Shown here: positions 1 to 64,000 of the stretch, piece by piece
How the letters are laid out: each line of letters opens with the position of its first letter
Position numbering within the stretch: the stretch's first letter is position 1
The notes under the pieces: model-generated
Told to the model about the DNA's origin: nothing
The model's database searches: none
What the model saw: the letters and a program-made list of their open reading frames with translations, nothing else
Assembly (NCBI GenBank): GCA_914767715.1
Contig: OU612072.1
Coordinates: forward strand, 1,924,001-1,988,000
DNA: 64,000 nucleotides
Origin: Membranipora membranacea
Taxonomy: Eukaryota; Bryozoa; Gymnolaemata; Cheilostomatida; Membraniporidae
Reading direction: 5' to 3'
Position numbers and translations under genes: made by a program

Positions 1-2200
1 GATATTTAGTCAAAATTTTAGTGAGTTCTGATTATTTTCAGTAAATGCTACATCTGTACAAAGTATTCTTCATTAAAGGCATCAGTTGTACTGATTGTAT
101 ATTATAGTTCCAGCGGCTTTTGTAATCTGTTTTGTCATCGCTGCTTAGTACGCAAAAAATTAGAGCAAGTAGAGCGCAACCTGTCCTATGCTTTCCCAGT
201 TGGTACATACCCTATTAGAAATTGCATATTTTTATTGGATAGTGTATGGAACCATGACAAACATATTATCATGCAAATAATAATAGGATAAAAGGTAGCT
301 ACACTGTTATGTCATTTGATGTATACAGCACCTTGGTATAGGCAAGTTACTGCAGAGCTAAATTATCAACACCTCACATTGTCACTTGTCAGTGGGAGAT
401 TCACAGAAGACCAATTTCATGTTTTGATAAACCAGCACAGACTATTGCATTTATCTAGTAAGCTTATCCTTGTTACCCTCACATTTGTCTTTCAACGAAG
501 ATAGTGAGTTGATCTCATGTGTCTCTTCTTGTACACTTATAGCAGAGAACTATGTACTCGAATGGTGTCTATACATTCAAGCCAACATGCAAACACAGAA
601 TCTGAACTTATCCATGGGCACAGTTAAAGTATGCCTATGCCCATCACACTCTCAGTCTCATAACATGATCAGAAGACAACAACAAGCCTTGAGTTGAGGC
701 ATAGTAGGGCTGATTGATGGATATAACTTTTGCATAGCAGATGAGAGTTTCATTTTATCAACCAGTCAAACTTTCCAATGTAACAAAATCAATGATAAGT
801 CAACTTGCTGGTAGTTACAAATTCAGTGAGTGAGTGAAATTAAAAAAAAACATTTTTTTTTTGAAGAATCCTGAGTAGAGATTTTATAAAATAATCAAGT
901 GCTTCAAAATCTACAACTCTTCATCAGAGACAGTATAACTGACCACACTATTATGTACCCAAAGAGGTGGTACAATCCAATTTGCAGTCAATGCAATGCA
1001 GAGTACAGCAAGATGAGTTAGGTTGATTCACTGTTGGCATAAAAAAACAAATTTTGCTGAAACAGGATATCAGAAATGAAATGGCTTGACTCGTGGTTAA
1101 TGAAAAGCTATCCAATTAAATTTCTCCTACTCAGAAGTTGGCCAATCATATAGGATAATAATTTGGCAGCGTGTCAAGTAAACCTAGTTATTTGTATTTC
1201 CGGTAAAGAACTCCTAAATGTCAACAAGAATGTCAAACAAGGAACACCTAAAGGCTAAAGCATCATCACAAATGAGTTCTCAAATTCTTTTTCACTACTT
1301 AATTTTGCTGGTCAATGAGAATACAAATGTGAGTGAACCAAAAACATGTTATTTTTTCGTTGCATTGTACAATAAAAACATAATCCACCATTCAGGGAAG
1401 ACTGCCTTTCTTCATCAACACAAGCTTTCATAAATTTTTGACTTTAAGTATGATAATTGCTGATCGATGTTCGTTTGCTTTTAGGATAAATGCAATGCAA
1501 GAGAGTTGTATATCGGAATTAATAAGACTTGAGTTGGGATAACTGGTGATATTACCCCTTGGAGAGGTGCATCTTGTTCCGGCCTCTTGGGACCCATTTC
1601 CACTGCCATGTTGCTGAACTGAGAACGGAAATCTAGTGTGGAAAACCAATTACTGAAATCATCTACAACAAGATGGTGGTGATAGGACGACTACAGGTGA
1701 GACTACAGGTGAGAGGGGGCTTATTCATTGCTTGTTCTGTTGTTTTACACATATCAGAAGGATAATGTGGCTATGTGACCTATGAACTCCCTCTCCGGGG
1801 AGAGGATGTTCATTGATGTGACTGAGGGACTGATTTTCATAAAGAGTTATTATAATAGGCAGACAGCCAGCAGGTAGCTACCCGTGGTAGGCGGATGTCT
1901 CACAACCGACGTTAAGGTCACTGGGTCTGTGATTAGGATTGAGGATGGAGACACCGCATTATTTGTACATTTTACACTGTTGCTGATCCACTCGCCATGA
2001 AATTCGATAGCCAACGATATTGTAAAAGATAGATAGAATTTTTTTCTGACCGATGTCAAAATGGAAACGGGTTGTAACAATATAGAAGACCGGAGAAAAC
2101 CAGGCATCACAAGAATCTTTATGATCAAACTGAATTTAATGATCTATGGTAAACTATATTATGAATAAAATGAATAAGTGAATTGTGTGTTTATTTACAG
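1..2200. other. No supported gene; upstream introns or intergenic DNA
   Basis: I see no exon I can defend here. The unknown gene that ends at 3655 must have earlier exons, because its exon at 2201 begins with the third base of a codon, but no upstream exon with a matching phase stands out. Positions 25-293 are open in one + frame without a start codon or similarity I recognise. A T-rich homopolymer pair lies at 841-860. Confidence 0.4.
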
Positions 2201-3655
2201 AGAGCTCGAAGTGGGTTATTTGAGGAATGGAGTAGTTGTTACAGTGCGAGATGATCGGAAAGTTAATTTGTCAATTTCAATTAATGGTACTGCAGCCAAA
2301 CACATTCTAAAGCTGGGGCGCAACAGGAGTGTAAGTACAGTAATTTACCAGTCAGAGTCACAAAGAACTGTTCAAAACTTCACATTTTTTAGGCTGCAAG
2401 CATTTGAGTTTCCTTTGATTGTAGTTTGTAGTTAGTTGTTAGCCTGTTATTCTCACCTAACTCCCTATCTGAAAATCGCTACTACTCGTACATTTTGCAT
2501 AGACATCTAATACTAATATTAAAAAGTTATGGCCAATAGTAGTAAATATCCTGCTGACCACATCATTGATGGACCACTGGTATATGTAACAAGTTTGCCC
2601 TGATTCCTTGAAATGCAAAACCAGCATTGGGACGAGTCTTTTGCCATACGTCTGCAGTTATCATGTGCTGTACTTGGGAGGTAAAAATACTCATATAAAA
2701 TCCCTTTATGTTTGGTGCTCCAATCTTTCTGGATTTATCTTCAGACTCTCTGTACTAATTACTTACTTGGCATAATGTCATCATCAGACATCACTATCGT
2801 CCCTTGTGATGCTCATGACTTACCACATATCTTTGTGTTTCAGAAGCTACAAATGGGAAATAGCAATGGCTGTGGATTTGTATCTCACCACTTTGCTGCT
2901 AGGCTGGCGAAGGTAAGCAGAGCACACTGGTAATCAAAACTGCATCTTACTGGGGTGGGAATAATCTAATTGACCGTTGATATTTCAAGTTTATCACATT
3001 TTTACCCAGTAGTAGAGTGTATTATTTCTTACTATCACACTTTTACCCAGTAGTAGAGTGTATTATTTCTTACTACTATCACACTTTTACCCAGTAGTAG
3101 AGTGTATTATTTCTTACTATCACACTTTTACCCAGTAGTAGAGTGTATTATTTCTTACTATCACACTTTTACCCAGTAGTAGAGTGTATTATTTCTTACT
3201 ACTATCACACTTTTACCCAGTAGTAGAGTGTATTATTTCTTACTATCACACTTTTACCCAGTAGTAGAGTGTATTATTTCTTACTACTATCACACTTTTA
3301 CCCAGTAGTAGAGTGTATTATTTCTTACTACTATCACACTTTTACCCATTAGTAGAGTGTATTATTTCTTACTATCACACTTTTACCCAGTAGTAGAGTG
3401 TATTATTTCTTACTATCACACTTTTACCCAGTAGTAGAGTGTATTATTTCTTACTACTATTAGGTAGCACTAATCTTTATTGTCAGGTCAGTTTAGATTT
3501 TACAAACTTTTGAAAGTATCATTGTGCCATGTGTTGTGCCATGTTGTGTTTCTGTAAGTTAGGGTGTCCGGGCAGTACATAAGTTACCAGTGAATGCCCA
3601 CCTCTCAGCTGGCTCTGAGATTTTGACACATGTCCATAGCCCAGAGTATGGTTAG
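2201..3655 (+). CDS. Unrecognised gene, three 3'-terminal exons (partial)
   Basis: Exons 2201-2330, 2844-2912 and 3563-3655 join in one frame (entry phase 2, then 0, then 0) and end at TAG 3653-3655. Acceptors are tttacag, gtttcag and gttag; donors are gtaagt and gtaagc. About 93 residues are visible: a basic, beta-rich stretch with the motif LRNGVVVTVRDDRK, then GNSNGCGFVSHHFA, and the C-terminus ILTHVHSPEYG. There is no signal peptide, membrane segment or cysteine pattern, so an intracellular protein is likely. I do not recognise the family. The start lies upstream of the part I can read. A 470-base minisatellite occupies the last intron. The next gene's signal-peptide exon starts 1.4 kb downstream, so these exons are not its 5' end. 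Confidence 0.5.
2991..3460. repeat. Minisatellite, 40/43-bp unit, about 11 copies
   Basis: Near-identical tandem units begin tttacccagtagtagagtg and end ttactatcacac. Two lengths alternate irregularly, with and without an extra act triplet in ttactactatcac. One unit has cccatt instead of cccagt. The array lies in the last intron of the unrecognised gene. The low divergence implies recent expansion. Confidence 0.95.
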
Positions 3656-4292
3656 TTTGGTTATTGTCCTAAATCTTTTTTTTTTCATTATGGTAACCAT
3701 ATTACTTGTAATTTTCCTTGCAAAGTGCAATGAGCTATAACAAAAAATCCTATGAAAAATATTTCAATCTTGTAAATATTGGTTGGTTGGATGATATAAT
3801 TAGATCTGATTAGGCTAAGGTGGGTTGTGTAGACTCTGAATGTTTAGTTTAAGAAACCTATTATAGCTCAGTTATCACCTGCATTGATCGATTGCTTGCG
3901 ACTGCGCTGATAAAACATATGGCAGGTCTGTCCTTACTCCTGGTATTTCTGTATTATGATTAGGCATAAAAGTTACATCGATCAATTGTACACTGTCATC
4001 AAAAAGCCTGGATGTTAGCCTGTATTTGTTATAATCTCTTGAAAATAAACAAACTGCCCCCAGACCCGCCATATTATTTTCTATTAGCGCAGTCACGAGC
4101 TCTAAAATGAGAAAACTTTTTATCAGCCTCACGATCCCCAAAATCTTTTCCAAACCTCTCACCTTCTAGTTTTCAATGGTGCTAATGCTGAAACAAAAAT
4201 AATTTTTTCAGAGCCTCGTGTTTTGTTATTGATTGATTGATCAAACGAGTAAATCTTACTTTAATCCCTCAAACATTTATACAATAAAGCAC

Positions 4293-4626
4293 TAGATCAA
4301 GTTTGACCCATTTTTCCCCTGTTGGAATTGCCCCCCCCCCCTCTACTGACACACACTTTGCATATTTGGAAAAGGAGTGCGGCTCTGCTTGATTTCCTTA
4401 GCCTTTGATGGTGCTCACTAATCTGCTCAATGTCACATCACACAATGCCATCGGCAGCACAACTTCTGATGCCCGGCTGAGTAGTGCAATATGATTATGA
4501 AAAATAAGGTTCAACAACCAAGTTTGCCTTGCTAAAATTGTTGTCTTCCGGCTTTGGTACATCCAACAACTAGTAGAGGGGGGGGGGGGCAATTCCAACT
4601 GGGGAAAATGGGTCAAACTTGATCTA
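4293..4626. mobile_element. MITE with long inverted ends and 9-bp target duplication
   Basis: The ends are inverted copies of about 50 bases (TAGATCAAGTTTGACCC inward to a C/G homopolymer next to ctctact). The element is flanked on both sides by the direct repeat ATAAAGCAC (4284-4292 and 4627-4635). A 9-bp duplication is typical of Mutator-like transposons. There is no coding capacity, so it is non-autonomous. It lies between the unrecognised gene and the LU/CTLD/NIDO gene. Confidence 0.8.
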
Positions 4627-5093
4627 ATAAAGCACTGTTAGCACACAGCTACTTACTTATATTAGTTTATATGGAATGCAAAATGATAATTTGCTATCTA
4701 TGGATATAAATAATATATGAGTTGGATTTTGAGGTATGAAAGCTCATCCATCTTATTTAAAGATGAATATCACAGACAAAATAATGATGTAAAAAAGGAG
4801 AGTTAGTGAGTGACCTCTCTACAATTCCAAGACATTATTGCTCAACCAATTTTAATAAAACTGTATTCGTGTTTGAAGTGCCAAAATTTGGATTATTACA
4901 AATTTATGATGGGTGAGACAATTCTTTACAGAGTTTTTTCCGTGAAACAATGGATCACAGATAATCAGTGGAATATTTTATACGGCCAACAATCAGTTTA
5001 GCTGAATCTAGATAAGTTTTGTTTTAGTACGTGTGCTAGTTTATAACTCACACGTTGAGTAAATGGAAGCCAATGGAGTTGTGGTAATTGATA

Positions 5094-5142
5094 ATGAACT
5101 TGGTTACATTACTAAGATGGGGAGTAATATTTCTGACACTAG
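5094..5142 (+). CDS. Signal-peptide exon of the LU/CTLD/NIDO/TSP1 gene
   Basis: ATG 5094 opens 16 codons with a hydrophobic core (VTLLRWGVIFLTL) and ends in phase 1 at the donor gtaaat. Joining to 5760 gives the mature start near GPAISGHC. An ATG at 5063 lies in another frame and encodes no signal sequence, so 5094 is preferred. Confidence 0.7.
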
Positions 5143-8100
5143 GTAAATATGTTTTCAAAATTCAGCTCTAAAGCATAATATAACGTGGACACAATGGGTC
5201 ATATTATACATGTTTAACATCTATCCAATTTTTTATAGGTAAAATATGGTGATATATATTTCTATAATAGTATATAAAATTAATAATATGTATTTTATAT
5301 GAATATATTATCACCACATCTCAAATATCAATCATCGTTATCATTTATGTTTCCTGAAGGTACCCTCAAACTTTGGGCACCATTTCCTTGACGATAAACA
5401 GCAAGCAATTTAAATTATCTCAAAAGAAAATCATTCTCATTATCCAAAAGATTGGGTTAACTAGAAGTTGAAAATAAGTTGGCAAGGCCAAATTGAAGAA
5501 TGATAACCGTAAATACTGAAAAAGTGATCAAGTGCCCCCACTGACCTTAAACTGAATGCCGGCTTCTGTCTGCGCCTCTATGCTCTTCACTACCTGCAAG
5601 CTACGAGCAGTGCAGTGTCAAGTTTGGCGTCTGTACCACAAAGGCACCTTCAACATAAACAGATAAACATACACCTTTCATTTTTCTGATACCAAGCATG
5701 CGTGTTTCATGTGTATTATTATAGTACAACATGATCAATGTTATGATGACTATTCGCAGTTGGTCCTGCGATTAGTGGGCACTGCCTTCAGCAGAAGAAC
5801 GATACATATATGGAGTGTGATAACAAGCAATACTTTGAGCAATGTCATTTTGAAGCCAATCAGGTAAGCTACTACCATGCGACTGGTTCAGCGCTTGCCT
5901 AAACTGCATGGATGAATCTTCAATTAAAAAACTCCGTTGTTAGATTCAGAGTTTAGACCAATCAATTATGAATTCAAATATCTCTGAAAAATGTGTGCAT
6001 TATTAACTTGGATTATGCCGGTAGGTTTTACCATGCTATCACCGGTCTTCTGTTATTTGGAATGGCAGTATTGATTTGGTCACACTGCAACTATCAGGGA
6101 TTATATAAAAATGAGAGAGCCTGGGGCTGGAAGAATCAATCTAGCTAATGGTAGTATATCATGCTGGTAGAATGAGCACTTTTGATAGTTACACGAATGT
6201 TTATAACCTCTAGTTTTTTAATGCAGGTCTGCCAGTCAGTTTACAAATCTTCTGGAGGGGACTTGACCTTGACTAAGTCATGCGAAGAGAAGGCCGAATG
6301 CGAGAGCAACATGGACGCCGTCGGCCCGGCGAACGCTTGTAACAACCCTTTTACTGCTGAGAAAACCTGTGTATACTGCTGTACTGGCGACTTTTGTAAT
6401 GTAGACCCAGCAGGTGTTCAGCCAAAGCATTTCGGTTAGTGGTCCCTTTTTTATAGATGTATAAAATAATTAGTGTAACATATAGTGGTGTTCCACAGGG
6501 TGCCCAACTATTTACCATTTTAGAGCAGAAAAAAATTACAAGACAATGTTAAATAGATATCAATATCTATGTGAGGGTTATACTGGAAATACAAGCGAGG
6601 GATTTTTTCAAAATTAATAATACCAGTACATAAAACATTTTTCACCATCCCAGAAATCAATTATGAGGCTTTACTAACTTGGTTGCTTGTATTAGAACGA
6701 TTCACCCTTTTGGTTGGATAAGTCAATGGGGTTTTTTTTGGTTTGAAAGAATTTTTCAAGGGATGTCTTATTTCTATCCATAGATGATCCAAGTATCTCC
6801 CACACATAGATCTCCGCACATAGATCTCCGCACAATAGCCTAGTTTGCCCACCCTTACCTTGTACAAGGGTGCGCTGATTAGATGAGTTGATTTTATTCT
6901 CACTGGCCCCAAAAGGGGCACTGACTAGCAATGAAGTGTATATTATATTTTTATAACTACAGGTGGTAAGTAAATAAGCCTGGCATTTCCTATCAGAACA
7001 AAATAAGCAAATTCCTAATGTTGTACGCAACTACGCACCACAAATTTCATGAATTTCCAGACAAATGGTGCTTGGACAAATCATTTGTTTCCACAAGTTT
7101 GAACAGATTTACAACGAAGGAATTGATGCTGAGCCTGCATCACTATTTTACTCAATTCTAAGGGAATTATATATATATACTTTTATTGTCAGCAACAATT
7201 CATTATTTCAAATGTTTTTCATGATGTGACATAAATGGCAAAAAAGAAAAATGATACAAACAAAGATTCAACAAAAAATATAAGACTTTGCCAATAAACT
7301 GAAAAAATGTTGCATTAGCCTTTTCTTAAACATATTCAAAGTAAGAGTGCTTCTCAATGAAGAGGGTAAAATATTAAAGTTTGTTGCTATTTTGTGGTTT
7401 AAGTTGTCTAATGGAGGTTTAAGTAAGTGTGTATCTCTTCTTGGAAATCGGTGTGGTGTGGTAACAAAAAAATCAAAGATGTATGGAGGTGATAAATTAT
7501 TCAGAGCCTTAAATCCCGTAATGCAAGTAAAATAATTGCTCAGTATTGGAAGGGGTAAAATTTTAAGTGATGTACATAGGTCATTAGTAGGTGACAAATA
7601 AAAAGGTATATGTTGAACATTGGCCACAATTCTCAAGGCTCTTTTTTGCTGAGTGAAAATAGGGTTTGTGATATTTGATGCACATAAGTTGTAATATATA
7701 TGGATACCATAAATGAGATAACAGTGAATAAATTGAAAATAAAATTGTTTAGCAGAATGCGTGGTCAAGTAGGGTCTGCATAGCTTAAGTAAGTTTGTAT
7801 TTTTTGACACCTTATCCAAAACAGGATTATCCAAAACACCTTATCCAAAACAGTCTAGGACAAATTTAATTGTTCTGGAATGCAACATGAAGAGCGACTA
7901 TTTTCACCTCAAATAACCATACAATACCTGATACATTTCGGTATTTAATATGAGATTGACCATCTGTTTTGTCAGATCCAAGTTGCGGTATCGGTGAGAG
8001 AAACTTTAATGACAAGTGGTGTGTAGTTCTGGGGCAATTAAACCCAAAAAAAGGTGAAGAGGGATATAAAGCAGCCAAAAACTGGTGTAGATCTCGCGGA

Positions 8101-11100
8101 TATATCGGTGTCTTTCTTCCAATTAATGAAAAAATCAGCAAACATCTACAGGCATGGATTACAAAGAGTGATGAGAGTAAGTTCTATTCACCTGTTATCT
8201 ATTTGACTGTAATCTATTTGACTGGTCTTGTATGAGTTCTAAAGGAGGTCTTCTTGAAGTTTAAATCATAATCGATATGAATCAATCACTGATTCAAACA
8301 CATAATCAATGAATCTATTACCATGGGAAGTTAATTTTGTTGATATTGTGATATTGTGATATGTGTTGAATGTTTAGTTACAGGTCGTGAGCCCATGTAT
8401 CCATACGGACTTCCTGTAGGGGATCACCATCATCATATCGAGGACGACGCCTGTTTGATGAGATTCCAACATCCAATAAAGTTATTCGGATCGATTCACT
8501 CAGTATTATATGTAAGTCGGACATACATCTACTGTATTATCGTTATTCCTTAACGGTAGAAAATCCAGAAACCAGAAATAAGAATGACAATATAGTACTG
8601 CTGGTATCTTTCATTAACGTCATTGCCTTCATATAACCAGTATTGAGTGCCGAACCCAAAGGGTGTGACATAAAAATATTATTATATGTGTAATATAATT
8701 TTATTGAGTGAGAAAACAAAAGTCTCTGAATATTCAAGTAACATGAGGATATCAAATGTTATCATTGCATGGCTTAAGGTAAGTCAAGAGTGATGTTTGA
8801 TCTGCAAAAATCAAATGTGAAATGCTGTCATATTCCAAAACAATTATGCAAGAAATTTTAAAAAAGAGTTTGAAGCCAACTCTCAAGTGCATCAAATGAT
8901 ATATGATGTTAAAACTGAGCTTTTTAACCATCGGTAATGAAGGAATAAAGATGATTCTGCTTTTCTTGTAGGTTTGCACAAACGGGATAATAAGCCTTGG
9001 CTCCCCAAATAAAAATTATTCACTTGACAGCCGTCACCAATGGTCTGGCACCCCTGTGATCGCTCCTTTCTGGGCAGACGTAATCCTAGAAGTTGGTGGA
9101 ATGTTGTGGGCAAGGGAGACAATTAAAGCCGACCTGCTGCGAAATATCTCAGTATACAGTGAGTATTACATAACTTATTAGTGGCTGTGAGATGTGCAAT
9201 GGCACTGTGGGTATTTATAGTCCTGTTGGACAAGAATCAGGCTAAGATAAATGGCTGCCTATACTCGAACTTACCTGTACACAATTGTTGGTGATGTATG
9301 GGATAATAATCAAGGTGCAACACTCTGTTGATTCTGCTTGGAATCATACCAGGATTGCCACACGCGTTTATTTCTATCCTATATTTACCTTTAATCAGTG
9401 ACTGACCATTAGTACATCGCAATCGTAGACATAGAGAGAATAATTTATCGGCATTTTTCCATTCTCAGTATGACTACGTCTACCAATCAGACGCTTCCCA
9501 ACAATGCAGTACATGCCTTCTGTCTCTTTTTTTTTAGTTTCTGCGGAATATAACACAAACTTTGCTGCCACATGGGCCCTTATTGTCACATGGCAGAACG
9601 TCGCAGCTTACGGACGTAACAATGACAGGGTATGTTGTTTAAAAAGTAATATAATATTTCTTTGATTGAACATCGATGTCTACCCTCCGGCTTGTGGTCT
9701 CTCAACTGATGTTGTTATGTTACAGATTAGCCATAGATTATTCACAGCACAAAATCAGACATGATTACAAGTTCAGTTGTCCAACGCTAGCCCCTGCAGC
9801 CCCCTTGCAGCAGTGTCTTTGATCATTCTGTTTTCACAATCTCCAGCCTGTTTTTTTAAGCTATAAGTAGATTGGATGATAATTTTCCCATTTGTAAAAT
9901 GCTTAGTTCTGCAAGCTATGGATGTGGATATAGCCTAGCAAATTGAGCAGATGCTCTCTTTGTATATAACCGGCTTTTCTGCGTATATCAAACGCAATTA
10001 TACAGTCAGCAATTACCGGCCCAAAGCTCGTTTAGCTTTTTTTCGTCAATGGTGATCTATTGTGTATCACCAAGAATTCATGAAATTATATCAGTGAATG
10101 TTATAGAGTTATTAGCCACCTGTGCAATTTTAATATCTTAGGTCTTTTTTAAGAAAATATTAATTGAATACGCTAGACTTATAGAGCGCTCTTTTAGTTG
10201 ATTGTGTAATTTTGTGAGACATATCAAAATGTTGGCATTAATAATTTTAGACAAATAAATTCCAATGTGTGATAGCAGTTAACGGAGATCTGGACACATA
10301 TGTGCTGTTTATTTATGGGAAGATCTCCTGGGGTACAGGCATGCGATCTCCCGGCATGCTCCCTGAAGCTGGATTCCACGCTGGAGACAGGAGGAATTAT
10401 TACAGTGTCTCACGGACACAAACTGTTTTCTCAGATCTCGTTATCAACTCCAATGTTGGTAAAGCAGGGCAATGGCTGTTCAGAGTTAGTGATCATAGAA
10501 TCGCCCTACCAGGTAAGTCAGTTACCGCTGTATTGTTTGATAAGGAAATCAACTCATTTAGAATTTCATTGTTTTGTTAATCTAAATAGCCAATAAGCTA
10601 GGCAGTATAAGCTAATCAACTAGGAACCTAATACAAAGCATGCACGAGCCAAGGTTTTTAACAGGACTAAGCCATCTCAATAATGATGCTGCTAGTATGC
10701 AGGCAGGTATTGGGAATTGAAGCAGGACATGCCAATCTCAAACAGTCCGGAATTAAGAGTCATTTTATCAAGCTATCAGTTACAAGCCTGTCAACATTCA
10801 GTTAGTCACAGGTTGTAAATAACCAGCCTGTCCTTGGGGTCGGAGTTGCGGCCCCCTTTACATGGAGCAGACAAATCCTATCGCCTTGCTATGCTCGCTA
10901 AGGCATAAAGCACTTCGAAACTAGAAAGAGCCTGTTTGCTTATGTCCACTCAAAAGTTGTCAAGCATAATCCCCCCTCTTATAGAAACATGTCAAACCAT
11001 GCAATGTCTTATCCTTCCCAAACATGCCTTCCTTGCCAATGGTTGACGGACTGCTCTTTGATTCAATGCTGTATTTTGTGATAGTGATAGACTCAGATGA

Positions 11101-12483
11101 GATAATAGGAGCACGTTATTAAATTATGTGCAGGTAGAGAGAACTACGTGATGTACATAGCAGCAGCTGATGTGTTTGGTAATAAATTGGGCTCTTGGAT
11201 ACTTTGGAATACGATATGATTTTAAGCGCACAACAGTTTCATTTTCCTTTTACATTATCATAAAGTTGCAAATCCTGTATGGATCGGCTTGACGTTCAAG
11301 GATTCCCATTCAATCAATGACTTGGGAACAGAGAGAGCTTTGGATTCTTGGAGCAACTGGCCATCAGGCTATGACCCTAACAAGCATACTGGAGACTGTG
11401 TCTTTGCAAGCGCTGACGGTTGGATAAGAAGCGGATGTGATGAGCCTATATTGGGTGTAGCTTGCTATACAACGTTAAAGACTGGTAAATTAGTCTCCTG
11501 TAGTTTATCACGCCTGTACAACTACTTTTGTTGATAGAGGTTCGGTGGCAAGAGTCGCCACGGTGCGTATACCGCATTCAAAATAAGATATAACTTCTAC
11601 TGATGGAGCAAAATCTGAGTAGGTCTGTGTCAGTAACCCTTTTTAGATCTGGTAGAAAGTTGTTAATAATAAACAGAGAGGGCTTGGTCTGCCTTCTACT
11701 TTAGATGGTTGCATACAAGGTGGTTTCCCTGGGTTATTTTGTTAGGTGTCTAGTGAGACAACCCTGAACAGATCCAAAACATCTGAAAATATGCATATAT
11801 ATATTAGCATATAGTATGAAATAATTGCAATGTGACGCCATATGAAGTTTTTTTGCCCATTTCTGACTCTTTCTTACCGATAGAAAATTGTTGTGATTGA
11901 AGCTCCAACTGTTTAGAGCAGTGTACAATATTGGGCAAACTTGTTTTTGCAGGACACAATGTTATAACTATCCATTGATCTGTGATGGTAACTGAATCAT
12001 GACACTATGCTACTTTACATGATCTCCAGTTTAACAAAGTACTCCTCATTTTTGAGTTACTAATTTGCTGAAAAAAATCATCCAGATAATAATGTTTAAT
12101 TGCTTTCGTTTTTACCCTAGAGGTCACATGACCTGTCATAACACAATGTTATATATCTTATAATAATTAAAACAAGAAAAGGTAGTAGTAACTTATTAAC
12201 TTATGTTAATCAGAAAAGCTGCTGTGATGTTTACTTTTATGGCAAACATAAAACTGGTTATTGAAAATATCATGAATTTTCAACTCATTTGTACTGTTTC
12301 TCTGTTTCAGTTAATGGGGGTTGGACTATTTGGTCTGATTGGTCAGCCTGCTCAGCTACTTGTGGTGAGCAGAGTTTCAGGGTCAGGAGAAGGTCGTGTA
12401 CGTCCCCACATCCGATATATAATGGTGATAAGTGTCGGGGCACGGATAAAGGGACTAAGAGCTGTCACATGTCCGAGTGCTGA
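5094..12483 (+). CDS. Secreted LU - CTLD(NIDO inserted) - TSP1 protein, complete, 540 aa
   Basis: Ten exons: 5094-5142, 5760-5863, 6227-6434, 7976-8176, 8384-8511, 8972-9158, 9538-9629, 10251-10512, 11266-11484, 12311-12483. They total 1,623 bases, all junction phases agree, and the stop is TGA 12481-12483. The first exon encodes a signal peptide (MNLVTLLRWGVIFLTLG). Domains are LU (about residues 22-112), CTLD first half (121-187), NIDO (188-410), CTLD second half (411-483) and TSP1 (484-540). No membrane segment or GPI signal follows the TSP1 repeat, so the protein should be secreted. LU, CTLD and TSP1 are protein- or glycan-binding folds and NIDO is an extracellular-matrix module, which suggests an adhesion or recognition role (inference). 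The order is unfamiliar to me. A candidate polyadenylation signal AATAAA is at 12939-12944. Exon limits are read by eye and need transcript support. Confidence 0.82.
5760..6434 (+). CDS. Ly6/uPAR (LU, three-finger) domain exons
   Basis: Exons 5760-5863 and 6227-6434 encode about 103 residues. The spacing is typical of LU domains: an early cysteine (GHCLQQK), paired cysteines in the middle, and the diagnostic end CCTGDFCN. The intron between them is phase 0; the block is bounded by phase-1 introns, as expected for a shuffled module. LU domains bind proteins at cell surfaces. Confidence 0.85.
6833..6935 (+). mobile_element. SINE body fragment
   Basis: The stretch from tagcctagtttgcccaccct through ggccccaaaaggggcac matches the 3' body of the complete SINE at 55518-55760, which has the same short hairpin (ggcccc.aaaggggc). 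The tRNA-like head is missing. It lies in the intron before the first CTLD exon. Confidence 0.7.
7165..7850 (-). mobile_element. 5'-truncated LINE, ORF2 C-terminus and 3' tail
   Basis: The - strand is open from 7834 to 7268. It encodes the C-terminal region of a non-LTR retrotransposon polyprotein, with motifs FYFQFIHCYLIYGI and QQKRALRIVANV, ending after the usual conserved tail. The 3' UTR runs to caataaaagtatatatatat. A diverged relative is at 61799-62500. It is inserted in an intron of the LU/CTLD/NIDO gene, antisense to it. Confidence 0.8.
7976..8176 (+). CDS. C-type lectin-like domain, N-terminal half
   Basis: 67 codons, phase 1 in and phase 1 out. The sequence fits the first half of a CTLD: paired cysteines (CGIGE...DKWCVV), helix 1 with its cysteine (AAKNWCRSRG), the strand GVFLPI and helix 2 (ISKHLQAWI). 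It stops just before the expected WIGL strand, which is found 3.1 kb downstream in the exon at 11266. No CTLD second half lies in the following intron. Confidence 0.8.
8384..10512 (+). CDS. Nidogen-type NIDO domain, four exons
   Basis: Exons 8384-8511, 8972-9158, 9538-9629 and 10251-10512 encode about 223 residues carrying the NIDO signature in order: YPYGLPVGD, then VCTNGIISLG, APFWADV, WALIVTWQNVAAYG, FQCVIAVNGDLDTYVLFIYG and the closing SNVGKAGQWLFRV. The last exon must start at 10251 (acceptor ataattttag); a later AG at 10277 would break the frame and lose the FQCVIAV motif. The module enters and leaves in phase 1. NIDO domains occur in nidogen, tectorins and mucin-like matrix proteins. 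Confidence 0.87.
11266..11484 (+). CDS. C-type lectin-like domain, C-terminal half
   Basis: 72 codons that begin at the CTLD core strand VWIGLTFKDS and continue through SWSNWPSGYDP, GDCVFA, DGWIRSGCDE and ILGVACY, which supplies the two closing cysteines. The calcium-site motifs EPN, QPD and WND of sugar-binding lectins are absent, so classic Ca-dependent glycan binding is doubtful. Phase 1 in and out. Confidence 0.85.
12311..12483 (+). CDS. Thrombospondin type 1 repeat and C-terminus
   Basis: A single exon encodes one full TSP1 repeat: the tryptophan ladder WTIWSDWSACSATCG, basic strand RVRRRSC and six cysteines, ending MSEC and TGA. WxxW motifs in this fold are usually C-mannosylated. The terminal location and immediate stop indicate a soluble product. 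Confidence 0.88.
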
Positions 12484-14151
12484 GTATGTACTATGACAGT
12501 GACTGTGTAAATATCCCCCAAACTTACAGTTTTTAGTTGTACTTTTCGGATGTCATTTGTTATGCTTCTAAATACCAAGATGATATTGACTACTTTTGTT
12601 CAACATTTGTTTCTGCAAACTTGTTGGAATTTGTGGTCGTGACAGTTCGGATGGTTATTTCAAAATACAAACATGTTTTGTGTTACCACAATATTTGATT
12701 TGGTAGTGGTGTAAAAAATCACATAAGAAATGAATATGTGTGCTAATATAAGATATAAGACATAAAACAAAGCTGTATTAATAAGAATTGCTTTGGTGTT
12801 CATTAAATGTGTGAATATATGGCTGCTCACATTATGGTTACTCTATGTGTCAGGGCAAAGTAGACGTTAGGGTAATCGGTAGGCTCCTAAGTGAGAATTA
12901 GTAGAGTTTTTTTTCAAATGAACCCACTACGGCTTGCCAATAAATATTTGCGTGAAGCGCTCTGAAATGTTTTGAAACCTTCAGAACAGGAAATTTCTTT
13001 GTGCCTTACTCTATATTATAAGAGTGTTCCTTAGCCATGATTACTGATGAGTGAAAAGTTACTGGGAACTCTAGTAGTGAGCAACCTTTCATTTCGTTTA
13101 TTTGTTTCGAATCAACAAGCTGTTTAAACCATTGTGTCTGTTCCAATCTTGTTTTGGCGAGCTTTATTTGGGTGTTGACTAAGGGATGGGGGACAAAGCT
13201 TGTCAGCCTTTGCATTGAACCCCTCAAAATAAGGTTCACTCCAAAAGAGGGGTTTTGAGGGAATTCTGAGATATATTTAATTGCCCCTTTTGGCGAAGAA
13301 AATCTGTAGATCAACAAAAACGAACAGCTGAACTTGGAGAGTCATGTCAAATGAGAATGCTGATGTGAACTGTTATACACTGAGATAAAGGGCAGTTATT
13401 GATTCAAATTAAATTTTGATAGAATGTAGAGATAACTTGGTGTTGGTTGATAACCATCTCAGGATCCAAACAACATTGTCTCAGTGCTCAGACTGCTGAA
13501 TGCGTGAGTTTGCGGTGTTGTATTGTTGGATAATTTAATGCTGCCAACTGATACATGCAGCCGTCTAAGTACTAAGACTACAGGCACACACTTTCAGACT
13601 GATTGTGACCATGAACAACCAAATCAGAATGCAGTTTACAACACACAAGGTCATTGAGAGACATCACAGACAATTTCAGAATAGCATGGGATAATTGTGA
13701 GTTAAAGAGCAGTGGAACTCAGTGACAATCAAAATGTTTTCATTCCATAATGGGAGGCAATTTAAATATGCAGTCAATTGGCGTGAGTGGTTACATGTGT
13801 GTAGGAGATAACAGACATTCACAAGCACTCATACACTCATCAAGACACATCTGGTCTTGCAACTTCAGGATTCGTGATCCATTTCAAAGTAGAACTTGGA
13901 GGCAAGGACAGTGACTACTCGTAGTAGTTTGTAATTGGTAAACCATACATACATAAGCAGAAATTGCTCATTTATTTTGCAGGAAGTATCGCTCAAATAT
14001 AATACGAACAAATGTATTGATATTATTTCTGTTCAATCATAACCGTGATGTATATTTTGAGATGGTAAACCTATTTCCATATAGCAATTAATGTAATATT
14101 CTATGAGCTAAAATCATTTCTCTTTGAAATTCCTGTTTGAAGATACTCTTC
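12484..14151. other. Region between two convergent genes
   Basis: Holds the 3' UTRs of the LU/CTLD/NIDO/TSP1 gene (+) and of the large receptor gene (-). Candidate polyadenylation signals are AATAAA at 12939-12944 on + and at 13976-13971 on -. I see no further exon. Confidence 0.5.
13971..13976 (-). promoter_or_regulatory. Candidate polyadenylation signal of the receptor gene
   Basis: AATAAA on the - strand (plus tttatt), 176 bases beyond the stop codon at 14152-14154. It is the nearest canonical hexamer. Position only; cleavage site not visible. Confidence 0.35.
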
Positions 14152-16411
14152 CTATTCTTCTGGTTCTGTCTCTTCTGCAGCTGTCGGCTCTTCCTCTGCA
14201 GCTGTCGTCTCTTCTTCTGCGGCTGTCGGCTCATCCTCTGCAGCTGTTGTATCTTCTTCTGGCGATGTTGGCTCTCCTTCTGCAGGAGTTGGCTCTTCTT
14301 CTGGCTGTGTCGGCTCTTCTTCTGGCGATGTTGGCTCTTCTTCTGCAGGTAAAGACTCCTCTTCAGGCGATGTTGGCTCTTCTTCTGGCGATGTTGGCTC
14401 TTCTTCTGCAGGTGAAGACTCCTCTTCTGGCTGTGTCGGCTCTTGTTCTTCGGGAGGAGGTATCATCTCTTCTTCTGCAGGTGCCGGCTCTTCTTCAGGA
14501 GGTGTCGGCTCCTCCTCTTGAGGAGGTGGTGTAAACTCTTCTTCAGCAGGTGTTGGCTGATCCTCTGCAGGTGCCGACTCTTCTTCTGGTGGTGTCGGCT
14601 GATCATCTGCAGGTGTCGGGTCTACTTCCGCAGGTGTAGGCACTTCCTCTGGCTCTATATCCATGAATTCAGGTTCTAATTCTGGAGGAGGAGGAGGAAG
14701 AGGTGAAGGGTCTGCTACTGGAGGTATAGGCTCTTCACTTGGAGGTGGAGGTTGGGGCGTAAAGGACGGTGTAGGTTTAGTTGGAGTAAATTGAGAGGGC
14801 GCAACGGACGGTGTAGGTCTAGTTGGAGTAGGAGGTTTGGGCTTAGAAGACGGTGTAGGTTTGGGCGTAGAAGACGGTGTAGGTTTGGGCGTAGAAGACG
14901 GTGTAGGTTTGGGCGTAGAAGACGGTGTAGGTTTGGGCGTAGAAGACGGTGTAGGTTTGGGCGTAGAAGACGGTGTAGGTTTGGGCGTAGAAGACGGTGT
15001 AGGTTTGGGCGTAGAAGACGGTGTAGGTTTGGGCGTAGAAGACGGTGTAGGTTTGGGCATAGAAGACGGTGTAGGTCTAGTTGGAGTAGGAGGTTTGGGC
15101 TTAGAAGACGGTGTAGGTTTGGGCGTAGAAGACGGTGTAGGTTTGGGCGTAGAAGACGGTGTAGGTTTGGGCGTAGAAGACGGTGTAGGTTTGGGCATAG
15201 AAGACGGTGTAGGTTTAGTCGGAGTTGGAGGCGTAACAGCCAGTGTAGGTTTAGTTGGCGGGGTCTGTTGAGTCGGAGGCTGAGGTGGGGATGGAAGATC
15301 AGGGGGCTCTTCAATTGTCTCCTCAGAAACTACAAGGGATAACATGTGAGGTATACAGTCACCGGTATAACCTGCCCAAGATTTTATTGAGAGTAGGGTA
15401 GTAAGCATACACGGCAACCTAACTAATCAAACTTAAAACTTACACATTACGATCATGCAGGCCAAAAAACAGATAGCGACAGCTTATATAAAAGCTCATC
15501 ATGACTAAGAATAAATCCACACAATAAACAAGAAAATTCAGATTAGATTGAGGACTATCGTGAATAGAAACAACTAAACATCATTGGCGTGGGTGCTGTT
15601 TGCTTGTCAATTGTCTCAAATCTATCTGCCTAACAGTCCATGGTTGATATTTTAACTAAGGTTGTGGATTTTGATGTTGTATGTCAATAAGACATAACAT
15701 ACCATAAGTGTGGTGTGAGACCTTGCCTTTCATCTGCGGATCACCTCCAACATTAATGACTCTTGACATGACTAGAAAAATAAATTTCAACTGGCCTCAG
15801 GTAAAGATATGGGAATTATGAAGATATGTCGAACAATAACATTGTCTCCATTTAATCGATCACTGAACTATCACCTTGAAGTCAACCACCGATGCTGATC
15901 AACAAGCTGAATATAGACAGCTTGAATTCACCCAATCTTTATCATTACTATCCATAGCCATAATTTTTGCCACAAAATACCTTTTATATCAGGCCAAGTC
16001 TCTGATTATGCTTTGTTTCACTATCTCTGATTTTATTTGATAAATATCAAGCTATCGCTCATTAGCATGACTGGTATCTATTAGAAATCCAACTACTGAC
16101 GCCACCAAGATGGCAGGCAGTTAATGACATTTGAGTATCTTCATTCATGACTCCTGTTTTGATATTTTATTCATGATACTGACTAATCTAACCCACCTTA
16201 TAAATTGGAGCCACACCATTTGCTATTCAGGACGATCACCATGATGAATAAAAAAATAATACAGAATGACAACTCCTTTATGCGTTCTTTTCAACCGAGC
16301 GTGTATTTATGCAGCCTATTTTAGTTTTAATTACTAGTTGATTGATAGCAGATAACTCCTTACCTGTTCCTGCTGTAGCTAAGTCCTTCTCCTCGTCCGG
16401 TTTTCTTTGTC
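14152..16411 (-). CDS. Receptor cytoplasmic tail with Pro/Thr/Ser octapeptides and Glu-rich repeats
   Basis: Exons 16364-16411 (16 codons) and 14152-15329 (393 residues and stop). The terminal exon starts at 15329 after the acceptor cccttgtag; the frame stays open further upstream to a Met at 15417, but that is intron. First comes a proline-rich block with about 16 copies of PKPTPSST, then roughly 200 residues dominated by Glu, Pro, Thr and Ala (EEEPTSPEE-type units). No tyrosine signalling motif is visible. Many PxxP motifs could bind SH3 domains (inference). Confidence 0.8.
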
Positions 16412-19400
16412 CTGAAATTTAGAAATCAGATCTCAGATGTGAGATTGTCTATAAAGTCTTGGATAAGCTTTTATCATTATTCTTAACTTATAACTCTGCA
16501 TTTAATTTTAGCGATTCTAAAACACCTTCTTGTTGGCTACTTTGAGGTTAGATATATACAGGTTGTTTATCATGTAATAGGTTATATATCATAAATGGGT
16601 TATATATCATATAGGTCAAATATCATCTATAGGTTATATGTCATATATATTTATAGGTTATCTGTCATATAAGAGGGAAACATACAAAACTAGAAAAGCA
16701 TGAAAATAAAATGAGATCATCAACACATTGGTATGGGCCTGCTAATCATATGACTGGATAGCACAAAGGGTAACTAGGTGGATCTGTAAACTTTCCAGTA
16801 AACCTCTTTAAACAAATATACAAACACAGACATTCTAAAATAACCGGTATTCATACATTTTATGCGGTTATGGCCCCCAAACTGCAGAGAGAGATTGTTT
16901 TTAATGGTTGATGATTCAAGTAACTACATGAATGTTTAATTTCAATGACCAATGACCAATTGACATTTTGCTCACCTAACATGAACAGCTAGTCAAAATG
17001 TTTGTGCTGCTAAATGCGAAAACAGAGACATGACATTTATGTCATTCAGTAAAAGCAAACGACAAAATTATGAATTCGATAACATGATCCCCTCCAACTC
17101 GAGATTTAGATTTTTATACCTGTTACAACCCTTTACCACAGGTAGATTAATATTATTTTAACTGTATGGCAATGTCACACCCCTCCCCCCCCAATATATA
17201 ATATATCAACGATTAACACAATATAGATTAAAAAAAGTAACATCTCACCTCTTATGAATGCAATAATCAGTATCATCAGGGCAAGCATAGATATAATAAC
17301 ACTTCCTGACACCAATAGGAGCAGGATCGGGAGCCTCTCGTCCTCTAAAGCAGCTGCTATATCTCTATACAGACATACTCCATAGTGGCAATGTCCTCCA
17401 GATTCACAGGGTACTGTCTAAAATAGTAGAGACAAATGGAAACCCCTGTTGCATTATAAATACCAGGGTAACATCGAGGTCGATCCTTTATTGAAGTACC
17501 TATGAGTCGTATCCAAATTTTATCAAGTGTCCCAGCAGGGTCTCAGCGACATATAAGGTCCCGCAACTCTAGCATGTAGACTGTGTTAAATATGATGGTG
17601 ATGGGTGAAGTGGTATGGCTTATGGGGTGCTTGTCGCTCACACCATCAACCCATTCTTGGGGATGATGAGATAGAGCAATTGGATTTGGTTTTTGGAATT
17701 CACTGATGAGGCCCACTGAAGGAGATTTCTAGCTGTCTATGCATTTCCTTCCTTCACCTCCCATAAAGTGTCTGCCTATCAATAAACCAAACTCCCTCAC
17801 CTATTTACTTTATTGGATCGATGTTTCTTCAATGGAAGGTCTGGAAATATTATAGCTGCAGCTCAATTTCATTATTAAAACATGATTTTTTTGGAAAAAT
17901 ATTTTTTGTTGTCAATAACACTTGAAGAGGAAACAAAAAAAGGTCTTTTTACTATAGCAAGAGAACAAAAGATTGAGAAGTTTAATCCTCTCTCAGATGC
18001 TTTGACTCAAACAGTTCAAAATAATTTGTGACTAGATCTGTCTCAGCTGAATTAAAAGTCAGCTGTTACCTGAATTGACTTAGCAAGATTCTAGCCTGTC
18101 ACAACTCTTGAAATGGTATATAGTTTGAAAGTATGCTAACAATCAGTTACTACAAACATTCTTAGCTAAGCTTGTCACCCTGTTTTTATAGTGCGTCTGC
18201 TTGGACAGGAACACACTCTTTTCATCTCCCTGAGTTTAATCCTGTCAAGTAATTGAGTATTTTCTCCAATGAACAGTTTTAACGATTTTAACAGAAATTA
18301 TAACACAAAAGCAAAATTTGGAACTCTGCATATATATACCCACATCATTCATTGTCTCTCTCGACACATATAGTCCCACATCATCACTCTCTCGATGCGC
18401 AATCGAACCTTGTCATAAATTACCAATTCATACCCGCAGCAAAGGTGAAAACTACTAACTCACCTTAGAACAAATACTGAAGGGCTCGCATTTATCATCA
18501 ATTATTACAGATCCCTCGGGGCAGTCACATTTATCAAGATGGCACCTGTAAGATAGTCCCAATGCTTTATGGCATGTCTTGCCTGTCTCACAACTCATAG
18601 CTATAGGTTTCTTTGCCTGTCCCAGGAATGTATCTGAATGTGAAAACACAAGCGGAAGTAACAATCATTAAATATTACAAACACAAATGGTAAGATTAGC
18701 ACATGATATGAAATGCTGTCAGAAAACAAATATGCCAACCATCAAATGTCACAGGGAGTAACGGGTTCATGAATAGTCCCCAGGTAGACTCAGCAACCAT
18801 AGATCAGAGTTGTTGAACTTAGAATTTTAAACTCGTGCAGATGATAGTGATGACAATATATGATTGTATGACTTACATCACAATCCCAGATGGGATAAGC
18901 GCAATAAAAAAAGTGTGAAATGAAGTAAAACTTTGTACTCTAAAATATTAATACAAGACTGCTCAGCTTAAGGAACAAATGACTGACAGAATAAATCGAT
19001 GTGTTACATACCAGTACACTTGGGCTCTCCTTGATTGCAGCGCAGATTGATACAAGTCTGACCTTCTTCACACACGACCCCCTCACACTCATCAATGTCT
19101 GGCCCACATGGGCCATCACCAACTCGGCAGTAGCCAATATCGCACACACACATACCTATTGGAAACAATAAAAACAGAATACATGTAGTTTGAAATGTAG
19201 ATAAGTCATTTTACTATGAACATTGAGACTATATGAAGTAGTCAGGGTATAAATATATGTCTGCAGCTATCCAAAAATGTTTGGAAAGATAAAAATGATA
19301 TCTGCTTTTTGCAAGTGAGATAAATTTAGATTTGTATCGTTCATTGTTCATCGTTGCATTGTTTTATTGTTTTTAATAGATATAATGTTTTAAATAAGAT

Positions 19401-22400
19401 ATTGATCAAACTATAAGTTACCCGGCATGCTGTAGGTGGAGGTAGGGGATATTATATGGCTAATATCGGCTTTTATAATCCGATAAAACTCAATTATCAC
19501 TCTACTGCAATAGCGAAATGCCTGAAGCTTGTTCAAGTTTACTTTAGAAATAACTTTATTACCGTTTATACACTGCGATTTTCCTATCAAACTGCAATCA
19601 TGATTCCATCCACAATGCTGAGCAGAAGTTATCTGCGTATGAACCTCACATATATTCCCATATGTGTCAAGCTGATAGCCAGACTCACAAACACACATCC
19701 TCAGTCCTATGACACAAACCATGTGATCACCGCAGTGATCATCTCTCGAGCAAGGTGGGCACTGAAATAAAAGTAAAGTAAGGTGTGGGCACAACAATAA
19801 AAGCGAAACTGTGGCGAAATGATATTCATGGTGAAATCAAATGCAAAGAATTTATACAAAGCTCATAGGTCACCTTTATTTGGCTCCACAAGACAAAATA
19901 TTTTGGTATAATTCTAGAGTTCTCAATTTAGAATACTGCTTTGATTTCATGATCAGCCTGTGGCCCAGTTTAAACTGATTTTCACTCAAATTTGGGATAA
20001 GAAGGTACTAAAAAGGTAATATTTTGTGAACCTTTTTAGTACTTTTTCATCCCTGCTATGAGTGAAAGTCAGTTGAAACTGGGTCACAGGCTGTTCAAGA
20101 AACATAGAGCAGGATCCTTGACAAGACTCTAGAATGATAAAAAAAAACCTGATTCTGTCACAATCAATTTTACGGCACAGTCCAAGACAATGTATCCTGA
20201 CAATGGTTGGGTTGGTAAATGTAGTTTGACGACATACCTTCAAACACGCAATGTTGCTGAGCCAGATGCACTTCTCGTCGCTTGTTCTTGTCATAGATCT
20301 TACACACAAACATTCTCCAAACACACACACCTCTCCGGGGTTACTGCCACAATCAACTGCACAGTCATCTCCCATAAGAGCGCCTGTATTTTAAGTATAG
20401 TCATTATGAATGTAAAAAATGTTTAAAATGTAATCAGTTTTGAAAATGAAAGTTTATCCTCCCCAGAGCATACAGGTTTTTGAAAGATTATGGCCACCTC
20501 CCTGTTTCACGTAACATAATATGTGGAATCAAATACTCACTGTCAATTGATGTGAGGATGTAATGTATAGGTAAAATAAGGTGAGGAATTTTCTCAGCTT
20601 TTGGGTGCACCTCATAACCAATAGTTAATATTAAGATGAGCCCAATCAGTACAATCTCTTTTGCTATGATGGTTCGCCCCCAAACTTCCCTCCACAGCCC
20701 AAATTAAGTGCAGTCCAGTCTTAATAATAAACCTAGACAGGACTTGATACGGAGCATTAGCAATGAGGGGCTGAGGCATTTAATTATGGGCAATGTTACG
20801 ACATTGAATAGTGTAGTAGCATTTGCGTTATTGTTTTCGATGCTATCATTATAAAAAAGTATGTATTATTGAGCATTATCGATACAAAAGTATCAAAGTA
20901 AAAGTTTACATACCAGCACAAAATTTTCCGTCGCCAGCAAATCCTTGTCCGCATTCACATTCATAACTACCAGGTGTGTTAAAACAGATAGCATCACGAT
21001 CACAGTCATCTACTTCTCTCAAGCACTCATCGATATCTACGACATTCAAGAAATCAATGCTCTATACCAGGGGTGCCCAACCTTTTCATTGAGGGGGCCG
21101 CATCCACATATTGCAATGTCCCTGCGGGCCGCAATCTCACCATAAATCAAACATTCATATATTGGTGTGCAGTATTTTCATCTCTGCAGTAGGGAATTTA
21201 TTAATTGGAGCTCACTCAAATGCAATGGTTTGGGAATTCCAAAATACTGTGACTAGATGTAGAACGTTACTTATTATTGTACAAATGAGGAGTGATATAA
21301 GCATAGGGTGTGAAAATTGTTTTTGCGACTACGCAATTTTCTCAAACGGGTCGGGGGCCGCATGAAATTGAGTCAAGGGGCCGCATGCGGCACAAGGCCA
21401 CTCGTTGGGCAGCCCTGCTCTATACTATGACAGCATTGCACAGGATATTTGTAAATGGTAACTCTTTTGGATTCATTCAGAATCGGATCTGCTAGTATTA
21501 GCAAAGAAACTTTACCTCGGCAAACCTCGTCAGCTCCAACCTCAAAGTTCTCTGGGCAGTCGGGTGAATGACAGAGTCCATCACTACCCATCTCGTAGTT
21601 CCCTTGACATACACACCGGAATGATGTTGCTGTGTTGATACAATCTGCGTTACTGCCACATATACCTCTTCGCTCGGAGCACTCATCAATATCTGCACGA
21701 ATAAATTTCAAATCAATTGGTTGGCGACATCACATTCTAATTGATGATACTGTGAGAAACAAAGCCCTTACTGTTGAAAATAGTTTTGTATGTAGCTGTC
21801 CGGAATTGAAGACTGCCCACAGAACGTAACATGAGCTAATTTTTTCAGTAGTTGTAATATGTCCAGACACTCTTGTTTCAAGGAAGGAGTATTTAAATAA
21901 CTTCTTTTACTGTTATAGTTTGTTTTTTTGTCTTTTTCTTTTGCTTTGCCACCAAGTTTTTAAACCTTTTCCTCATAATGATTGAGGTTGCCAAAAAAAA
22001 AATTTTTTAACAAAAGATTTCAAAGCCCTTATGGGTAAAAAGTTATTTATAACATAGGAGATTGTATATCCTCTTATTCATTTACGATGTAAACATTAGG
22101 TATGGGTTCGACTGTACTCTAATAAACTTTTCCCATATATTCTACATAAATTAGGGATACATGTATCATTGTCAGGGTCTTCTCAACGTTTCATTTTCCA
22201 TAAGACATCAAAGCTTACCAACACAGTCAGTTCCATTTGATGAAAAACCATGAGGACAGCAGTAGTAGGACCCATCAAGATTGATACAACTTCTGCCTAA
22301 GCAGATTCCTGGTACTTCTACACACTCATTTGTGTCAGTACAGGTTCTGTCATATAGATTAACTCGATATCCAAAGTTACAAGGACAATTACCTGAACAA

Positions 22401-25400
22401 ACAAACAAATCATCATCTGTCATAATTAATGTTACTCTCTTACTGCTGACTGAAGTGAGAAAAAATGAGGTATGAAACTAATACTATGAAGAGTATTGTT
22501 GTCTAAAGTGAGGATGGAAAAGAGAAGGAAAAGGGTGAGTGAGCTATTAGTGATGGGGTATAAATGGATACCATTGGAGGTATTGACTCACTTTAACACA
22601 TACAACATGAGTGAGACACTCAATTGCGATGAAGTTGTGCCGCCCAACTGTGTAGAAACAATAAGTGTATATCCACAGCGACGGCAGCAGCGACGGCAGC
22701 AGCAACAGTGCGTTGTTATCAATCTGATGTTTTTCATTAAAAGAATGTTCAAGGTATAACTCGTATCAAATTGATCTCCACAAGTTGCTAAGCCTTTTGG
22801 AATTTTCCAACTCGGAAAGAGATCAAAATTGATTATGTTATTGAGAAACAACCTTGAGGATGGACTGCAAATCGATATAACACCCATAGCTTCTACACAC
22901 TTCAATGGCCACCATTCACATTCGAATGTTTCAGTGCGATAAAGCGTAAAATAAAGTTCATAATAAATATAAAATGATGTGCACATTGTCTCAGAGTCTT
23001 ATTAATTTCAATGGTACATATGGCCTAAATCTAAGATTGTCAGTGTTGAGCATTGTATTGCCGTCTTGATCGATAGACCCTGCAAACTAGAATAGGTATC
23101 ATCATAACAATCATCTAATTTCCCTACACTATAAGAAAAAGATAATACGAATACGTTTGTATGTTTTTCATTCCTCTTTTAGTATTGTTTGTCAGAATAA
23201 GTTCTTTGTATGATCATTTTATTGATACATTTTTTTGTGGTACTTACAATAATGCTCATCATATGATCGAATAAGCTCATCAGCCTTTACACTGCCTTTA
23301 ACCCTTCTTCTAAGCCTAAAAAGTATTGATATACTTTCATATTCCTCATTGCCATGCGTCATAACCAGCTTGCTGTCAAAAATTGCATCTACAACACAAG
23401 ATTGTAGAGGACTATAGTAGGTAAGGCATTAGATAACATAAGGTAGCTTAGTTGTCATACAATACTAGAATTGGTTCTAATGAATATCCCCAACAGATTC
23501 AACTCGAACAAGTGATGATTGTATTGAGCTTCTTTAGCATGCATGAATGAGGAGCTGAGTGACTGGTGTCATTCGAGTGTGCGTGACAATTGCTCTCAAC
23601 GCAATTCAGTTTTAAACTATACCATACTATTTTCTCTGTTGTCTGAATATTACTTACTTGTTTTAACCCTTGGATTCCATGCGAGTAGGTGCTCTTGTAA
23701 TGGCCCATCATGTAATGTGTATTCCATATCATAACGGTAGTGACAAAACTGGCCACACCAGATATGAGGCTTTTCATTGAAGCGCCGGAACTGAAGATTT
23801 TGATGAATATTATTGGTCTTCAACTCCGCAATATTAGCACAGTCGAATGTCGCCTTCAAGAATATTTAACTTTGTTAGCTCTAAATACAGGGTTATGATC
23901 TATTCTAGAGCGATAGAATGATAGCAAGGATTTTTGAAGCTATTCTTAGTGTGCTGGGTGTTTGCTAGATCGTAGTTTTGGCCAGCCAGCGTGGTCGTCT
24001 GTGGAAGAAAGAGAGGAACGCTGTGAGTAAATGCTTGCTTATATTCAAAGTAAGCTATTTAAATCATGTATGTTTGGCCAAGTTTTCCGCCTTCAAATAA
24101 TTTACTCATCTAGTGTAAGCAAGAAACTCAGAAATTCAGATCATTATAGTTATTGCTGGTCATAGACTTAATATGCTCCCTAGACAGGCTAATAAGCATT
24201 CGATACTGTCACACTTAAATGCATGACATGACTAATTAGTTTGTGCAGAGAGTCATTGCTTATTATATATCAATCAATGAAATAATGTATATAATCAAGG
24301 AAGAAGGGCATGATATCAGCCCGATATTGTTTAGAAGCATGTAAAAGACCTTTCTGCATGGGATGGTACTAATAATTTGAGCCCTTAGGCGAACCGAGAT
24401 CGAGTTCTTTTTAAGATAAGAAACAATCATTAGCGTATGAACATTGACATACAGCCATTTACCCTCAGCACTTCAATTACTAACTATACAAATGCTAAGA
24501 ATACCTACTGCAGGATATCACATATATTTTTTGGGTGAGCCAGATCTAAGCACCACCACCATCATTGATTTCCGCAAAATTCTTTCTTGATGAAACTGAA
24601 TATATCCAGTCTGCAGCTTGGATTGCTTGTTGTGAGCGTTTACTGCAAATTACATTGTTGTTTCATGAGAAGAATAGATCTGTGCTGCAAATTTAATAGG
24701 CAAACTACAGATGACTGTTGTTTATGAGTTGTATGATGAAGCTAGGGACATAAAGATTAAAATGACCCACCACAGTTCTATAAATAAGTTGATCAATGTG
24801 ATACTGATGTCCACAGAGCATGTCAATTTGAGTAATGTTTGTAGGATTGACGGCACCTCCTGTAATGAACATTGAAATCCTTATCCAGCTTCTAGGCTGG
24901 CCCTCCAGATATCTCTAGCTTCTCAAGATACTGCAGCTGACCCGAGAGTCATTACTGTTTTATCAAAATTTTCTCCATACAGAGGGATTTTTTTAGCTTT
25001 TTTCCAAAGGATTTGTTGCTGCTCTTTAATTAAAAAAAACCTCTGGCTGTTCAAATGAAGAGTACAGACAGATTAATTCATGATTCATACTTGGTTATAA
25101 TACTAGTTTAGAGAGTTATTGAGTCGCTGCTTCAATCCCTCTTTCTCTGTAGTGTCAGCATTGCACATAGTTCCATTATCTCAGATAATGAAGTGGTTTG
25201 CTGTTATGTCTTTTTTTTTTAACACACTGCTAGTAGGTCAGGAACGCTTGAGAAATGGGTTCATGGTATTATTTGACAGTCCCTCCCTCACCAAACCAAT
25301 AAAAATTAGACCATAAATTTGGAAATTAATTTTAAATACATTATGATACCAGGGTTGGTGCTGACAGAATAGTGTGCCAACATTAAGGTGTGCTTAGAGC

Positions 25401-28400
25401 AAAAGACCTAGACTGCGTCAATTATGGACATAGTGTGCCTCCGTTACCTCCAATCACTTCTTCCTCTACACCTCCACCTCATGCCTGTTATCAAGTCTAA
25501 TCTAAAAAAATCATAGCCCGCAACTTGGATTGCTGGGCAGGCAAGATATGACTATGTATAAACCTCCTTTTTTTTCTGTACCAGAGTAAGAAAATCAATC
25601 ATACATAAGTTAAAACAGGGCTATCTCTAGCCAGTCCTGATCATCTTCTGACACAGTTCAATTTAAACAAATAAATAACCTCAACAAAGTGTAGAAATAA
25701 AAATCAGAACCATCAGAATTTGCATTATATCTTGCATCTCTTGCTTGTCAAACTGCACAAGCTTATTACGTCATGTCGTGTACTTAAGTTGTCCTGTCTA
25801 AGGAGTAAATTATGTCTATATTGTACGCCTGTATTATTACTCACCTTCAGTTTGATATTGGTTGGCGAGAAAGTGAGGTGCTTTACTGTGATTGAGTATT
25901 TGTTTATACTCCCTCCAAAAAGGGTCAGGGATCGGACACTATCGTTGTATTCTGGCCGTTTCCATCCAAAAGCTGACCATTTAACCCCAGTAGAGACTTT
26001 TACATAGGCCAAATATTTATATGACTCCAGTTCTGGTAAAGTGAGATCATTTATTGCTCATGCCAATCGATTTGCTGATATATAACATTTTTTCACCGAA
26101 AATTGCTATTCAACAAGTCAAATGAGGGAAAAATAATGTTACTTAACTTTCCCAACAATGTGATGTTTTGACATGGACAGTAATGTACAAACCTTCACTA
26201 AATACTCGCAAATCCAGCAAAGGTTTCAGTGCAAGGAGATTCTTATGACCCGAAGCTGAATCGAGCAATTTCAACCTTGGCTGATAAAGCCCTTCCTCAG
26301 ACCTTTGGATACTAGCTACTGTTATAGAGATCTTTGCATGTCTATCTGTGAACTCTATAACCAATGTGCTTGGTTCAACTCTATAATGATTAGATTGAAT
26401 TGTAAAACAAGTGATTTCCAATCGAACATGTATAAATTTATAGTTATATAAGTAGTCAACTAACACGACAAAGGGGTTCGATCATCTGTGTGGCACTTTG
26501 AAATAATCAAATCAATTGTTGGCATTTACCACATGAAGCATCATTACTGAAAAGGGTAACAAATAATAATATACCGCTCATATTGAATTTCTTTTTCTGA
26601 CAAACTTTTTTTTAGTGTATAAAAACACATTTACTTTTGATGTTAAAGCGAATCAACCTCACTGTTGCATTATTTCGGAAATGAATTGATTGGGTGGAAA
26701 TCTCTGGTAGCAAATAAGTGTTCACTCATTATTGATTTGCGGTCCATGGCACATATTTAATGGAATACATCATCTTATTTTGATTGAATTCAAGTTTTAC
26801 AATAGCAATAAACTCAAGCAACTTGATGTAAAATGTTTGAGGTCATTCACACTAGCTCAATGATGTTCACTCTTTGATATCATACACATCGTCTCTGATG
26901 ATTGCTTGGTTGTTTTTAGAATAGATATACATTATTTGCCATAATTATATATATATATATATCAGTTCATTGTATATGTACCATATGATCATCAAAGAGA
27001 ATCTGGAAAAGTATTTTTGTTCTAACATTACCTGAAGACAGTGTGTTGAACGAATGACATATATGGTTATGATATTGAAGCTTGCTGATGATTGGTCATG
27101 TTACCTAACAATTATTGGTGAAACAAGTTGGAGAGACAGCTTGTGATCACCTAAATATGACTGTGATAACAAGCTTTCTCCCCAACTTGTATCTCCAATA
27201 ATTGTTAGGTAACATGACCCAGTGGCGTATATTACCACTCACGGCCTACGGATTTCCGTGAATGGCTGAATAGCTCAGTGTGTAGAGCAGCTGCTCTTTA
27301 ATCACTGTTTATCAGATTGTTGTGGGTTCGAATCCCATCAAGGTCAGTTTTTTTTCAAATGGGTGCTTTATAACTGGAGCATTTTTACCGTAATCTTCTA
27401 CTGCTATTGAGTTGTTTTCTTAAAGTACCCAACAGCTCAGTGAGCTATTGAAATACCTCTCTGCTTGCACTATTTTGCTACCGATATGCAAAAATTTCTT
27501 AAGCGCCCCTCCCACACCCTCCCCGCCACGCCTACGGCCTGCGCCCGATCATTATGCTCATCTCTTAAAAGTCAGTGAGTGAAATTTTTTAGAATATACG
27601 CCCCTGACATGACCCATCATCAGCAAGCTTCAAAACCATAAATGTCATAAAATCTTATAATAATAAAAAATGCTATGATTGTTGTAGATAATTTGATGGT
27701 GATTAGATAATGTCTACTCACGTATCACTTCCTCCGAGCCGCTCCGTGGCTTTCCCACCTGTCTGCTTAGTCTAAATAGAATTAAGCAAGAGTAAGATGA
27801 TCTCCCGTGTATTAATGTCATTGCACGGGCATTGCAAAATTATGCTTGATAATTACGAACAGTGATGGGTGCTTTAGAGATAGAGATCATCACAGACATT
27901 CATCTCGTTACGTTAACCGAAATCACATGTTCCAATATAATCATTTACCATTACCTAGGGAATTATGAAGCTCACATAATCATTTAATTATGATTTGCTC
28001 GTCAAATATATTGTTACTACAATTTCTTTATCAAAGTGGAATCTGATTGGCACTGGTCTCATACGAACGAATTTCCAATTGTCTTAATTTATTTTTGGCC
28101 AAATATTGGATTCCGTTGACCCAAGGGTTCTGTACTGGTGAACACATGGCATACTCAGTCTCAATCTCAAGATGAGAGAGCTTTTTTGCACCTGAGCCAG
28201 TTATTCTAATGCCTAAGTTTATGGCCGTTATGCTCCCTGGTGGCTTGAGCTATTTCTCCAGAATAAATGACCCTCATAATTTATCTTTTCACCAGAAACA
28301 AAGGCAGTAGTGCACACTAGAGTGACAGTAACTCTAAGAATGAGCGAAAGATTGGCCAAGTTGTCTTGTCACAAAAGTGAACAGAAGGTTGACAGTTGAA

Positions 28401-31400
28401 AAGCCATTCAATTCAGTACCTATACAAAGACAGATAAGAGGAGGCTTTTCTCTGGTCGAGTGAAGAAAAAATAGAACAGCATGTTTTACGTAAATCCCAA
28501 CATTAATATGCATATAGTAACTATAGTGCATAGTATAGGAATTTAACGGTATACCACTGGATTTTGTAAATGGATAAATACCATCGAAACACCACTTGTA
28601 TATCGTTATCTAAAGAACAAATTTAGGAGTAGCATGGCAATTTTGGATGCTCACAGCAATGATAGGCATTCAATTAACAGAACTAGCAAATTCTAATGAT
28701 TTGTGAGAAAGGAAACATATTAAAAAGATTTTGTATTCGTCATGGCCAACTTACAGCTGTTAGTTTATATGCATGGAATATAACTCCATTGTATATGAAG
28801 GGCTCAAATATATCCACTCTGCATGGCTGAATGTTGAGGTGACGGCACGGTTGTAAATGGTCTTGAGACTTAAACATCGCTAAAACATTATGAACAGAGA
28901 TAAATCATCCTATGATGATTGGCCATTTGCAATATGACATTCCCTTCTTACTGCATAGTTGCATCATTTTCTTTGGAGAAGGTAATTTTGTAATAATTAT
29001 GATGAGTATCGCATTTTATATATCTAGATGATTCTGTGTTATCATAAATAATTGGCAAGTGAAACCCATGTTCCAACATTTTAGTCATAAAGCCATTTAT
29101 TTTAAATTTCTCAGCGATTTATCTCAATTTTTTGTAGTTGAGTTGATGTGTGAATAATTTGGACATCATGCCAGTTGCATTTGAAATATTGTATTGGAAT
29201 TCGTTTTCGAACTTGCAAACTTTTGAGATTTATCCTATTTACCGACTTCATAGATTGAAACCGAGCTATCTAACCCAGCTGCATCTAGATCTAACTCCCA
29301 TACCAGAGTGACCTGAGATCCTTTGTAAGCTGCTACCAGAAAAGTTTCTCCACCTGCAACGAGGATATGAAAGAAAAGGAATATAGTTTCTAATAGAGTT
29401 TTCAATGAAAGCACTTGGCTTGGTCTTACATATTAGATACTTACACAGATTTATCACATCATGAGGATCATTCTCATAAATAAGGACCCAAATGGAGAGT
29501 TGTACGCATATTGATAGAGGAAGTATAACCCATGCTAGACCACCATAGGATGGCATGGCACCTATATTTGTCACTGCATTTATATTTTCATTTATAATAC
29601 CAGTCATCTTCTGTATTATATTAAATCTCTGAGGGTTGATCATTTTTTTTTATCACATCAGGGAGAGTATTTTCGGATGATGGTGGATGCAAATAAATAA
29701 TGTGTAATATATAATTATATACTAACACAGAGTCACCTGTCATCGTAATCTCATTATATTTTGAAATATATGTATGAATTCAAACTACTTACGACCAGAA
29801 TATTGAATAGTCGGGTCATTAATCTGTAAAAAAGGTCTTGCTAGTTTTGTGTAGCTTTAATGTCTTTCACAAACAAGGTGATTGACCCTCAGGCTTTCTG
29901 AGTCATGACCTTTTACTTAGGATATGGCAAAAAATTCATCTGCAGTTTTAGCCATTCTAGTAGACTGTGGTAAAAAACCCCACAGCTGTTAGGCTCACCT
30001 GGTACACGGAACTTAATGTTTGCAAAATCCATGAATGCCCAATTCTCAGTGTTAGCAGCTATAGTTTCCCCACTATCTGTTTGTATCCCTACTATATATC
30101 CGCCAGATTTAGTAGCTGAAATGGATATGAACAATAGCATGAATTAATTTAATTTAGCTGCTTCTAAACTTGACAATCAAATCACATCATCAGTAATATA
30201 TATCACAAGTTGCTTTATTTTCAAGTTTTATCTCACAAAGTATACATAATATATCGTATACATAGTATAATATATCTAAATGCTATACTAAACATTTGTC
30301 AGCCGGTCTCTCGTTTTCCTGTTAATTTATGTCGTTTTAATCGAGAAAATAGTTGCGTGAAGTAAAAGTAGATTTTAAGACAATGCTATTGAAGCCTATG
30401 AGTCTAAGAATGAACGATAGTATAGTTTGAACATGTGAGCAAAGCCCGTTACATGAGAAACATCTGATATAATCCTTCAGCAAATAATGACAATATGTGA
30501 TGCAAAACAATGCAACAACATGAAGCAAACAATCATGAGTTGCCATGATGAATTTGGCTAAGTTCATTGTGTGACTGTGTGACTGTGTGACTGTGTGACC
30601 GTGTGATAGTGTGACCTTGTGACCGCGGGGCCGCGTGACCGCGCGACCGCGTGACTGTGGGACCATGGGACACTAAATGGATGTGTTAGGGAAAGACGCC
30701 ATCTTGATTGAATTAACACTACGTTGATCAGGCGCGCTTATACTCACAGTTAAAATCTCCTTTAATCCGCTCACATCCTAGTAGGGGGAAAGAGACATGT
30801 TGACAGTCTTTCATCATATCCAGTGCGGCATTATACTCTTGCTTCTCTGAAGTAGCAGAGATACTTGCTACCATACCCAAGTTCATATCTAATATAAAAC
30901 AAATTCGTGTTTTCAGTTGGAATTCATCATTCATTTTCCGTTTATGTTAGAGTGGTTACTTTGATGATGCTTTTTTTTGTAAGAAAAGTATGCCTAGTAT
31001 GCTAGTTACAATGTGGATAAGGCTGAAAACAAACTGACAACTTCCACTTATATATATATTTTAGTATTGTCTCAAACATCAAAAAATGTTTAAACCCATC
31101 TCAAAGTCTTTGGATTATATTAGAGTAGTTTTAGGAGACAAGCAACTGTCAGTATGCTGCAGACAACATGAAGATTGCTACGGTTGACCAAAACCGTCAA
31201 TTTTTCCAACATAATATCCCCAGTGCCTGTAATTATGGCGGTTTTGGACTACTGTCTGAAATAAGAATTCTTTATTTGTAATTATGGCGGTTGTGGTTGA
31301 CCAAAACCGCCATAATTACATGCACTGGGGATATTATGTGGGAAAAAATGGCGGTTTTGGTCAACCGTAGATTGCCTGCTCAAAATGTTATCATCTTCCT

Positions 31401-34400
31401 ATTAGGGCGATGAATTACCTTATTGACAAGATCTCATTACTGATATAAAGATAATATGGTTTTTTCCACTCACCTTTTCCTCCAGAAATGCAGTCATAAT
31501 TTCCCCAACAGAGCTCCTTCTGTGACTCAGAGGTTATTTTGCAAGCTGTAACTTTTTGTAATGTTGACTGGTACTGTATCCTAACAGAACAAAATCAAAG
31601 ACAGCACAAGTAAACTATTTGTACATAGCCTTTATTTACTTTGGGATTGGCTAGATTTTTCAATCTATGGTTATAAGGATTTTGTTAGAATTTTCAGTGC
31701 GATGTCAGATGGATCAAATATTTTTAATGAACAATAATCTCCCCTCGTCCATGTCCTGTAAATAATTATACTACAGAGTATATACCTTGGAGTACATGAT
31801 CTCTGTCGTTTTCTGATTGTTGCTGTATGTTCATTGCCTGCGACCATCCCACAAACTTTTCCACACTTTGACCACTGTTCCCATTCACCCCACATCTCTG
31901 GTTTTTCATCTGTCAAAAACCACATCAATGATCACTGTTATTGATATGCCAATACCTCAAGGGACTTTTGCTTTGAAAATGCTCTTGTTGTTGACTTTGA
32001 AGCCAGATAGACATGCTGTGATCATTTGATGGGCTTTAGGAAAAGCTTAATAGTTAGGAAGAGATTTTTTCAGCTTGAACAGAGTCAGGTTTTCAATCAA
32101 GCAAGCATCTTGAAAACAATTGATGAATGCCACCAGTTACATCAGAGAATTGTTTTTAACCAAACCCCAAGGATATCCTCTCGAAATGCTTACAGATTGA
32201 GACCTAAACGTTGCCGAACAAACAAACGACAGTCTAGCTTTTTTAATTATCTTATGACTTTTATAACAACAGCTTTAAGTATAAGACTTAAACTGAGAGC
32301 TTTCACCAGCATACAATTATTATCATCTCTGTCATGATAGTGTATGTTCGATAAAATACAATACAATACAATACAATACAATACAATACAATACAATTAA
32401 ACTCATATTCCTGATGTTAATTGGCAACTATATAATAATAACTTCAAAGTGTTCTGTGAAATAACGTTTATCAACCAAATGCAGTATCACATTCCTGTAT
32501 CTGCAACTCCGTATTTAAATAGAATGGATGGGTTGTTGATTCATTTAATGTACTTACACGGGACAATCGCTGATTCGCCATACCACATGTGACTTGAATG
32601 CTTTTCCTTTATAAATGGTGTGTGAAATCCAGCTGTTTCCTTAGTAAGCTTTCTCACAAGGACGACTGAGAGATCTTTTTTCAGTGTGTGGCTGATTGAA
32701 TCACATGTGCTAAACGGCATCTTGTACGTATCGCTAGGGAAACATCCAGAAAGCATCATCAATCAATCATCGATGTTTATCACGTTCATGTGCTGAAGCT
32801 TATTAATGAGCAGCTATACATATATTTCTCCCATTTTGTGGCAATGTTAAATATGAAGGTCATACCCTGCTGTTTGTGATTATAATGAGTTTCAGTTCCA
32901 CCACCCGCACAATTTACCATTGTTATTCTGAAATACAGATTATATGACTATATAATGGATTTTCTCATGTATACGTGAGCAGGTACTGGCACTGCCAAGG
33001 GCAGACAATGCACTGCTGTAAGGCTTTGTGTTGAGCCAATATGATAACACTGCCAATGTATCCTATGTTCATGTGAGAAGGTCAGTCAATTTAAGTAAAA
33101 TTAGAGGATACCCTGTTTGTTTGCAGCCCATACAGTGGCTGCATTACACTCTGTGAAGGAATTGTCTGGTTAACAAAAATAAGACTGAGCAAAATTTGCA
33201 TACGACTATCAAGGCAATCAATAAAAAAATTGGCTTAAAGACTTACTTTGAGGCTGTTATTATGGGGCTCCCCACGTATTTTACTGAAGATTGAAGATTA
33301 AGTGTTTAAAAGTTGAAGAAAAGATTTAGTCAGTTTAAATGAAAAATCAATAAAAGATTTTAGACACCAATTCAGTACAACAATTTGGTGTTAGCCACTC
33401 AGATAAGGTGTTTTAAACAGACAACTCCAAGCAATAACAAACTGAAACTCATCAGCATATTAAAATAAAACCAAAACTCAAGCACATGGGTCATTCTAAG
33501 CAGAAATGAGTAGATAACACCACGGTCTAGTTGTTTTGGAGAATCAAGTCTGAAGATGAGAGTTTTAAAATTGAAGGTTGCTCTATTTTCTCTGAAGAAA
33601 TTGAAAACAGCTTTGTGTGCAGGGAGCCCCTATTATATATCACATCTTATTCTCCATTTTTAATTCTATCATGTGAGCAATTTCCAGCTGTAGAATCCAA
33701 CTATTGAGGAAGTTATTGTCTCTCAAACTTTCTACCTGACGGCAGTCAATTGGCATTAAGAATCAGCGGGCACACCTTGTGGAAAGTCACAACGTGTCAT
33801 ACTTATTATGGGTTATTATACTAATAATTCCGCAGATAAGATGATGATCAAATTTCAGACCTAGATAGGATTCAAAACCAGGTTTTTCATACCAGCAGGC
33901 AACACCGCTACCATCTCACCACTAGCTCCAGCTCTGTGAGACCGTAGCCAACATAGCTCAGCGTAACCGGCGTTGCCTGCTGGGCCATTTGGGCCTGTGT
34001 TCGAGACCCTCTATATCCCGAAACATTTTACTCATCATCCTATCTATTAGTTTATCATAATAAGTATGCCGAAGCGAAGTATAGTGAAGTGCCACAAGGT
34101 GTGCCTGCTGATTCCCAATGCCATTTGAAGGTGATCACCTTGAAAGTTTGAGATACCATAACTTCCTCAATATTTGGATTCTAAAGCTGGAAATCGCTCA
34201 AATGATAGAATCAAATCTGGAGAATACGATGTGATACAAAATAGCAGCCTCAAAGTAAGTCTTTAAACTAAGCTCAGCCACCTTATATAAAATCTGGTCA
34301 AGAATCCAGTGTCAGTGTCAACAGGGAGAATGGTGTCAAGTTATCTTGGTATAATTGAGCATTTTCGCTCGCATTGAACTTTAATTTTGTTCAATAAAAA

Positions 34401-37400
34401 TTGACTTAATATTATTTTTATCTCCCTCTATATCAGGATTGTCCTCCCAACAATGGATACTGTTCTGCAGCAAAGCACAAATTTACTTGTCTCTAATTTG
34501 AGTGTATAATTTTGACAGGGGGTCCATTGTTTATATTAAATATAACTAAAATAAACTTGTTACATACAAATTAACATTCAGGTAGAAAGTTTATCAAGAT
34601 TATAAAGGATTTTAAACTTGTCCACATGTGAAAATATAACATAATTTCATGAATGGAAAATTGAAACCTTTTTTGTTAGCCAACTAATGGGTACCAGCAA
34701 CAACCATGATATTAAAAATGTACTGTGAATAGTAATAATGGACTGGCTAGAATGGAAGATGAAAAAAACAATCCGATTGGCCAAGAACCTGAGATGAAGG
34801 GGATTGTGGGGAGAGCCGATGTTAGGACCCTTTGATAGATAAGCTAGAGAAAGGGAGAGCCGAGAGATAGAGAGCTTGAGAATAGACACAGAGCTTACGA
34901 GACTTATAACATGATATAGAGGTGCTTATATATTAACATACATTTTTGGAAAGCCTCACAGTACAAAATGTAGATCTGCTGGTATGCCACCAGTAAAGCC
35001 GTGAATATACACAACGATTTAATTATGGGTAGAGAGCCTGTATAGAGAGGATCGGTTGATCTCACACTGCTACACAGTCCTATCAATCAAACGCAAGGGT
35101 TTGGTGATTTAGATGGGGTCATAGGTCAGGTGGCTTTATTGACCAATGATATTCAATGGGCTAACAAAGTTTCACCTGTAGTGAGACTTTGTTTAACGAA
35201 GACCCGGATATTAATGTGCTTTCACTTTGGATCTTCACAAAATAAAATTTCAGTCTTCTGTAAAACTGATTTTCCTATGCTATACTATGGATGTCATGTC
35301 AGGACAGCTTCTATTTCCAAGTGATACAGCTATTACTTTTCATATGTTAACTACAGCAACACTCCTATCCTTGTAGTTATGGTCTATATTATCATAAATA
35401 GGAGGATGTGATTTTACTACATTATACTACGATATTATCAACTCCTCAATTTTTGATAGCCTGTCACGTGACAATAGATGACGTGTTTAACCGTGTAATT
35501 ATTGTAACAACTAATCAACAACCAATCAGCATACAGGATCGGCCAGTTCACACGGGCAAAACACCAGTCAACTCGTTGTCCACTCTACTCGACTAATCAG
35601 TCGTGTAGATCCACCCGTGACCCCAAATCGATGTAAAAATCGCTTCATGTAGCTGCAGCTTAAGGTGATTGCAATACCTGTTGGGGTCCATTTGCTTAGT
35701 GTTATAGATCAGCGGCCATTCTTCATCATCAATATGGAATGAACCACCATATATATCGCATCCAAAGTAGTGTTTCTCTCCTTTGGCATAAGTATTCACT
35801 TCGATACCGAACTAAAAGCAAATTGTTTTATACTGTTACTTGAACACCTCTACACTCATATACTTATGAATTTAGCTGTATCCTAGAAGGTTATCATCCA
35901 ATACCAGTGACGACAAACAACAACAACTACAAACTCCAGCAAAACAAGCATGGTCCTAATGTGTATCCTGTTGGGTTAGTTTGGGTCAATGTTGTTGAGA
36001 CAAAATCATTTAAATATGACAAAGCAGTCAGAAGTAATTCAGTGAGAAGTGCCATCCTGATTGAAATGCTGATGATAAATTCACTGTTATTTATTTTCAT
36101 GAGTATTTAAAAAGTAGTCAGTTGATGAAAACAAATGTCATGTTCTTTTATCAAGGCTTCCTGAGTTTAAGAGATATTTCAGCAGAAAGTCTGCTGTATT
36201 CACATTGGAACCACCCCTGATATTACTAGTCGATTTACTGATAGCAGACCTGTAGTTGTTGTGCATCATATCCTGCTGATATCTCAAGAAAATACTTCAC
36301 GTATCGGCCTGTGATGTAGTCCCCATCGACGAGAATGTTTGTCAATCTGATACTTGGCTCACTCCAACCAGGGGTATATGATGGTTTAGCGACTTCCGAT
36401 GTCGTCACTGGTATTGGCATGATTCCGTCGACATAGTAATTATACATCTTTGTCATTTCAAGATTAAAGTCTTCAGCATCATAATCCTTTTGTTTTATGT
36501 GAGCCGTGCAACTCATGTATTTCAATCCGTCTCCAAATACTCCTTTTCCTTTGAAAGTTAAAAAATTTAAACTGTGTTCACTCCATTCCAATGAACAATA
36601 AATGTGTCATAATTAATCACCATCACTACCATTGGTGAAGGATGTTTTAGATAAATAGTAACATAATGTGTTAAAAATTTCATTTACAAGTGCCCTTTCC
36701 CTCAATTGATGCGCCCTCTGAAGCGAGAAGGAAGCTTAAAATCACTGCTCTAGGGGCCTTACAGTTAGGCATGAGTGGTTTCCCAGAGATGAAGACATTC
36801 TCTCTGCCCTCTTCATAAATAATCTCACATTACTCCCAATGTTGGCATTTTTCCCCAGAATAAGAACAATGTAGGTGAAAAAAGACACAAGAGAGAATGA
36901 CAGACAGGTGACTTGGGCAGCAAAGGACAATGGAAGGCAAATGCATCATCACATCACCGCTGCCATTTCAGACTCTAGTGATTTCGTCGATCACTCATAC
37001 TCGGTTGATGATAGTCAAACTTTGACAAGTTATTGGGAGGGTTGAAGAATGTGGTCAATTTTTTTATTACTATTGTAAAACGTACCCTTGATGGGAGTAG
37101 GATGGTTGGTTGGTTGGTTTATTTTGTCACAAACATTAGGTATGCTGCGAGATTGAGTGCTTATATTGTTACACGAGTAGGGAATACCAAAAAGAAACAT
37201 ATACAAAATGAGTAAAGTAAAGTCTGACTTCTAGTGGATTAAAAAATATCTTGTAATATCAAAATCAAGTGTCTGAGGAGTAAGTCTTTACCCCAGGCAG
37301 TTCTGTATTTAAGGCTGCGATATCTGCCTGAGGGGAGTTTCTCAAGAAAATTGTTTAAAAAATGTTTGTCATCATGTATTATCTGCAGGGCCAGGTTCTT

Positions 37401-40400
37401 TGTACGATAATATTCAACAATTTTTATGTGTACCCTTAATCAAATATGCATGTCTCCAGAAATGCCTTCAATTGATATGGCAGTTAATATACTTAATATT
37501 ACAGTACAAGCTCACCCCAAAAGAGTTGAGAGAAATCCTTAATGTGTTCTATGGTGTGTCTCTTGTACTCTGTGTATGAGGGTTCATCCACCGTAAATCT
37601 ACAAGTAAAAAACAAAATGCATTGCATATCTTTCAATGTTTAAACATTTTCAAATACATATCAAATTACTGAGAGATAAGTGTTGTAAACCACACGTCGT
37701 ATCAAATAAAAACATGAGATATATATATATATATATATATATATCAGGTTCGATGGTGTTAATTTCATATTTGCCTACATTAGCGATTCTCTGTATGCAA
37801 CCTTTCCAGATGGTCCTCTCCCGTTATAGAAGTAGTTTCCAGCCGACACATCGTCATCACATTGCTGTTCTGTACATTGTCTCTTTATGGCATCTGTTGG
37901 CTTACAGGACCAGTGAAAGTATTTCTCTACCAGAGCTATGCAGCATAAAACACAATAAAACAGCATAAAACACATACAGCCATAATTTATTTAATATTTG
38001 CAATCAACTGTTGTTGTGAATGAAGTAGCCTAATTTACAATTATATAATTATAAAATGTAAATATATATAATCACAGAGAAAGGATATACAGAGGGGACA
38101 CCTTCAAGCTATGCACCATATTATTGTCATTTTTTGCTAGAAAATATAGGCTATAATCCAGGTTTTATCACAAAGATTTACATGCTGCTTGGGTCAGTAC
38201 ACTGAAGTTTCCTAATTTTGATGACCAGCTGTCGATCAATTATCACATGTAAATCATCTCATTTTAAAAACCTAGATTACTCATAGCCTATGTATCCTAG
38301 CAAAAAATTACAACAATATGGTATATAGCTTGAAGGTTGGACATTTCAAAAAAGCTGAAAATCAGCCACTATGATAAATGCAGAATGAATTTTGACCTTT
38401 CATAGATCATGGATCAAAAACCACAGGCACTATCACGATCGTTGAAGTGTCCCCTCTGTATATCCTTACTCTGTGATATAATGTAAATATTGTATTTTAT
38501 TATTGCACTGTATTGTACTCATGATGGTAACTGTTTTTGATGCTCATAACCCGATGTCGGCTGGATGCAAATTATTATATAACACATGGTTAGGTATCAA
38601 TTTTAGGACATTTTTAGGGCAATTAAATAAAAATTATAATATCGATACATGCCTAAATAATGTCATGTCAGGAGGAGGTAGCTCAGTTGGTTAGAGCGCC
38701 TGCCCTTTAACGCGCAAGCGTTTGAGGTCCTGGGTTCGAATCCCGCTGCAGTCTACTGACTACTGGGCTCATATGACGCCCCAGGTGTGCTCCGACCTGC
38801 CTGCAAACTGAGAGCAACTTGGCGCCGAAAACGGCGGCCGCGCCCTTAAGGCACTGATATTTCTCAGTCCTCGGATGGAGACAACACTTGCGATTTTAAC
38901 CCACATGTCCCATGACCTTGAAGAAGCCAAAACGAGCCGATAAAAACATGTGAAGGAGCCTTTCTATCTGGTTTTATCACAACTTTGCAGCATGTAATTA
39001 AAGACAGAGAGAAATGATGTAAAAGCAAGAATGATGAACTCCAATAAACCCTGAAGTTATGAGTGAGAAAAGTGTGTGAGAACTATGTGCTTGCGCTTTC
39101 AATTTACCTAAGCCTGATTTGGAAATTTTAAGTATTTTCGATTCGGCGACTATTGTCCTAGTATGGATATATGTTTGCGAGCAAGTGATTTGGACAAGGG
39201 GTGAGATCAAGCGAGGCAGAAATGACATGTGAAAATGTTGTTCCGTGTGTCTAAAGTTAGAAAGAATGACATATTAACCAACCTTTGTCGTGCAAATTGT
39301 CTCCCCATATGTAATTGGAGTCCTCCTGACAACCAATAATGGTACCATGGTCCATAGATGAAATTAGTTGAGTACTCAATTTCTTTTCCCGTATTACCAA
39401 ATATAAACTGGAGATTGTAATCTACAACAGGGTCTTTTGGATGTTAGGCGAAGTTGGTTTTCAATGTGAAAGGACTGTACCACAAAATGTTTGGTAAATG
39501 ATTAAAGCATTGACCAGTGCTCTGCAACTAGCCTTCAAAAAGGAACTGCTTCACACCTTTACATTGTGCCTTATGCAGCCGTACTAGCTGGTCGCTGGTA
39601 GTAGCATTTCCCCACCAACATGATGGAAATGTTGTTAATAGTATCTGAGCATCTAAACTATGATCTATGCGATATCTAGTGAGGTACAGACTACCGATCA
39701 ACAGAATTTGGGAATTAAGTCGTCCTTTTTTAAAAGCATGATTGTGGATTGTAGATTAACTCCTAACATTAATATCTAACAAGTACTTCTCTGAAGCACA
39801 ATTTATGTAAGGAGTTCATCTGCAATCCACAATCATGCTTTTAAAAGTGAACAACAAGGAAACGAAAGTTTTTAAAAATAGATATCTATAAGAACTGATG
39901 TAAGGGAGTGATCTTAATATTGTGTTTTGTATGTATTCTCGCTTAGAGAAATCAAGAGCAATTATAAAAAAGATAAATGCAGTCAATATGATCTCATTGG
40001 AAAATAGAGAAAAGAATATACAATCTTAAATGTAGTGAAGATGCAGCGGTGGATATAACTGCTAAGAAGTTGATCTGACATCAGTGTGGGACATCAGGCA
40101 AATCAGGTGTCTGACACGCCCCCACCTATTTTGATGATTGTAAGGTAATTAGTCTATACTAAATACAGGTAGTTTGATTTGAGAATAACATTGAGGAAGC
40201 CTGAAATAATTTCGATTAGGAGTTTCAGTTGTTACCTCATTCCTCAAGAACCTTTTAGAAAAATATTGTGAGGGCACATTTTACCTCTGACCGGTGGTCT
40301 GTTTCTTCAACTTCAAGCCTGTCTACCGAACAAGTAATAGTTGATGGGTAATATGCATGTACTGGGTTGGGATAGGCGTATTGCTTCCTGAACAGATTGG

Positions 40401-41907
40401 AAATCTCTTTGGCAGGACCATATATCATGGATACTTTTCCGACAAATGAGACATGCTCATTATCACCTACAGGAACTGTAACAGAATGAATATGGACAGA
40501 TAATTTTTACAATACCATACATGGGTGAAAGGTTATAGAATATCTTGACATAAATGATTAACAGAAGGCAACCAAAATTGAATGAATGATAATACCGATG
40601 AGTTAAGGTGGTTTCCTAGCTCACCAGCACATGGCAGTATTTCACATTCCATCATGATATTATCCTCATCGAAGCACCATGCAGCCCTGGTAGGATTTGT
40701 CTGACCATTAAGGTTTCCAGCTGGAGAATATCTGCATCTTTTGTTATGTTTGGTGTAGTCATATGATGGATCGCTACAATATCATTGGATAGTTCATTTT
40801 AATTAATACCAGTTTGTTTATGACCGTTGTATCGAAAAACCTAATTCCTTCATGGTTTGAAATTTGCTAAGTCAGCAGTGCATCATGTTTCTTGTGTCTT
40901 CCTGTACCCATTGAGTTATATCTGAATAACACCAATGTCACCACACAACTAGAACAAATATCCTACCCAGGCTCCCTGTAATTGAATTCACATTTTGATG
41001 ATTATCGCCAGGAGTTCATGGTCAATTAAGAAAGTAGGACTAAATATGATCTGAATTAAACAAATAAACACGTTGAACTCCAACCCTTGTATCTCTACTG
41101 TCCCATCACAAGGTTTGCCGAAAAGTCCAAAAGCTGCATCTCCTTGGTACATGTTTGAAAAGTTGTCGCCCAGAAAAGTGTCAGGTGGAACACATTTTGT
41201 ATTGTCTGCAATTGTCTCAGCATCAACCTCTCTGAAAGATAAAAAGAGCTCTTCAGAAGGAAGCTGCGGCGGCCAAACAATGATAGTAAATCCATCCATA
41301 TCTACAGTGTAGATTGGTATTATAAAAGAGAGCACAGAGCCACTAATTGTGGTGACAGATTGCATGCATAGTGTATAAGCACCCTTTATTGATGTGGTAT
41401 TAGAATAATTCTGTTCTTTTCTTCATAATAATAGATACCATTTTGATATCACACACACAAGGCCGGAACAGAGAGCAAGAAACTAATATTCATCTCAGAA
41501 TTTTGCTTAAAAATTTGATACACATCAAGGCATGAATTAAAATGTGAAAAAAAAGGGAGGTATAGCGAGTTAACATTAACATACTATTAGCTTGATTTAA
41601 ACGAATGTTTTTCATAAAACTCTCTCTTGAATAAAATAGAATCACCCAAGTTGCATAGCTAAGAAGGCTCTGATACAAATGTTTGGAACAATCAAACATA
41701 ATTAGAAACATGCTAGAAGGTTTTTAACTTAGCTTATGAGCTACATGACATCTTCGGGCCTCAAAGCATAATACAGTAACCTAACCCACATGAGTCATGC
41801 TAGTTTTATAGCAGGATAACCAAGATATACAATAGGCGTGCTTACTTGCATGTTATTAGTACTCCTGCATGAAGTGCCAGTAACAAATTGGACACTGCTG
41901 CCCACAT
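14152..41907 (-). CDS. Large type I membrane receptor: kringle - TSP1 - Ig-like - EGF - TM - repeat tail, 1,847 aa
   Basis: Exons in transcription order: 41846-41907, 41085-41231, 40625-40773, 40285-40475, 39283-39421, 37779-37935, 37516-37598, 36250-36548, 35678-35811, 32558-32733, 31786-31909, 31474-31580, 30748-30888, 29999-30115, 29243-29353, 28755-28879, 27722-27762, 26193-26380, 25845-26032, 23658-23853, 23248-23388, 22219-22392, 21516-21692, 20914-21036, 20238-20383, 19563-19761, 19012-19155, 18464-18633, 17249-17417, 16364-16411, 14152-15329. They sum to 5,544 bases with no phase conflict. Domains: signal peptide 1-20, kringle-like 30-119, unassigned 120-512, TSP1 513-589, Ig-like about 676-830, unassigned to 1005, EGF-rich 1006-1400, membrane helix about 1414-1438, cytoplasmic tail 1440-1847. 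It should sit in the plasma membrane. The ligand is unknown and I know no named orthologue. Introns carry many transposons. Confidence 0.8.
14836..15217. repeat. Coding minisatellite, 24-bp unit, about 16 copies
   Basis: The + strand repeats tttgggcgtagaagacggtg with taggt between, two blocks being separated by a gttggagtaggagg variant. The unit is a multiple of three, so copy changes keep the receptor frame. Near identity between copies makes length polymorphism likely. The repeat also leaves long open frames on the other strand and in other frames, which are not genes. Confidence 0.95.
17249..17417 (-). CDS. Receptor juxtamembrane and transmembrane exon
   Basis: The last four cysteines of the ectodomain ([14 protein letters not shown] plus the preceding exon) are followed by an acidic linker and a 25-residue hydrophobic helix starting [15 protein letters not shown], closed by the basic stop-transfer residues RGQRK. 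This fixes a type I orientation. Confidence 0.88.
18464..22392 (-). CDS. Receptor EGF / calcium-binding EGF and cysteine-rich stalk
   Basis: Seven exons: 22219-22392, 21516-21692, 20914-21036, 20238-20383, 19563-19761, 19012-19155 and 18464-18633. Calcium-binding EGF starts are seen as [20 protein letters not shown] and PDIDECEG. The exon 20914-21036 unit has the hydroxylation consensus in [12 protein letters not shown]. The later exons are cysteine-rich with less regular EGF spacing. Most exons are phase 1 to phase 1, the pattern of duplicated EGF modules. These should form an extended calcium-stiffened stalk above the membrane. Confidence 0.85.
19954..20093. mobile_element. Short MITE, 140 bp, inverted ends CAGCCTGTG
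   Basis: About 65 bases at each end are inverted copies (CAGCCTGTGGCCCAGTTT inward to agtactaaaaaggt). The 8-base flanks, ttcatgat and ttcaagaa, are similar but not identical, fitting an old hAT-like insertion. In a receptor intron. Confidence 0.7.
21068..21417. mobile_element. hAT-like MITE, 350 bp, 8-bp duplication CTCTATAC
   Basis: Inverted ends CAGGGGTGCCCAAC / GTTGGGCAGCCCTG are flanked by perfect CTCTATAC repeats (21060-21067 and 21418-21425). The subterminal ggccgcatgcggc-type sequence is typical of hAT non-autonomous elements. In a receptor intron. Confidence 0.88.
23248..26032 (-). CDS. Receptor exons 19-21: unassigned, possible SEA-like end
   Basis: Exons 25845-26032, 23658-23853 and 23248-23388 encode residues about 831-1005. 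Motifs include [20 protein letters not shown] and [17 protein letters not shown]. The last exon ([20 protein letters not shown] before an EGF block) is faintly reminiscent of the end of a SEA domain; weak. Phases 1/0/0/1 agree. Confidence 0.55.
24168..24375 (-). mobile_element. LINE fragment, antisense
   Basis: The reverse complement matches the LINE at 44100-44338 over about 200 bases (gcagaaaggtcttttacat, gatatcatgccc, gcacaaactaatta and cctgtctagg in the same order). It is a fragment of the same LINE family in the intron between receptor exons 19 and 20. Confidence 0.75.
26193..29353 (-). CDS. Receptor Ig-like region
   Basis: Exons 29243-29353, 28755-28879, 27722-27762 (41 bases) and 26193-26380 encode residues about 676-830. 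The start has the Ig strand pattern [16 protein letters not shown] and the end has [17 protein letters not shown], the usual D-x-G-x-Y turn with E for D. The canonical intradomain cysteines are absent. About 60 residues lie between the two halves, more than usual for one Ig domain, so two Ig-like sheets or a large loop are possible. The 41-base exon is supported by exact phase (0 in, 2 out). Confidence 0.6.
27063..27650. mobile_element. Inverted-repeat element split by a later insertion
   Basis: The left arm contains gaagcttgctgatgattgg and ggtcatgttacctaacaatt; the right arm is its inverse, interrupted after ggtaacatgacc by the 387-bp element at 27220-27606 and resuming as catcatcagcaagcttc. 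Without the insert it would be about 190 bases. Confidence 0.75.
27220..27606 (+). mobile_element. hAT-like element carrying a tRNA-derived promoter (copy 1)
   Basis: Ends CAGTGGCGTATATT and AATATACGCCCCTG are inverted; the flanks are perfect 8-bp duplications ACATGACC (27212-27219, 27607-27614). Inside is a tRNA-like head with box A tagctcagtgtgtagagca (27271-27289) and box B gggttcgaatccc (27324-27336). Copy 2 lies at 48084-48498. Confidence 0.88.
29999..30888 (-). CDS. Receptor exons 13-14: unassigned linker
   Basis: Exons 30748-30888 and 29999-30115, both phase 1 to phase 1, encode residues about 590-675, with motifs [20 protein letters not shown] and [20 protein letters not shown]. Two cysteines (KDC, LGC) may pair. 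No family recognised. Confidence 0.6.
30566..30665. repeat. Short degenerate tandem repeat, tgtgactg-type unit
   Basis: Repeated tgtgactg units drift into GC-rich variants (gaccgcggggccgcgtgacc). Lies in a receptor intron. Confidence 0.8.
31181..31367. mobile_element. Tc1/mariner-like MITE, 187 bp, TA-flanked
   Basis: The ends are inverted copies of about 70 bases (CGGTTGACCAAAACCG) and TA borders both sides. A partial third copy of gtaattatggcggtt lies in the middle. In a receptor intron, close to a TSP1 exon. Confidence 0.8.
31474..31909 (-). CDS. Receptor TSP1 repeat
   Basis: Exons 31786-31909 and 31474-31580 give a TSP1 repeat: [16 protein letters not shown] with the tryptophan ladder, the basic strand RKRQRSC, then TACKITSES and LCWGNYDC. 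Entry phase 1, internal phase 2, exit phase 1. Confidence 0.8.
32026..32398 (+). mobile_element. LINE 3' end with (ATACA)n tail
   Basis: The + strand is open through [20 protein letters not shown], a typical LINE C-terminal segment, to a TGA near 32337, then an untranslated stretch and a run of atacaatacaatacaataca (about 32353-32397). CR1-type LINEs commonly end in such short tandem repeats. Antisense to the receptor, in the intron before the TSP1 exons. Confidence 0.7.
32558..40475 (-). CDS. Receptor exons 4-10: unassigned ectodomain region
   Basis: Seven exons (40285-40475, 39283-39421, 37779-37935, 37516-37598, 36250-36548, 35678-35811, 32558-32733) encode residues about 120-512. Features seen are a cysteine cluster ([14 protein letters not shown], then EQQCDDD), [16 protein letters not shown] and a Tyr/Trp-rich end before the TSP1 repeat. 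Exon 39283-39421 is open in two frames; only the one containing [15 protein letters not shown] matches both neighbours' phases. The exon 37779-37935 donor is gtaggc, chosen because it alone keeps phase. No known domain is recognised. Confidence 0.65.
33231..34280. mobile_element. Foldback element of about 1 kb with nested insert and tRNA-like centre
   Basis: Arms at 33231-33800 and 34085-34280 are inverted copies (aaagacttactttgaggctg, gatttccagctttagaatcc). The left arm is interrupted at about 33264-33640 by an insert with ends ggggctcccc / gggagcccc. The centre holds tagctcagcgtaaccggcg and tgttcgagacc, resembling tRNA boxes A and B. Confidence 0.7.
37722..37745. repeat. (AT)n microsatellite
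   Basis: Uninterrupted at-repeat in a receptor intron just downstream of exon 6. Similar short runs are at 26947-26962 and 54773-54792. Confidence 0.9.
38071..38477. mobile_element. MITE, about 407 bp, ends ATCACAGAG
   Basis: Inverted ends atcacagagaaaggatatac and agaggggacac face their inverses at 38445-38477; the arms extend inward more weakly. Flanks are TA-rich, so the duplication cannot be read. In a receptor intron. Confidence 0.75.
38668..38990 (+). mobile_element. tRNA-derived SINE
   Basis: The head carries box A tagctcagttggttagagcg and box B gggttcgaatccc, followed by an unrelated body. The acceptor-stem ends do not pair, so this is a SINE head rather than a tRNA gene. In a receptor intron. 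Confidence 0.7.
39729..39848. mobile_element. Small palindromic MITE, about 120 bp
   Basis: Ends ttaaaagcatgattgtggat and its inverse flank a short centre. In the receptor intron between exons 4 and 5. Confidence 0.75.
40625..41907 (-). CDS. Receptor N-terminus: signal peptide and kringle-like domain
   Basis: ATG at 41907 opens a signal peptide ([20 protein letters not shown]) that leaves in phase 2 at gtaagc, matching the acceptor tctttcag before 41231. Exons 41085-41231 and 40625-40773 then encode six cysteines in kringle order: KCVPP, the Y-x-G segment [36 protein letters not shown] and ILPC. The tryptophan that normally follows the second cysteine is missing. The reading frame is also open upstream to a Met at 41365, but that version lacks a signal peptide. 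Confidence 0.7.
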
Positions 41908-43430
41908 TCTAAGTCTTTTCCAGCATCAGTCAAATATAGTTTCCATCATCTCATACTTTTGTCCCAGCAATTACAATTGAAAATAAATGATAACCGACCA
42001 GTTGTGCCTCACATCATGTACTGCATTGTTAGCCTCTATTACTAGCTGCCTCTACTACTATTACTGTTCAACTCAAGCTATCATCCTGTTGTATATTAAC
42101 CTTTTGTTGCTCCCTCTCTAATGAATAATATTCTTGTTATGTTTTGTATTTATAATGATAAAAACTTGAAACGCTAAAATAACCAGTTTCGTTATAATAG
42201 TGTGTAAACCCGTATTGTCATATGTTTTTACAACACCACGGTTATTTCGCCCAAGTGCATTTAGGACAGTTTCAAGTGCATTTAGGACAGTTTTTCCAAT
42301 GCGCCTACAAAAGGAGCGTCCGTGGCTTTGTGCTTCATGATTTAGTTATCAGACTTCATTGTGGATGGTTGAATTGTGAGAGCAATAAACTGTTATTATT
42401 ATAATAAGTTGTATATATAACTAAATTGTCCCAAGTAACATTGAGGACTGAGCCTGACCTAGTGTCTATAATTCAGTCTCTTTTATCTTGGTATATCACT
42501 ATTAACAGCCTGGCCTAGTGCCTATAATTGTTAGAGTGGTGGCTTCCGGGATAATTCCACTGGTAATTACTCCGTTGAGCACAAAGGGTGGTTGACTATA
42601 GTTGTAAGCCTGGCTCCAATGCCTATAATTTACATCATAGCTTTTCCATTCTTCGCAGTCGCAGAGGTTTGACTATAGTTGTAAGCCTGGCTTCAATGCC
42701 TATAATTTACATCATAGCTTTTCCTTTCTTCGCAAGTGGCAATAATATTGGCGGATTGACTATATTTATTGCAATATAGGTCTTTGGTTCTCTGCAGTGA
42801 GTAAGGGGGCTCAATGCCTTATACAACCCCTCATTCTGAGTAACTGCAATTGTTGAGGTGAGAGCCAATACTCACTGGATCATCAATTGGGCTTGGTATA
42901 AGCCGGTTTGAGTTGCGTAACGGATTGGCAACTCGGTCAGTGTGCTTGAATAGACACTGAAGCTTTCTTGTTCTGGTGGATTTATTAACCCTCGTGCCTG
43001 AGCTACCAAACTAATCACAAGACGGGTGTAGTAATCAAGAAAATCCAGAACAATCCTACCATTTGCCCAATAATGACAGTTTTATTCATCAGGTTAACAA
43101 GAACATTATTCCATACTTAATAGTTTCATCCACTGATAAAAATTTATGGATAAGAGGAAAGTTTCATCCACTGGTATAAAATTAATTGATAAGAGGATAA
43201 TATCTCAACATGCACTAGCAATTTAGGTTTGGTGATAGGAATTGTTTTCTTCTATTTGCATGTTTCAAAAGTTCAGTAATGCTATATATGAGCATTTGTG
43301 AACTTCCATACAGCAGCTAGCCTGATTTCTTTCCTTATTTGCGATATCTATTGGTCTGAAGCTAAACATACGTAAAAATTATTCATTTCTTCAACAAGCA
43401 CAGTCTAACCATTGGTTGTCAATAAATGGG
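41908..43430. other. Upstream region of the receptor gene, no coding exon seen
   Basis: Contains tandem duplications (see 42237-42745) and no exon with convincing splice sites. The receptor promoter should lie in its first few hundred bases. I see no clear TATA box at a suitable distance. Confidence 0.4.
42237..42745. repeat. Two tandem repeats upstream of the receptor gene
   Basis: A 21-base unit (caagtgcatttaggacagtt) occurs twice at about 42253-42295. A unit of about 78 bases (ttgactatagttgtaagcct to tcttcgca) occurs twice at about 42590-42740, with weaker partial copies of cctggcctagtgcctataat before it. Confidence 0.8.
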
Positions 43431-44335
43431 AGGCTTGTATATCTTGAGCTACTCGTGGAAAAAAATTCTCAAATTATCTAAAAAACTATCAAATATAGAA
43501 AATAGAACAATACATGAAGGAAACATCCAAGATAAAACTGCAAAACAGATTCTCAACAACAACAGGGCGAGAATCGAGATCTCAGAATGTAGAAATGTCG
43601 GATAATTTACTACCTTATGCTATCGATCGTGCAAAGGCACTCAACCAAAAGATAAAGAATGCAAACAACAGACTGAATTACCAATGTGAGTAAACCATCA
43701 AAGGGAATGCTTCATATAGTAGGTCACTACAGCTCTGCAACCTACGAATATATGCGATCATCTTTCCTGTCATACATTGAACATTGTGGATATGGGGCTG
43801 ATATTTGCGACAACAAGGACAAATCTGGTCTAGTGGTACATACCAAAATAACAATGTATAATGAGAAGAACAGTGAAGAAGTCTACTTCACAATTAACTT
43901 CTATAATACGACCAATACCATATTAGTTTATCACACGAGTGCCTTAAAACATAACATTGATTTGTTCATGCATGTCTATCAAGAAATCATGTCTGAGATC
44001 CCCGTGCAGAAGTCAAATGAGTTAAATGACTATATAAAGTCAGCCTGCCAGGATGCCCTTCCTATCATAAAAAATTCCGGCTCTGAAGACAAATTATGAA
44101 TACCATCTCGTGCAGAAAGGTCTTTTACATACGCTCACCAATTTTCTTTGTGTTTGAATAATAAGGGGCTGGACAGGGGTTGATATCATGCCCAGCGTCC
44201 CTTGATTTTTCACATTATTACATTGATGGATATAGTAAACTATGGCTCACAGCACAAACTAATTACGTCATGTCACGCTATTTGTGTGGGGCAGTATTGA
44301 ATGCTATTGGCCTGTCTAGGTAGTATATTAAGTCT

Positions 44336-45553
44336 ATGGTGAAAGCTGTCTGCAAAGACACACTTATGGAAATAGATAGACACTCTTCCTTGAACCGTAA
44401 TAAAAGGTCAGCTATGGTCGATTGTACTGAAAATGATGCTTGTACTGAAAAGATGCAGGCCAAGAAATATTGTCATGATATGCCAGGTCATTCATATTGG
44501 GCGGCGGAGGGTGATAGTATGCCACAATCATCCACTCATCACTCAGCTAGTAGTCTACTAGCCGACACAGCTCATTGTGTTACAACTAACCAGCACTTAC
44601 CGACAAAAATGTCCACAATTGAAGCCATTCAATTACAACTGTTGTCTGCACTTGAAAGAATTAATAACTTGGAACGAAAAGTTAATATAATTACTAACAA
44701 GAACTCCAGCTTGAAGAAAGAGGTAGAACAATTCAAAACACAGCAATCTAATATTCCCAAGGTCTCTCAATCAGTAACTGCTAACAAGGTGGCATTGGCT
44801 CAGTTAGCACAAGCAATGAAAAACCAAAACTCTGATAAACCGATGCAAAAGCATGAGATACATAAGCGTACCATCACATTCAAACCACAAAAGAATATCG
44901 TAGTAACTGTTGAAAGAGAGGGTGATATCGTCAAGAATGATGACGACATCAGAAAAGCTATAGGCGGACTCGACATTACTAATGAGAGAATTTATAGAAG
45001 CAGTAATAACTGCTTCAATAACGTCTATGTGCAATTCAGCGAAGAAAGAATGGTAGATATTGCCATCACCAAATGGTCACCAAACATATTTGGACAATCT
45101 TCGGTTAGAAAACCTATCCGACAGTGCCAGGCCATATCGGTCGGAGTTATGAAAGTTGTTCCTTTTTTCGTTGATGAGGCTGACATTGTGAGGGACCTTG
45201 AACACGGAGGATTTGGTGAAACAACGGTTTCTAGAATAACTAAGTTTAAAAATCCATCAAGATCTGTCAGGGTATACTTCAAATCTCCCTAACTTCTACA
45301 AAAAGCCATGAAAGATAGAGTGCGCTCTAATAACCTTACTTTCGTTGTCGAAGCGTACAACATGCCATATGTCATTAGATGCTACAACTGCCATGGATAC
45401 AAGCACAAAGCATCATCTTGCCCCAATCAAAATGCCTGTAAGGGAGATCATCGAGCGTCATCCATAACTTGCCCAGTATATCTGAAATTATCTCACGCAA
45501 TGCTCTCTAGATCTGTTCATGCAACTGAGTCTTCACCCTCAAGTTCCGATTGA
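44336..45553 (+). pseudogene. LINE ORF1: coiled coil and zinc knuckles, one internal stop
   Basis: Residues about 100-140 form a coiled coil (ALERINNLERKVN), followed by an RNA-binding-like region and, after TAA 45290-45292 in the same frame, CCHC-type knuckles and the end TGA at 45551. It should bind LINE RNA in intact relatives. Defective here. Confidence 0.7.
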
Positions 45554-45580
45554 CTAGAGAATTTCAACACAAACAACATT

Positions 45581-47589
45581 GTGTCCGAAAACTGCGTTCT
45601 TCCTTCAATATACCTTCATAATATCGGATCACTAAATCTAGAGAAGTATAATGAGCTAAAAGTTCTGGCGAAGCACTATGATCTTATATTCCTGGCTGAA
45701 TCTTGGCTTACTTCAGATAAGGAGAGTCTTTATAATATTGATGGATTCAAATTACATACATGCCATCGAGCCAACAAACGCACAGGTGGCGGTGTAGCTG
45801 TTTATGCCAGGGATACACTTTCAGTGCAGAAGCTATGTACATATTCTGACCGATCTGTATCTGCCAACTGGTTTATGATTCACCAAGCAAACATGCCATT
45901 AATTATATTTGCTGTAACTTACCACCCCCCAGGTTTGCCGAAATTGTCAAAGGATGGGACAGTGGACCACATTATATCCACTGTTTCCAAACTACTGCAT
46001 AAGCACTCATCAGCAAAAATTATTCATCTGTGGAGATTTTAACGACCTGGATACTGAGTCAATAACAAACATTATCCCAGTTCAACAGATAGTGATATTC
46101 CCTACTCGATATGACAGTTGTTTGGATCTCATATTCACAGATATTGCTGAGTAAGTTGAATCGGGTTGTGTGTCTTTGCTGCCAATTTTGACTAACGATC
46201 ACTGTGCCATTTCTGTGCCTTCGGTAAATAGTAAGAGAGCTCCGAATTACAGTACCATAAGAAAACGCAACATCACTCCTGCCTCGAAAGTAACTATAGC
46301 AAGAGAGTTGTCCTCCCTCTCATGATCAAATCTATTCAATGCAAACACAGCTGATGAGAAGGTTGATATCCTTCACAACACTATCAATAGTATACTAGAG
46401 AAACATTGTCCAGTTAGGAGCGTGCGCGTTCCTACTGGGAAACCGGTATTAACATCACCCCTAATCCGCAAACTTCAGCGTGCTAAACAGAGAGCTCATA
46501 AGAAAAACATCCCAACCTGGAAACTCTTGGCCAAGATGCTGTCATCACAACTTAAACAACAACTCGCTAAGCAGACTTCGGATAATGTGAATGAGACTGT
46601 TCAAGGTAGCAAAGCTGGTGGAAAAACCTCAGTCAGCTCACTGGAGACTGGCACAATGCACGTCCTGCACCGTTCATATCGATGAATGGTAGCTGGCTGT
46701 CCCACTCTCAGTTTGTAGAACAGTTAAACACCTATTACCTCGATGGACATCAAAGCTATATGCCAATACACCCTTCTTTACCTGATGATTGTGTTTATGT
46801 CTCTGTTAATGAAATGGAAGTCTTCAAACATCTTAGAGGTATAAACACTCACACTAATAGAGAGGATTATCCTAGCTGGGTCACCAAAAACAACGCACAT
46901 CTGTTGTCAATTCCAATAACTAATATAATCAACAAAGTTCTTGAAAGCTGTCATTTCCCCACGCTTTGGAAAAGAGCAGAAGTTACTCCATTGAATAAAG
47001 TGAAGACACCTTCTACCTTCAAGGAGCTCAGACCTATCTCGTTGCTCTTCTATGTAGGAAAAGTTACGGAGAAAAATATATCTGAGCTGATCAAGGCGAA
47101 ACTCCCCAGTTTTGATGATCAGTATGCATATACTAAAGGAATGCATCTAGTCTTGATGATAAACAGAATGTTGCTGTTCAGGTTTTGATGCTGGATTTCA
47201 GCAAAGCTTTTGATAAAATGCTTCCACACATTGCTTTTCAAAATCCTCTAACCTTAAATACCAGTCCTAGTCTCGTCAGACTGGTGATGAGTTTCTTCAA
47301 TGATAGATGGCAGAGAGTGAGGTACGCAGATGTATATTCATCATATGAGTGTTGCAAAATCGGAGTTTCACAGGGTACTATTATGGGACCGCTCTTGTGG
47401 AACATTTTTGTGCATGATCTGCTGCCCAAAATACCTTGTATCAAATACACAGATGACACTAAAGTTTATAATGTGGTAGAAAGCTCGGAAGTGTGCATAG
47501 AAAACTCGACATCTCATAAAGCATCCCTCGTATTTCATGATAATCCTCTACAGTCTGCAGCTGGTGTGAAGAAAATTCAATGCTGTTAA
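45581..47589 (+). pseudogene. LINE ORF2: endonuclease and reverse transcriptase, frameshifted
   Basis: Endonuclease motifs run to the shift near 46035, continue in another frame to 46154, and resume at 46422 and 46682. The reverse-transcriptase core is split near 47186 and ends early at 47589. The catalytic box reads YTDD. The rest of the C-terminal region is recognisable in broken pieces to 48.7 kb. Confidence 0.75.
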
Positions 47590-48083
47590 ACGTCACTAAG
47601 TCACAATCACTGACTCTAACCCTTCAAAAGAACATCATCTGTGATCATATCAAGATAAATGACATGCCATCTCACAAAATTCATCAGTCAAACTTTTAGG
47701 GGTTTGCTTCGACAATCATATGAGATTCAGTGCTCACGTTGACTCTGTAAAAAGTAAGTTAAGGCAAGCTGTGCATGCCATTATTCGGCTCAGGAAAGTT
47801 GGGGTCTCCACGTCTAGTCTGGTCACATTTTATAGATCGAGAGTTCTGTCAGTGATCTCGTAAGCAGCACCAAGTTGGTTCCCATACATATCGAAAGGGG
47901 ACAAGGAGATTCTTGAAAGACTACAGAAGTTATGTCTCAGGGTTATTTTGCCATGGTTAGAACATTATGATGAGCATCTTGCAGCATTAAATTTAACAGA
48001 ACTAAGTGTTTATCTGGACATATGGTGCCTAAAGTATGTCAATAATGTGAGAAAGAACACCAGCCATCCACATCACCATCATC

Positions 48084-48498
48084 CAGTGGCGTATATTAGC
48101 ACTCACGGCCCACAGATATCCGTGAGTGGCTGAATAGCTCAGTGTGTAGAGCGTCCGCCTAATGATCACTGTGAATAAGTTTGTTGTGGGTTCGAATCCC
48201 ATCCAGGTCAGTTTTTTTTCAAATTGGTGCTTTATAACTGGAGCATTTTTACCGTAATCTTCTACTGCTATTGAGTTGTTTTCTGAAAGTACCCAACAGC
48301 TCAGTGAGCTATTGAAATACCTCTCTGCTTGCACTATTTTGCTCCCGATATGCAAAAATTTCCGTGGTGGGAGGGCGATTAAGCGCCCCTCCCACACCCT
48401 CCCCGCCACACCTACGGCGTGTGGATCGGGCTGCGCCCGATTATTATGCTCATCTCTGAAAAGTCAGTGAGTGAAATTATTTAGAATATACGCCCCTG
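48084..48498 (+). mobile_element. hAT-like element carrying a tRNA-derived promoter (copy 2)
   Basis: Same family as 27220-27606: ends CAGTGGCGTATATT / AATATACGCCCCTG and perfect 8-bp duplications CCATCATC (48076-48083, 48499-48506). Box A is tagctcagtgtgtagagcg and box B gggttcgaatccc. It also holds a GC-rich segment partly missing from copy 1. Inserted in the LINE, so younger than it. Confidence 0.9.
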
Positions 48499-49039
48499 CC
48501 ATCATCTACATCACCTAGCAACAAATGACAGGCACCATCATAAAACCACGACCCTCCCTAAATCCAATACTTCTCTTTGCAGAAAAAGCCTTTTTTATAA
48601 ATACGTCAATGCCTTCTTATTGCTTCTTTTGTTTTCTGTTTTCACATGGTCTTATTTGCTTCATGCATTGATCGGTGGTTAATAAAAGTTCATAATATAG
48701 GGCGTACTGATATTCTCTGCAAACAGGGATTGAACACTATAGCAACAAGCTTTGATAGCAAGGTTCTGTTAAAAGTGATTTTTATGAACTTTAAGTAGAC
48801 CCAAGATAGTCTACCAAGCAAGATTATAATTTGTGAACTCGTTTTATTTTGCTTGTAGCAGTTTTCTTATTAAGGTATGTTTGTTTGTTTGTTTTTTTGT
48901 TTTAATTGGAGCTTTTCATCCGAAAATGCTTACAATAGATAAAAATCTTTGTTTGAAAAAATTTAATGGAAAACTAAAAATGTCCCATGGTAGATTCAAA
49001 AAATATTCAAAAAGTAAAAGCTTTAAAAGACATGGACTA

Positions 49040-52000
49040 CTACTCGCTATATTTAGGATTTGCTAAAATAAAGTCACTGCGTTTTACCGTTCTTGTTTTG
49101 GTAAAATAAAAGTCAGACTGGGAGCTGGATGAACGCTTTGGTCTACTAGCTTGTTTGATTCTCATTCTAGACCTCAGGGGATGATCATGGTTTGTTGTTA
49201 GACGGGCCATATAGGTGGAGCATTGTTCATTGAGAGTCGTGCACAGTGTTGGAATCTGTGCCAGTTCTAGTCTCCTTTCATAGCATTCTGTTTCATTGTA
49301 TATGATGCGTAGTGCTAGTTTTTGACATTTCTCAATTTCTGCTCTCTGTTGCTCAGTAGTGAAGGGGAACCAGGCTGCAGCTGCATGGCTAATCGTTGGT
49401 ATGATTTGTGATTTATACATATGTATAAGAGAGCCCTGGTCTACACCTGACTGTTTGAGAACAAGCAGGCCGTGTATCTTTCGATTGGTCGACTTGCGTC
49501 TCTCTGCGATGTGGTCCGAGAAAGTCAGGTGAGAGTCGATGGTGACGCAGAGTAGCTTACTAGAGGTCACATTTTCTATGTCGGAGCCATCGATTGTGAG
49601 ATTGTTTTTCATTATTAATTCTTTCTGTAGAGAGATGTTTAGTGATAATGTTTTCCGTGTGTTGAGCTTCATCTTATTAGCCATTGCCCAATCAGAACAC
49701 TGATTCACAAGTTCTTGGCCTATGTTCGGTACAACAAACTAACAGATGCTTTCGTATTGCTGATGGTATTAGTTTGTTCTTTAGCTAGAGGATAGATAGT
49801 GGTAGTGTCATCAGCATATTTAATAGTCGTTCCATGTTGGAATTGGAGCAAGTTTACGAATGCTAACCAAAGCACAGGGCCGCACAGTGTACCTTGAGGT
49901 ACACCGAAGTTGTTCTTCAAGTACGTAGAGGTGGTGTTATGTTGTCGAATGGCTACACAGTGCTGACGATCTTGCAGATAGTGTGCTACTAAGGCTATTG
50001 ATTCCTCAGACACATCTAGGGATTTCAGTTTTGACAATAATATCGAGTGGTCCATTAAGTCAAACGCCTTGCTGAAATTATAGAGGACTAGCTGCATGCC
50101 GATGTTTTTGCTATCATCTAGAGATTTTGTGACGTCAAGTACACTTACTAAAGCGTCAGCGCACCCGACACCTTGCCTGTAAGCATACTGATTGTCTTCT
50201 AGTTTAGATGTTAGTTGCTGTCGGAGTGTTCTACAAATAAATGTTTCTACTACTTTGCCAATATGCCATAGCAGCGATATTGGTCTATAGTCTTTGCAAG
50301 TGGCAGCAGATCTTGTTTTCGGGATTGGTATGATTTCTGCTCTCTTGTATAGCATCGGGAATTTACATTGCTGCAGAGTTTTGTTTACAATGATGGTGAT
50401 AGGTATACTAAGGTCCTCTGCACAGTTCTTAGTTATCCACGGCGGATAGTCTTGGCTGTGGACAGCTTTTCCGCGTTGATATGTTTCAGTGCTAATTTAA
50501 CTAGCCAGATGGATATAACCTCGGCTTTATGACTGGTAGGGGGTATTATGACGGTAGGCTGGGGTTGTACACCGGCTATGTTGTTATAGTAGGAGTTCCG
50601 ATTACAAGCGAACTGATTTGGTGTGCAGAGATCACCATCGATGATGTAATTGGATTGTGGGTCAGATTTCGTGGTCGGGTCGAGAGACTTGATACTTCGC
50701 CACCAGTTTGTTGAGCCTGCTTTCAGATGGTTTATCTTACTGTCATAGTATCGTTGCTTAGCTTTAGACATTAGGATTTCAAGTATCTGACATAGATATG
50801 TGTAGGTGGGCTTTCCCTGGGTGAAGGCTTTGTCTTTCGCACGGCGAAGCTTTTGAATCAAGGGGGTTTCCCAGGCTGGCTTGCTATCTGTCTTGATACG
50901 TAGGTGTCTGATTGGGCAGTGTTTGTGGTAAATAGTTGTGACTATATCCTGATAGCTTTCCACCAATGTATCAAGGTCATTAATATTTGATAATAACGAC
51001 CAATCTACCTTAGCTATTTCTAGCATAATGTTATTACGAGCTGTGGTGGTGACTGTGCGTTTGTGAATGGTCTTATACTCTGACTTTCTTAAAAAACAAC
51101 TAGATACAACAACACAGGCATGATCAGATCTACCAAGGGGAGAGCATTTAGTACCAACGGCATGTTTATACGACAAATCATTGGTGTACACTTTATCGAG
51201 AAACGAGTTTACACGAAATTTACAATATTGTTCAGATTAAACACGTCACCAAGAATGGAACAATCTAGGATGTTAAAATCTCCTCCCAGGACAAGAGAAC
51301 AGTTTGGGTGTTTGACAAGGATATCGGTGATGGTTTTAGACAGGTACTCGAGAGTTGTCCCCTCTATGGCATTAGGTGGATGCTATATACAGCCAAATAT
51401 CACGTCAGGTGCTGCACTTGCTAAGGAGACTTTCACCCAGGTGGCTGATGTGACATCATCGTTGTAGGTATACTTGTTTAGCTGCGATATACGGAGATCT
51501 TGTTTGATGTACACTGCTGCACCGCCTCCTGATCGGTTAGCTCTGTGAGTGGTATAGAGCTTGTAGTTTGGTAGTTGAATCTGCTTAGTATCTTTAAACC
51601 AGGTTTCAGTCGCTAAAATCACCGAGATTTTGTCTTTGGCGCAGATTGACAGAAGTTCGTCTGATTTTTTAGAGGTTAGAGATTGACAGTTTCCGAGGAG
51701 GATGTTAGGCTGTGTTATCGAGGTCTTGCTTGTTTCTCTCTTTATTGGTATGAGAGTTTGGTTTTTGACCTTTTCTCTCCATCTCATGCGTCTGATCTTC
51801 TTGTGGGATGGTTCGACTGAGCATTGTGCGCTCGCCGGGTGGCCATAGCCATGGTGGGGGGTCGACCAAGATTGAGCATGATACCCACCCCCTGCTTCCC
51901 CGTTCACACCAATGGATCCGGCCCTAGACAACGATGCCATTAATTACCACTATAATTGATCACCGAACTATAGGATGGCAATGTTATTATGTCACTTAGC

Positions 52001-52290
52001 TGAGCTTTTCTTTGTCTGATGCTTTGGCTTCTGTTATTAGGAATAGCCTTGATTCCATGATTTTTATATCCTGAGGTCGGGTTTTCAATGGTAGCGTCAA
52101 TATGGCGCCAGTTGAATACAGTGCTTTGTTTTAGATGTTGATACTTCAGCAGCTCTTCTCTGGAGTATGATATGGTATCTGCTGCCATGTCTGGTATGGT
52201 TGAGTAGCTTGGGTAGAGATCTGATGGATGGTAGGCGTCAGAACTGAAGACTATTACAATAATCAGTGTAAAAGTGGTAAAATAGCTCAT
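49040..52290 (-). mobile_element. Second LINE, antisense, lightly damaged
   Basis: Reading 52290 to 49040: a frame of 116 residues (52290-51940), an endonuclease frame (51940-51383; ATETWFKD, GGGAAVYIK), the next segment 51191-50433 (LGRSDHAC), the reverse transcriptase 50355-49720 (CKDYRPISLL, FSKAFDLMDH, VPQGTLCGPVLW, YADD) and the C-terminus 49708-49040 (FSDHIAERRKS, KCQKLALRII). Only a few frame breaks separate the segments, so it is younger than the + LINE at 43.4 kb. The first two frames overlap as TAATG. It lies tail-to-tail with the + LINE, about 320 bases apart. Confidence 0.85.
51940..52290 (-). CDS. LINE leading ORF with hydrophobic N-terminus
   Basis: 116 residues. The first 20 (MSYFTTFTLIIVIVFSSDAY) look like a signal peptide or membrane anchor; the rest includes YSREELLKYQHLKQST, a motif type found upstream of the endonuclease in several metazoan LINEs. 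It stops at TAA whose last A is the first base of the endonuclease ATG. Transposon-encoded, not a host gene. Confidence 0.55.
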   Translation of the reverse strand: MSYFTTFTLIIVIVFSSDAYHPSDLYPSYSTIPDMAADTISYSREELLKYQHLKQSTVFNWRHIDATIENPTSGYKNHGIKAIPNNRSQSIRQRKAQLSDIITLPSYSSVINYSGN

Positions 52291-52719
52291 TTTCTGCAGA
52301 GCTGTTTAATGTTTCTCTGTCTGGATAACAAAACAATATTAGTTGTAAAGATCACAAAGAAAGAACAGTATTGGTTCTACTATAGTGTCTACATACTTTT
52401 CTTGTAATATTAATATGTTTTAAAATAAACACTTCTGGCACATTTTGAATGACTTCTCGCCGTAAAGTTCCCACTCTTAAAACCAAAAATCCTTTTTTAA
52501 TTTTAGCATGTCACAACATTCTAATAACAATTATCAAATTTTAGTGTAAAACATTTTGAATTATCACTTAGTTGAATGTCAAATAAATTGAACTCAAGGC
52601 AAATCTACAATTAATCAAACTAACTGAGGATTTTTCAACAAGTCGTCAACATTGTGTAAAAATTCAGAAGATTTTTTGAAGAAAATTTTATTTTTTTATT
52701 GCATTTTACTTTATTTTGA

Positions 52720-52925
52720 CCTCTAGGAGTGTCTAAGAGGACAGAACTTGGGCATTGGCTTTGGAATGTATTCGTAAATGAATTTGTTGATCAATTGGTT
52801 CATCAAAGTTTATTACTAGCAATCAAAAAGACTTCACAAATTTTTTCAGAAAAAACATTTGCATACGCAGATGTCACAATATTTTCTGACAGTTCTCTCA
52901 ATATTTCAAATCAGCCAATGATATG
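52720..52925 (+). pseudogene. LINE reverse-transcriptase remnant
   Basis: RTELGHWLWNVFVNEF and FAYADVTIFSDS resemble the QGTxLGPxLW and YADD blocks brought close together by a deletion. Short and degenerate. Confidence 0.45.
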
Positions 52926-53439
52926 ACATGAATTTATTTTTTGCCATTTATCTCACATCATGAAAAACATTCGGAATAAATACTTGAATCAAATGATGAA
53001 GTTGCAGCCCGTTGATCGATTGTGCAGCAATAATTGACATGAGAAAGAAATTAATTGTTGCTGACAATAAAAGTACATACATATATATATATGTAGTGCG
53101 TGAATTTACACCACACCAAGCAAGTATACTATTATCTGGCAGTAGTCGTCTCCAACAAACCTTGGATTACTCTTCAGGCTCCTGCAAAAAAAAACCATAT
53201 TCATCTGAATGTAAAAATTCAAAACCTGTAACCCAAAGCTTACAAAAAGTATATCTCTATCCCATGGTTCCGAGCTGGCACAATCCTACAACACAAATGA
53301 GATGTTGTTTGGGTTTATTTTCGCTCAACGCAACAAATTTGACTCTCAACAACAATGTCATTGAGAGAAAATTTCCCCTACGCATGCCTTGGCGAGGCTT
53401 TTCAATAGAGCAAGAATTATTGCAGTCATTTATATTTTA

Positions 53440-53570
53440 TTTTCAGCAACAATTAATTATTACTAATATTTTTCATGATGTGACATAAATGGCAAAAATG
53501 AAAAATGATTCAAACAAAGATTAAACAAAAAATTAGACTATGCCAATAGACTGAAAAAAATGTTGCATTT
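53440..53570 (-). mobile_element. LINE 3'-end fragment
   Basis: The stretch cagcaacaattaattatt to gaaaaaaatgttgca matches the 3' end of the LINE at 7190-7310 on the same strand. A separate + strand tail (ttgttgctgacaataaaagt followed by TA repeats) is at 53055-53092. Confidence 0.65.
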
Positions 53571-53871
53571 CATTCATTATTCATTCATTATTCATTCATT
53601 CATGCGTTTCATTCATAGCTCACAATTTTTGTATCCTCATACACCAGATAGGCGTAAAGAAAAACTGGAAAGACACAAAAATAATCTGTAGCGATATTTT
53701 CAACGATGACTTTACCGCTTATTTTTTGCTGATTCTCTTTATCAACAACTATACCATTTCTTGAACCTTTTTATTAAAAATAAAAAAAATCAGATCAATT
53801 ATGAAAATTGCAAATCTGTACTGCATTTTTAAACACTCCTAGCTTGGATATGGGTAAGGCACTAAAGGTAT

Positions 53872-54761
53872 CAAGGCTGCGACGGGTGTTGAACCCGGTT
53901 CTGACCCGCGGGTTCAACCACCTTTGGTCAGTACCGAGGTCCAGTCGGGTTCTAGCTTGCCTGATTCGAGCATACTCAGGCCTAGTCAGTCATTTCATTT
54001 GCACTACCAAATACTAGTTTTTCCTTTCTACTAGCTAGTCCAAACGTTGCCTGGAAACAGTTTCGATCCGGCGATGTTGTGTTCAGCAGTTCAGGGCCAC
54101 TGAATTTATATGACTTCAAGTGAAATCAAGACTATATTATGATAAAAAACTGATATTAGTCATACTTTTGCTGTGATTGTTTAGCGGCTCACAACGATAC
54201 TAGCTAAAGATTTCTTCAAACATCCATAAATCAATGAACACTTGAGAGAATTCGATGAAACTTACAATAGTGATTAGTAAATGAATATCAACAGTTCTCT
54301 TAATTTTTAATATCTGAAGAACAAGGCATCAGGCAAGGAAGTTTTAGAGGTATTTAGAGGTTCCTTTGTATGCCATATCCTTTGGCAATGTCCATTTCGA
54401 TGTAAAATGCTCTTGAGATCAAATATTGGAGCCTAGAACAGCAACTTTGCCGATAACAGTCTTTGTATCTCAGGGAATGGGGGTTAACATGTAATAAGTT
54501 TGAATGTTATGACGCATTATCAATTTTGATGTCACAAAGTCTGGTGTCATGACTGGACTTGAAAATGACAGTTTGCTTGAACTGGGGTACTTTGTGTATT
54601 CTTTGTATGGATGAATTCAATATTTTCCAACGGCTCAGCAATAAATAGGTTCAGTAGCTCTGTTTCAAGCGTACTCGAACCTGACCTGGCCCGGTCCTGA
54701 AAGATAGCCAAAACCCGGAAACCCGACCCGGTTCTGGTTTTGTGAACCCGTTCCAGCCTTA
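53872..54761. mobile_element. hAT-like non-autonomous element, about 890 bp
   Basis: Inverted ends aaggctgcgacggg / cccgttccagcctt with further inverted cc-gg-rich subterminal repeats. Flanks aaaggtat and aaaggtta are near-duplicates of 8 bases. The internal segment 54050-54290 is similar to 56345-56550 inside the element at 55920-56716. Confidence 0.65.
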
Positions 54762-54821
54762 AAAGGTTACTGTATATATATATATATATATAAATATATA
54801 CACATATATATATAATTGAAA

Positions 54822-54905
54822 TCTTCTTATTGTTTTTTTTGTTTTGGTTTTCAAACACATTGTCTTATTTGCTTCTTGCATTGATTTGTGATAAAAAAGT
54901 CTTAT
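54822..54905 (+). mobile_element. LINE 3' UTR fragment
   Basis: cttcttattg, tcttatttgcttc and gcattgat follow the same order as in the 3' end of the + LINE at 48617-48685. Confidence 0.55.
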
Positions 54906-55517
54906 TCTGCTCAGTCAGCTGGTGATAAACTTGTTGTATTGTATTGTTCTACTGTTGAAGTTGTCACACCTCATGAGTAGAATAGGCTTTTTAGTAGACA
55001 ATCCTGAAATTCCTATGATGTGATTGTCAGTATCACATTGAGCTGGTAGCACAGTACTAGTAATGCTGAAAAGGTAGATACAGATAGTATTGGCTGGCGT
55101 TACTAGTAATAACTATCTAATACAACAAATCCAATCATGCAGGTCAGTTTCATATCGTACAAAATGACCTGGTTGAAAGGGTTAACAGTCTTTTAGTCTT
55201 AGAAATTCTAATTTTCTGTCTGTAAATCATGAATAAGCGTGATTTGCACAAAGGTTTCTAAAGGTGTGCTACAAGGGTGATCCATAGGCTATTGATCAGG
55301 GAAAGAGTAATTCATATCACATAATCTCACGTGTCTTGAAGGCAGTAACAGCGTAGCCTTAGGCAGTTAGTAAAAGATGATTTCACATCACAGCAGTGAA
55401 AAGATCGATTCATTGCAACTGACATGACTGGATCATTCAAAAAATCTATATCATTAGCAATATTCTTGCTCTAACACCCATATATATCTCTGGTGCCCTC
55501 CTAATATCTAGTAGGCA

Positions 55518-55760
55518 GGCAGGGTGGCGTAGTGGTTAGGATTCGAGCTTCTCAATCTGAGAGTTGCAGGTTCGAATCCCGGTCGCTACCCATTCTGCCG
55601 AAGGAGGTGAGCTCTCCTATCAATGGCCTAGCTTGCCCACCCTTACATAGTACAAGGGTGCGCTAATCAGATGAGATGTATCATGTATCATATCTAAAGT
55701 AACCATATTCTCATTGGCCCCGAAAGGGGCATTGAATAGGAAAATAAAAAAGTTCAAAGT
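55518..55760 (+). mobile_element. Complete tRNA-derived SINE
   Basis: The head has box A ggcgtagtggttaggattcg and box B ggttcgaatcccg, the body has the ttgcccacccttacatagta and ggccccgaaaggggc segments shared with 6833-6935, and the 3' end is A-rich (aaaataaaaaag). Confidence 0.82.
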
Positions 55761-55919
55761 TCAAGTTCAGTATGCAGGCTGTCTTATTGAATCATATTTG
55801 GCTGCCTACAAAAGCTAGCCACAGAACCATTATGACCTAAATACCTATAAGATGATTATTGTCTGAAGCTGCTTACTCTGCAAGATATCCTGTTTTGTGA
55901 TATCAGTAATGATTGCTAC

Positions 55920-56716
55920 TAGTGATGGCAACGAGACGGGACAATTCCCGGTCTCGTGGGACTTGTCTCCTCGGGGCAGTATCTCGTCCCGTCAAGACAG
56001 ACAACTGTTAATACATGTCGGGACTACTAGCATTGTAAATGGTAGTAGCTGGTCAAAATATTGCTCACACCCAGACTCGAACCTGTGACTCGAACCTGTG
56101 ACTCGAACCTGTGACTCGAACCTGTGACTCGAACATGTGACTCGAACCTGTGACTCGAACCTGTGACTCGAACCTGTGACTCGAACCTGTGACTCGAACC
56201 TGTGACTCGAACCTGTGACTCGAACCTGTGACTCGAACCTGTGACTCGAACCTGTGACTCGAACCTGTGCCTCGAACCTGTGACTCGAACCTGTGACTCG
56301 AACCTGTGACTCGAACCTGTGACTTTGTGATCAGCAGTCAACGCTCTTACCCACTACGCCACGGATATTATATGACGTCATAAGAAATTAAGACTATCAG
56401 ATACTTATTAGTCATACTTTTGCTGCGATTATTAAATGGCTTACAACACAACATGAAGCTTTCTTTAGGCATCTATAACTCAATAAATACTTGACAGAAT
56501 TTGATGAAACTTGGTCTCAACATAGTTCCTTATTTCTAGATGATAAGTTACTAACTGAATCGAATGTACTATAAGCTGATTGCACTAGTGATAGTGAAAT
56601 AATATCCACCATATATGTCTCGGTCTCGTCCCGGTCTCGTCCCGGTCTCGTCCCGAATTTTCTTGCTGTCTCGGTCCCGTACCGTCTCGCCAAAATCTGA
56701 CAATTCGCCATCACTA
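55920..56716. mobile_element. hAT-like element, 797 bp, with 8-bp duplication ATTGCTAC
   Basis: Inverted ends TAGTGATGGC / GCCATCACTA and perfect ATTGCTAC flanks (55912-55919, 56717-56724). Near both ends are repeated ggtctcgtccc units in opposite orientation. Inside lie a reversed tRNA-like sequence (cttacccactacgcca) and the 13-bp array at 56074-56322. No transposase. Confidence 0.85.
56074..56322 (-). repeat. 13-bp minisatellite made of Pol III B-box sequence, about 19 copies
   Basis: On the - strand the unit is GGTTCGAGTCACA, which contains the B-box core GGTTCGAnTC. Only two units differ, one aacatgtg and one gtgcctcg on +. The array lies next to a tRNA-like 5' half on the same strand (tggcgtagtgggtaagagcg), in the place of that tRNA's own B box. 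Confidence 0.9.
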
Positions 56717-57079
56717 ATTGCTACCTTGATAATTGAATTTTGAGTATGAATTTGATAGTAATTTTGATCCTGTCTTTCATTTCCGATAGGTGTAACGTGT
56801 TGTTTTCATTCCACCATCATTTATCATTAGGTGAATGAAAAGCTGGTAATAAATAAAGAGTGTCCTTGTTAACATTTGCTTGACTAAGTTCTGAGTTCTT
56901 TTCAGGGCTTCACAATGTAAAAAAATTCCCTCATTATGGGAAAGATAAACTTTTAGCAACATTGTCCATTTGTTTCCTGCAACTAAAATTACCACAATTC
57001 TGAATGTTAGATTCCAATTATTCAGTTGTAGAACTGGATAATCCACAATACTTTAATTTTGTGTTCATGATAATGCAGG

Positions 57080-57260
57080 AGAGGTATACACCCGAGGGTG
57101 CTGGGGGCTGGAACAATCAACAATGAAAGCTCCCCCAGTGGTCGAACCCACAACTCCTGCGGCACTTATCGCCTGGCAGTGAATAGCAAGCGCGCTAACC
57201 GATTGCGCCATCTCACCATCCCCAAAAAAGAGTGGGTCGATGGCGCTAATTAGATAGCCC
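57080..57260 (-). mobile_element. tRNA-derived SINE, copy 1
   Basis: On the - strand: box A tggcgcaatcggttagcgcg and box B gggttcgaccac, then body ctttcattgttgattgttcc and cctcgggtgtatacctctc. The second copy, at 57474-57640, is about 90 percent alike by eye but lacks part of the anticodon region. Confidence 0.75.
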
Positions 57261-57473
57261 GCTATTCACTACTTGGAGTTGTGTTCTCTCATCCCACAGC
57301 ACATTCAAATCCACCATTGCCATCCTATGAAACACAGCTTATGTGTTAGGGTTATTGGCCTTACATGGCCCATTGCTGGGACCCTTGTAGTAGGTTTAGC
57401 TGTCTTTCCAGCTTGTCAGCATGTCTTTCCATGCTGTCACATGTCTTTCCATGAGTCAGTAGACAATTACACA

Positions 57474-57640
57474 GGAGAGGTATACACCCGAGGGTGCTGG
57501 GGCTGGACCAATCAACAATGAAAGCTCCCCCAGTGGGACTCGAACCCACAACTCCTGCGGCACGCGCGCTAACCAATTGCGCCATCTCACCATCCCCAAA
57601 AAAGAATGGGTCGATGGTTAGATAGCCCGTGTATATAAAA
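57474..57640 (-). mobile_element. tRNA-derived SINE, copy 2
   Basis: Same sequence as copy 1 with an intact box B gggttcgagtcc and a shortened middle; box A is tggcgcaattggttagcgcg. The two copies lie 210 bases apart in the same orientation. Confidence 0.75.
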
Positions 57641-57904
57641 TAAAACAAACCCATATCCAGCGCCTCATAACACCTTTTCAAAAAGTGTTTTTTTTGGAAA
57701 ATAGAAGAAATGGCTGAGTCAAAGTCCTGTCTTCAACCGCATTTGTGTAGTAAAACCAGTTGAGGCTGTGCATGTCATATTTTTTAAACATTGTTTGCCT
57801 GATATGTGCCATTAAAGCTTGAGAAAAAGAACAATTAAACAAAATTACACAACAGCTAACTTTACCCAACCATGCCCAATTTAAATCTATGAGCTTCAGT
57901 GGGC

Positions 57905-58003
57905 CAGGCGTGGCTGAATGGTTAGTCTTACTATTATAAATTGTACCACAATTATAACAAGCTTGTTGCGCGAGAGGCCTGAGTTCAAATCCCGGTGAAG
58001 CCA
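57905..58003 (+). mobile_element. tRNA-like SINE head
   Basis: Box A ggcgtggctgaatggttag, a long insert, then box B gagttcaaatcccggt. Stem ends ggc..gcc could pair, but the anticodon arm is displaced by a 45-base AT-rich insert, so a functional tRNA is unlikely. A related head is at 58117-58192. Confidence 0.5.
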
Positions 58004-58116
58004 GACTTGACTTACCCTTTTACTACTTGGTGGCTTAACTGTTTCATTACGGTACCTCTTTATTTCTACTTACACCCACCTAGGCTATTTCGCACTGAGC
58101 TTCGCAAGCTTTTGCG

Positions 58117-58192
58117 GGCGAGCTTGGCTGAGCGGTTAGAGTATTTGATCTCAGCGTCAGAGGCTCAAGTTGAAATTCGGATGAGGCCAGAT
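58117..58192 (+). mobile_element. Decayed tRNA-Leu/Ser-like SINE head
   Basis: gcttggctgagcggttagag is a good box A, but the B box is altered (aagttgaaattcgg). Treated as a SINE remnant. Confidence 0.45.
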
Positions 58193-58199
58193 TAAAAAA

Positions 58200-59393
58200 A
58201 GCAAGGAGGACCCCTTATTTTTATATGATATATATAATTATACCACAATCATAACATGTTTGTTGTGCTATATTCTATGGCTGTATTCACTGAGAATAAT
58301 TGTGGGAGAGTTCTACCTCATAATAGGACAACGATACTCAGGCTGTTTACCTCATAGGCGGTATGGAAAGGACAGCAATTTTAATTTGCACATAATATAA
58401 TGACATCGCCTTTGGCAATCCATCATAAGCTCAATCGACAACCTGAGTGTATGTCATCCACACCCCTGAAGTCTTGTGGCATTTATGATCGCGGCATTCC
58501 TAGTTAGTTATAATATTTTTAATTTCCCTTAGTAGGCCTAAAGCCTATTTCCCTCTACTATCCTAATCTCTAAAATCACTTTGTTGGTGAGCATCATGAT
58601 GATGTCATGTGAATGTTTAGGGGTCATGTGAACATGCACATTACATTCCCTTACACATTGTAGGATTTGCGCACACTTGAAAATGATCGCAGACGAATTT
58701 TTACCTTATGAGCAACGTTTAACAGTTCAGTTTTTGAAACAAGCAACAGTGAACAATAATGTAATTCGTTCTTGACGATAATTATTTGTTACATATCAGT
58801 GACATATGGATGATATTTTTGTGCAAATGAAAGGTCTTAATATTTTGTACCACAGTATTAGTGTCTTGTAATATTGGAAAACTGCACTAATTATCAGAGA
58901 TCTGATGTGAACTCGTTTAGTGAAAATGGTCAGTTAAAAATTCTGTGTGTCAGAACCTGTGAAAGACAACGCGATGCTGTACAACTGTGGTATGATGTAA
59001 TTTCCCTAAGATAGTGGTGGGAACCAGGCTTAATGACACTTACATTATTCATCAGTGACCAAGACATATGATGAAGTGGGCATGCAAAGGTGACAAGTTG
59101 TGGGTTTCAGATTCACTCAGTTCTAAATATTTCCAATTATAATACAAAACTTCTGTGTTGATTGATTATGTTCTGTCTGATATCACAGCAAGTTAACTCG
59201 GTCTTTGCTGGCATGAAAAGGTATTGTCAAATGAATGAATTGACATGACGAGCAGCAGCCTAAGATTAAGTCTCCACCTTTGAATTTGTTTCAATATTGA
59301 AGCTTTTGCGACTCAGAACAAAAAATGAAATGCTTGATAAATATTCTGATCACTTGCCACGTTGTATGAATATAAAAGCCGGATAACTTTTGC
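58200..59393. other. Upstream of the CUB gene, no feature recognised
   Basis: No exon or clear repeat seen. It should include the promoter of the CUB gene. TATAAAAG at 59371-59378 is only 23 bases before the ATG, too close to direct a start upstream of it. Confidence 0.35.
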
Positions 59394-62300
59394 ATGCTGT
59401 TTTTAATAACAGTTTTCATTATTTTACAGAGCTATATTATCATATATTTCTTTTGGGTGATTGGAACTTCTTCAGCTGCTCACATACCTTCAAGACCTAG
59501 GGAACCATGTAAGTCAAGGCAATCTAAGATCATTTTAAGTTTACTACAACATTCTACCAATGCTTTTGTTACATTCACTATTTATAGTCTGAATTTGATT
59601 TTGTCCAGAAGACACCAAAAGCTATATTTCAATTTGTTTTAACAGAAGAGGGGCAACATGGAATCAAAGTTTCTAGATCGAACGTTTATGCTGATTTCAA
59701 ATATCTGGTTATCAGATATATAAATATATCAGTTGCAGTATTATTTATAATATCAAGGCACAAATAAATGGTGTGGTTTATAAATCAGACAGTTCACAAC
59801 AAGCTATACTCAGGCAAAACAATGGGATTACATGAGCAATTATTAAAGTTATCTCCTCCATTTTTTGTTGAGGTAAAAATATATTTTCTCCCGAACCAAC
59901 TGAGTGTAGAACTATGATAATAGTATTTAAGAAACCTATCTACACAAAAGGCTGTCAAATTGTTGCCTTCTTCCGTATAAATATATATCCTGAAAGATTT
60001 GGGTGTCTTCTGGAGTATAATCCTGAATAATTTCTAACTGGCAGACTGAGTGTGTGGAAACCAGATATTTGAAATCAGCATTTAAGTTCTACTCTAGAAA
60101 CAATTATTTCCATGTTGCCCTACTCTCGTGAAAATAAACACATAAAATTGAATCAAATATTTTGTTTTGTTCTTGAACTTTAAAAGATTACCATACTATA
60201 TTTTATGCAGCAGCCAGATAATTTTCTGGTGTTGAGTATTATAACTTTTGGTGATGTGATAACAGTAACCTCAGCTCTACATGCCCATGAGCTTTGTCCT
60301 GATGGTTAAATCAATTTTACATAGCTTGACAGTACATGAAGCTTGTGTTTGTCAATTTGATGCAGGTCATCTACAATACTAAGTTATGAGTGTGGTGTTG
60401 TCACCTAGAAAATATCTGATTAAGTCTCTAGACTTTAAAGCCTGATTTACAGTGTCAGCTTAAAACTATTTTTCTCCCAGACAGTACAGGGCTGGCCATG
60501 AAGTCATCTGATCGTGAACAAGCATTTAAAGAGGTAGGAATCGAAGGGGGTGCACGGGGATTAATCATGTGAAGTGACAGGCAAGACCATTGGCTAATCA
60601 ATGTAATTAGAGGCGGAGAATGGCCTTGGTCTCCGCCTCTAACAGCCAGTCCACGCTGCGTTCTCAAGTGGTCAAGTGTGTTATATAAGAAATTGTGATT
60701 CGCAGACACCCATAAATAAAGTTGAATAGAAGCTATGATATAGCTATTGTTGTGTTGGCTCATCACACTTGGGATTATAGGGTTTAATTACAACGGTCAA
60801 TTTCAATCTTGACAACGGTATCTAGGCAACCTCTAAAACCATAAATCATAACGTCAAAATTGACCAATAAGAGCTCGTATATTTTGAAGCGGATGATTTG
60901 AAATCATCGGAATTGGGCAATTTCGTGTGACATCAGTCATATTTTCACCACTTTCCAATGCCATTATTGGAATAAAAATTCATTGGGCATGTGTATCACA
61001 CAATTCCGCATCAGCTTGTCTGATTCCCATTAAAAATAATTCACTGCTTCTCCTCTTAATTCCGAAAAAGCAGGAGGAATTTGAATGCTGCTAACCCCAT
61101 TTGAATCTGATATGGCTGGGTGATCGCTTTACATTGACTGGCCCTTATATACCGGTCGAGGCACTTTAAGTCTCAGGCTACTTTTCAGGGTCAAGCTATT
61201 ATTCATTATGACAACCACATCACTGACACCTCTAGTCAAAAGCCACAAACTTATTAACAAAGATGTTTTCTTTACTATAGGTGAATGTGGAGTATTAGCT
61301 CATGACGGTGTTCTTACATCCCCATTATATCCAAATCGCTACCCTAACAATATGAGCTGCACATGGCAAATTGTTCAGGCTCCAGGAAGAAGAATTGGAG
61401 TCGAAATTACTAACTCGCAGTTCGAGTTTGAGTTTAAAGATAAAGTCAGTGGTAAAAACTTCTGTCAGAATGATTACCTCGAGGTTTGTTACATCTTGCA
61501 ATTTGAATCTCCTATTCATTTTTCAGCAGATCAATTTTTCTTATATTTTGTGTATTTTATTGCATTTGGATATTTTACTCTTTTCACTCCAGTAAATCCA
61601 TCCCAGATACTAGGAGGAACAATAAAACATACTAATTCATACTTTTACTGACAAGCATTTAAGTCTCAGCTTAAATGCTTTAATGAAAAACTAAATGAAA
61701 AGCTAAATGAAAAACTGAAATGAAAAACTTTTGAAAAATGAAAAACTAAAATGAAAAACTCTCAGCTTAAATGAAAAACCAAACAGACAGAGAACTACAA
61801 GGCTTCTGGGTTTTGTGTTGAATAACTCGCTTTCATGGCAGGATCATCTAGAGTATGTATATGAAAAGGTACAACGGAATGTTCACCTACTTCAAAATGT
61901 GAGATACTTCTTGGATATAGCAAGTGCCCGCACATTTTACTTCCAGTTTATCTATTGTCTCCTTATATATGGCATCCATTATCATTGGCAACTTGTCCTG
62001 CAATAATGCCCTCAATAGATTATTTTTGTTGCAAAAACGGGCTTTACGCATTATCGCAAATGTGCATTACATCCCATATTATCTCATTCCAACCGAATCC
62101 ATTACACAATCATTACAACTCCTACCTCTTCCTAAGCTTGTTTGTTATTTCACTTCACTTTTTGCGCATAAGATAAACAATTTTTTAACACCTCCATTTA
62201 TATATAGAGGATTTAACAACACTACAAAGTTCAATTTTTGTGATAAACATTTACTTTTAAATCATACAGACAATCTAAGATACAAGGTTTCTGCTACATA

Positions 62301-62659
62301 CAATTCTTTACCGTTACAATTGAGATCTAAAGAGAAGTTCAGTTCATTCAAAACTTTACTTTTCAACCATATATTATCGACTTGACCAACATCATTGATG
62401 ATTTTATTTCCTTTCTGTTTCTCTTTTTTTGTTTTTCTGGCACTGGGTGCAAAACATTTTGAATGAGATGACTTTGGTTGCCAATAAAAGTATGTATACT
62501 TTGTTTAGCTATCTACAATGGATGGGACAAGAAGGAGAAGATTCTGTGGATATAATACTCTGGGTCGGCTTGAGTTGGACACCAATGAAGGGATGCTCAC
62601 TTTCAGGAGCGATGAACGTAATGCTTTTAGAGGATGGCGTCTTAAATACTTCGGTGTGG
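59394..62659 (+). CDS. CUB-domain protein, first three exons (3' end not found in window)
   Basis: Exons 59394-59508, 61281-61483 and 62509-62659. Exon 1 encodes a signal peptide (MLFLITVFIILQSYIIIYFF) cut near SSA-A and leaves in phase 1; exons 2 and 3 encode one CUB domain of about 117 residues: CECGVLAHDGVLTSPLYPNR and YPNNMSCTWQI, then NDYLE, FCGYNTLGRL and MLTFRSDERN, GWRLKYF. Entry phase 1, internal phase 0, exit phase 1. CUB domains bind proteins and often calcium in secreted or membrane proteins. The gene continues, as exon 3 ends at gtaagt. A LINE 3' fragment is inserted in the intron between the two CUB exons, ending beside the acceptor at 62507-62508. Confidence 0.8.
59643..60128. 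repeat. Inverted-repeat element in CUB intron 1
   Basis: 59643-59717 (ggcaacatggaatcaaagtt, gctgatttcaaatatctggt) is inverted at 60055-60128. A second inverted pair, ccagaagacacc (59607) and ggtgtcttctgg (60003), is interleaved with it. Likely a MITE or two overlapping ones. Confidence 0.6.
61672..61790. repeat. Tandem aatgaaaaact-type repeat
   Basis: Irregular 10-16-base units of taaatgaaaaact, with cagcttaaat at both ends. Directly before the LINE fragment in CUB intron 2. Confidence 0.75.
61799..62500 (+). mobile_element. 5'-truncated LINE, ORF2 C-terminus, frameshifted
   Basis: LLGFVLNNSLSWQDHLEYV continues after a shift near 62000 into LLQKRALRIIANVHYIPYYL and the C-terminus ending at 62385, then 3' UTR to ccaataaaagtatgtat. 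Related to 7165-7850 on the other strand. Same orientation as the host gene. Confidence 0.8.
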
Positions 62660-64000
62660 GTAAGTATTGCACCTTACAATAAGCTCGCCATACCTTTATC
62701 TAGATTGGTCGGTATCAAAATTATCTGTATCTTCTATTTTTATGCTTCTCAATCCTGCTGGTTTATTGTTAGATGCAGTAGAATAAGTGTGGCTCTTGAA
62801 TAGTTGCACTACCATTAGGAAATAGCAGAAATATGTAGTCCTAGATTACCCTTTTAAAACAATAACACACAGAATTTCTCGAGATACTAAGCCAAATATT
62901 CCATAAATTAACAAGTCAAATTAGGAATAATTATAGAATATTATACAAATTTGAAAGTCCTCAGGGTTTGACTGTGTTTTCAGTCTGCAGACGATTTCTT
63001 CTTTTATCTAGAATTGATTCGCAGAAATACTTCCAAGCTATACTGCTACAGCCAGGCACCCTTGTGTTTCTAAGAGTTTCCTTATATTATGGTATTGATA
63101 TTCTTGGGCTGTCAACTTTTCTTCCGAATTCGATATGTTATAACTGTGTCAGTATCTCCTCAACAATACTATAACAGTTGCATATGTCAGATCGGTCCTG
63201 ATTTTCAAGATATTCAAGAATTTGGTGTTTTGTGCCAGCTGTTACATTCAACAAATTGAAATCACATGGCTTCGGAACTTTCACAAAGGCCAGACATCTA
63301 CCATGAAAAAACCTGATCATTAATGGAAACTCCCATCAATCATGGTGATTATCATACACAGTCTCAATAGTAAGTTGCTAACAGTTGAATAAGCTAGAGT
63401 AATACAATAATTGTACAATGCATCAGTGATGAGTCAATGAAGTACCAGTGGATAATCAGTTTTGACCAATGACATTATCTCAAGTGTTTTCCTCACTGTA
63501 TGTCAAAGAAACACTGTCACCTGACATTCATGTATTGGGAACACATTGACAACCTCTTGCAGCACAGTTGCTCTCAATTGAGTGAAGGAGTTACCATGAT
63601 TGATGGGTATTTTTCCATGGACTATAAATGATCAATTTTCTTTCACATGTCGAGCCTCTGTCATATGGCTATTATTGTTTCCAATCAGCTGTGGAGGGGG
63701 TGGTGGTGGTGGTGGTGGTTAGGGTGGTAGACCACTTTATATTCAACAATGATCTCAGGATCTAGCATAACAATTGGGATATTTGTAGAAGTTTTCCTTA
63801 CCAGCTAATGGTTGAGCACTTTGTAACCTCATGCCAATTTTACTAACAGGCGTCTCAAAGGGGGCAGCGTCCATCATAGTTTTAGTTTTGCTCCAATTAA
63901 TTCGTATTTCAGGGCATTTTGAACAACGATGCTAGATTAAACTTTATTTTATGGAAGGCTTGAGTTCCATGGGTCCCTGAGACATGAACCCAGGTCGATC
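62660..64000. other. Downstream intron of the CUB gene, no secure exon
   Basis: Contains a (ggt)n run at 63696-63720 and an imperfect duplication of tcccatcaatcatggtgatt / accatgattgatggg in opposite orientations (63330 and 63592). A possible phase-compatible exon at 62978-63090 is discussed among the rejected items. Confidence 0.4.

Follow-up and report, generated by a model that had tools for sequence, protein, structure and literature searches.

Exon shuffling is usually described as joining whole domains end to end. Nested domains are an already known kind of architecture, and PMC13114784 reports that 20% of multidomain proteins contain domain insertions; neither 'lectin' nor 'exon' appears as a word in the main text of that paper. 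Some C-type lectin domains (CTLDs) of the mannose-receptor family have an extra N-terminal cysteine pair, and outer and inner cysteine pairs are described in the accessible part of PMC4229073. NIDO, thrombospondin and U-PAR/Ly6 are among the domains said in the available portion of PMC8260672 to place cnidarian CTLD proteins extracellularly, and the legend to a sponge-receptor figure in the accessible part of PMC8242945 lists CTL, LU, TSP and NIDO; the available text on these cnidarian and sponge proteins gives neither the order nor the nesting of the domains.

The gene described here lies in a 64,000-nucleotide stretch of the Membranipora membranacea genome (contig OU612072.1, positions 1,924,001 to 1,988,000; hereafter the window), where it spans C8:1929094-1936483; its domains, including a putative Ly6-like one, are of the kinds named for the cnidarian and sponge proteins. 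Like the domain insertions described in the available text of PMC13114784 it has a host interrupted by a guest, but here the guest is an exon cassette, and empty and filled sites share one genome. Its host domain resembles the long-form CTLDs of the mannose-receptor family (DEC-205/LY75, PLA2R, MRC1) in its six-cysteine pattern, its WIGL-type strand and a profile match over both halves; it differs in being far diverged, scoring below the Pfam cut-off, having its calcium/sugar motifs replaced, and carrying a NIDO domain where helix 2 leads on to the WIGL strand. A complete NIDO domain is shared with nidogen, SNED1 and DEX-1-like proteins, including the database matches P0001 (named DEX-1-like) and P0010 (named SNED1), but the Pfam domains listed for these two show NIDO alone and not within another domain, whereas in the window gene it is the guest. 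No NIDO-in-CTLD host and guest pair was found in open-licence literature or protein searches.

All exons of the gene (M1) were read from genomic DNA, in which ten open exons with splice signals run on the forward (+) strand from an ATG to a stop codon; we infer that they are joined in one transcript. The product is most likely a secreted protein of 540 aa, predicted to comprise a signal peptide, a Ly6-like domain, a CTLD containing NIDO, and a TSP1 domain. The putative first exon, E1 (5094..5142), would supply the ATG and signal peptide (MNLVTLLRWGVIFLTL...) and ends at a phase-1 donor; it is the sole candidate passing the set thresholds within positions 1-5750, where a stricter scan returned none, and a paralog, M2, has a similar exon. 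The first part of the Ly6/uPAR-like domain is encoded by L1 (5760..5863), which is kept in M2, and the second by L2 (6227..6434), which has a CC...CN pattern at its end, seen by eye, and a weak donor; Pfam matches to this domain are weak (Activin_recp, E 1.7, 10.1 bits; in M2, PF00087, E 0.08). Exon C1 (7976..8176) encodes the CTLD N-half, with a strand, helix 1, helix 2 and Cys124, 136 and 158, and a phase-1 intron (8177..8383) separates it from the four NIDO exons, N1 (8384..8511, phase 1 to 0), N2 (8972..9158, phase 0 to 1), N3 (9538..9629, phase 1 to 0) and N4 (10251..10512, phase 0 to 1). A second phase-1 intron (10513..11265) leads to exon C2 (11266..11484), which encodes the C-half with the WIGL strand and Cys455, 468 and 477, and the last exon, T (12311..12483), holds the TSP1 domain (TSP_1, PF00090, E 1.4e-9, 38.4 bits, above the curated cut-off of 21.6) and the stop codon. 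Both CTLD exons have AG/GT flanks and are phase 1 at both ends. The original prediction had drawn these same boundaries for the two CTLD halves, had placed four NIDO exons from 8384 to 10512 between them and had described the NIDO block as phase 1 on both sides, all of which holds, and the nested arrangement is confirmed at the level of genomic sequence.

The NIDO block totals 669 nt, entering and leaving in phase 1, and encodes an almost full-length match to the Pfam profile (PF06119, E 2.9e-38, 132.2 bits against a cut-off of 25, profile positions 3-185 of 186). The guest, at 223 residues, is larger than the host CTLD of about 140. There are 62 NIDO matches in the genome, from which we read the two nested genes and five other loci, L001 with L039 being the one of these five in which all four exons were read. 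NIDO loci elsewhere in the genome share the four-exon, phase-1/1 cassette, and a NIDO locus on contig C2 has the same exons and phases as the nested block. A phase-1/1 cassette, a phase-1 host intron, a similar cassette elsewhere and empty host sites, which together mark an exon-shuffled module, are all present. The proposal that NIDO lies inside a single CTLD, in a phase-1 intron of its host, as exon shuffling would leave it, is supported.

The arrangement is not confined to one locus. M2, at C8:3455245-3462057 on the same contig and 1.5 Mb away, has counterparts of all ten exons; the phases agree at nine of nine introns and identity is 44%, and because it repeats the full arrangement we regard this as more than chance. 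In every segment of the M1 and M2 comparison pN is below pS, and the NIDO exons (pN 0.33, pS 0.73) are under constraint like that of the host halves. We read eight members of the family, corresponding to ranks 1-6, 8 and 9 of the 31 genome matches to the N-half (rank 7 has an internal stop, and the other 22 score at most 17.0 bits); the C-half gives four genome matches, all within M1-M4. In all eight, exons C1 and C2 are open and phase 1-1, and C1 precedes C2, directly so in the six empty members, which are spread over contigs C8, C2, C9 and C10. Only M1 and M2 are filled: the NIDO profile scores 125.7 and 130.4 bits between their halves, and at most 4.9 bits on either strand in the other six. 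The two carriers group together in unrooted trees of both NIDO (0.96) and the CTLD (0.99), and the NIDO tree does not resolve whether they lie closer to the contig C2 loci or to NIDO of frog (support ≤0.35).

Whether the host is a CTLD has to be judged from faint similarity. Exon C2 matches Lectin_C with E 0.0054 over profile positions 41-100, its 17.9 bits falling under the cut-off of 22.6, and in the window gene neither C1 alone nor the two halves joined give a Pfam match; in Pfam runs on seven of the eight members (all but M8), M6 scored 15.1 bits, M7 15 bits, and the five others had no match. Since these scores lie below the cut-off, we file the host only as a divergent CTLD. Six cysteines, three per half, are invariant in the eight joined members, and five uninserted members (omitting M8, a near copy of M7) match a 17-CTLD profile with a probability of 92.9 and E 3.8e-7 over 113 columns that extend across both halves. 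The window gene by itself, aligned across the junction, gives P 2.9e-4 against three CTLDs and 6.9e-5 against 17, and the family profile matches DEC-205 at 3.7e-10, a value summed over several stretches, the stretch covering both halves having by itself E 0.02.

The N-half is the fainter of the two. Placed in context it outscores shuffles, being beaten by 4 and 10 of 2000, by 3 and 4 of 300 and by 0 of 18; alone it does no better than they do (632 of 2000; 192 of 300), and its family profile alone does not match CTLDs (probability 0.7). It gains 6.4 bits, little beside the 15.5-43.3 of known CTLDs. With C1 added, the Lectin_C match reaches back to position 4 and gains 9.9 bits, the maximum among 18 shuffles being 2.7, and six of 652 window peptides equal C1 when placed before C2 (three of low complexity, two overlapping C2 itself and one that by eye is a coiled coil). 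Among the 18 shuffles, one likewise reached Lectin_C position 4, scoring 55.0 bits. The N-half, modelled with low confidence (contiguous piece only, pLDDT 59), has the expected order of elements, and compared with known structures it had no CTLD among the best 50 matches listed, which named other folds. The assignment of the N-half, weak from its sequence alone, is helped by the cysteines, the in-register profile matches and the relatives. EPN/QPD and WND are the classical calcium and sugar ligand motifs of C-type lectins, and by eye the corresponding positions hold YDPN and WIRS; this seems to be a CTLD lacking the classical ligands, and we do not claim that it binds sugar.

Could C1 instead be a separate small cysteine-rich domain, with NIDO simply lying between two neighbouring modules? 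C1 by itself matches neither Pfam nor any CTLD profile, and the structure comparison pointed to other folds, but C1 stands before C2 in every member, C2 without it would miss both helices and half of the six cysteines, the uninserted members match CTLDs over both halves, and C1 adds more to the Lectin_C match than any of the 18 shuffles, so that we consider this very unlikely. The original prediction had seen no other CTLD half nearby, and had named extra half exons in the introns as a finding that would count against it. These were sought and none was found: tblastn of the window with either half gave only self-matches below E 2.9, a six-frame scan of the window with the 17-sequence CTLD profile ranked C2 first (E 0.024) and a weak match at 20173-20340 second (E 0.08), and further CTLD halves beside the NIDO block are rejected on these searches and on the relatives. 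Nested genes and misassemblies do occur, and the NIDO exons might belong to a separate gene within the intron or be out of order through an assembly error, but order and phases are identical at the second locus, the introns that precede or interrupt the block contain no start exon with a signal peptide and phase-1 donor that passes the threshold, and the window contains no ambiguous base N. An error of exon order is thus extremely improbable, and we reject a separate NIDO gene given the lack of such a start exon and the repetition of the block in M2.

Two further readings accept the nesting. In one, NIDO would serve chiefly as an optional cassette: the majority of transcripts would join 8176 to 11266 to give a plain Ly6-CTLD-TSP1 protein, the NIDO form being minor or tissue-specific. 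A contiguous frame on skipping, which had been anticipated, is indeed kept in the window gene and, by phases, in M2, and the uninserted form is present in six relatives; however, the frame is kept because the cassette is phase 1/1, which makes it automatic and no sign of actual skipping, and the suggestion of two transcripts, with and without NIDO, is left unsupported. Four exons would have to be skipped together, and the constraint on them equals that on the host halves, from which we take the NIDO form to be in use; we regard a mainly alternative cassette as unlikely. We likewise find it improbable that the history ran the other way, from a filled ancestor with NIDO lost in the other members. 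The trees are unrooted and a phase-1/1 cassette can be removed without breaking the frame, but six of eight members on four contigs are empty while the two carriers group together, an exact four-exon deletion would be needed, more than once under most rootings, and no NIDO remnant above 4.9 bits is present in the six gaps.

We therefore favor, as a probable explanation in its entirety, insertion into an empty host followed by duplication. An older Ly6-CTLD-TSP1 gene family would have had its CTLD already split by a phase-1 intron at the insertion point; a four-exon phase-1/1 NIDO cassette, like those of the other NIDO loci here, would have entered that intron by exon shuffling, and the filled gene would then have duplicated, with purifying selection on both copies. 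The loop that connects helix 2 with the WIGL strand in this divergent long-form CTLD would thereby hold a whole NIDO domain. The two halves of the CTLD may fold around the guest and be linked by a Cys158-Cys477 disulfide, from helix 1 to the C-terminus, with local disulfides at Cys124-Cys136 and Cys455-Cys468. NIDO would project from the CTLD, which could act as a rigid mount with a protein-binding face, and NIDO and TSP1 might make matrix contacts. A fuller version, to which we give about even odds, is that of a natural nested domain maintained by selection, with its history in one genome (a free cassette, six empty sites and two filled genes), in which the guest exceeds its host in size, a disulfide crosses the insertion, the CTLD gave up sugar binding to present the guest, and the old form could still be made by skipping.

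In this case a whole domain would have come to lie within another by way of an intron that divides the fold of the host. The states preceding and following a domain insertion seem to be preserved side by side in a single genome, which keeps cassette, empty sites and filled sites. How a fold accommodates a guest bigger than itself, and what changes must follow, can thereby be tested, the empty hosts being natural controls. In the window gene and M2, Pfam names NIDO and TSP1 and misses the split CTLD, and surveys of Pfam domains would therefore overlook such cases. We found no flanking repeat marking the insertion within 5000-13000; the repeats in that interval comprise an inverted pair and three families of direct repeats, 25-28 nt long and 70-76% alike.

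The window corresponds to C8:1924001-1988000 of a genome that, judged by its genes, is from an animal. The gene model in it (M1; 5094-12483, plus strand) comprises ten exons that read from ATG to stop without interruption and encode 540 amino acids. A signal-peptide exon is followed by two exons of a Ly6-like domain, an exon for the N-terminal half (N-half) of a C-type lectin domain (CTLD; 7976-8176), four NIDO exons (8384-8511, 8972-9158, 9538-9629 and 10251-10512), an exon for the C-terminal half (C-half) of that lectin domain (11266-11484), and finally an exon with TSP1 and the stop codon, all on the plus strand. We infer the first exon because it is the sole candidate above thresholds and a similar exon is present in the paralog M2. 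The introns on either side of the N-half, 3′ of the NIDO block and 3′ of the C-half are all in phase 1. The four NIDO exons contain little besides a complete NIDO domain, which covers profile positions 3-185 of 186. The original prediction, that a complete NIDO domain lies inside a CTLD, is correct as an observation, and the arrangement is repeated in M2.

The 339 Mb genome (18 contigs) was searched with both CTLD halves, and seven relatives (M2-M8), representing the matches followed up rather than all matches, were fetched and read, giving eight members with M1. M2 lies on the same contig at a distance of 1.5 Mb and has each of the ten exons, its phases agreeing with those of M1 at nine of nine introns. 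Nine exons differ in length from those of M1 by 0 to 9 nt, always by a multiple of three; the final one, which contains the stop codon in M1, is taken to continue further in M2. M3-M8 each contain N-half and C-half exons that are open and phase 1-1, separated by 272 to 15876 bases, and five of these six also have Ly6 and TSP1 exons, neither of which turned up in the sequence fetched for M6. Between the halves, the NIDO profile gives its top exon 125.7 bits in M1 and 130.4 bits in M2, and the maximum on either strand in M3-M8 is 4.9 bits; two of the eight sites are therefore filled, the other six empty. M7 (L037 2582-3534) and M8 (L038 3106-4058, reverse strand), which are counted separately, are nearly identical copies in opposite orientations, about 21 kb from each other on one contig (C10), and their joined CTLDs differ by one residue. 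In M3 a ctacgg repeat run (L012 about 7930-8035) begins just within the gap between the halves.

Is the host a CTLD? From the window gene alone, the C-half is identifiable as one, though weakly: it matches Pfam Lectin_C under the cut-off (E 0.0054, profile 41-100) and a PLA2R CTLD in the PDB (E 0.012). The weak point of the finding was the N-half, for which Pfam gives no match either alone or joined to the C-half, and which alone scores no better than shuffles (equalled by 632 of 2000, and by 192 of 300 with hhalign). Against a profile of 17 CTLDs the C-half scores 11.4 bits and both halves 17.8, with the alignment running through the junction; placed before the C-half, the real N-half is equalled by 4 of 2000 shuffled versions (10 of 2000 with cysteines fixed in place), and by 3 and 4 of 300 using hhalign. 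When the N-half is joined to the C-terminal half of a CTLD from a mannose receptor, the Lectin_C score rises from 55.4 to 65.3 bits and the match lengthens to profile position 4, compared with 52.1-58.1 bits for shuffle controls (n = 18). None of 2463 control segments from 16 fetched proteins does as well; six of 652 window peptides do, comprising three low-complexity peptides, two that overlap the C-half itself and one that resembles a coiled coil. The gain of 6.4 bits is nonetheless small relative to the 15.5-43.3 bits contributed by 17 vertebrate N-halves. Modelled on its own (pLDDT 59), the N-half shows strand, strand, helix, strand and helix, the last helix stopping two residues short of the exon end; structure comparison of this poor model shows no CTLD among the 50 matches listed.

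The uninserted members help to decide the identity of the host. Six invariant cysteines, three per half, are common to all eight members when joined across the gap. Seven members were compared with Lectin_C; M6 and M7 give weak matches spanning both halves (E 0.04 each), and the other five, including the window gene, give none. Matched by themselves against the 17-CTLD profile, five uninserted members align over 113 columns with a probability of 92.9 (E 3.8e-7); a set of seven that includes M1 and M2 gave 77.7 (E 1.9e-5), and the family N-halves alone gave 0.7 (E 0.084). A PDB search with the family profile gave DEC-205 an E of 3.7e-10 when several of its CTLDs are summed, and 0.02 for the single stretch that covers both halves (positions 30-138 of 140); PLA2R is next at 0.002, for the C-half only.

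Similar cassettes are present elsewhere in the genome, which has 62 NIDO exon matches; no match for NIDO was found in the PDB. We examined five other loci, all on contig C2, where four closely alike form a cluster at 29.36-29.40 Mb and the fifth lies about 3.8 Mb away at 25.55 Mb. The one read for its full exon set (L001 with L039) has four NIDO exons of 125, 187, 95 and 265 nt, compared with 128, 187, 92 and 262 nt in M1 and 122, 190, 95 and 265 nt in M2, with phases as in the window and phase 1 at both ends. In the sequence read at the five loci, no CTLD half rises above noise (at most 6.8 bits). For the last NIDO exon, identity is 52% between M1 and M2, 43-49% between these two and the five loci, and 26-36% between these two and frog NIDO repeats. 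M1 and M2 cluster together in unrooted trees of NIDO (support 0.96) and CTLD (0.99), but the NIDO tree does not single out any other NIDO as nearest to them. The donor would thus be of the type seen at these loci.

The reading as an insertion is well supported, by evidence that lay outside the reach of the original prediction, namely the relatives with their empty and filled sites. The further suggestion of two transcripts, one containing and one lacking NIDO, is not supported. Most likely, a four-exon NIDO cassette with phase 1 at both ends entered a phase-1 intron already dividing the CTLD ahead of its WIGL-like strand, and the gene would have been duplicated thereafter. Because the carriers form a single clade and six sites are empty, a gain is favoured over repeated loss, although the trees are unrooted. 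Between M1 and M2, pN is 0.30 for the N-half, 0.33 for NIDO and 0.38 for the C-half, and pS is 0.64, 0.73 and 0.77; guest and host halves are under like constraint, and since synonymous sites are close to saturation we quote no ratio.

The insertion point would be the loop that connects helix 2 to the WIGL strand, with the helix taken from the predicted N-half model. Close termini are reported to be frequent among inserted guest domains (PMC13114784). From the CTLD cysteine pattern (PMC4229073) and the cysteine positions in the protein, disulfides are expected at 124-136, 158-477 and 455-468. The 158-477 bond would bridge across the NIDO guest. By manual count there are 11 Ly6-like cysteines in M1 (5760-6434) and 12 in M2 (C8:3455852-3456588), and both have three in NIDO; the odd numbers, in NIDO and in the Ly6-like domain of M1, raise the possibility of a free or cross-domain cysteine. 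Because the C-half seems to lack the usual calcium/sugar ligands, the CTLD may serve both as a mount and as a protein-binding face, with NIDO and TSP1 as the putative matrix-binding parts.

Nested domains and exon shuffling are already known kinds of arrangement. One source implies that cnidarians have CTLD proteins also carrying NIDO, TSP or Ly6 domains (PMC8260672), and a figure legend in another lists such proteins for a sponge (PMC8242945); neither domain order nor nesting is given in the available text of these sources. NIDO nested in a CTLD was not found by searches of open-licence literature or by a protein search needing shared exact words; what appears to be new is this guest and host pair, together with empty sites and like cassettes within one genome.

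The window contains several other features. Frames resembling by eye the C-terminal part of reverse transcriptase are open at 7268-7840 (minus strand, within the gene's intron between the second Ly6-like exon and the N-half exon) and 61921-62385 (plus), and broken frames at 45554-47589 (plus) and 49040-51943 (minus) resemble by eye the endonuclease and reverse transcriptase of non-LTR retrotransposons. A 424-aa open frame at 14152-15426 (minus) has proline/threonine-rich repeats of the TPKPTPSS type and no Pfam match at E 10. Cysteine-rich frames at 17175-21729 (minus) may represent an EGF-domain gene, with an EGF_CA match at 21373-21729 (E 2.1e-8). Short tandem repeats at 55992-56353 (minus) read as SSHRFESQVRVTG in each of the three minus-strand frames. 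There is a possible additional TSP1 exon at 31776-31892 (minus; tblastn E 0.008), and a CUB domain exon is present at 61124-61648 (plus; Pfam E 1.4e-10).
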